Shown piece after piece: positions 1-64,000 of a stretch of 64,000 bases of DNA (positions are counted from its first letter, which is position 1; each line of letters starts with the position of its first letter). Made by a program: the position numbers and the translations under genes. The notes beneath the pieces were generated by a model. That model ran no database searches. It was not told where the DNA came from and saw only the letters and a list, made by a program, of their open reading frames with translations. Location of the stretch: positions 16,028,355-16,092,354 of the forward strand of contig NC_049985.1 of the NCBI RefSeq assembly GCF_000003815.2. The letters run 5' to 3'. The DNA comes from Branchiostoma floridae (Eukaryota; Chordata; Leptocardii; Amphioxiformes; Branchiostomatidae).

Positions 1-12
1 CCCCCCTCCCAG

Positions 13-490
13 CCAGGATGACATCAGAATGTTCCTTGTGAACCATGTCCCAGGACTGCCTGTGGTAGCAACACATGTGGGAGAGAATGGCACCCGAACA
101 AACTTCTTTCAGGTGAGAACTGAGTCACAGCCTGCATTTTACATACTCATTATCTAACGTAAAGCATTATGTTTTATTTTGTATTTCTTTGTTATACATA
201 TTAAGTGGGATATACCCTTTAAGTGGCTATGTAACAACATTTTGTATCAGTCCTGTTCTTATTAAGAGCCTATTATGTAGTTCCAAAACATCACGTGTAA
301 AAGCTCATCTGAATTTTCAAGTACACATTGAATGATTGCTAATGATCTTAAATTGTTTGCAATTGTAATTATCTAGATTAACAATTTTTTTTTACTTTGA
401 AGGCTCCAGTTGAGAAAGGAGAGGTGTTTGAATGTGTGGTGAAAACTGAAGTTGGAGAGAGCAGAAGAAATCTTACGGCAGATGTATTTG
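13..490 (+). other. C-terminal part of Ig-like domain of the RPTP
   Basis: Exons 13-112 and 403-490. The second carries [15 protein letters not shown], matching the F-strand Cys and following turn of an Ig domain directly before the first FN3, as in type IIB receptor phosphatases. The partner Cys is upstream of the window. The acceptor before base 13 is a C-rich tract ending in AG. Confidence 0.75.
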
Positions 491-3400
491 GTGAGTACTG
501 CCGACGCATGAGTACAGACTGAAGTCACAAAGAAAAGTCACTGACAAAATATACACTTATGCCACAATCTGTGCCTCTCCTTTCGACCGTAAAAACTGCA
601 GTTCTCCAGTTGGTTGACATTCTGATAGAAAACATTTTCCAATGTCAGGGGTGGGTACCGGTACACCGTACCAATACAAAACCGTTTTTTCTTATTAGAT
701 CGGTCCAGAAAAAAAATGGACCTGAAAAAATGTGGTGGACCGGATGTTGGACCTATTGGAAAATGAACAGATTATATGATAAGACATTCACACGTTTTAA
801 GAGTGAAGTAGAGTAGAGTCTATAGTCTTTCTATCAGTTTTATAGTACAGAGGCAGTTAGCCTTGTAGGATTTAAAAACGCCAGTGGGAGTCGAATATCC
901 CACAAAACAGATTTTTTTTGTTGCGAAATGGACAATTGTTATGAGTATCGTCCATTTACAAGTTCTCACATACTGAATCAGGTCCCGGTTCAGGTCCAAA
1001 CCTGGACCTGATCCTCTGGACCTGAAACGGACCTTGACCTGAATTTTCTGTACTGGTACCTACCCCAAGTCAGTACTCATTCCTTTTAAGTGGGTTCAAA
1101 TGGCAGAGTACTTATGCTAGAGTAGTGAGCATGAGGTCATGGGTTTAATTCCCGGGTTCCTGGATAGATATTTTGTCCGTGAGAAAGTCACTTTACACAA
1201 CTTTTGTCACTTCATCCAGTTGTAATAATATACCATTTGGCTCGCCCCTGAGGCGTCGCCAAAACTGCTCCAGACACAGTGAATAACAATCCACTGGCCC
1301 CATGCACTCAAAAAGACAAGATGACAACTATTACTGACCTTTTCTTTCTTTTCAGAGCCTCCATATTTGAAGTTCCAGCCCTTGGTGATCCCAGGCATCA
1401 TGACATTCAGCTTGCGATGGCGTGCCTGGGTGGAGGGTTTCGACAGTGGAGACGGACCTGTCACCTCCTACTCCATATGGCATCGTCCTGATGGTGAGGA
1501 AGAATGGACCGTGCAGCCGGTCAACTTTTCTCCAGAACAGGAGGAGTTCAATGAGACGATAGAGGGGCTAGCTCCAGGGAGGACCTACGATATTGCAGTG
1601 ATGCTGTCCAGGGAGGGGCCTGGTGGTCAGGAGAAGGCCCCACTGAAGGTTGTAAGACAAGAAACAAGATGTGGGGGTGAGTTTAAACCTTAGTGCCATC
1701 CAATTTTAGCTGTAGTACGCTATCTCTATTGCTCCCGGGCAAAAAAGCCTGGGAGCGTTAGACAGAATGTAATAAAGCTAACAAGGATGGCACCTAGCCA
1801 TTTGAGTATCTGACTACGAGATATGCTGTTAGACCTTACCTCACCATGTCCTATCCTCAGCTTGAGGATCGGGGACTATGGTAATTTCCAGCACTAGCTT
1901 CTTCCACCCTTCTCTGTTTGTGTGCAATCTGACAGTGTCCAGTTCCTGAGGTCATCTTCTGAGGGGTTTCTCTCAACTCCTGGTGCCAGGACATCTCTGG
2001 TTGAGATGTTGTTGGCACGTGTGACGTGGCCAAAGTACTGAAGCTTCCCTCTTTTTACCATGTTTGGGGGTGATCTTTCAATCCCAACTGAGTTGTTTGT
2101 GCAAAGTTCTGTCCATCTAACCTATAGCACTTCAAAGGATTGAATCTTCTTAGTGTCCTTAGCGTGAACCAGAGATCAATGTTAATTTAGAATCTACCTT
2201 CCTCTTTTACTTAGCACCCCTTGAGCCGCCAAAGGATGTCAGAGTCCAGATACATGGGCCTCGTCACATAATCGTCAACTGGGACGTAAGTACATCATGC
2301 CTCAGCATCTATGAAGTTACACCCATTTCCGCATGTGAGCGGCTGCAACTGCACTGCAACTGCTGAGAGTTCAGACATTTGGCAGATTGCTCAATACATA
2401 TCATAGACAAACTCTTTTTTTTTTACATCTTGGGTGTTTTGTTGTCTTTTGATGAGTTTTGAATCATACTTTTACTGCTACTTTTACGTTACATTCCCCA
2501 CTATGAAATCAAGGGTCATACAAATACAATTATGGTTTTGTTTGATGTTTGTTTGAACCTTTATCTATTCATGAGAAGCTCAAATCGGCCAGCTGGCCGC
2601 TTTTCATTGAGGTCATGGGGTCATGGTCACTGAACGGTTGCTCATCAATCACTGTCCATGTAAAATATTGTATATGCTTAATTGTCCTTCATGACATTAT
2701 CAAGATCTCCATCATTAGATATTTGATGATTGTACTTAAACGAGCCCTGTAATCATAATCATAATCATAATCATAATCATAATTCATCTTCAAGGTTCCT
2801 GAGGTGGAGGTGATCCGATGTTGGTACTACGGCTTCCGTGTCCACCACAAGAAGGCAAGTGAGTTACTGGATAAGGTGTCCGTCTCTCCCAACCAGACAA
2901 GCACCACCAGACAGTACAACCTGTTTGTCTCACCTGCCACAACTTACCTGGTCAAGGTGGAGCTGTGGAACTTGGTGGGCTCCAACCAATCACCTTACTA
3001 TGAAGTCAAGACACCTGATGATGGTACGGCTTTTAAGACTGCTTTTCGTGTTTCTGTAAGTTACCTTTTGCATTTAATTGTTTGTGTAATTGCCCCCATG
3101 AAAAATGGAGGTATAGTTTTTAACATGTTTGTATGTGTGTTTCTGGATATGTGGGGACAGTAAAACTTGAGAACCTCTGGATAAATTACAATGATATCAA
3201 GCAAATTGGAGCACAATCCGTGACCATACCTTTTCTCTACGTTTCTCCCCATGAAAACAGTTCCAGGCCCTGTCAGAGGGTTTAAGGTTCTCCGCTTCAG
3301 CAGTAATGAAGTGGAGGTGAGATGGGAGGAACCGACAGCAAAGAATGGACTCCTGGTTGGCTATCAGATCACGCAGAAGCTGAAGAGACGTAACCGACGG

Positions 3401-6400
3401 AGTCCTGGTAACACCTGTGCAATCCCAGTGCCAGGAAACGCTACTGAGACTTGGAGAGTCACTCCAAATGTCACCAACTTCATGTTTGAAGGGCTGCTGC
3501 CCCATTCGCTGTACAGGCTGTCAGTGCAAGCTATCACAAGGGCAGGTCCCGGTCAAGAAGTAGCCATCGAGCAGACAACGGCCCAAGGAGGTACTGGTCA
3601 TCTATTGTAGTGTCCCTGCAAACGAAACTCACATGATCCTAATGCTATTGACTCCTCCATTTAAAACTGTATCAAATCAACAGAATGAGAAAAGAGAGAG
3701 TGCCAGAATAACTTAATAATGATGGTTAAACCTCTTTGTTCTGATGTTTCTCAACCCTAACCCTAACATAGGGATTTTGGAATGTTACGTAAAGCGTGTG
3801 GCAATAAGGGGGCATTGGTACATAGCGTTAATGGAACATGGGAGTATTGGGACATTGGGGTGATGGAACATACCATAGGGTTGTCCCCATAATAATATCA
3901 GTTGGTAATTTAAAGTGAATGTTCCTTTGTTTTGCATACAAAAGCCTACGATCTTAAAGTTACAACTTTTACAAAACATATCTGATTCTCACAGCTCCGA
4001 GTGGTTCCATAAAAAACCTTCAGGTCGTCAGTTTCCAACCCAAGGCCATGCAGATCAGCTGGGACCCCCCGGCATGTGAGAGCCGCAACGGCAACATCAC
4101 ACACTATGAGGTAAGGAAAGTGTGGCTTCAAATCCTTAACATTAACCATTGGACAATTCATCAAGTACTTCAATTCAGTTATATCAGTCTCAGTGTATTT
4201 TGAACAATGTATTCCTTTATTCAGATACCCTTTAGCCCTATTTAGGGCTAGTCTACCAGGGTTCGAATGTAGAACATATATATTAGAAAAGTAATTAATG
4301 TTACTCGTTTTTTGACAGGCAGCCATTGTAACCCGTGTTTCCTATTGGGTCAATTAGTCCTCACTCTTAGCCAACAGCTGGTCTATAGAACTGTTACGTG
4401 TGGCAATTGATATTATCACATTGCATGTCAATGGCTAGTTGTCTAGCCGTCTTTGTTGACTGTATAATTATATTTCAGCCATACTATATATGGTATGGTG
4501 AAATATATTGTATTCGTAATGTTTCTTTCTCCTGTCAAATCTTCAAATCGAATCATCTCCGTCGTTCCTGGACCGAATGACCTGAAATTTGGCACAAGGG
4601 TAGCGTGGGTCAATACCGAGGTGTTTTTTCTCATTGTTTTCATATCTGCCTCTAAAATGATTTTATTGAAGTTTAAAGGTCACGTTTTGACCAAAATGGT
4701 ATATTTTGGCCCCCTGTACCCTTGAATTACAATGGAATGACCTTAAATTTGGTGTAGATAGGCATTAGATAGTTGGTAAAATGATCCAAGTAAAATTTTT
4801 GGCATAAACCAATTTCAAATTATCAATTTCTGCACTTTTCTGAGGGGAAATTGGTTTTCTTTCGGCCTTCTCCCGTGAACTCCCGTGACCCCAGAGCCCA
4901 CACGTGCCAGGTGCCAGCGGTCTGGGGAGAGCGAGAGTTAATTACTTTATGGACGCCAGCCAATCAGCGACGAGAAAGGCGAATGCTAGTTAATATTCAT
5001 AAGCGGGGCCTTGCAATCCCATATATATACACAAACAGATGCATATTACAGCCTTTGAGTGGCCATAAGTCACCCTGTGCCCGGTTTGAAATTGTAGTTT
5101 GCAAGGATTTCGAGTTCAGACAGGGTCATTTGAGCAGTAGCGGACGGTACGCGTGCATTGAACGTTAGAATACAAGTCTGTGTCGATGAATTTACCAACA
5201 TTCCGCATGGCACTATCAACCATTTTCAGCAGATTTGACTTTGGGGGTTAGTTGAGACAATCGAGAAAATGTTACTTGGTAGAAAACGCGGGAAAAATGG
5301 ACAGTTTCCGTTTAGTTTTGAAATGTAAGTTTGACAGTGGCGAGAATGCATGTATTTTTTCCCGAACAAATGTACTAGGTACTTCTAGTGTTGTTGTTGT
5401 TCTTTTTTGTAACTTTAAACTGCCAGAGTTTGAGCCCAATAAAAAACTCATAGTACCAGAGTATCACCACTGACCTCCGAAAAGAAACCCCCGAACAAGG
5501 TAGAAACTCCTATCCTCCAGGTCTCGCACGCTACGAGCAGGAAATTATAACACTCAGACAAGATTACGTCCGAAGGCTGATTGCATACAAAGTAAAAAAA
5601 TTTAACAGTGGCATGCAGGGGCATATACTTAACAAAGAATTCAAAGGAAAATGAAATATATAGATAAAGCCAAATCAAGTTAACTTGTTGGTCCTGGGAT
5701 TTTTCAGAAAAGAAATGAAGCGACAGGGTGGTAAAATTCTTGTAAAAATTCGAGACGTCTCCGTTTATGTAATGGCTCATACAAGACAAGAAGAAGATTG
5801 AAATTTTTAGCTTGAAAAAAACAACACTCCTACTACACCTGCTTGACAATTATTAAAATGTATGCCCTACTTGATTAAAAAAAAGTTCACTGTAATAATA
5901 AATGTACCAACATCACAAGGAGATTATGTCGGTACTTAGACTTTGTTATCGAAGTGGAAATTGTTGAATGGCGTCATGTAATTTCATGATGAAAATCTTC
6001 TGAATGGAAGATGCGTTTTTTTCACTCTCGGAAAAATAGGAGCTGCCGCAATTCTAAAAACCAATCAGTTATGCATAGGCGCTCCTGTGGAAGATTATAT
6101 TCTTCCATATGGACCCGGGGCATATTGGGCAAGCTCTGTTTTGACCTGGAATCAATTCACAATATTAGTTCTCTTTTGGGGATAACTTACATTGCAGTTT
6201 CACGCAGGGGTGACTTGGGACAGTTCAATGTTGCGTGGGAATGGGTATGGCTGAAATATGCTGTATTTGCACCCAAGCAAATGTCGGCCTTTCTAGTGTG
6301 AATTTACTTTCCTTTCTAGGTCCACAGTGAGGAGGTGAATTCTACATCTCCTCGGCCAGGGTCAGAAACTGCTAACGTGTCCACAACAGACATATGGCTG

Positions 6401-9400
6401 TATAAGCTGGTGCCATACACAACATATCGTCTGCGTGTACGGGCCTACACTAGGGCAGGGCCGGGACCGTGGTCTACCCAGCTACTACAGAGAACAAGGG
6501 AGTTCCGTAAGTACAGTCAAAACTAGTACTAACCAAGAAGACCATTCAGAGGACTGATAAATCTGTCTATGTGGCTAGGTGTCCACTATAGTCTAGACAG
6601 GTTTCGTAATGCTTGTGTCATGGGGAAATTACGTAAGGGACCACCAAACAGTAATCGCATTGGCCAGGTGGTCCTTATGTGTGATCATGGTCATATTGAC
6701 AAAGGCAGCACTAGTACAATGTACAATGCATGTGTTCCACCGTTGATACAACTTGCAAAAGGCATGTTCTTGGCGTTTATATAAACTGTCAGTGGTATCA
6801 CCTATAGGGCTTATTCACGTGACGTCATCACCCCTTGCTCCCGTGCGCCGCCATCTTGGGGTCCATGCGCTACACAGTACAGCGATTTACAGCGTGGGTC
6901 TCCAAGTGTCCGAAGAAAGTGAAGTGGGTTGCACGATGTTTGACTATACAAAGAGTCGCCAAAGAGTCTACAACCTTAAATCTTATTTTCACTACATAAA
7001 TCGGGTGGAAATTACCCATTTTTCCAATATCAGTGAAGGAAAGTTAAATGACCCACTCCGGGTCCCCGCCTGAGCACGGCAACAGTGACAGTGGAGTATC
7101 AGTTGATAGTGAATTTTGTGGGTGAGCTGTGACGCTGTTGTTCACAGACACTGTGATAGCCATTATTAACGTTAAATGTTGTACTTTTGCTTCATAGAAA
7201 TTCTTCACAGAACCTGGGAATATGTTCTTCCTATCATTTCTTGGCTTCGCTGTTTGTGCGGCTCAGTATTTTGTCCTTCCTGCTTTTAGTGGAGTGTTGG
7301 ACCATGTACAAGTATTTACATTGTGCCGGAGTAGGTACCCAGTCGACCATCGTTGAAAGTTATCTGACGCATCGTTAATACTGTCTTGTTCAGATACAAA
7401 ATTTGTACTACACACATTCGTTCTGAAAATTTTTTTCCGAGTCGTAGCACCAGTAACGTTACATGACTTCGTTCCCGTCCCGGCTTTGCTTGTTTGTTAC
7501 ACGCGAAACAAACTTAACTGTTACCCGATGTGTGAGGGCTTTACCAGTGCTAGACCAACATCCCACCACAAGATAGCACACCCTGATTATGAACCTAAAC
7601 GTTTTGAAGGGAAATTGTGCGTTGCATAAGAAATATTTTCAATTTTTACGGAGAGTTGCATAGCGAGCCGCTGTGAGCCGCGCTCAAAGTGGACCCCAAA
7701 ATGGCCGACTTCGCTCGTTGCCATGGCGTCCGGAGGGTGGATCACGTGACTGAATAAGCCCTATACAAACCAGTGTTAAACACCACAGTCTTAGCAGAAC
7801 AGGAATAATATTTAGCATGTGCAAAAGTGTGTTAAAAGCCTCACTGTCTTTCTCCTGACAGGCCCAGAGGCACCACGTGATTTCCAAGTAGACTCTGTAT
7901 CCCCTACGTCTATCTCCCTGTCCTGGCGTGAACCCTGGCCTCCAGGTGGCATCATAACCCAATATGAAATCATATTCTGGAAAACCATGGATGAGGTATA
8001 CAATTTCTTTCACAATCAGGTTATATATTGTTTGATTTCCCAGCTTGTATATGTTGCAGAAATGTTTTGCGTCTACTTTTCGTGTCAATCCTGTTAGAAA
8101 AGTTTGTAATACTTTGCATGCTTCAAATGTTCCAACATAAAAGGTATTAGCTACTAAAATCCTAAGAAGTTTATTAGCTGCTCTGTCTAATGGCATCTTT
8201 GCTCAACAGACCCCATGGAACTACACACATCTGTCATATTGTAGAAATGCAAAATAGATATAAGAATGAAAAGAAATGACAGACATCCAGTCACTCTCTT
8301 TGTTAAAATGCAAATAAGAATTAAAAAATTGACAGACATCAAGTCACTCTCTTTTTTATTAAAATGCAAAATAAAAATAAATTAGTAAGAATGAAAAAAA
8401 ATTGACAGAAATTCAGTCACTCCCTTCTTAGTTAAAATGCAAAATAAAAATGAGAATGCAAAAATTTGACAGACATCCAGTCACTCTCTTGTTTGTTGAA
8501 CTGCAAAAATTGGTATGCCTTAACTGGTCGGGCTGTTAATTGTTATGGAGTGTGAGGATTGGTCTTTAATAGATTGATAATGTAAGTAGATATGATGCCT
8601 AAATCACTACATGCCTAAGAAATTGTATATCTTATCTAATTCAATTAAATGACATTGTGTTCTAATCAATTTATACTGATTTGCCCCCAATTAGTTTGGT
8701 GCACCATCCCCACTGAACAACAGGACAGTGTTGGTTAACGAGACCTATGGTCCAGATGATGTCATTCAGTATGAAATCGACGGCCTGTCAACCAATGTCA
8801 ACTACACAGTTAATGTAGGTACTACATGTACATTTGTTAGATGCATACATCTTTGAGCATTGATATAATGTGTTAAACGTTTGTGTTTAACTTTTTCATT
8901 TGACTCAATTTGTGAATTGCTCAATCTTGAAATTAGCTTTTTAGCCCATTAAAAAGGAGTCAAACCAAGAGGTTTTAACAATGAGATGATTGCTGGTTAT
9001 TAATTACGATAGATATTGTGCGGTTTATGATAAACACAAAGTGATATTGGCCAATATTGTTTTATGTTTGGTCCAGATCAAGGCTTTTAATGGAGTTGGA
9101 ATGAGCCCCAATGCCAGAGTAACAGCGTTTACTGATGAAAGTGGTATGTGACATCATTGCTAACTTTATCATCATACTGTTTATGTATGTTCTATAACTA
9201 GCAAATATATTGTGGCATTATAAAAGTGTTTAAAAAGTGATAGCTTTAACCACATCAGAAGAAGAAAAACACTTTGTTTCTCTCTCGCCATTTCAGCTCC
9301 GGGCCCTGTCACAAACCTAACAGCTATGGAAGTCACCACCAACACAATTGTTGTGCGCTGGGAGAAGCCTCTACTTAACCCAGACAAAGTATCCGCTTAT

Positions 9401-12400
9401 GAAGTCACATATCAGAGCAAGACAAAAGGAGCCTGTCCACTCTCTGTCTCCTTTGTTACAATATACAGAATACCAAATGCCAGGTACTTTCATTCTTTTA
9501 CTTTCTGATGAAGATTCCGTTTTTTATTGTAGACGGGATAAAATCATCATTATGATACTCAGAAAGCTATGTTTCCATATTTTACTGTAGTCATTTTTGC
9601 CATAACCTGAAAGCAAATCATTCTGATACATTGATATAGATTATAAGATACACATCCAGGTAATAAGATACACAGCACAAAAGTTACTTATTTAGCAAAT
9701 GGATAGATTTGTCACTGACAAAAGTTAGTGGATAAAACATCTGTCTGTGAGCATTTACAAAAACAATCCTGTTACTTGAGTAAATTTTACATCATGCATC
9801 AGACTGAAATTTACAATGGTTTCAAACTATTGCAGTTTGACACCACTGTCCGTCTACTTGAAATCCCCCAATACCCTGTTTTTCAAAACAACAGATAAAG
9901 GTTACCCCTCGGATAAAGGTGAACTAACATTACATCTTACTACTCTCTTTTCCCACAGTGTTACTGAATACAAGATGTCAGGACTGACTCCCTACACTCT
10001 GTATGGAATATCAGTCCGGTCAAGAACAAAGGCTGGCTTCAGTGAAGTCACTGAGATTGAAACCAGGACAGGAGAAACTGGTAAGTATCAAGCAACCGAT
10101 TTCAAGAGGCCAGTGTAATAGATAATAGTTATACCCCTATATTCCGATCACCTGTATCCCTAAACGTAACATAGGGGTGTTAGAATTTAGGGGTGTTGGA
10201 ACATGCATGTAGGGGCACAGTAGGAACACTGGCCCTTCTGAACATACTGGCATCAGATGGGGTGTTAGAATATAGGGATGTTGAAACAGGTGTCAGAACA
10301 TAGGGTGTGTTGGAGCATATAAAGGGCTATCATGATTCTGTGAAGGAATTATAGAAAGCATAGTGAACTTCTATAATATGTTAACTTATTGTTTTGTATG
10401 CATATTTCTTCTTTTCCAGTTCCAACAGGACCACCAACAAATATCTTGCACAGCCAGGTGACACCAACATCAGTGTTCTTCACCTTTCTACCACCACTAT
10501 GTGATGAGAAGAATGGTGAGATCACCATGTATGAGTACGTGTTGGTACGACAGAACGCTACGTCAATCTCAGAGTGGCTACTGGGAAACACCTCCGCAAC
10601 AACCTACGCGCAGAAGTTTACCGGCTTGATTCCATTTACTGACTACTACTTTCGAGTCCGAGGCTTCACCAGTGCAGGACCTGGTCCATTTTCAGATGCT
10701 GTGAGTGTCCGAACAGCAGAAGACAGTAAGTATTTTTGTAAAAGATAACTTTGCTTGATCATTAACACATCTCAAAGTAAGGGGCTTGTCAAATATCAGA
10801 CGGGCTTGGCTAGGTGACATAAGATTAAGACCTGTCACCACTAGGGCGGGGTACCGGTACAGAAAATTCAGGTCCAGGTCCGGTTCAGGTCCAAAGGATC
10901 AGGTCCAGGTCCGGACCTGAACCTGGACCTGATTCAGTATGTCTCATACCAATGGTCCATTTCATTTGTCAAGAAATCTGTTTGGTGGAGTATAAGACTT
11001 ACACTGGCGTCTTAAAATCCTACAACACTAACTGCACCTGTACGATTGACTAAAATTGGTAGAAATGACTATAAACTCTACTCTACTTCACTCTTGTTAT
11101 TTTCTTCCGCCTGCAAGCGCCAAAACGTGTGAATGCCTGATCAAATAATATGTTAATTTTCCAACCGGTCCAACATCCGGTCTACCTAATTTTTTCAGGT
11201 CCGATTTTTCTGGACCGGTCCAATAAGAAAAAACGGTTTTGTACCGGTACGCTGTACCGATACCCAGCCCTAGTCACCACAATTCCTGGCATTTCTGGCT
11301 TAGGGCGTGGTGTGTCTTTGGGAAATGTTCTTAAAACAACTTGTTTCATTCCACCCAAGTATAAAACAGGTACCTTACTTCGTTGGTGATTTTGAAAGGC
11401 AATGAAAAGAGAGGATGGGCCCTGCCTTCCAATACTGTGTCATGGACACGATGGATTAATAAGTTTAAAACCTACTACAGCCCCTACTGCCTGAAAAAGA
11501 GAGTACACTATAATAATTGCACTATATTCACGTTTACATTTACCTTTAGTTTTTGAGTTAAGGGAGATCAATAACAAAAATATATTTCAATCTTCCATGT
11601 ACAAAATAGTATCACATTTCATTTCTAGAACCACCTGCTCCACAAGATCTACGTGTTGTCACCTCTGCCACAACTGCGACCGTCACATGGACCGCTCCCT
11701 CCCCATCACATGGGATCATCCTACGTTACGCAATAGAGATCCAGGAAGATGGCGAGTCTCTCAACACATCCAAGATCATTCGGGCGGCCGACAGGAAGAA
11801 CAGGCTGGTTATACGTGACCTTGCCCCCTTCACAAACTATTCAATTCGGGTCAGTTACTCATGACATTTGTTTGGATATCATGGTAAATAACATCACTGA
11901 CAGCTTGATTTGTCTTACTTTGATTCATATTTAACAATACAAATTGTCTTCAGCTATTTTGCATTCAAAGCTAGGGAATAAAAAACAGTTTCTGCCAGAT
12001 CTATTTAGTGCAACTGACAAAAGATAGTGGATACTATCCGAAACGTCTGACTGTTTCCAAAATCATATCCAGTTGCTTGAGTAACTGCTTTTTGGCGAAT
12101 CTTATAACCTGGATGTCTAACCTTCATCAACATCACTGACAGTAGAGTACAGTTTTATAAGCCACTATATTGTGGCTTCACAATCTTATGCCAAACATGA
12201 TATGCTTGAATGAGCATAGACTGAAAGTTAAACAGCTACATGTAATAAGGTGACTAACATACATATGTAATACTAACATACATATGTAGTAAGTGCTATC
12301 ATAATTCATAACGTTTGTTCACATTTATCCGTTGCTTTTAAAAGCGGTATTTAGGCACATCAAGTGGACGGGTGGTAGTTTTAAAGTGCATTGTACTGAA

Positions 12401-15400
12401 AATATTGCAATTTGAAACCAATGTCCGTCGACGTGATATCCCCAGATACCCTGTTTTTAAAAGAAATGGATATAGGTGAACTAGCCAAACTAGCATTTCA
12501 TAGCACAGGACTGAAGTAGATTTGCTGCCCATTACAGCACATTGATGATAGCTTTAACATTCCTTGTTTGTACTTTTGGGCAAAACAGGTACGAGCCGCA
12601 ACTGCAGTTGGAAAAGGGCCATTCAGCACTTCAGTCACAGCACTGACTGATGAGGGAGGTGAGTCAAACAGACTTTGAGTTGAGAAGTTGAGAAAATTTG
12701 TTGTCTTTAAACTAAAAATGTAACAATATTCAGTTTAAAAATATGAATCCGGCATCCAAATTTCAAAAGTGGCATACTCGGGGCATGAAAAGCACGTTAA
12801 GATTATGCTATGGAAACCTGTACATGTATGATAATAGCAGAACCCAATGTAATATCCCAAGTTATCATCTGGTCTGTAACACATGTATTAAACCTTATTA
12901 TGGCCCATGTATTACTTGGATGAAGAATACCATTTCATCAGTTTTCGGGCATCACATTGATGACTAAAGATCACTGATGGGGTTGTTTTTCTTGTAGCAA
13001 GCAGAATCTTTAGAGTGCAATTTGATCTTTCCATTAAAAATTGACAAAGATCTATAATCATTTCACCAGTTTCTGGAATGCCTGATGCCCTAACTGTGAC
13101 AACCACAAAGAACAGCATTGTGGTCCAATGGAAGCCTCCTCTACAGCCTAATGGAGTCATTCAGGGATACAAAGTAAGCACCACATTTCAGCAATCTTCC
13201 GGGTCTTATTCATTCCTTATTATTTATGTATAAATTGTTTTATACACTCACGTATACGAAATGAACTGGAAAATTACTGTTATTAGTATTGTTTGTTTTG
13301 TCGTTGTTTATTATTGAATAAATTATCAGACCTCTTCCTTTTTATAAAATTTTCAGCACCATGGACAGATCCTTTTAAGCCCATTTATGAAAAATACATG
13401 CAACTTCCATGGCATATCTAAGCCTTCTTTAATGACAATAGAAAAAAATTGCAGAGATAGTATGACATTGTGTAACTGTCTCCATTGCTACAACATTGAA
13501 ACATTATTATAAGTTGCCATCAAAGCAAGGAATCCATCTATCACATTCCTCAAACAGATGTACTCTGATCTTTCTTGCCATAACAGGTCAGTTGCAAGGG
13601 GCTCGCCTCTCACGACCCAGACTATGACCCAGCTAAGGATGTCTATCCTGTAGAAAAGCTGGCATCAGAGTTTCACCATGTCTTTGAGGGCCTTTATTCT
13701 GGCACAGACTACACCATAACTATCCGAGCAAGAACAAAGAAGGGTTATGGTGACACAGCTTCCAAAAACTGCAGTACCACCATAGCAGGTAGGCTCCACA
13801 TATCCAGCTTCAATGTTTACTTGCATGATTCTGCCAGGTCATATACATCTGCCGCCCAGAAAATGCATCTAAAGAGATTTGTAATGAACTGTGCATAGCT
13901 GAGGGGTGCTGCATCTCTCAAAGTTACAGATACGTTGTATATGAAATGTGGCTGATGGTATTTCCTCCAAAAATTTCTACTCAAGAAGTCTTTTTATTCT
14001 AAAATTCAGAGCCTCCAACGCCAGAGGCACCACTTCCAGTAGGAGAGGCAAAGGACAACACAGTTTCCCTGGAACTCAAACCTGTACTTCCAAAGAATGG
14101 ACCAATCAGGTAAAACAAAAGATACAATGTCTAGAAGACATGTACAAATAATGTAATAATAGTTTTTAATCTTTACGCATTAAAATAAACATAGGAGCCA
14201 CAACATGCCTTTTGTGTGGTTTTAGGTACAAGTAGCTGTACGGGAAACTGAGGTTTAATTTTCCAGTTGAAACGATTCTATGCTATACTATAGTACAGGA
14301 AACAAACAAGGGAGGTAACGTTATATTCATGGTGTCATGAATTGTGATTGAAAGGCCACTGTGAAAATAAAACCATGGCAAAGGTTTCACGGTGTCATGA
14401 ATTCAAAGTAGTGGAGAAGTCTTCACAAAAAAAAGACAGAAATATGACCACAGTTTCACAATTTACAGTACATTGGGGATAGTAATGATCATAGTACTTA
14501 TTGATTTGATGATACGAAAAGTTCCTCTGTGTGTTTTCCTCTCTAGTGCCTACTATGTGGTTGTCCAAGGCAACAACCAGCTGAGATTTCTGGACAACCG
14601 GGATGAAATGCTGGACTATCACGAGGCATCTCACAAGGGGAAACCCTTCTACATCACTGCCATGTTTACACCAGATCAGGTCCAAGAGAAAAAGAATTTT
14701 GTTGTTGGTGACAACAAGACCTACGGTGGCTACTGGAATGCACCACTGGTGGAAGGGGAGAAGTATTCATTTATATACGGAGTGGCAAGTGAACTGAATG
14801 GGGTATGTTTGTAGAAGCTCTGACTTTGTTATTACACATGTCTAAACTTTATCATTCATTTTATGAATATTTTTGGCTTGTGAACAATTTGTAACCTTGA
14901 TACATGTTACGCATGATGTAACTAATCTAACATAACATATTCCTAAATGTACAACAACATATCAAAATATAAGATTACAATTTTTCATGATCTATCACCT
15001 AGAGATTTGAGTCATATTTCTTGTTTTTGTAACAGGAGAAGCTGATGTCTTTCTCAGAATCTCAACGTCCAATCATAGGTGAAGTGCAATTACATTATTG
15101 TCTATATATTCTTTCTTCAGTACGTCGACGTAGGTTAGACATCCAGGTAATAAGATAAGGAGCTAATTGACTCATTTGCATTAACTGTGTCTTAGCCTTG
15201 ATATCCTTTGAAATCCAAATTGTCTTCAGCTTGACTTTGGCTTAGCTTTGTTTTCTTTGGAATACAAATTGTCTTCAGTCTGAATTGTCTTACAACCTTT
15301 CCTATTGGACATCTGAAATTGTCTTCATTCATAGTTAGAGTATAAAAGACCTGTTTCTTCCAGATCTCTTCAGTGTCACTGACGAAAGATAGTGGATTCT

Positions 15401-18400
15401 GTCCGAAACGTCTGACCGTTTCAAAACCATATCCAGTTGCTTGAGTAACTATTTTTGGCGTATCTTTCTTCAGTACTTTTGATCAATGTGCATGTATCAG
15501 TATTGATAGAAAAAAATGTCATAAATTCATTATGTAATCATTTTTTAAAATCTTTTACAGTGTCTCCTGACCCAAATCCTGGTCCTACTGTACAGAAGGC
15601 TGCTGACAACTCTTCACTGATGGTAGCCATTTTTGTGGCTGTCCTGCTTCTACTCCTACTCTTCTTCATGATATTACTTGCCGTATATGTGACAAGGTAA
15701 TAAATAAGAGATTTTTATGTTCAATCAGGACCTCTAAATAACCAAAGCCTTTAGGCAGTTTAAACACTAACTGAAGCAGTGTTTTTCATAATATCTAGTA
15801 TATTTCATATTTATTTATTTATTCATTTTGAAAAACCTATTGGAAATAGGATTAGTAATAACTACACACTTTTCAGCACCAAGGACAGCCTTATATGTAC
15901 CAATGCATGTAAAATGAATTGCAATTTCCACACCTAAGTTTTCTTTCCCTTTGAAAAGCATGGTATTAAAGGCTAGGATGAAAAGTTAAAGAGTCAGTAG
16001 TAGGTGCCCAGAGTTCACCGGTATTAATTCAATTACATGTAATTTGTGCTTTGCAGGCGGCAACGACAAGGAACGCTCAATGTGGCTGCAAAAGAGGCGA
16101 TATTTCTGTCTCCAGTGGCAAAAGCTCAGGGTAAAAAAATTAAAAATGTACATGTGAAACTATTAAGCTCTTTTTTTCCTTCAAAACAAACGCACAATTT
16201 GATGTACAATGACATTAAAGTGCTTTTTTTTCACCCTAGCATGTTTTTGTCATCTACTTCAGAATTTGTAAAGCATTGAGAATAATTGATACCCCTTGGA
16301 CAGTGGAAAACATGCACCTCAATCAAATATAGAATGTTGATTTGGGCGTTTGCTTTCAGTTTTATATTAATTCCAAAGCATGTTCATTGTTTCTTTTTTA
16401 CAAATTCAGATGCAGAGAGACAGGAGGGACATGCGCCATTTCCATTTCCAGTCAAGGAGGGCCAGTACCCACCGCTCAAGCTGGAGGAGTTCGCAGAACA
16501 TGTACGGCTCATGCGCAAGGACAACAACCAGGGCTTCAAGCTCGAACATGCGGTAAATGCTTCATGTTATGTTAGTGGTGTAAAGGTGTCAGTAATCTCA
16601 TTACATGGCTAGAACTGTTGTAACAATTTAAGAAATTTGAATGTACAAGTCTGCACAACAAAACTCAGTTCATACTCTTGTTTCCAGGAACCTTGTGTAA
16701 AATGATTATTTTTGACAAATAAATGCATCTTACACAGCTACATAAAACTACCTGCAGCTGTGGGGACTGGCCTTATGTTCTGACACCTCTTTGTTGGCAT
16801 TAGGGTTAGGGAATGACAGAACAAAGTCATTGTGTCGTTTGAAAATACATGTAGAGGTGTAACTGAAGTTAACTGCTTATGTAGCAGTACCATGCACATG
16901 TAACATATGTCTACATACCCTGTACTTAATCAATCATGTCCTGCATTTGCTTTACTCTAGAGCCTCCCAGACAGTCAGACGTCATCGTGGGAGACGGCAT
17001 TCAAGGAGGAGAACAAGACAAAGAACAGATATGGAAACATTGTTCCATGTGAGTCAACAATGTGGCAGGTTTCTTCAGCAGGTTCTTCTCTAAATCCGGA
17101 TAGTTGATACTATCGCTACTACTGGACACCTCGAGTAGATGAACATTTGTAAATCTGTTCTCCCCCTAATGGTATAAGAATATTGTAACACAGTTAGACA
17201 TAAGGTTCAACCTCATAAGCCTCAGCTATCCCCATTTAGTCTATCTTTTTTACCCATTACATTTGGCAAAAATCGACGATTCTGCGGCAAACGCCCGAGA
17301 CTTGCTTATAATAATAACTTTATTGTACAACAATTGTACAAGGTACAAAGTATGGCTTATATGTGACAGGGACAATTTTCAGGTGAAAAATACGCGCAAA
17401 CCTCTGTAGATCTTAGATATGGCTGATCTTCCATTGATGCACCCGAAGATCGTGGATAATGTGACGGGTATTATCACACTAAAATGTGATCACACAATCC
17501 CATCTTCAGATGACTCCAGTCGGGTGGTCCTGGAGCCCACAGTGGATGACCCGAGCTCCGACTACATCAATGCCACATACTGTGATGTAAGCTCTTTCTC
17601 CTGTTGCTTCATCTGTTTCCATGGCATGCCCATTGTTACAGTCATTGCTACAAATCAAGAGTTTACAATCATAGTTAACATGATCTGAATTGTAATGTGA
17701 GTCATTGTTTTTTAGGGGTACAGGGAGAAGCAGGCATACATTGCAACACAGGGTAAGAACAAGTGTCATTGAACCATTACTCTTGATACATGTATTAGTA
17801 CCATCAACACAGTCAGCAATGTGATAATCATGAAAGTCCTTACATCAGATAGAATAGGGAGGGAAAACTTTCTGTGTTATATTATTGCAATTTTACGTAG
17901 ATATCTTTTGAGAGTGTTTGAGTAGTGACGTCTACTAAAGTTACATAAGTTTACATTTATCTCTGAAAATTGAAAGAATTGCCCAGTGCAGTAGATGTTG
18001 GTGTTACAACCAGTGAAAGACAAATTGAAATTGCCTATAATTCCAAAGATTATTTCATCAGGTTGGTAGGTCATTGGATAACAGATAATAGAGTTTACAC
18101 AATGAGTTATCTTTATACCAACTGGCGTTTCGTTTGGGATTGTGTTCTCGCCGCAAAAGCGCCATCTACCTACACCTGGCCACATATAGTCACAAGAAGA
18201 AGAACTCCAGCTAGAGGCCGTGAGGAAGATTAGGCATCGAAACGTCAGCAATATAATTTGGTTGTGTAAAAGAAAAATATATTGCTTTTAATTTGTTTGC
18301 ACTGCAGGTCCCAAGACTAACACGGTGCCCGACCTGTGGCGCATGGCGTGGCAGGAGCACAGTGCCAGTATTGTCATGCTCACCAACCTGGTGGAGATGG

Positions 18401-21400
18401 CAAAGGTACAGTTCTACTCCGACCTGGAGCAATCTGCAAGCATTCCCAAGGTACAAAATTTGCTGTTTTATGTACAATCTATACACCAAGTCTTGTGTGA
18501 TAACTGTAAATTCTAATAAAATACATCCATGTACATGTAAAATGCAATGCAATTCTGCAAATTTGATTGAGTTAAACATGGCTTCATTTGTTCAATGTAT
18601 GTCTCTTAGTCTGTGTAACGCAAACTCCGCTATCCGGAGCTGGTAGGCTCCTCCGATGCGTGGCAATGTAGGACGGGCCTAAGAAGCGCGATTAAATCAG
18701 GCTATATGTCTCTGAAACATTAATTTTTTACTTTTCCCCATTATTGCTTAAGCCAAAAGGGCCAATCAAAGAGTCTGTAAATGTGCCTTTGTATGGACTT
18801 TTGTTGGTAATATAAATCATTTTCATACTATGGTCAGATGAGTTTCCATCTTGGTGTTATCTAGCAAAAGTGTAAGCAGTACTGGCCAGACGAGGAGGAC
18901 ACATATGGAGACATCACTGTAAAGGTGAAAAGTGTGGAGGAACTGGCAGACTACACCACACGCACCTTCATCATGACAAAGGTAGGGTTTTGATGACTTG
19001 AAAACGTCTTGCATAAACACATGATTGTTATATTTACGAAAGTTAACTGTGGCAACTTGTGTACAGCAATTCCTATCAACAGACTCACTCAATAGACCGA
19101 TCCCTTAGCCTCTCACAAACCTCTGCCAAAATGCAAATATTTGACAGACATGCAGCCACCCTCTAATTGGTCAAACTCCCATGCTATCATTGGTAGAACT
19201 GCTAATTCCCATGCTATAATTGGTCAAACTGCTAATTCCCATATGCATGCCATCATTTGGTCGAACTGCTTATTCCCATGCTATCATTGGTTGAACTGCG
19301 AAATTCCATGCTATCATTGGTTGAACTGCTAATTGCAATGTACAGTCATTGTCAGTCTATCATAACACATTACAGGTTAAGAAATGCTTTACTGCATCAC
19401 AGTATATCATACGGACCCAATAGAAAGTACAAATTACAAGACTGTTACTTTTTCAGGAGGGAGAGGGGGAGAAGCGAGAGATAAAGCAGTTCCACTTCAC
19501 CAACTGGCTGGACCATGATGTTCCTGATCACCCCACACAGCTGCTGGCTTTTATACGTCGGGTCAAGGCACTGACTCCCCTGGAGGTTGGACCGACCATC
19601 GTGCACTGCAGGTACAGAGAAAATATTGAATATTCATTTTGACGCTTTTTCAGATGTACCATTTGCTCAAAACAATGGAGATTGTGTGCATCACTCCCTT
19701 CTGGTATAGCACTAACTGCTCCATTTAATTTCTTCTCGCACAGTGCTGGGGTTGGACGGACAGGCACCTTTATTGTCATTGATGCCATGCTGGAAATGGC
19801 ACGGCATGAGGCCCACGTGGACATCTTTAACCATGTCATGCAGCTGCGCAAGGCCCGTATACAGATGGTGCAGACAGCGGTACAGACTTTGAACTTGTTC
19901 CTTGACTAATCAGTAAATGCAGAAACTTTTGCAGTGGTTTTATATTTGCGGTTTTGGGGGCAGCTGCTGAACCGCAAACTTAAAACCACCGCAAATATTC
20001 ATAATACAGTATGAAACTACAGTACAGTACTGTAAATAAGTTTGCGGGATGGCGCTACCGCAAATTCAAAACCACAGCAAACACTCCATTTTACCGCTGC
20101 GGCAAAATTAAATCCCCACAGACTTAATTACAGTATGTGGTGTGACACCAAGGTTGCTCAGAAAATAACGAATTATATTTTCTATTTGAACATATTAGCT
20201 TCTCTTCCTACTGACAAGTCGGACTAGGAATATATGAGACACACCAAATTACATGTAAGGCTGTGCAGAGACGTGCGTGGCAAGCTTGAACAGTGACAGA
20301 TCCTGTAGAAAGAAAAAGTTACAATTTAGTAATGAACTTAATGAAACAATGAAGCACCAATACAAAGCAAAGCAATAAGACTCGAAGAACGAACTTTAAG
20401 GCAACTCTCTATGTACGCATGTCCCACATTTCTGTTGAGTCACACTGACACACATCTTTGTTCAAACAGGACCAGTATGCTTTCATCCATGAGGCTGTCC
20501 TGGAGGCTCTACAGACAGGTGACACCCACATTCCTGTGTCAGAATTCCGAGATGGATATGAAGCCATGACACGCAAGAGGCCCAAAGTCAAGAAAAGCCC
20601 CTTGGATGAGGAATTCAAGGTAACAGATCCAATAGTATTTTTTTCAAAGGAAATTCCTGTGTTTTATGATCTTGAGTTGGTCTGGCAATGGATACACTCA
20701 TGCACGGCTAAAGGCAAAGGATATAATATGTATGAAAAAGTGAACCAAACAAAACCCTTGCCTCTTTCTTGCTAGTGACTTAGTTGACCATTTCCCAATC
20801 TTTTTATTTTAGCTACTGGTGAAGATGACCCCAGCTTTTGACCCTGAAGACAGCAATGCAGGTTGGTTGGAGGAGAACAAGAGAAAGAACAGAGATCAGA
20901 ATGTACTACCAGGTGAGTCCACTAACCATTTCAGTTGTACCATCAGAATGCAATACAGTGTATATCTGTTTCTATAACTGAGGATGACTTACTTGAAAAA
21001 AGGATCCAGATTGGATACTGTACTGCACTTGTTTTAGATTGATGTCTTTCTGCAAAGGAAAGATATTTACATTTACTGAAACCATTATCTTTCATTCCTG
21101 TAGTCGACTTGCAACGTGCTGTACTGAGTACTGAGTATGCAAACCAGAGTGACTACATTAATGCCATGTATCTGGACGTAAGTTGAATGTTCCGATTTGT
21201 TTGAGATAAAATGTATTCTGTAAGTAACAGTACTAAATAGACCCCCGCCCAGTAGTGTCTGTTCCCCCAGTTATCAGTTGTGTCCTTACCCTTAGAAGTA
21301 TCCGTACCACCAGTACCGTATATTCTTTATTAAAGTACGCACCCCAATTGAAGTACGCATTCCCGATTTTGGGTAGTGTCTGTACTCACATTACTCAATA

Positions 21401-24400
21401 GTGTTCATACCTCTAGTAGTGTCCATACCTCTAGTACTCAGTAATATCTGTACCCCGTAGTGTCTGTATGCCTTATCATCAATAGTGTTCGTACACATCG
21501 TTTAATGTGATATTTAACCCCATTGGCATATTCTGTACTAAGTCTTGCTTCTCTATTTCCCTCAGAGCTACAAGACCCGAAATGCCTTCATAGTCACCCA
21601 GACCCCCCTGCCTGACACTGTGGCTGACTTCTGGCAGATGGTGTATGAACACGGTGCACAGACCATTGTCATGATGAACACTCTGAAGAAGAAGGACAAG
21701 GTAGGGAGGAAACAGTGATGTATTTACAGAGATTCAGAACAGACCATACTTTCAATTTCAGATAAATTGCAAGTTTGCAATGGTCTAAGTTCTCAACAGC
21801 ACTGAAGTCACATACTGTATAGTACTTGTATACGCAATGTGGAACCACTATTGGTTTTGAGTTTGAGTGTAGCAGTCACAGGGCTAACAAAAGCGTGATG
21901 AACCCCAACAAAAGTCCTGACAAACTTTAGGTATATCAAACCTCAATAGATATTTATATACCTGGTGATATATACCAACCATTTATCATAAACAGTGTAT
22001 TTGAACATTCTCTAGTACAGCACCCACCCAATTATGCAGAGTTTAGATACATGTAGACAGGACTGCATTATATTGGGGGATTTTCCATTGGCGACCTCAT
22101 TGTTTCAGGGTGGCAAAAAAATGTGAACTTTCAGAATTAACTTCATACATATGCTAGGTGTTACATTAATTCAACATTTGCAATCTTCATTTAAATTTGT
22201 TCATATCAATATGTTACCTCCATCTTCCCTGTCTCCTCATTGCAGGACATGGTGCAGTACTGGCCTGATGAGGAAGGGGGCGCAATTGAGTATGGGCCGA
22301 TTCGTGTGGAGCTGACCTGCACCACCAAGGCTGTCAATGTGACTCTCAAGGATTTCCTACTGGTCAACACCAAGGCTGTAAGAGTCTTCAATACTGACAA
22401 TAACTTCTTACATGCATTCTTTCCTATATGTTAGGTTCATTTACCAGAACTATGAATACACACATGTACATGTACATGGATTTGAAAAACCTTTAGCTAG
22501 ATATGTAGAAGTTTTACTGGTAGCCCATGGGTTAATAAAAGAGATTTTACCTTCAAGTTTATGTTTGATTGACAGGATAGTGAGGACATCCGCATGGTGA
22601 AGCATTTCCAGTTCCTGGGCACGTCACGTGACCAGCTGTGCTCTCGTTCCCGGGGTGCCATGGTGGAGTTACTGCATCTCTTGACCAGGTGGCAGGAGGA
22701 GTGCGGGTCGGGTCCTGTGGTTGTCCACTGCCAGTAAGTCCTGGGGGATAACTTTTCTTCACATAATAAAACTATGGCAGTAGCAGGCCTTAGGGGCATG
22801 TTCGGGCATGACGCACCCGCTTACACAAGTCAAGGGTAGGAGGAACCCCTTAAATCCTTGGTCAGAAGTCCTCCTAGGAGACAGAAACTCCAAATAACAA
22901 ACCTGCATCTGCTGGGGGCCGTCTTACACGTGGCATGCAGCTCTCGTCCCTGTGAGACACAGTGCTCCAGTAGACGATAGGGTGGAGAAGGAATTGCACA
23001 CCCCTTCTTCACCATAAAAAGCCATGTGCAGGTAAGGCAAACAGATTGCTGAACCTACCAGCAAGTGCCTGTTTGCCTGCTCATCTGTTGAAAAATCCAA
23101 AGAGAATCCAAAGATATTACAATGTCATGTCTTTCAACATACACCTGCACCTAATCTGGTAAGTACACATTCATACATGTATCAAGGCTGTCTCCAGGAC
23201 CCGTCCCTCTGTCCTGGAATGGAAATTTTCTTGTTGGGATGGACAAAAATTTCACCCCATTCATCCCAAGAATCTGAACTTCCTGAAGTGAAATTGATAA
23301 AAATGTATTTTCCTAGCTTAAAATGACAGATCTAACTATGGAAATTGACAACACAGGCTCCCAAATGACTTGGATGGTAAAAATCTAAAGTTCTGACATG
23401 TAAATGTATATAAATGACAATGAACTAAAATTAATCAAGTAATCTATGCTAGAAATGAGCAAGTTCCTTCCTAGACTAAGTGAAGACTTAACTAATAATA
23501 TTTGATTCAGATGTCTACAGTGCTGCAAAGATTTTCTGATGATAGAAAGTGTTGTTATTCCTCAGGACTGGAGTTGGCCTGAGCGGTGTGTTCTGTGCAG
23601 CTGTGAGCCTGTGTGAGAAGATGGAGGAGGAGAAGTCAGTGGACATCTTCCAGGTGGCTCGTACCCTGACTATCCAGCGCCCTCACATCATCAACTCTGC
23701 TGTAAGTACAATTAGGCCACAGCAAGTAAATTTTATGGATGACAATGACATCCTTTGCAGACTGCAAAAAAGATGAGATAGGGCAAAAAAAAACAAGATG
23801 GGTAAAAAGAAACAAGATGGCAAATTTTCAAAATAGACGACCAAAAACGTTGTAACAAATTAATGAAGTGACAAAATATGGCATCACAACCAACAAGGCA
23901 TTCAACCCTGTATTTAAGAAGTCACTAGTGTAGTAAAAGGGACACTAATGTGGTAGACTCGTATCACTAACCAAGAAAGTTCTTGCACTAACCATAATTA
24001 CAACTACACTCATGGCTTCCATATCGGTGCCACTCTTACAACTATCCAACAAGTTTTGACCCTTCTGCAACTACAGGCAAGGCTACAGAGTCTTTAGTGT
24101 CATTTGTACATAAAATCCTTAGGTTACAACACAACCTATTTACTCATTTTGGTCTGTCTGAGTCAGACCGTCCCTGAAATCAGGCAAAAATGAGCGCTCC
24201 AATGTCATCAACGAAATTTACTTGCTGTGGTCTTACATGTATCACATGGTTCAATGCTGCCAGGGGTAGTTGGTGCAAACATCATCAGTCAACAGTCCAA
24301 TAACATAGCCCCTCCCGTCTTTGTTAAAGCATAGAAAATGCATATCATACATTGATACAAATTGACATGCTACTCTTCTCTCATTGGTCAAACCACTAAT

Positions 24401-25242
24401 TGACATTCTTTCATTGGCTGAACTACTACAAACAGGTAATTATGAGTGACAGTCCAGACCAAGCTATTGGGTGGCATGCTTCCTGTATATGGACAGTAAT
24501 TTCATGACATTGCAGGTGTCTCAGCAAGTACATGTAACTTAACATAATTATGGCAATAAAGAATAAAACAACATACGTGTAAATGTAAGAGCTACAATAC
24601 AAAAGCCTCCTACATAGAACTGCATCAACAATTCACCATCATCATTATGCCATATATGGTACTGTAACACTAGAATGATTCCCTATGCCCATCTGATTCT
24701 GAGCATCTCCATCAAAGTATACATTGTACAATGCAAAATAAAAAAATTGACATACAAATGTATTTGATGGACATGCAGCCATTCTCTCATTGGTTGAAAT
24801 GCTAATTGTCATACCATCACTGATGGAACTCCTAATACTCGTCACATTTGGCGAAAATCGATCGGACGAGGATTCTGCGGCAATTGCCCGAGCCTCGCTT
24901 ACAATAATAGCTTTATTGCACAACAACTGTACAAGGTACAAAGTATGGTTTATACAATGTATGTGACAGGGACGGTTTTCAGATGAAAATTATGCGCAAC
25001 CCTCTGTCGATCTTAAAAATGGCCGATCTGCCATTGATACGCCCGAAAATCGTGGATAAAATGTGACGGGTATTACTGTGATGGACTGTCAGGATCAGTC
25101 TATTGCTTGTGTGATCACGGAATTTGAGGTCTTTGATGTAACTGGAATTTGATTGTTCCCCTAACAGGAGCACTACAAGTTCCTGTACGATGTGGCCATG
25201 GAATACCTCAACTCACAGCAGGGTCTACTCAACTCACACTGA
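13..25242 (+). CDS. Receptor protein tyrosine phosphatase, type IIB-like (PTPRM/K/T/U group), 5'-partial, 39 coding exons
   Basis: Membrane phosphatase expected to act in adhesion-linked tyrosine dephosphorylation. Exons: 13-112, 403-490, 1356-1676, 2215-2285, 2795-3023, 3261-3590, 3995-4110, 6320-6506, 7862-7995, 8695-8814, 9077-9143, 9297-9483, 9959-10080, 10420-10725, 11629-11849, 12589-12658, 13070-13173, 13587-13788, 14010-14109, 14547-14802, 15036-15078, 15561-15696, 16057-16130, 16410-16552, 16961-17048, 17510-17586, 17716-17752, 18308-18405, 18865-18981, 19457-19611, 19744-19879, 20470-20619, 20813-20912, 21104-21177, 21566-21700, 22246-22377, 22576-22733, 23566-23701, 25168-25242. 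All phases join without a stop, giving about 1797 residues. Order: end of Ig, ten FN3, TM, short juxtamembrane, D1, D2. Type IIB assignment rests on the membrane-proximal module ([12 protein letters not shown]), the pre-D1 wedge and the C-terminus [12 protein letters not shown]. The N-terminus (a MAM domain would be expected) is outside the window. The exact orthologue among the four vertebrate paralogues cannot be decided. Confidence 0.93.
648..1066. mobile_element. GGTACC-type MITE, copy 1 (intron)
   Basis: About 419 bp with near-perfect terminal inverted repeats GGGGTGGGTACCGGTAC and GGGGTAGGTACCAGTAC (right end read in reverse complement). The interior holds several AGGTCC/GGACCT words. 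The same family occurs at 10844-11270 (inverted) and partly at 28150-28410. Confidence 0.8.
1090..1240 (+). mobile_element. tRNA-derived SINE fragment
   Basis: The segment has a B-box-like GGTTTAATTCCCGGG and the tail motif CACTTTACACAAC...CACTTCATCCAG, shared with the better copy at 27611-27835. No intact tRNA cloverleaf was seen. Confidence 0.45.
2755..2786 (+). repeat. (ATCATA)n microsatellite just before a splice acceptor
   Basis: About five near-perfect AATCAT units end roughly 9 bp upstream of the acceptor at 2793-2794 of an FN3-2 exon, occupying the place where a polypyrimidine tract is expected. Confidence 0.85.
3765..3895 (+). repeat. Degenerate minisatellite (GGAACAT / TAGGG words)
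   Basis: Recurrent GGAACATGGG, GGGACATTGGGG and GGAACATACCATAGGG phrases. A related array lies at 10130-10325. Both are intronic. Confidence 0.5.
4111..6319 (+). other. Long RPTP intron within FN3-4
   Basis: 2.2 kb. No coding exon supported; the ORFs lack protein-like composition and splice context. It includes a GC-rich patch near 4865-4960 and the phrase TTAATATTCATAAGC near 4991, which recurs in similar form at about 40445 and 61905. Confidence 0.6.
6805..7763. mobile_element. TIR element with TA target duplication (959 bp)
   Basis: Ends are TAGGGCTTATTCA and TGAATAAGCCCTA, each flanked by TA (6803-6804 and 7764-7765). CACGTGAC occurs near both ends. No transposase reading frame is visible, so it is a non-autonomous element, perhaps Tc1/mariner-like. 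It sits in the intron between FN3-4 and FN3-5, about 100 bp from the exon at 7862. Confidence 0.8.
8255..8515 (+). repeat. Tandem repeat, four copies of about 60-80 bp
   Basis: Four copies of TTGACAGACATCCAGTCACT with AT-rich spacers holding AAAATGCAAAATAA. The same opening words start the repeat at 19141 and recur near 24775. Confidence 0.8.
9640..9800 (+). mobile_element. Fragment of the GTCTGACCGTTT repeat family
   Basis: Partial copy sharing ATCCAGGTAATAAGAT and ACTGACAAAAGTTAGTGGAT with the fuller copies at 11940-12130 and 15130-15475. Confidence 0.5.
10130..10325 (+). repeat. Degenerate minisatellite (ATAGGGGTGTTGGAACA)
   Basis: At least five diverged copies of a roughly 17-20 bp unit rich in GGGGTGTT and GAACA, in an RPTP intron. 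Confidence 0.55.
10844..11270. mobile_element. GGTACC-type MITE, copy 2 (inverted relative to copy 1)
   Basis: Starts GGGCGGGGTACCGGTAC and ends GTACCGATACCCAGCCC. The interior AATAAGAAAAAACGGTTTTG is the reverse complement of the 660-700 part of copy 1. About 427 bp, intronic. Confidence 0.8.
11335..11450 (+). mobile_element. SINE tail fragment
   Basis: Shares the ACCCAAGTATAAAACAGGTACCTTACTTCG-type tail and GATGGGCCCTGCCTTCCAATAC with the copies at 27720-27800 and 33440-33530. Confidence 0.5.
11940..12130 (+). mobile_element. GTCTGACCGTTT repeat family copy
   Basis: Contains TCCGAAACGTCTGACTGTTT and ATATCCAGTTGCTTGAGTAAC, near-identical to 15360-15475; fragments occur at 9640-9800 and, inverted, at 51130-51190. 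Confidence 0.65.
15130..15475 (+). mobile_element. GTCTGACCGTTT repeat family, longest copy
   Basis: Begins with AGACATCCAGGTAATAAGAT and ends with CCAGTTGCTTGAGTAAC. Internally AAATTGTCTTCAG-type words are repeated three to four times. It sits just upstream of the TM exon. Confidence 0.65.
15561..15696 (+). other. Transmembrane exon of the RPTP
   Basis: This exon encodes a Pro-rich lead and one hydrophobic segment ([20 protein letters not shown], then LLAVYV), followed across the junction by the basic stop-transfer run RRQRQ. The orientation is type I. The following juxtamembrane region (16057-16552) is short, under 75 residues up to the wedge helix, compared with well over 100 in human PTPRM. 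Confidence 0.92.
17240..17478. mobile_element. Short TIR element (MITE), copy A
   Basis: About 240 bp, co-linear with 24831-25078 (shared words GATTCTGCGGCAA, CAAGGTACAAAGTATGG, GATCGTGGATAA). The right end ATGTGACGGGTATTA is the inverse of the left end of copy B. Its right edge is about 30 bp upstream of the D1 exon at 17510. Confidence 0.75.
19141..19340 (+). repeat. Minisatellite, unit about 27 bp (CCATGCTATCATTGGT)
   Basis: Six or seven copies of AATTCCCATGCTATCATTGGT with YGAACTGCT after it. Related single copies occur near 24375-24430 and 24780-24840. Confidence 0.85.
19911..20135. mobile_element. MITE with TACTGTAAATGC-like ends, copy 1
   Basis: Both arms contain inverted AAACCGC/GCGGTTT-type words, and the element ends in AATTACAGTA. 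It is the same family as 31780-31997. It lies 30 bp after a D1 exon. Confidence 0.65.
21240..21520 (+). repeat. Degenerate minisatellite (TAGTGTCTGTACC)
   Basis: About nine diverged copies of a 13-25 bp unit built on TAGTGT.YGTACC. The array fills most of the intron between 21177 and 21566. Confidence 0.65.
23715..24232. mobile_element. TIR element (518 bp) next to a D2 exon
   Basis: Left end GGCCACAGCAAGTAAATTT and right end AAATTTACTTGCTGTGGTC form a 19-bp inverted repeat (one mismatch). It starts 13 bp after the 23702 donor dinucleotide. No coding capacity seen. Confidence 0.8.
24831..25078. mobile_element. Short TIR element (MITE), copy B
   Basis: The left end TAATACTCGTCACATTT and the right end AAATGTGACGGGTATTA are inverted repeats. 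The body matches 17240-17478 in the same orientation. It lies about 90 bp before the last RPTP exon. Confidence 0.8.
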
Positions 25243-26340
25243 GCTTCATGTACAACCTGTTAGCATCAGGAAGATATCGATGTCTTCAAGTTAATATGTT
25301 TATTAAGATTATGGTATATCATATCTATACACCGACTCAATGCAACGATGGGCAATACTGCTCTCAGTGCAAGTGCCTCACTCTTCTACATTAATAGTGT
25401 ACAATCATATATGATATATACATTTACATATGTATATGTATATGTACCTTACAAATGGTAACAATCAATCTATAGTGTATTCTTATGTCACATTGACAGT
25501 ATAGGACTTGGTATAATAAGGACTGATACCAGTCAAAAGTGAACTTTGTTTGATACGTATTCATGTATACCTTTATAGCTCCACGTATGCTAATAATATC
25601 ATCTTTGCTTTAATATTGATCTGAAAATGATTATCTTCATACTTAATCTAGCGGCAAGGCGATAAATACCTACTAATTTGTAGTAAAAGTTTTCTAGTCG
25701 CTCACATTTGTACTTCTAATCATTGTCAGAATACAGAGCCATATTTTATCATTGGTGAACAATCTAATGTTATTATTTCTTGCCTGCCGTTTTATGCACT
25801 TGCAGTATATATAGAGGGGATTTATTATGTAAGAGCTGGTATATAGTTCTTTGCAAACAAGGTAGTTCATTTGGTAGTTATAGGAGCCGACCGTGCCTTA
25901 TGACACCATATACACCTCAGGGTGGGTCACTTAACTCTGTATTAGATACCTACAGGCCCCACAGGTAGGCAGTTATTATATCAATAGTAGTTATAACTCA
26001 TTATTTAATCTTGTGCTCATTTTGCCTAACCATGGTTACATTAAGCGCCATAAACAATTAAGGTATGAATAAATGCAATTTTTTGCTATTCTATCCAGTT
26101 TGTTGGATGTCATCAATGCTTTGGATTCAATGGTACCATTTGAAACTCTTAAAGGTTACAGCTAAATATATAGGTGGCACACAGCAAAGACACACCAAAC
26201 AGTTTGACTAGCTCATTTATTTGTAGACAGAGTAACTGTAACTTCTGACAAAGAAAATTCTTCTGTGTGTTTACGGTTCTTTCTTTCTGTACCTTTTATA
26301 TTTTGTGGCGATGGGTATTGAAATAAATACTGTAGGTAAA
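25243..26340 (+). other. 3' UTR of the RPTP gene
   Basis: AT-rich non-coding DNA after the TGA at 25240-25242, with no supported ORF. It contains TATA-type dinucleotide runs near 25410-25445. The end is set by the AATAAA at 26322-26327. No other canonical signal was noted in between. Confidence 0.55.
26322..26327 (+). terminator. Poly(A) signal AATAAA, RPTP gene
   Basis: Perfect AATAAA about 1.08 kb after the stop codon. It faces the minus-strand signal of HARS about 160 bp further on, so the two transcripts converge. Confidence 0.5.
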
Positions 26341-26482
26341 AATCAAGTCATCACGCAACAGGGCGCTTCAAGGGATGAGAAATTGTTGATAGGTCGATGT
26401 TGAGAAGAAATGTTCTGATTCAAATGTTTTGATTCAAAACATTAGAAGTAATTTTGGAGCACATTTGATAAAGTGACAAGGC

Positions 26483-26488
26483 TTTATT
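26483..26488 (-). terminator. Poly(A) signal AATAAA, HARS
   Basis: TTTATT on the plus strand, i.e. AATAAA on the coding strand, about 520 bp after the HARS stop codon. The implied 3' UTR (26470-27007) contains no supported ORF. Confidence 0.5.
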
Positions 26489-27007
26489 CATGAGAAAAGT
26501 CCTTAAGAGCTGGTATATAATTTCTGATTTTGTTACAACATATTCACAAGCCTTAAAAGCTGAGAAAAGAGGGGAACTGATTTTACTTCATCAATCAAAA
26601 ACTTTTGCATACTACAATATTTCTTTCCATTACCAAACAAGTACTTATAGACAATCAATGCTAAATTTTTGTTTATCTCTGTACATACCCTACCTATATT
26701 TATCCCAAGCTGAGTGCTGGGTAAATGTATCTTACACTGTATTCTGAAGGCTTCTAATATTTAGAATGATCAGATCCAATTGAAATCACATTTTTTAATT
26801 TGTGGCTTTGTATCTTAATGGACTTGACAGCTATAAGTTGTTGAGAATGAACATTATACTTGTCTATGGTTTGTGTACACGTATACGTAACGGTGCATGT
26901 GGTTCAGAGACACAAAGTTCACGAAGATCAGCATACTTTGCCATGACATCAGTAGCAAATTCTATTGTTATTTTCCTAGTGTTGTTAGGCATAGACTGTT
27001 ATCAACG

Positions 27008-39101
<12,094 letters not shown>

Positions 39102-39609
39102 ATTGTACCGCAATGCGTCATGGGAAAGGTCAATGAACTTGTGCAAGTCCAGCTGAGTGATCCTGGATGGTAGGTGTTCATGATATCTGTCTCAAATCCA
39201 TATTCAGATGTCGTTTAGAAGTGTATACACGTGTTTCATAGGACAGTAGATACAAAGGCACGTTGTTAAGATGCAAGATTCGACTTTTGATACCCCGACA
39301 GTCGACTAGCTAGAAAATCTACTAGTTTGTCAGCCCTCCCCCCTCCCCACGTGTGTTCATCTCATTCGAATATCATTTGCAGTGAATGTGACATTGCAGA
39401 AAGTTCAGTATCCTGTACTACATTGTAACAGTCTAACTGGAAACAATGTTGGATACCCAAGCTCAAGCATACCGGATTTCAAAGACACAGAAATAAGTAC
39501 ATGTCATTTTCAAATTTTCATCCCAATAGATATTAGCATAATGTTAAATATCATAAGATTTTATTATCAACATCATGTTAGATTATTTTGTAAATGGCAG
39601 TTTCATTCC

Positions 39610-40095
39610 CTTGTGGTCTCAGAACACAGTATTTATATGCGACCCCCGTCCCCAAAAGTAGTTTGGGTTAAAATAGTGCACCGCTGTACTTGCAAAGGCC
39701 GTAGTTATTCTTCCGTGCACAACAGCGAGGTGGAAACTGTGGTGAATGGTAGAGGAATATATCGTTGTTGACACTGTATAAATTGGATTACGTTGCTTCT
39801 TCGGCCGGCGGGAATTTGCGCATTGATACTGTTACCGGCACTTCCTGGTCGTCGCCTGCAGTTCCATGACCTCCGCTGGGGGTCAAATCAAAGTGTCTTT
39901 TATAGAAAAACGAGCAGGCAAATCTATGCTCATTTTCAGATATTTTGTAGGTTGTACCCTCGGCTTCAACATACTAAATTCTTGTAAATTGTTTCTGCAC
40001 CCTACTATAGGTTTTGAGTCGTCGAACCACCTTAACTTTGGGGTCCTTAACCATGTAAATCCCCATAGGCGAAAAACTGTGTTCTGAGACCTTGT
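39610..40095. mobile_element. TIR element upstream of CCNH
   Basis: Left CTTGTGGTCTCAGAACACAGT and right ACTGTGTTCTGAGACCTTG form an inverted repeat of about 19 bp. About 486 bp, with no protein-coding frame recognised. Confidence 0.7.
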
Positions 40096-40349
40096 AGCAT
40101 GTGTAGTCCAGTGTGGCTCTGCCTGACCAAGAGGGTGTGAGTTCGGACTCGGGCTGTTGTTGCTCGCCCTACATGCACGTTACTGGAAAGGGTTGCAGTC
40201 CTTAGGACATGACATTAAGTTGTGGTCAATTTTGCTTGCTGGAAAGAGCCAAAAAATGTTCAAAGCATCTGTCTTTCCTGTCATGACCATTGGAAAATAG
40301 CCCTTCTTTGACCTTAACTGGTTTGAGATCACTGTCACTTTTACTCAGC

Positions 40350-40625
40350 CATCCTCCAATGCAGGGACATCCAACGGCAAAACCGCCTGTCTGGATGTAC
40401 CCTGCTTACTCAACTGTCACCCTTAGTTCCTGACCGCACTGCTTATAAATATTAATGAGCTTAGCTTATATATGCGAGACCCCTTTTGAAAACTGAAATG
40501 CCTATTCTCTGATTGGCTGACAGCTGGTTTGGGGGGGACGTCCACATGAACTAAGTGATGGTTGAGAAAGCAGGGAACATCTTGACAGGTAGTTTCGCTG
40601 TTGGATGTCCCTGCGTTGGAGGATG
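40350..40625. mobile_element. TIR element immediately upstream of the CCNH leader exon
   Basis: Left CATCCTCCAATGCAGGGACA and right TGTCCCTGCGTTGGAGGATG are inverted (one mismatch in 20). It lies about 50 bp before the splice acceptor ending at 40676. Confidence 0.8.
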
Positions 40626-40717
40626 CTAGTAGCATGAGCTGTTTAACTAACTTTCACCCTGTTATTTTGTCTACAGACCTGTGAGAGAGTTGAGCTGCAC
40701 ATCATTTGACAGCAGCC

Positions 40718-41698
40718 ATGTTCTACAGCAGCACTCAGAGGAAATTCTGGACGTTCAGCAGTGAAGATGAGCTAAGGAAACTGAGATGCCAGGCCAACCA
40801 AGACATCCGACAGAAACATGAAGCCAGCGGCAAGGACTGTAGCAAGCTCTTAACTCCTGACGAAGAGCTGATGGTCTGTCAGTATTATCACAACAGACTG
40901 AGGGAATTCTGTGTGAAGTTTCAGCCCCCCATGCCTAAGTCTGTCATGGCTAGTGCTAGTTCTTACTTCAAGCGGGTCTACCTTCAGAACTCGGTCATGG
41001 AGCATCACCCTAAGATAATAATGCTAACCTGCGTGTACATGGCCTGTAAGGTTGAGGAGTTTAATGTCTCCATTATGCAGTTTGTGGGAAACATTCGCGC
41101 CCGGTCGGAGGAGCGAGAGAGGGCCGTGGATATCATCCTGAATAACGAGTTACAGCTCCTACAGCTCCTGAACTTTCACCTTACCGTGCACAATCCCATC
41201 AGGCCGCTGGAGGGCCTCCTCATTGACATGAAGACCAGGCACCGTTCGGCGGAGGAGGTGGAAACTCTGCGCCGCTGGGCCGAGGAGTATCTCGACAAGT
41301 CGTTCTTGTCGGACGCTTGCCTCCTGTTCCCGCCTTCGCAGGTGGCGCTGGCTGCACTGTGGCATTCTGGGAACACTGTCGGGATGGATGTGCTGTCGTA
41401 CGTCCACCACTGTCTGGGCAAGAACGGTGACGGCGCCGACCAAACTCTGCTGATGAACCAAATCAAAAAGGTGCAAGAAGTAGTGGGGAATGTTCCACAG
41501 CTAGACGCAAGCCTTGTGGAGGAAGCGAAAGCTAAACTAGCTGCTGTGGGTAGCCTTGAGGTAACGCACGACAGCCAGGGCACAAAAAGGAAACAGGGTA
41601 CAGAACAGCAGGGAAAACAAGCAGGGAAAAAGAAGGCTAAACAGGCCAAGTCAGCACAAGAGGATGGAGGACTACTGAGTCTGTCATCTCTGGAGTAG
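40718..41698 (+). CDS. CCNH: Cyclin H
   Basis: Regulatory subunit of the CDK-activating kinase (CDK7-cyclin H-MAT1), which also works in TFIIH. The ATG at 40718 (MFYSSTQRKFWTFSSEDEL) aligns with the vertebrate N-terminus, so upstream non-ATG starts are not used. 326 residues against 323 in human. The first cyclin box includes MPKSVMASASSYFKRVYLQN and IIMLTCVYMACKVEEFNVS; the second includes LLFPPSQVALAAL. HPRIIMLTC-type and FNFHL/VHNP-type landmarks are present. The C-terminal tail is Lys/Gln-rich and diverged. The whole CDS is a single exon, whereas vertebrate CCNH is multi-exon; a 5' UTR acceptor at 40676 (CTACAG) suggests a spliced leader exon upstream. The cyclin frame is intact. Confidence 0.96.
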   Translation: MFYSSTQRKFWTFSSEDELRKLRCQANQDIRQKHEASGKDCSKLLTPDEELMVCQYYHNRLREFCVKFQPPMPKSVMASASSYFKRVYLQNSVMEHHPKIIMLTCVYMACKVEEFNVSIMQFVGNIRARSEERERAVDIILNNELQLLQLLNFHLTVHNPIRPLEGLLIDMKTRHRSAEEVETLRRWAEEYLDKSFLSDACLLFPPSQVALAALWHSGNTVGMDVLSYVHHCLGKNGDGADQTLLMNQIKKVQEVVGNVPQLDASLVEEAKAKLAAVGSLEVTHDSQGTKRKQGTEQQGKQAGKKKAKQAKSAQEDGGLLSLSSLE

Positions 41699-42320
41699 AA
41701 GACTTTGTTACAGCATGGAGTGTTAATAGAAAAAGTCAATACATTTTGCTCAAGGAATAGATTACAAAGCAGGCAAATCTGTTCTTTATAGAATTTATCT
41801 AATCATTAGGTCATGGTGATTTGATTGTTTGGCTGATATCTGCACCTGCATCAATTTCCAGCCTTTTCCCAAGAAAGGTTTGACCATACTGTAAATCGTA
41901 CAAAGTGGCCTCAATATGAGCAAATATATGTAGTAAATTGCCAAAAGGAAAATTGAAAAATGGGCACTAATGTCATAAAATGACCAGGTCAGTCCAAAAG
42001 TCAAAGAAGATGTGAGAAAAAAACAAAAACTATTATTCAGTAGACCATATATACTCTGTGTTTTCAGTCATTTGTTCTTGGACCCTTTGACCATAAATTA
42101 GACTTGATGTCATTCATGTTATCAAATCAATGTGGCCCAAATGGAGATGTTACTTGAGGTTTGTTAACTGTCAGGCTCTAAGAAATCTTTCTGACATCAA
42201 TACCTGTTGTACAGTGATGCTCTGGCGGAGTCAGACTCTGTTAACAGTATATATACATTCCAGTGTAAGATCTATCACTATATTAATGCAGAGGAAGCAA
42301 TAAAAGTGATTTTGAATGGA
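41699..42320 (+). other. CCNH 3' UTR
   Basis: Non-coding AT-rich sequence from the TAG at 41696-41698 to AATAAA at 42299-42304, followed by a GT-rich stretch (GAGTGTTCC, GGGTTTGGGTTTG), as expected downstream of a cleavage site. Confidence 0.6.
42299..42304 (+). terminator. Poly(A) signal AATAAA, CCNH
   Basis: Perfect hexamer about 600 bp after the stop codon, with a G/T-rich element 40-60 bp downstream. Confidence 0.6.
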
Positions 42321-42446
42321 AGCCACATCTTGAGTGTTCCATGTAATCTAGGGTTTGGGTTTGTAATAAGATCAACTTGATTTAATGAAAACTATATGCT
42401 AGACAAAGATTGACAGAGAGCACTCATTTATCCACAAAGGAACTTT

Positions 42447-43957
42447 TTTATTGCTTTAATTTCATGCATACTTAAAGTGCAGTCAACAATATAGAAACAT
42501 CAACTGACATTACATAGTGTCCTGACAAGTGTAGGTACATTCCATCAACCATTCAATATCCATAGTGTTAACGTCTAAAATGTACATCATTACATCTTTG
42601 TGCAGAATTGCTCCTTTTGTTCTATAGGCATTACAATCTGATTAGATAAGAAATTTTAACAAACACTCAGTCTTACAACATATTACTAATCACAAATAGA
42701 AAAGGCCAACTGCACTTACACCGATTTAAATGACGGCTCAGCTGATTGAAATTTGGCCCTTTTCAATATGTCAACAAAAGTCTGAATCTTGAGTTCTTCT
42801 GACAGGTGGTAGAGAGGCCTGATAAAATCTACAATTGAAACCATCAAAACTAATGAAAGTCATAAATAATCATACCACGATTTGATAATTAAGCAATTCT
42901 CTTAGTTCTAGTAATTCTCTTACACACATGTATATCATAAATCAATTACACATATTTCATGCATTACAATCCTCAATACACATGATTTAATCAAAAGAGA
43001 AAACTTGCCATATGTTGACATGGAATGTCTATGCCAGATCAAAACTCAAAGATTTTCATTTTGACATGAAATAAATTATTGGTTAAAACAAATGACTGGT
43101 ACTTTGAAAACAAATCATGGAACAGGAGTCATCTTCTAACGCCATGTCGATCATAATTTACTATTCATAATTCATAATTGGGACTGCATTTGCTATGTCA
43201 AATAAAGAAATAGTAACATTGCTAAAGGTCTATTTCATACCGGCAAACCGCAAAATGTACATTGCACTTTACTAATAACACTCCAAACAAATTCTGAATT
43301 ATCACAGTCTGCTCAAATTTTCTGAAGCAGAATTTTCACCAGACCTGCTTGAGAAAACAAACTAAAATTCAACAAGTAGCTGTCTAGATCCATCTGTAAA
43401 TATCATTCATTTAAGGATGTAAAGGCTTTGTCCATGGATCCATTGATTAATTTTAAAAGATCTGTACTAATAAACAATCAATACAAGTATAAAAAATGAA
43501 ATATTGAGTATCTCTACAATTTTGCACAAATTGTCTCTTACAAGCAAACTAAGCAACTTTTTATTTCATGATTAATTGAACAATGGCACTATGTACAATA
43601 ATATGATACAGTATTTTTTTATAGTGTTCCATAATTGTCATACAGATGTCTGTCCAAATGTTCTTGTATTAATGTTGATTTGTCTGACTCATTGATTTAA
43701 AGTTCCTAACAACCTTAGTTAAGGCAGGCTATCCAAAAAGAATTATTCAAAGTGTTATGTACACATGTAGATTAAGATAGGAATTTGATAAGCCTGTTTG
43801 CTTTGCCAATCAAAATTGGAACATTTTAAAGAATCTCTTCTATAGTTCTTGGCTTCCAGACATTATTATTATATCCCTATAGATAGAAGTGAACCACATT
43901 TACGGTGTTGAGTACAGCTGGATGCTGCTTAAATAGTTGTCTCGTCGTTGGTCTTTC
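42447..43957 (-). other. Probable last (3' UTR) exon of lectin gene 1
   Basis: Minus-strand acceptor TTCTCCTTCAG| at 43958 opens an AT-rich 1.5-kb stretch with no coding frame, reaching AATAAA (plus strand TTTATT, 42447-42452). It would converge on CCNH, whose signal is 145 bp away. The assignment is inferred from splice sites only. Confidence 0.4.
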
Positions 43958-44079
43958 CTGAAGGAGAAAAGGACGTGATGTTTAATAGAACTTTTGTACT
44001 GCAAGCATGAAGGAGTATGTCATGACATTGGTACGTTTTAGTGTTTCCAGAAATGTCCTACAAATTTTTGTTGTTGATG

Positions 44080-44320
44080 TTCACCTTGTTAAGTTCCTGG
44101 TGGCACACACGTCAGCAAGATTCTTTGCTGTTTCTGTACTCTGTAGTATTGCATTTTTTGCAACATTTAGGAGTTGATAGTCTTTTCTCTTAAACATGCG
44201 TGAGGCACCTTGAACAAGGGACCCCCATTTTACATCCTGTCGTCTGAAAGACTGGTGTAGTCCAACTGAGATGCCCCACCAAGGATTGAACTGGTATCTC
44301 CCAGTTACCAACTACTAATA
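44080..44320 (-). mobile_element. SINE-like fragment, minus strand
   Basis: On the minus strand, CCAGTTCAATCCTTGGTGG resembles a B box (GTTCAATCC), and TGTAAAATGGGGGTCCC resembles the family tail seen at 27730. Confidence 0.4.
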
Positions 44321-44626
44321 CAGTAGAAGCCAATTAATTGCACGGATTAATTGAACGAATTACTGCACACTTCTGTTAATTGCACTGAATCCCAAACCGG
44401 TGCAGTCCAGCTGGATAACTTGCACGAAAAACGCTGGCAAAAGGGGTTTGCAATTTAACAGCTTCTAATGCAATTTGAACCAGCGGCTCAACTTTCAGGC
44501 TGCTACCAGTTTAGCTACAGGGACATCCCTCCCTGTCAAAACTAAACAGAACAAAGACACCAATGTAACAAAACTTAGTGTTAATACCTTGAACACTCAT
44601 CCCTTGTCTTCGTGATGCTCCTATGT

Positions 44627-47600
44627 TCAATATCTCACTGAAAAAAAAAGAGGAAATGCTTAAATGGCAACTTGTCATGATTATGACTTACTTAAAGTTT
44701 GTGTTATCAGTTTTTAAAACACGCTTGAAGGATATCTTTTATAATATTGTTTCAAAGTCTACTTGATATCATTTGGACAGGCCTAGAAATCTAAAAGGAC
44801 AATAAGAAATATCCATTATAACATTTAAACAATAGAGGTGCTCATTATGACACATACTTCATAGATGACCAGAATTCATTTAGAAATGTGTCATGGCTAG
44901 TGTGGTGCGCTACCATTATGGGTACCTTTTCTGGGCCACAAGGCCCATGGGGGTTTAGCACATAATGGAATTTCTTACAGGAGAGACCAAGCCAATGACA
45001 TTATATAACTACAGCTATGGATTATACAACAGCTATGGGTAAGATAGATGGAACGTGACAGCCAAAACTCCATGAATAACCTTGGGGCCCAGAAAAGATG
45101 GCCCATCCCACTAGTGTAGCCCAGATTTTCTGGAATGCCTTGATAGAATTGTGAGCTCACAAGTGTCTGGGAATTGCGGTGTTACCTTGGCAGATGAACA
45201 TCTGCATGAACCCACAGTTAGCAGCTGTCCATTTATTCAGGCGGTCGGTATACCTTGCAACGCCCTTGTAATACTCAACACAATCCTTGGAGTCGCTGTT
45301 GCGTGAACGTGGGTTCCAGGTACTGAAGTCGCCTTCACGCAGAGGACTCCCATCACTCCACTCGTACACTCCCTCCTGAACATGATCCGTCAGCCCAATA
45401 CGGACATAAGTGTTCATACCTGCCACTTTGTTCTTGAGTGTGACCAGGAACTGGTTAGTGGCACTGTCTCGTGGTGTGGCCAGGATGGCCCCATCCTTCT
45501 TACATTCCAACACAGACTCTTCATGGCTCTTTTGGTATGTGAACACTTTGTAGCAGTTAGCTTCAAACAATTTGTAACCTTGAGGACAAGCGCCTGCAAC
45601 AGTGGTAGGGGAGGTTGTCTTGTGAGCCGTGGTTGCCATGGTGGTTGTTGTGGCAACAGGAGTGGTTGTCATGGGAGCTGTGGTTGCCATGGTAGTTGTT
45701 GTGGCAACAGGAGTGGTTGTCATGGGAGCTGTGGTTGCCATGGTAGTTGTTGTAGCAACAGGAGTGGTTGTGATAGGAGTTGTGGTTGCCATGGTGGTTG
45801 TTGTGGCAACAGGAGTTGTTGTCATGGGAACTGTGGTTGTCACGTTGGTTGTTGTAGCAACAGGAGTGGTTGTCATGGGAGCTGTGGTTGCCACGGTGGT
45901 TGTTGTGGCAACAGGAGTGGTTGTCATGGGAGCTGTGGTTGCCATGGTAGTTGTTGTAGCAACAGGAGTGGTTGTCATGGGAGTTGTGGTTACCATGGTG
46001 GTGGTTGTGGCAACAGGAGTGGTTGTCATGGGAGCTGTGGTTGCCATAGTGGTTGTTGTGGCAACAGGAGTGGTTGTCATGGGAGCTGTGGTTGCCATGG
46101 TGGTGGTTGTGGCAACAGGAGTGGTTGTCATGGGAGCTGTAGTTGTCATGGTAGTTGTGGCAACAGGAGTGGTTGTCATGGGAGCTGTGGTTGCCATGGT
46201 AGTTGTTGTGGCAACAGAAGTGGTTGTCATGGGAGTTGTGGTTTCCATGGGAGTTGTTGTGGTAACAGGAGTGGTTGTCATGGGAGTTGTGGTTTCCATG
46301 GGAGTTGTTGTGGTAACAGGAGTGGTTGTCATGGGAGCTGTGGTTGCAATGGCGGTTGTTGTGATTGTGGAGGTTGTCACAGTTGTTGTGGTGATAACAG
46401 TTGTGGTTGCCATGTTAGAAGTGGTTGCTTCAGTGGTAGTGGCAGCCATCTTAGTGGTAGTGGGAGTCATGGCCGATGTGGTTTCTTTGGCAGGAGCACT
46501 CATAGTAGAGGTGCCTGTCATGATGTGTGTAGCTGTCAGGGTGGACAAATACAAATGCAAATGCCTTATTATTTGGCAGTGTTATTCCCCACCTACCAAT
46601 AGGTAAGCACAATGTGGGGGTTATATTCCCATGGTATGCAAAGCAATGAATAGCTAGCAAGTAGTGTACAATATTTTAAAACCCATTTCTATTTGGATAA
46701 GGTTGTTTGTTATCCCACAAGTAGCACTGAAATACGTTACGTTGGTCCTGTCCTTGGTGCTGAAATACATTACAATAACATCACAGTGCCGGCTGTGCTT
46801 GTTTTGAAACCTAGCACCAGACATACTTGGGAAAGTAAAATACCTGTTGCTGTGGTTCTCATTTGCATGATGCCCCGTCCTGAGATACAAAGCGAGCTAG
46901 CCTGTACAGCCGGTGTGTTGTTTTGGTGGTTTTCTGTCAGGGCCTGAAAAAAACACTCGACATTGTTGAAATATAATCGAGTTTCAATAACTTATTTTCT
47001 ATGGAATGTGGTAGAAAGAATTTCCAACTTCATATTTTGGTAACTGCAAGTTCTCCGTAAAATCTGTTGGTCAAGCGGTCAACAGCGATGTAGCAATTAT
47101 TTTCTTACATCTATTGTCTGCTCAATAAACAATCCATTCATTCATTCAAGTACAAGAGAATATAGAAGAGAGGCCTGGGTCACAGGGGTGCATAGACCAA
47201 AATGGACGGTAGGAGGTACGTCGTTCAAAACAAATCACCCAATGTGTGAAAACAATTAGTAGAACCTTCATTTCGCTGCGCAGTGTTCACTAGTGGATAC
47301 CAAAGAAGTAGGCTACTCTTGATTCCTATCCCTCCTGACTCATCCTTAGCCTATTCTATAGGTGTTTTTGTTTTGTTTGGCGTTTTCCAACTGTTTTCTA
47401 ATTGCTCTGCTTTTTTACATGGTCACTTGGTCAAAATTCTCTGTGCCACCAAGAAGTTCATGGGTTGAAGTTACGATTTAGTTTGACCGCAAAAGAACAT
47501 GCAAGAAAATTGTGCATGTCAACCAAGAAAAGAAGAAGACTAGCCCATTCCTATAGGTAAATAAAATATAGATAGTTTACGTTGTAGGGAGAGCCGTTCA

Positions 47601-50305
47601 GGCACAAGGCGAGTAGGACTCCGATTATGACCACGGTTGTCATGGCGACGCACAGAACGACACAGTAGAACACTCGGGACCGCACGATCACGTGACAGGT
47701 CTTCCTCCAATCGCTCCCTCCCTCGGCGCCGTCGTTCTCCTTGGTACCGGTAAGGGGCTCTAGACAGATAACACCATCCGAAAATAGTTTCATCTGATCC
47801 GGTTGGTAGAATATAGGATATATGAGAATTCTTTTTGCACAACCAACAGGTACTTACATTGCTTACGTTTCGATGTCTCTCAGACACCTTCGTCAGAGCT
47901 TCTAACTGCAGTTTTGCTTCTCACCGCTATATGTAACCGATATAGGTGGTCCTTTTTCGGTGAGAAAACAATCTCCTATAGATAACACCATAACACTAGT
48001 TCTACACAGTTCAAGACATCGGTAAACGCAAAAGCTCAAATAAGCTATGTTTCGTTGACGGTGATCGTTAAGTGATCAAAACTGGAAATTGTGTGACCAT
48101 TGAAATAATGAATTTCATGATTGCAAAGGAATGACTGCAAGATGTAAAAGCATGATTCAGAAGACAACAATAAACATAAAACGTCAAAGAATTCGTTCTT
48201 TATCTATGAAATTCGTTCAGCGATCTGTGAAATCTCTGGTCATTCAGTACGTGGTCGTTCAGCGATTATAGGTTCTAGAGGAAAGTTAACACCAGGAAAA
48301 ATACCCAAGGATCAGAAATTTAAAGCGCCAACAAAACTTAAGAAACTTGATTGCACTTAAACAACAGACATATCCTGACTAATAATAATTGCTTAATTCT
48401 TTTGATACAGTTCATCTTTATCAACATACATATGTATCTTATGTGTACATTCTTCTTTTAAGCATTCATTACCGTTGCAAGTTCTATTCAACGTACCAAC
48501 TATTGTCACGTCATATGCACTTGATGTGTATACTTCATTTTGAAATATCACATGCCAAGCCAGGAGAAATATAGCTGAGTATGAGTCTTAATCTACTCTA
48601 CGAAAAAATATGTAAATTTCGCACGCTTATTAGGGCCTTAACACTGAAATCGAATTAGCATGAATCAAGCAGAACCAGCCGGAATGAAGTATTTGCAAAA
48701 TCCGTTCCACATTCGGGGCCAATCGGGTTATAATTTCTACACACGACATTGGATTACGCCGTCTGATGACGTCAGCATTTCCCGAAGTGCACCAGGATCC
48801 GGAAAGACTTCAAAAAGCAAAAGCTATGGCGATTCTGAATTGATTTTTTTGTTTTCAATTGTAGCCTACATTGGTTTCCTCTATATCATTGTGCACAATG
48901 TGCAATTTGGAGACATTTTTTTAAGATTGACATAATCATAATGCCTTCAGCACAAGTAATAGAGCACATGGCTACAAACTGTAAGTTGATTGTCTACAGG
49001 ATCAATCATAGTTTGTAACATTACTACAGCCCAGGATGAGCGTTAAATGCACAAGGCCACAAAGGATCACAAAATTATATACTCCCAACATTACCACAAT
49101 ACATGTAGTACCTTGTCAACAGTGTGCCATGATGTAATGTGCTATGCCGTTGTGTCCATGTTTGATGTGTGTGGATATCAGGATGTTTCCTCACCGTTAC
49201 TGCCACAGCAAGATTCTTCATCTTCTTCAACAGAGATTCGGCTTGACGCCTTCTTTTCTGCGTTCGGGTCCTCATGAGGGGTGCCTTCCTGCTTGTCATT
49301 GCTCCCGTCACCTTCTGTAGGCTGAGGATGTTTGGAGTCGTCATCTGTGGCGCTCTTTGTCCCATCTGCAAGCTCGGATTCGTCCTCTTTTACGCCAGGG
49401 TCTTTTGTGGAGATGCCTTTCTCCTTAGTCTCGCTCCCTTCATCTTCATTTGACTGGGAATGTTTTAGGTGATCGTTTTCGCTCTTTCCCCCTTCTGCGA
49501 GTTCGGAGTCCCCATCACGAATGAAGCCGCTGTCGGCTGATTTGACGCTCCCACTGTCCAACGATCCTTGCTTGAGTAGATTCATGTGATACATAGGTAT
49601 ATCATCGCAGTCTAGGTTCGCTTCCTCGCGGATGGGCCCTTCAACGGCGTGTAGGCTACCATTCTCGGTTGAAGGAGCATCTAAATCTTCTTCAAGTTCT
49701 TGTTGATTGGGCACGGCAGGGTGTTCTTTTTCGTTGCCCTCTGCATGCTGGTTGTCGCGGCCGAGAATTGAGCCATCCGGAGGCCAGACGATATCTGTTT
49801 GTGTTTCCTTGTCGAGTTGGGGGGTACTTGTGCGGTTAGCTTCTCCGTTGTTACCGTCTGCAGGTAGGTCTTCCTTGGGTTGGGCTGTTTGCCCGGCCGC
49901 ATGGTTTTTACTCTCTGGGGGTTCGTCCGATTCCTTTTTTGACCCTCCCTGTTTCCCTCTGGAAAATTCTTGATGCGGACCGTCGGTGGTGTCGTTTTTG
50001 TCGTCACAATTTTCCATGTCAAATTCACCATTTTTGTCAAGTTCACCAGAGCCTGGTTCGTCCGGCTGACCCGCATGTTTGGAGCGTTCTACACTTGCCC
50101 TGTCCTCGGTGCTGGGTGGGTGATCTACCCGCTGCGCTGCCGATGGAAACGCGTGGTATATATCATCTACCCGGTGCCTCTCACGGGTCCCATTTTGGGA
50201 CTCATAACACCCGGCGCTGTCCTCTTCTGTAGACCTCACCACGTCTTCAAACTCATCGTCTGTGATGATAGGACAGGCACGGAACTCCATAGCGAAGAAG
50301 TCCAT
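44627..50305 (-). CDS. Type II membrane mucin-like C-type lectin, gene 1
   Basis: Exons 5' to 3': 50305-49195, 47759-47581, 46943-46844, 46532-45186, 44637-44627 (TGA; this exon runs on to 44588). Phases join without a stop (915 residues). Layout: acidic, hydrophilic cytoplasmic region of about 370 residues with YHAF and YHMN tyrosine motifs; one membrane segment (VFYCVVLCVAMTTVVIIGVL) preceded by basic residues, hence type II; a short linker exon; a Thr-rich stalk of about 300 residues with 17-residue repeats and dense potential O-glycosylation; and a C-terminal C-type lectin domain (CPQGYKLFEANCYKVF to MFICQVRY) with six Cys. The usual calcium motifs EPN/QPD and WND are absent (NKWTAANC), so calcium-dependent sugar binding is doubtful. 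ATG choice between 50305 and 50290 is open; the paralogue favours the MEF start at 50290. Function unknown. Confidence 0.85.
45186..45602 (-). other. C-type lectin domain of gene 1
   Basis: CTLD landmarks in order: CYKVF, ILATPRD, YVRIGLTD (WIGL-type strand), YEWSDGSPL, KDCVEYY, NKWTAANC, MFICQ. Six Cys give the usual disulfide pairs. Residues at the calcium-site positions are not canonical. Confidence 0.9.
45629..46345 (-). repeat. 51-bp coding minisatellite (mucin stalk of gene 1)
   Basis: About 13 tandem units of 51 bp encode TTTPVATTTTMATTAPM with small changes; some units are shortened by a codon or diverged. The opposite strand has long open frames through the array (VVVMGAVVAMVVVVATG), which are by-products of the repeat. 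Confidence 0.93.
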
Positions 50306-52390
50306 GATGTTGGACGAACAGAACCGGTGCCAGCGCAGCACCGACCCGTTATGAGAGCTCACACGTTCCGACCGCCTCTCTTAGCATGCTGATTGTCTGT
50401 ATGACGCAGAGGTCGTTTGTTCTTTGATAGCTATGTGGGCGTTAAGTATATGTTTAATCTTATAAGTTAAAGCTTAAGAAGACATAAGAAAAGGGCACTT
50501 GCTAGAACAGTCTTAGACTAATCATTGGAAACGAACGGTTGCGCAACAAGGCATGCACAGGCAGCCAGCGAAGCTCTATGACCTTTTAGGAACAACTTAT
50601 CCATATTTCAAACTCTCTACACTACTACACTCATTATTTATACAATTTACACATCCCTGCCAAGTACAGGAAATTCTGTCTGTCTACCAGGTTCTCACAA
50701 AATAGCCATCAATGTCTACTAAACTTAATCTAAAAATACAAGAACCATATAGTAGTGTAGTATATCTTCTTTGCTTTAGAAAAACAGCAAATAATACATG
50801 GTGAGCTTGACTAAAAGCTCACCATGCTTGATTTGATCAAAGGTATTGAAGGTTGTTGTATAGAGGAGCCTACGCGTACTGTCCGTATAGACTTAGCTCG
50901 ACGTGAAACCTTTTAAGGGATTCGCCTGTGATTTTAACACTTTAAGTATGTTAGTCTTATCTATATGTCACATGTCAACCTTTTATCCTTGTAATTCAGC
51001 TCTTGGGCTGCCGAATTTTCTGTGAATAAAACCAGTTATTTTGTAGCGGGCCGTACACTTACTAAATAGTAAAATGACCCACTTAAATAATATGTATGCG
51101 CAAGGTAGCAGCTACTAAACAACTGTAAAATATTTGGAAACGGTCAGACGTTTCATACAGCAAACGCTATCTTTCGTCAGTGACTACTCAACAAGTATGC
51201 TTATGTAGATGTAATTCTCGGCGTCTTCGCGTGTGCTCTGAAGTTAGGAGTCTTTGCTCTGAAAGAAAACCCTTTGTCGGTTCTGATTTGTCTGCCTCCC
51301 ACACAGTTTCTGGTAACTTTGTTTTGTAAACACAGAGTAGCTAAAGACAGGTTTTAAAGCTCTAGGAACCTGATGCTGTCTGTTTACATACAGACAGTGG
51401 CTACATGGCCTTTCTCACCGTGAAGCCAGTAGGCACCCTTGCGAGTTATGAGGCTGTACTTTAGTTACACTTTGAAAATGAAATGTGTACCAAAACTTTA
51501 TCCAAGCCTTGAGATATTTCTGTAAATGTACATCTTTGAACGTATGGGCTATTAAATTATAGTTACCATGTTGAGTCTGCCCAGGTTGTTTACGTTTATT
51601 GGGGTTTTGATATTTAATTTGGTTCCTGTTTTCTAGTTTGTAGTTGACTTTATATGTAGTTTACCGTCGTTCTTGTTTCGTGTATAAAACTTTTTCATAT
51701 ATGTTTCTTCTTCTTATCTTCTTCTTCTTACATTCTCGTCACCAAGGGTACCTTCTGGTTGAGAGTTTGACAGTTTTGTCTGTATGCACATGCTCTCTTC
51801 ATGTGGAAAGATTGGAGAACGCCCTGGTCACTGTAAGAGAAAATATGTATTATCAATGCCTATAGTACCTAGGTACAAATCTCAATATGAAAGCTGCCAC
51901 ATATGATACATGTCCATTCGATATTTTAGACGATGAATTGTTTTTATTTTTTACGCTGCACTTATTGTTTGCCATGCGGGGGTAAGATAGCCTGGGTACC
52001 ATCCGATTTCTACCGGGGCTCCTTACACTCGCTTCCCTAAACAAGTGCTTTTAAAAAAAGCTGGCGTTTCGTCTACGTTTATGAGTGTGAACTGTCTTTT
52101 TCTTGAAGTAAAATCTGTTAGAAAAAGTCACTCAAGGGCTGTTGCGTCTATAAGAAAAATTGTTATTTTGGAAAGGAGTACTGTTTAATAGCTGGTCTTG
52201 GCTTACAACTTTATTTTAAATGTACAATAAGTTCATTATAAAATCTATCAATATACTCAGGTACTTATGTACACTTGAAAAAGCACCATCAGCACTGTGA
52301 CAAGATTCTATCTAAATTGACTACCAAATGTCAAACAAATATCCAAACCAATTAACAGCTACCTCATCTCTATTATACTGGTTTCCGCAT
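50306..52390. other. Region upstream of lectin gene 1
   Basis: No gene supported. It holds an inverted fragment of the GTCTGACCGTTT repeat at 51130-51190, a TCTTCT microsatellite near 51707-51735, and a repeat end at 51985-52040 (GGTACCATCCGATTTCTACC, GGGAAGCGAGTGTAAGGAGC on the other strand) that recurs inverted at 57680-57735. The promoter of gene 1 should lie at its left edge; none was recognised. Confidence 0.5.
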
Positions 52391-52539
52391 TTACAACATT
52401 TCTTCCTTGTTTTCCTGGATAATTTTGCTAATATTCATGAAAATTTCCATACTTTTGTGTCGAGCGGTGTGGCTTTCCACATCCGTGTTGTCTGAAAACT
52501 TCTGAATGAAGTCGATACTGAACAATGAAGCATTTGCTA
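52391..52539 (-). CDS. Candidate terminal coding exon (possibly of lectin gene 2)
   Basis: Acceptor TTTCTTACAG| at 52540 opens a phase-1 exon of 48 codons ending in TAA (VANASLFSIDFIQKF ... KIIQENKEEML). The phase matches the donor of the lectin exon at 58631, which needs a phase-1 acceptor. The C-terminal half looks helical and charged. It is 6 kb away across a repeat-filled interval, so it could belong to another gene. The peptide was not recognised. Confidence 0.35.
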
Positions 52540-55500
52540 CTGTAAGAAAGGATCGCTGTTTTTGATGGAGTTTCATGCAAACAACATCAAGAGCCTCTGT
52601 TTACATCATGAATAGTAGTTTAGTGGCGAGTGTTTTGCGAGAATCATCTTACCGCGCATAGGAGCCGCTGCACGGTATTTCCATTACCATGAACAGAAAA
52701 ATTCGAATGCCGGGTTTGGAATCTATGAAGTCCTGTTCATAAGACAAAGGCCTTGCATATATAAAATGAATACTAGAATAAATAAAAAATGATATATACA
52801 AGTATAATATCAATAAATGAATAGAATATTTATATATTATCTTCAATATTTAAAAAGAAAAAATCCACTCTCGGTTTCGATCCAGGGACTTTCGGATCTG
52901 AAGGAGATTTGAGCTTTACGTGTATTACATGTGAGTGTACATTATGCTTTAACCTCACTACATAGTATTTATGTCGATTTTCGGTCGCTTTCTTGATAAA
53001 ATCATTGTTTTTCTTGTGCAATCTTGTGGAATAGATGTTATATGCAAGTATACCGAAGTCACGGGTTCCGCACTGGGCGCCCAGTGCGGAATTCGTGGAG
53101 AAACTGGCGTCGGCACTCGGGGCCCAGTACGAAAGAATCTTCCGCACAGGATTTCCAGTGCGGAACGGCTTTGTTCGAGTGCTGAAGACCCGTCAGCGCT
53201 GGAATTCCAGAGCTACACCTTGTCTCGGCACTCGTTTTCCAGTGCCGAACTCCGTCCAGCACTCGGTTTCTAGTGCCGAACTCCGCCCAGCACTCGGTTT
53301 CTAGTGCTGATCTCCGCTCAGCACTCGGTTTCTAGTGCGGAAGGGTGGTTCAAAGGTTGTTCAGCACTTGTTACCCAGTGCGGAGGTCTTTGAGCACTGG
53401 ATAACCGAGTGCCGATCTACCTAAGTCACGGGTTCCGCACTGGGATTTCTAGTGCTCGGTGACTTTTCGGCACTAGAAGCCGAGTGCTAAGACCACTTCG
53501 GCACTAGAAGCCGAGTGCTACTATCATTTTAAGACCGTTAGCACTGGGTTTCCAGTGCTCGCGTCCAAATCGTTACTCAAACACATAGTTGACATGCAGC
53601 AGCGCCTACTAACCTTCGGACGGTCACTTACTCAGTATTTTAAATCAATTTTGCCCTAGTCTTGTCTCTGTCGGAACTCGAAACAGCATGTGTGTATCAT
53701 ACGCTACATCCTACATGTATATAGTGTTATGTATATGATGACCTCATGTCAACAGTATCCTATTTGTCCTGAATTAGTCCTCGGCCCCTCCGTTATGAAG
53801 TGATGCGGAAATCGTCTGGAGCCTAAAGTCACCTATGCGCTGAGACGACCGCATTAAGCGGGCGTCCAAAAACCGCGCAAAGCAGAAAACTTGTCGAGGG
53901 CTGGGCGGGTGGGTCGCTTCAGGCTCCAGACGTAGCCGGAGGGCCACAGGAGGACTGACAGTTTGACATCTCTTAGTATTGTGGGGTCAAAGGGCAATTT
54001 CGGGACCAATGACTAATCAGGTTAAATAGTATCCTATTTGTCCTGAATTAGTCCTCGGCCCCTCCGTTATGAAGTGATGCGGAAATCGTCTTCCGCCTTT
54101 GCCCTCTCTGACTTTGGAGCCTTTCCTCTCCTGTCCCCTAATACCTCCCTACAAAGATACTTCCTTAAGGTACCTTCTCGCTCCTTTCCTCTCCCTGTCT
54201 ACTCTTTCAAATCACTCCCTGTCTTTATCCCTCTCTCATCTTCCCATCCTTATCTTCGCTCTATCACCTTTCCTCTCCCCTTACTCATATGATTCCTTTC
54301 TTACTCCTCTCGACTTGTCCCCCTCACTCATCTTGCTCTTCTTTGAACTTTTATCACTAACGTTACATAAACCACACATTCCTAAGTATTCACACTCGTT
54401 TTCCCAACACTGATCATACCCACTCCAAATTTACACAGCGATTCAAACATGAAGGAAAAACAGACATAACTGAACCGTGCTCTGTACTGCATCTGGTAAG
54501 TCATCACTGTGCGACACAAAAATCATTTATACGCAGACGCACATCAGGCTGCTCACTTCTGTCCTCACAGCCCGTTTCCCGCGCACACCCTTTAGCCAGG
54601 CCTCAGTCCGGCGACGATACTCACGCACTTCCGCCTAGCAAATCATCCAGCCTCCCGCGGAAACCCATCGCACTGGATTTAGTTACAAAATGTCATGGAA
54701 GAACGTACATGACTTCCCGAATCATTCAGCCTTCCGCGGAACCCCTTCGCGCTGAATGATGTCACAGCAAATCACGAAAGAAAATAAACGAGCACAATTT
54801 CTCGGATCGTCCAGCCTTCCGCGGAAACCCTTCGCGCTGGATAACGTCACACCATGCTGAAAATACGACTGCACACTTCTCGGGTCATTCAGCTTACTGC
54901 GGAACCCCGTCGCACTGAATGATATCTTGCTGTGCTATAAAAAAGGCGTCAAACCAAAGACGTTCTTGGTCAGACCAATCTCAAAACAGGGTTACTCGAT
55001 TAGTTCCTAACCATCCAGCATCCCGCGGCACCCCATCGCACTGGAAAACGACATGTCAAAATCCATCAAGAAAAATAGGGGAAAAAATGACTTACAGTCC
55101 GTTCCTTGAGCTGTCGGCGGGGTTAGCTGAACTGACCGGCAGGGGCTGGGCGGTGTCGGGGACCGGAGCGCCAGTCGACCCTGATCCTCTGACCGCTGTC
55201 CCTTGTAGCACTGTGCCCTGAAGCCGCCTCCTCAGGTTCCCTGGTATTTATTATCTCACAACTTTATTCAGTACAAAGAAAACATGGTTCACAACATAAA
55301 ACATCACAGCCTAACAGGTTCCCTGGCGCGTCTTGACCCCTCTCTGCTGCTAAAGCTTGTGCAGGCCACCAACGGGTCCTATCGGGCCGCACATCTGGCG
55401 AGGTTGATGATGGCGTGTCCCGGAGCTGGGTGGTGGTGTGTCCCTCGCATCCCTGTTGTTGGAGGGGGAGAGCGTCAGACCTGTATGAACAACACGTGAA

Positions 55501-58500
55501 CCATGAGATAGTGGGGAGGGACGGGCGCCCGGCAACAGGTCCGGTCCCAGACAGACAAGTCTAAAACAAACGCATCCTCCACACCGCCCAGCCCCCCCAC
55601 ATGCGAGCGAGCCGCGTTACGTGGCGTAAGGCTGGGTCACGCGCGCCCACAACATCCAAACGCGCCTTACAGATACACACTCATACACATGCAAATCAAA
55701 CTCCAAACTAATGCAAAATATTAGCGGAAACCCCATACACAGCCTCGACGTTCAATCTAGGAAAGCAAAAGAAAATTCTACCTTGCCAAAACAGAAATGA
55801 CACCCAAATCGTACCGACTGCAGCCTTCGAAGCTCAGAGGGGTTGGCTGAACGCTACGACAAGCTCTCTCAGCGGGGTGACGTCTGATCCTGAAAACAAA
55901 GAACCAGGAGGGGGGGGGGGTCGCCATCTTGCCTCCTGGAACATGCCATCGTCGTTCTCTGTTCCTGCCTGAAATATTCACGAAAATCAAAAAATGACAT
56001 CAAAATCTGGAAACTCTCGTTCTGCTCCACACCTCAGCAATAAAAGCCAGCACCCACAGCTTTCCTTCGCGGAGGATCACTATGGATACAAAAACATAAC
56101 CAGGACAAAAGAAATTCGAGAGAACCACCATCTGCCATGTGGGCACCAACTATCTGCTTGGAGTAGCTGTCGGACCCTGCTAAAACATTCACAAAGGCAC
56201 GAAAACACACAAGAATCAATCAGCTTCACGCAAAACAAAACGCCAGCCTGAACGAAAAAAAGGCGTCCTAAACTCGTCCCGGCCTAAGAAGGAAGAAAGG
56301 CTTGAAACTGTAACGAAAATGGCGTAAAGCAGTCACCCCTGCACTCCGGAACATTCCTCCCTCAAAAATCAAGTATTCATATGCAAAAACAACAGACAAC
56401 GCAAGGATTAAATGATATAGCTGGCAGCCGGAATTCCAAGCCGTGCTAGAAAGGAAACACAAACAGCGAGAACCATAATCAGTAAAGGCCGCTCCGAACC
56501 TCTAACGAAGCACACACAGGAGTAAAGAGACGAGAGAAACACACGAAAAAGTACCAACCGACCGCGGAACCAAATCAAACCTTCCGTGGAAAGAACGTGT
56601 CCTCCCGAGGGTAATCAAAACGTGACCGCCAAGGCCTCGAGCCGTAGCGTGCTTCCCTGCGGCGTCGAAAAACCAACATCACCGCTGGGCAGGTTTTCTG
56701 CTTTGCGTGGTGAGCAGAAGTGGAGGGGTCCGTCGTAGACGAGGACCACAGGAGGACTGACAGTTTGACATCTCTTAGTATTGTGGGGTCAAAGGGCAAC
56801 TTTCGGGACCAATGACTAATCAGGTTAAATAGTGTGTCAGCTTCGTTCCCTTTTTCTAAATTTCACGAAGATGAAATGCCAATAAATTGCAGCTCCCTTT
56901 GTCGTGTTTGAGTTGCAGACTACTTTCAATCAATCGTTCGCATGCATCATTTGTTGATTCGTGGCGGCTACAGACAGTTTAGACAGTTCTACTTTGGTCA
57001 CGAAAAAAAATGTCTAAATAAGAAAAAAAATTGATATGTACTGTTCTTTGAAAACCCGACACGGATATTTCCTCCCATACGCAGCTTTCTCAGGCTAAAG
57101 GTGAACGTTTTGTTACACTTCTTTTATGTATTACATTTGTATATGTGTACCTTTAACTGCCCGGAACTGTAAATAACGTAACGGAGGCAGGCTGTCAGCA
57201 CTCACGGTTTCAAGTGCGGAATATTTGTCGTCACTGGTTTTCCTGTGCGGAATATTTGTCGTCACTCGTTTTCTAGTGCGGATGGTAGTCTCAGCACTCG
57301 GTTTCTAGTGGTGAATCGGGGGTTTTCAGTGCTGAAGTCGACTCACCACTGGACACCTAGTGCGGACGTAACGTCGGCACTAGACTTCTAGTGCGGAAGG
57401 CCCCTTCCGCACTAGACACCGAGTGCTGAGAGAGGAACCCGTGACTTCGGTAGTTTTGCATGTTATCGCAACATTTTCCAGGATATTGAAGTCCGAAACC
57501 ACAATGCAATGGTATTTCCGAACATACAGTTGTAGCAGTTGCATGCGGTCGTGTTGAACTCTTGAGCCAAACCAAGCACCAAGCATCCATCCATGCATCG
57601 AAGGAAGCACCCACTGAAGGTAAAACCCAATACATTGCGTTTCGTCGCCAGAGGGCGACGAAACGCAAAAAAGTATTTTTTAGGGAAGCGAGTGTAAGGA
57701 GCCTCGGTAGAAATCGGATGGTACCCAGGCTAGGGGTAAGAGACAGAGACAGCAACCTAGTTCTCTAGGTAACTTACATGCGTTGTTAAAAAACCAGAAT
57801 ATTTAAGAATATTAAGTCGACGGGAATGGTTTCAAACTGAAACACTTTAAAAATACTGCAGCTTGAAAACACTGTTCGTCAACTTGATAGCCCTAAATAC
57901 CATGCATGTTTTAAAAACAACGGATATAGGTTACGCCACGGATAAAGGTGAACTAGCTTTAAATGTGAGACAGGTATAGAATTTTTCATAAACAAACAAA
58001 TAAACAAACTAATTTATCGTCATTACATTCTTACGGTTCACTCACTCACAAAACACATTAGGAATCTATCTCATAGCTAATGCATAATCCATGTAAAACC
58101 CACCATACCCAAAATCCACGTTTTCCCGTCATCTACCCCGCCTGGTCCAATCTACGTCTCCACACGGCTTTTGACTGCATGACAGAAGATGGGGGGAAAA
58201 CAAGCGACAAGTTAAACCTTTTCAGCACTTCAAGTCGGAACTCAACAAGTCATATAAAAAAACAGTTATAAAATGAGCCAATATATCCCTCTTATTGCAA
58301 AACATATATCAGGCAATGGATAACCATGTCGTAAAATGGTAAAGTCAATTCAAATCTATAACTGTGCGCGGATCGAAAGAAGCTTACTCTATACATTTTA
58401 GTCTTACATGAAACACTGGTGGTGACATTCTGTTTTTGGTACCTTTAGACAGATTAGCCGTGAGGCTCCGTGGGCGTCACTCCACCGTCATGGGGGCAGG

Positions 58501-61500
58501 GGCATGGCGAGTATCGAACTCTGGACCTACTGATTCTGATTCCAACGCTCTACCCGTTGCGCCACACAGACAGTAGTTGCCAAAATGTACACGTTTAGTT
58601 TAAACAAGACACAAGGAACTCTGATCTTACCTTGGCAGATGAACATCTGATTCCAATCACAGCTAGTAATCTGCCACTTATTTGGCTGAATGGCGAGAGA
58701 GTGAATGTTATAATCTGCTCTGACGTACTCCACACAGTTCTTCAAGCCATTGTTGCGTAAACGCCTCGTCCAGGGGCTGTAGTCGCCCTTGCGCAGAGGA
58801 CTGCCATCACTCCACACGAGCACTCCCTCCTGAGCACGGTCCGTCAGGCCGATACGGACGTACTCGCTTCCCGTCGCCCTGTTCTTTAGCCCGATCAGGA
58901 ACTGGTCCGTGGTGCGGTCACGAGGTGTGGCAAGGATGCCACCGTCTTTGCTGCATGTCTCCACGGACCCCTCGTACCTCAGGGTCTCCTCAAACACTTT
59001 GTAACAGTTTTCTTGGAACAATTCGTAACATGGAGGGCATGGGCCTTCAGTGGTTGTCATGACAGCCGTCGGTGTCATGGTAACAGAGGGGGGCGCCATG
59101 GTCGTTGTCGGTGCTGCATTTGTAGTTGTACAAGGAGAAGTCACCTTAGTTGTTGTCGGTGCTGTAGCTGTAGATGTAGAAGGAGAAGTCGCCATTGTTG
59201 TCGTGGGTGCTGTAGTTGTAGTTGTAGTTGTAGCTGTAGAAGGGGACGTCGCTATGGTAGATGTCAACGTTGTAGTTGTAGAAGGGGAAGTCGCCAAGGA
59301 AGTCGTCGGTGCTGTAGTTGTAGTTGTAGAAGGAGAAGTCGCCATAGAAGTCGTCGGTGACGTAGTTGTAGGTGTAGTTGTAGTTGTAGAAGGGGAAGTC
59401 GCCATGGTAGATGTAAGCGTTGTGGGTTTAGTTGTAGAAGGGGAAGTCGCCAAGGAAGTCGTCGGTGCTGTAGTTGTATTGGCAGAATTAGAAGTCGCCA
59501 TGATAGTCGCCGGTGCTGTAGTTGTAGTTGTAGAAGGAGAAGTCACCATGGTTGTCGTCGGTGATGAAGCTGTAGTTGTAGTTGTAGTTGTAAAAGAAGA
59601 AGTCGTCGTGGTAGTCGTCGGTGCTGTAGTTGTAGTTGTAGAAGGGGAAGTATGCAAGAAAGTCGTCGGTGCTGTAGTTGTAGCTCCAGAAGGAGAAGTT
59701 GCCATGGTTGTCGTCGGTGCTGTAGTTGTAGTTGTAGAAGGAGAAGTCACAATGGTAGATGTCAGCGTTGTAGTTGTAGTGGTAGAAGGGGAAGTATCCA
59801 TGGCTGTCGTCGGTGCTGTAGTTGTAGTTGTAGTTGTAGTTGTAGAATGAGAAGTCACCGGGGTAGTCGCCTGTGCTGAAGTTATAGAAGGGGAAGTCGC
59901 CATGGTAGTCGTCGGTGCTGTAGTTGTAGTGGTAGAAGTAAAAGTCGCCATGGCAGTCGCCTGTGCTGTAGTTGTGGCTGTAGACAGATAAGTTACCATG
60001 GTAGTCGTCGATGCTGTAGCTGTAGAAGGAGAAGTCGCCTTGGTAGTTGTCGGTAATGTAGTTGTAGTTGTAGATGGGAAAATATCCATGAAAGTCGTCG
60101 GCGCCGTAGTTGTAGTTGCAGAAGGAGTAGCCGCCGTGGTAGATGTCAGCGTTGTAGTTGTAGTTGTAGTTGTAGAAGGAGAAGTCGCAATGGTAGTTGA
60201 CGGTTCTGTAGTTGTAGTTGTAAAAGGGGAAGTATGCAAGAAAGTCGTCGGTGCTGTAGTTGTAGTTCTAGAAGGAGAAGTTGCCATGGTGGTCGTCGGT
60301 GCTGTAGTTGTAGTAGTAGGAGGAAAAGTCGCAATGGTAGTTGACGGTTCTGTAGTTGTAGTTGTAAAAGAGGAAGTGTGCAAGAAAGTCGTCGGTGCTG
60401 TATTTGTAGTTCCAAAAGGAGAAGTTGCCATGGTTGTCGTCGGTGCTGTGGTTGTAGTTGTAGTTGTAGAAGAAGAGGTCGCCATAGAAGTCGTCGGTGC
60501 TGTAGTTGTAGAAGGAGAAGTCACTATGGCAGTCGTCGGTGCTGTAGTTGTAGAAGGAGAAGTCACTATCGCCGTCGACGGTACTGTAGTTGTATTTGTA
60601 GAAATAGAAGTCGTCGGTGATGTAGTTGCAGTTGTAGAAGGGGAAGTCGCTATGGTTGTTGTCACTGCTGTAGTTATAGAAGGGGAAGGATAAGTCGCTA
60701 TGGTAGTTGTCGGTGATGTAGTTGAAGTGGTAGTTGTAAAAGAAGAAGTCGCCATAGAAGTCGTCGGTGCTGTAGCTGTAGCTATAGAACGGAGGGTTGC
60801 CATGCTAGTCGTCGGTGATGTAGATGTAGTTGTACCGCGATATTTCTTCATAATTACTGTGGTTGCCATTGTGGAAGTGGATGTTGGCGTAGGAGGAATG
60901 GGCTTGGTCGTTGCAGTCGTCATTGTAGAAGTGGTTCCTTTTGTCGCCGTAGCTTGGTGAGAGCCGTTATGGCGAGAGTCATTGTAGTGTGAGTCACTAT
61001 GGTGAGAGCCGGTCTGGTGTGAGCCACTTTGGTGAGAGCCGGTATGGTGAGAGCCGGTATGGTGAGAGCCATTGTGGTGTGAGCCGTTATGGTGAGCACT
61101 GGTATGGTGAGAGCCGGTCTGGTGTGAGCCACCTTGGTGAGAGCCGGTATGGTGTGAGCCACTTTGGTGAGAGCCGGTATGGTGAGAGCCGCTATGGTGA
61201 GAGTCGATCAGACACATGGCCAGCAGGACTCCCGCTGCAACTACGGTTGCTATGACGATACACAAAATAATGCTGCAGAACACTGGCGCTGGGAAACGAG
61301 ACTCTGCTTGACAGGTGCTCTTACTGTCCTCTTCAGAATGGGGATCTAGATATGAAAATATATATGCAAGAATAGGTCGACTCAGAACTTTGCTGGTGAT
61401 ATCACGTATAAACAGGAAAATATCTTTTTTAAATTCTGTAACCTTCATGGGCACAGGGAATAAATGGAGAAAGTAAGTTTATAACTAGTACAATTATAAT

Positions 61501-62911
61501 CAGCACTATTACTTACATTCCTCTTTCTTTATGGAAAGGTATCACTTTACAAGGTTTAATAAGCTATCCGTTTGTAGAAACAGCAGCATTGCAACTTATG
61601 TATGAAAGGTATACACGCTGTAATATTTCATGTTTCTAAAACTGTGTCCTCCTTAGGCTTTGTTGATTTTATTATATGGATGACATCCTCTGGAAACAAC
61701 CCCAAAACTGAGGCGAGCGTGTGAATGAAAAAGTCTGTACACAAAAGAAGTTGACTTCATTCTGAAATTTGAGGAAGGTTCAACATATGACTGAGCACTC
61801 AGGGAATGATACATCCTCCTACGCACGGTCCCAACGGCTGACTGCCCATATAAGGGTAAGCTCATTAATATCCCAACGGCTGACTGCCCATATAAGGGTA
61901 AGCTCATTAATATTTATAAGCAGGGCGGCGAGTTTGTGGCGACAATCATAATACCTGGGTGTAGGGCCTGGGATAGCAGGGCCCAATAGGCTGAGCAGTC
62001 AGCTAGCCGTTGGGACCGTGCGTAGGAGGATGGGAATGATACGGAACAACAGATTCTTCGTTTTTGTTCTTTCGCATTTTCGCATTTTCTGTCATTTGTT
62101 TGCAATCTACAGCATATGTTTGCTAATTTTGCAGTCACTTTTACAGTACGATTTACAATATGGTTGAAACCTTTTTTTAACGACAGAAAATTACTTCACC
62201 CAGGGATGTCATCCATATAATCAAATCAATATTTTCCTTACCGATATTTCCGCCAGACTGTTTATTTTCCAGAGGTGAAATTCGGTATGTGGCCTTTTTC
62301 TTCCATGTTGAAGTCTTCAGTCGTGCAGACGGCATCTCCTGTGATAAGATGTTGTTTGTAGTCGTCGTCTGGGTCGCTCTTTTATCCAACATCTTGCTCT
62401 GGCCGTCCAACTTAGATCGAGCCACAAACGGGTGATCCTCCCGGCGACTATTTCGTGAAAAAATGGAGCTAACGCTTTGTAGCGGCAGCTTGTTCTCACA
62501 GTCTAGTTTTGCCGGCTCGCGGATTGGACCTTGAGTGGTGGTATCTTGGTCTTTTTTTGAGGATGACGGAGGATGTTTGATTTGGTGATCGGGCCAGGTC
62601 GGGGTATCATTCACGGCGTCAAAATCGCCATCCTTGCGTTCTCGAGTATTTGACATACCTTTTGTCTTCTCCGCATGGTTTTGGCGTTTCACGCTCACTC
62701 CGACACCGTTACTAGCACGGTGGCTTGTTGTCACGGCCCCCCGCTCTGTAGTCATTTCACATGTACAGTCGTCCAAGTCGCTATCCCCTACCTTTTGGGA
62801 CTTGTAGCGACAATCATAGCCGCTGTATATTTTCCCACCTATTGGGGACATGTTTCCGTACTCATCGTCCACGGCGTAAGAAGAAACGCGGAGATTCTCA
62901 GCAAATTCCAT
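52391..62911 (-). CDS. Type II membrane mucin-like C-type lectin, gene 2 (terminal exon tentative)
   Basis: Paralogue of gene 1. Exons: 62911-62242 (cytoplasmic, starts MEFAENL), 61345-58631 (TM, stalk, lectin), and tentatively 52539-52391. The first two are well supported; all phases fit (1177 residues). The cytoplasmic part shares GPIRE.A.LDC with gene 1 and has a YGNM motif (YxN, Grb2-type SH2 ligand). TM: VFCSIILCIVIATVVAAGVL, preceded by basic residues. Directly outside is a His-Gly-Ser array of about 18 pentapeptides, then roughly 640 residues rich in Thr, Ser, Pro and Ala (TTTTAPTTTMATSPS-like), then a CTLD (CYELFQENCYKVF to MFICQ) without EPN/QPD or WND. TM, stalk and lectin share one exon here but are split into three in gene 1. 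Function unknown; perhaps epithelial or immune surface protection. Confidence 0.82.
53040..53570. repeat. Palindromic GCACT...AGTGC repeat array, copy 1
   Basis: Starts ACCGAAGTCACGGGTTCCGC and holds more than a dozen GCACT/AGTGC word pairs; three consecutive units of about 31 bp carry CAGCACTCGGTTTCTAGTGC. Units are themselves near-palindromes. The same terminus and words occur inverted at 57185-57450. Confidence 0.85.
53754..54028. mobile_element. Short TIR element (275 bp) sharing both ends with the next element
   Basis: Left CCTATTTGTCCTGAATTAGTC and right (reverse complement) ACTATTTAACCTGATTAGTC are imperfect inverted repeats. The first about 65 bp are repeated at 54027-54092 and the last about 85 bp at 56748-56832. 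Confidence 0.8.
54027..56832. mobile_element. Long element (about 2.8 kb) with the same ends, no intact transposase seen
   Basis: Bounded by copies of the same left and right ends as 53754-54028. It contains a pyrimidine-rich stretch (54092-54350), five hairpin repeats (54640-55050), GC-rich DNA with minus-strand TTATT-type signals near 55250, and further CCGCGGAA/CCTTCCG words near 56565-56590. The ORFs present are short and unrecognised. Probably a non-autonomous DNA transposon or a composite. Confidence 0.65.
54640..55050 (+). repeat. Five hairpin repeats with compensated stems
   Basis: Copies at about 54643-54678, 54721-54760, 54809-54842, 54885-54922 and 55014-55045. The core is CTTCCGCGGAACCCCTTCGC-like, flanked by inverted arms. 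Arms alternate TTCAG/CTGAA and TCCAG/CTGGA with pairing kept. The second copy has a perfect 10-bp stem (ATCATTCAGC/GCTGAATGAT). Confidence 0.85.
57185..57450. repeat. Palindromic GCACT...AGTGC repeat array, copy 2 (inverted)
   Basis: Contains CAGCACTCGGTTTCTAGTG and GGCACTAGACTTCTAGTGC and ends GAACCCGTGACTTCGGTAG, the reverse complement of the left end of 53040-53570. Confidence 0.8.
57451..58470. other. Stretch between repeats and lectin exon
   Basis: No gene supported. It holds an inverted copy (57680-57735) of the repeat end seen at 51985-52040, a GTCTG-family-like fragment near 57840-57960, and AAACAAA runs near 57990-58010. It would lie inside the last intron of lectin gene 2 if the 52391 exon belongs to it. 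Confidence 0.5.
58480..58575 (-). mobile_element. tRNA-derived SINE head, minus strand
   Basis: On the minus strand GTGGCGCAACGGGTAGAGCG (A box) is followed by CAGAGTTCGATACTCGCC (B box). The acceptor-stem halves do not pair convincingly, so a SINE is preferred over a tRNA gene. It lies in the open frame beyond the lectin exon donor. Confidence 0.65.
58631..59040 (-). other. C-type lectin domain of gene 2
   Basis: Landmarks: CYELF, CYKVF, ILATPRD, YVRIGLTD, VWSDGSPL, NCVEY, NKWQITSC, MFICQ. About half of the residues match gene 1. No EPN/QPD or WND. The exon ends in the same place and phase as in gene 1. Confidence 0.9.
59045..60950 (-). repeat. Coding Thr/Ser/Ala/Pro repeat (mucin stalk of gene 2)
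   Basis: Imperfect 45-60-bp units, in coding sense built on ATG GCN ACT TCN CCT TCT ACN ACN with runs of ACA/ACT. They are more diverged than the array in gene 1. Long Val-rich frames on the opposite strand are artefacts of the repeat. Confidence 0.9.
60951..61213 (-). repeat. 15-bp coding minisatellite: His-rich pentapeptide array
   Basis: About 17-18 tandem 15-bp units (plus-strand form GAGCCGGTATGGTGA) encode GSHHT, GSHQS, GSHHN and variants, giving over 25 His in about 88 residues right after the membrane segment. Multiples of 15 bp keep the frame. Confidence 0.93.
61813..62031. mobile_element. MITE with 11-bp target duplication (Mutator-like), in intron 1 of lectin gene 2
   Basis: GGGAATGATAC is found at 61802-61812 and 62032-62042. 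The ends ATCCTCCTACGCACGGTCCC and GGGACCGTGCGTAGGAGGAT are perfect inverted repeats, extending through CAACGG. A 42-bp internal unit (CCCAACGGCTGACTGCCCAT...) is duplicated in tandem at 61830-61913. Confidence 0.92.
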
Positions 62912-64000
62912 GTTGTTGTACCAACAGAACGGGCTGTTGCGTCTTGCCGTTACGTTTTGAGATCTCAAACTGGGCAACATATATCCTACCGCTAAGGAAG
63001 CTGTATTCAACAACACCCAAATAAGGTCACATTCAACAACCGTCTTAGGGTGTTGGCAAGAACGCCTGCACGACAAGGCAGGTAATTAAGTTCCCTTCAG
63101 TTTAATAAATCCAGCTAACAATTTTGACCTTTTCTAGTTGAACCGCATTGTGGACGCCGTTAGCAGGTATCAAATCAACATAAGCTCTGCTATTTCATCG
63201 GCGAACGGTGTGTACACGTGATTTGACTAGGGTAGCAAGGTCCGCGCCGTCCTTGGTGCTGAACGCCATTCACAAAATGACCGCTGTCCTTGGCCGGGCA
63301 ACATGAGTTGGGTTAAACGACATTCTTTTTCCAAATATTGTTCCTACATTTAGGCAATGTTGATTTGATTATATAATTACACCTATGGGAATCCCAAACA
63401 GATGCGACTGTGCGAGTAAAATAAAGTTTTGAAATTGTTTTGAAATCTAAGTGGCCAGGAAGGTTGAACAAATGACTAGAGATAACGGTTTAACGTTATA
63501 CCAAACAATGCACATGTATTTCTTTTAATTTTTGTTCCTTCATATCTTCTTATTTGACATTGGAATTTATTCTGAAATTCTATTACATTAGTATCCGTTT
63601 TCTATATTTTCATTCAATCAACGACATATGTGCCCATTTTACAGTTCCTTTGAACGATTTACAGTATGATTGAATTTTTTTGTTCGGAAACGGCCAAAAC
63701 TTGATGCGTGCAAATATGTCATCAGTATGGTGAAATAAACATAGCCTTCCTGCATAAAACAGATGTCCCTGGTGCTATAGGCGTTATGTGTTCTTGCCAA
63801 CGCACCCATTGCAATACGCACACACACATAAGCACATCCCCCTTTCTGCTATACCTTAATCTGCAATCCAGTCTACCGAGGCTTCTGCGGACTACGTAGC
63901 TAGTGTAGGCTCTCTATGGGGCAGATAAAGCTTTCTACCGCCGGGGTAATCGTCTGCACTCGGTAAGATTTTCACGGGGTAGGACTTTGCCCAGACCTTG
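62912..64000. other. Region upstream of lectin gene 2
   Basis: An open frame continues upstream of the MEF start without an ATG that is better supported. Beyond about 63080 I see AT-rich DNA with no convincing gene, repeat or RNA. The promoter of gene 2 should lie here but is not recognisable. Confidence 0.45.

Follow-up and report, generated by a model that had tools for sequence, protein, structure and literature searches.

Two Tandem Lancelet Genes Predicted to Encode Type II, Mucin-Stalked Membrane Proteins with C-Type-Lectin-Like Domains Lacking Canonical Calcium Motifs

Introduction

A 64-kb stretch of Branchiostoma floridae DNA (the window, within which all coordinates given here are positions) holds two neighbouring genes, here called A and B, whose products would combine a C-type-lectin-like domain (CTLD) with a mucin-like stalk and a long cytoplasmic tail. 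They raise the question of what kind of surface protein is made by such a combination and by which part it could act on the cell. The sequence-only reading of this locus had described a tandem pair of type II, calcium-motif-free lectins signalling through the tyrosine motifs YHMN and YGNM. These two motifs, as well as GPIRE.A.LDC and MFICQ, are each present as it claimed, and the domain architecture and the proposed mode of signalling are considered separately below.

Gene Models and Paralogy

Gene A (50305-44627) and gene B (62911-58152) are neighbouring paralogues on the minus strand, and their models consist of the following parts.

49195..50305, minus strand: gene A exon 1, 370 aa plus 1 nt, predicted cytoplasmic, donor in phase 1 (ACG/GTGAGG), from the gene model and codon score
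47581..47759, minus strand: gene A exon 2, juxtamembrane and transmembrane (TM) region, from the gene model, homologous to the TM region of B
46844..46943, minus strand: gene A exon 3, a 100-nt linker, from the gene model
45186..46532, minus strand: gene A exon 4 as a whole, stalk and CTLD, donor in phase 1, from the gene model
44627..44637, minus strand: coding part of the last exon of gene A, VRY and stop, acceptor TTTTTTTTTCAG
62242..62911, minus strand: gene B exon 1, 223 aa plus 1 nt, predicted cytoplasmic, donor in phase 1 (ATCG/GTAAGG), from the gene model
58631..61345, minus strand: gene B exon 2 as a whole, TM region, His-rich block, Thr-rich stalk, and CTLD, from the gene model
61206..61345, minus strand: start of gene B exon 2, juxtamembrane and TM region, 45% identical to A over 40 aa
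58152..58174, minus strand: candidate last exon of gene B, VKSRVET and stop, acceptor TTCTGTCATGCAG, to which phase 1 fits

All introns of the two models are of the GT-AG type. The five exons of gene A encode a 915-residue protein with the C-terminal end MFICQVRY, and the two main exons of gene B encode 1128 residues up to MFICQ, to which the candidate last exon adds VKSRVET. In both genes, exons 1 and 2 are joined in phase 1, and another phase 1 donor stands directly after MFICQ at the end of the CTLD exon. Exon 3 of gene A (100 nt, phase 0 in and phase 1 out) is required for the reading frame in this model. The order of a cytoplasmic exon, one TM segment, a Thr-rich mucin-like stalk, and a C-terminal CTLD is common to A and B, so that the earlier description of two minus-strand genes built in the same order is borne out by models with matching phases. 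The proposed identity of layout holds for the domain order but does not extend to the introns, of which two lie between the TM segment and the CTLD in A and none in B. The end placed earlier at 44588 is a possible donor site past the stop codon of gene A, which ends at 44627 in the model.

The introns that separate exon 1 from exon 2 (1435 nt in A and 896 nt in B) were both bridged by inference from sequence. Codon scores, trained on one gene only, the neighbouring cyclin gene, are highest in the proposed frame of exon 1, both in A (0.19, with none of the five alternative frames above 0.02) and in B (0.07, with none above -0.21). The start-codon regions of the two genes show an 83% DNA match across 30 nt (E 0.013). 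In each gene, the open frame that contains the TM exon has a Met upstream of this exon, at MKLFSDG in A and MKVTEFKK in B, and a short-tailed product made without exon 1 is therefore possible. The matched phases and the similar start regions favour the long form, which would include exon 1, over this short-tailed form.

The tandem paralogy that had been suggested is confirmed by the similarity of the CTLDs (E = 5e-47) and of the TM regions (45% identical over 40 residues, E = 2e-7), and A and B have the appearance of a real gene pair that arose as tandem paralogues. Further copies of the CTLD were not found in the window by tblastn, in which the next matches have E values of at least 2.1; since only two genes are seen, calling them a family is thin. 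The G+C content of the window is 41.6%, and a repeat at 51988-52044 presumably resembles lancelet repeats. Scans of the whole window for tRNA and Rfam models gave no matches, and a tRNA-like stretch downstream of gene B is thus an impression only.

C-Type-Lectin-Like Domains

45187..45594, minus strand: gene A CTLD, 136 aa with six cysteines, ending in MFICQ (PF00059, 6.6e-17)
58632..59045, minus strand: gene B CTLD, 138 aa with seven cysteines including a CPPC, ending in MFICQ (PF00059, 1.3e-14)

Both domains match PF00059 with scores (62.6 bits for A and 55.3 bits for B) above the gathering score of 22.6. They are 54.7% identical, form the best conserved part between A and B, and are under purifying selection (dN 0.32, dS 0.99, dN/dS ~0.33 by the Nei-Gojobori method). 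The cysteines of A stand at positions 3, 14, 31, 105, 127, and 135; the six aligned ones are present in B together with Cys 6 of the CPPC. We take the six shared cysteines to be the disulphide set of the long-form CTLD, with the pairing usual for that form. Both domains have RIGL in place of the WIGL core motif.

The roles of EPN or QPD and of WND in the calcium site are established for C-type lectins (PMC7618208, in its available part). At the corresponding positions, A and B lack the canonical motifs, as the sequence-only reading had recognised. None of EPN, QPD, EPD, and QPN is present in the calcium-site loop, which reads WNPRSRNSDSKDC in A and WTRRLRNNGLKNC in B, and WND is absent at its position, where KWTA (A) and KWQI (B) stand; this position was located from the W ahead of it, the C after it, and an assumed spacing. 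The letters QPN do occur in B inside IQPNKW, adjoining the WND position and outside the EPN loop. It could be suggested from these substitutions that the CTLDs bind ligands independently of calcium.

Sequence matches to solved structures were considered among the best 60 of 99 and the best 60 of 66 distinct sequences, with E values up to 0.001. Among the matches listed, the best are to the multi-CTLD proteins PLA2R and LY75, followed by DC-SIGN, with NKG2D lower; mannose receptors and mincle are also among the matches listed. The matches are scattered over several groups, and no vertebrate CTLD group stands out for this reason. An AlphaFold model of the CTLD of A, built from a two-sequence alignment only, is of low confidence, with a mean pLDDT of 39.7.

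Stalks and Histidine-Rich Block

45595..46532, minus strand: gene A Thr-rich stalk in exon 4 with the 51-bp tandem unit TTTPVATTTTMATTAPM, from repeat scan and composition
59046..60953, minus strand: gene B Thr/Ser-rich stalk, from repeat scan and composition
60954..61205, minus strand: gene B His/Ser/Gly block, aa 271-354, with a 15-bp tandem unit, from repeat scan and composition

Composition and tandem repeats in both genes support the claim of a mucin-like, Thr-rich stalk. The stalk of A comprises 316 of the 915 residues, including the end of exon 3, and contains 52.5% Thr; its array has 14.8 copies of the 51-bp unit with 91% matches. In B, the stalk comprises 636 of the 1128 residues (47.8% Thr, 14% Ser, and 10.2% Pro), or 720 when the His block is counted, and its repeats are more diverged than those of A (period 96, 69% matches). 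Thr, Ser, and Pro together make up 64.8% of the A stalk and 72.0% of the B stalk, and both proteins thereby have the long Ser/Thr/Pro-rich tandem-repeat ectodomain of membrane mucins, which would probably be O-glycosylated. The His block of B is a stretch of 84 residues adjoining the membrane, with 31% His, 25% Ser, and 16.7% Gly.

Codon changes were counted over 10 regular 17-residue units of the A stalk, of 12 unit intervals. Read in the Thr frame, 12 changes are synonymous and 13 non-synonymous, compared with ratios of 5:18 and 3:21 in the two alternative frames on that strand, suggesting that the Thr frame is constrained, although the numbers are small.

Membrane Segment and Topology

The strongest hydrophobic segment, as judged from the hydropathy peak, lies at aa 404-422 in A and aa 249-267 in B. 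Lys and Arg residues are present within the 20 residues before the segment and absent from the 20 residues after it in both proteins, and neither has a hydrophobic signal at the N-terminus. A type II orientation is predicted from these charge flanks and the non-hydrophobic N-terminus, in accord with the topology proposed earlier, and A and B would accordingly be displayed on the cell surface with the CTLD outside. Tyrosine-bearing adaptors can pair with receptors through a charged TM residue; no charged residue was seen by eye in the TM segments of A and B, and such a pairing is not suggested by them.

Cytoplasmic Tails

49607..49639, minus strand: gene A motif GPIREEANLDC, aa 223-233, 9/11 identical to B
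62498..62530, minus strand: gene B motif GPIREPAKLDC, aa 128-138, 9/11 identical to A
49223..49258, minus strand: gene A exon-end motif EKKASSRISVEE, aa 350-361, 7/12 identical to B
62267..62302, minus strand: gene B exon-end motif KKKATYRISPLE, aa 204-215, 7/12 identical to A

No Pfam domain was matched in exon 1 of either gene. The shared GPIRExAxLDC motif noted earlier stands up well: its nine identities in 11 positions were reached by none of 200 shuffles of B (shuffle maximum 7), while the tails are otherwise very divergent. By itself, the GPIRE stretch gave E values of 0.07 and 0.035 in tblastn within the window. The second pair, EKKASSRISVEE and KKKATYRISPLE, with the consensus KKAxxRISxxE, lies at the exon end and was chosen after the alignment had been viewed. 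In shuffles of the final 33 residues of the B tail, compared with the final 40 of A, six or more identities were reached in 11 of 500 cases, which places the observed 7/12 moderately beyond chance.

A local alignment of the whole tails was rejected as proof of homology, since its score of 69 is reached in 9 of 2000 shuffles. Given this frequency and the tblastn values of the GPIRE stretch, the tails are related by their order and by the motif anchors rather than by overall sequence. A 30-nt DNA match within exon 1 (A 49358-49329 and B 62382-62353) was discounted, since its codon register, worked out by hand, is not the same in the two genes. The tails are probably disordered, and their function would most likely reside in the two conserved short motifs.

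Tyrosine Motifs

Cytoplasmic tyrosines are found at positions 34, 50, and 239 in A and at positions 12, 18, 29, 32, 36, and 209 in B. A global alignment pairs only A50 with B29 (IYHAF and IYSGY), in a short stretch between gaps; opposite each of the other seven stands a different residue or a gap. In particular, YGNM of B (VDDEYGNM) faces FEDV of A (TDDEFEDV), and YHMN of A faces a gap; no tyrosine motif is shared. Patterns of ITIM, ITSM, ITAM, hemITAM, NPxY, and dileucine type are absent from both tails. YxxM is a p85 site and YxN is a Grb2 site; each occurs once, in YGNM of B, and is found in 16% and 27% of B shuffles, respectively. The endocytosis-type pattern YxxPhi occurs once per tail, as YHAF in A (33% of shuffles) and YGNM in B (66%), and YHMN of A fits none of the tested patterns. 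RxxS/T phosphorylation-type sites, one in A and three in B, are uninformative, being found in 91% and 97% of shuffles.

Signalling through YHMN and YGNM, as had been proposed, is not supported as a conserved mechanism since the motifs are unshared, ITIM, ITSM, ITAM, and hemITAM patterns are absent, and YGNM is within chance; as a conserved feature, it is rejected by the alignment and the shuffles even though A50 and B29 are aligned. The absence of motifs does not by itself exclude signalling, as illustrated by NKG2D, which has no tail motif and uses an adaptor (PMC7618208, in its available part).

Weighing the Explanations

The explanation that we prefer, and to which we give slightly better than even chances, is that A and B are diverged tandem type II mucin-stalked glycoproteins with a calcium-independent CTLD and a long tail acting through short motifs. 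Each would be a single-pass membrane glycoprotein whose densely O-glycosylated, Thr-rich stalk lifts the C-terminal CTLD clear of the glycocalyx of the cell itself. This domain, having presumably lost the canonical calcium and sugar site, would most likely bind a protein or a glycan without calcium, as dectin-1, CLEC-2, and NKG2D do. The long and probably disordered tail would most likely act through its two conserved motifs, by docking or by Ser/Thr phosphorylation, rather than through tyrosine motifs. Such a protein could serve as a surface receptor or adhesion glycoprotein presenting its CTLD above the glycocalyx, and a role as a barrier or pattern receptor may be envisaged. We entertain only tentatively a more far-reaching form of this explanation, namely a lineage-restricted family with a cytoplasmic signalling module of its own (GPIRExAxLDC and KKAxxRISxxE, without a tyrosine motif), in which repeat expansion tunes the reach of the ectodomain and the His-rich juxtamembrane segment of one member could sense pH or metal.

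A and B could instead be essentially membrane mucins, with a Thr-rich stalk that works as a barrier or in anti-adhesion and a CTLD left over as a relic or serving as a spacer. Their long stalks, and the great differences in repeat length and sequence between them, fit this alternative; we nevertheless consider it unlikely in view of the CTLD, which is the best conserved part, evolves at a dN/dS of about one third, and keeps its six cysteines. It is distinctly less probable that they are immune receptors signalling by phosphorylation of the tyrosines in YHMN and YGNM: the lack of shared motifs and of classical patterns, the chance-level occurrence of YxxM and YxN, and the uncharged TM segments speak against it, even if YGNM fits both of the latter patterns and one tyrosine pair is aligned. 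Two separate genes, one with exon 1 and the other with the TM/CTLD exons, or a TM exon that starts on its own without exon 1, would be compatible with the bridged introns and the upstream Met codons. This we hold improbable, as the same order and phase recur in two paralogues, whose start-codon regions are alike and whose tails share the exon-end motif. Least probable of all, though by a small margin, is a conventional calcium-dependent lectin with unusual ligand residues in place of EPN and WND. The loop WNPRSRNSDSKDC of A does retain N and D residues and DC-SIGN supplies the best single-CTLD matches among the solved structures listed (E 5e-14), but neither loop has EPN, QPD, EPD, or QPN and the N-D of WND is replaced by T-A or Q-I.

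Comparison with Known C-Type-Lectin-Like Proteins

Group V receptors are type II proteins, and the necks of group II receptors are non-mucin. Vertebrate group V CTLDs lack calcium motifs and yet bind proteins and some glycans, and group V members (dectin-1, CLEC-2, NKG2D, and LOX-1) resemble A and B in carrying a single C-terminal CTLD on a TM segment (PMC7618208, in its available part). The combination of type II topology, predicted in the case of A and B, with a C-terminal CTLD free of calcium motifs is found in this pair. However, dectin-1 and NKG2D have a short stalk and a short intracellular part, and dectin-1 has a hemITAM (same source and part). A and B differ in their stalks of 316 and 720 aa and their tails of 370 and 223 aa, which have neither hemITAM nor ITIM. 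Group II (DC-SIGN, MGL, and mincle) likewise has its CTLD at the C-terminal end but uses EPN or QPD with WND (same source and part), which A and B lack.

Group XIV (thrombomodulin, CD93, CD248, and CLEC14A) shares with A and B a CTLD, a Ser/Thr/Pro-rich mucin-like region, and one TM segment. According to the available part of PMC9167495, its members are type I proteins with an N-terminal CTLD, EGF repeats before the mucin region, and a short cytoplasmic tail. The CTLD of A and B lies C-terminal to the TM segment; a Pfam scan found no EGF repeats in the CTLD and cytoplasmic parts, and the stalk is nearly cysteine-free by eye.

In the lancelet, about 300 CTLDcp genes are reported for B. floridae (PMC10140915), for which the largest number of novel domain combinations of any eukaryote is also cited (PMC12373286), and a new CTLD arrangement is for these reasons to be expected there, as far as the available parts of these sources go. 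A B. belcheri gene annotated as the NK antigen CD94 is among poly(I:C)-induced genes in the available part of PMC5752451, indicating that NK-receptor-like CTLDs are annotated in the lancelet. Type II mucin-stalked members are not described in the available parts of PMC10140915 and PMC5752451, nor is the combination described in that of PMC7308585.

Conclusions

Among the open-licence papers listed by literature searches, no title or displayed abstract opening describes a type II protein that combines a long mucin stalk, a calcium-free CTLD, and a long tail. The parts themselves are known: CTLDs of the group V kind that are free of calcium motifs, and the mucin regions of the type I group XIV proteins (PMC9167495, in its available part). 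What stands out in A and B is the long stalk, the His-rich juxtamembrane block of B, and the long tail. It is plausible that the pair is a fairly ordinary variant within a very large, fast-evolving receptor superfamily, and the surprise for specialists would be modest since one architecture is added to an already very diverse superfamily. Vertebrate CTLD proteins that also carry a mucin-like region are, to our knowledge, those of group XIV, whose topology is the reverse. If expressed as predicted, A and B would represent a receptor design in which a group V-like, calcium-free lectin head is placed on a long mucin stalk, and they would offer a test case for whether the length of a mucin stalk determines which ligands come within reach of a CTLD, and for signal transmission through a tail that has no tyrosine motif.

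Neighbouring genes and interspersed repeats

The two tandem lectin genes, A and B, share the window with other predicted genes. The cyclin gene was matched by two domain models and is carried by a single uninterrupted open reading frame (ORF), and by eye it resembles cyclin-H.
40718-41698, plus strand: cyclin gene, domain matches Cyclin_C_2 and Cyclin_N

Five ORFs were scanned at 3224-20775 (plus strand): three gave matches to fibronectin type III, a fourth matched a protein-tyrosine-phosphatase domain, and the fifth gave no domain match; this composition suggests that the region is probably a receptor-type phosphatase gene. Three ORFs were scanned at 35539-39191 (minus strand): one matches histidyl-tRNA synthetase (27.8 bits against a cut-off of 25), another shows WHEP-TRS below threshold (26.0 against 32.5), and the third gave no domain match.

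The stretch separating genes A and B looks like mobile-element sequence, and the following inverted pair encloses several more repeat families.
51988-52044 and 57676-57732: inverted pair, 57 nt, 96% complementary

Directly after the exon encoding the C-type-lectin-like domain (CTLD) of gene B, a stretch at 58480-58570 (minus strand) gives the visual impression of a tRNA-derived short interspersed element; it was matched by neither ARAGORN nor Rfam.

Structural features of the two lectin genes

45613-46363: gene A stalk array, 51-bp unit, 14.8 copies, 91% matches
47760-47820, minus strand: gene A in-frame Met (MKLFSDG), upstream of the transmembrane (TM) exon acceptor
59028-59045, minus strand: start of the gene B CTLD, GPCPPC, with one additional cysteine
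60954-61205, minus strand: gene B His/Ser/Gly tandem block, 31% His, immediately outside the membrane
61346-61450, minus strand: gene B in-frame Met (MKVTEFKK), upstream of the TM exon acceptor
61829-61913: perfect 42-bp duplication within intron 1 of gene B

The His/Ser/Gly block, which has no counterpart in gene A, may serve in metal or pH sensing, or may be a mere repeat expansion. The additional cysteine of gene B could be unpaired and form an inter-chain disulphide. In both genes, the upstream in-frame Met is a possible alternative start, from which a short-tailed protein would be produced. The homogeneity of the gene A stalk array makes it likely that its length varies between individuals.
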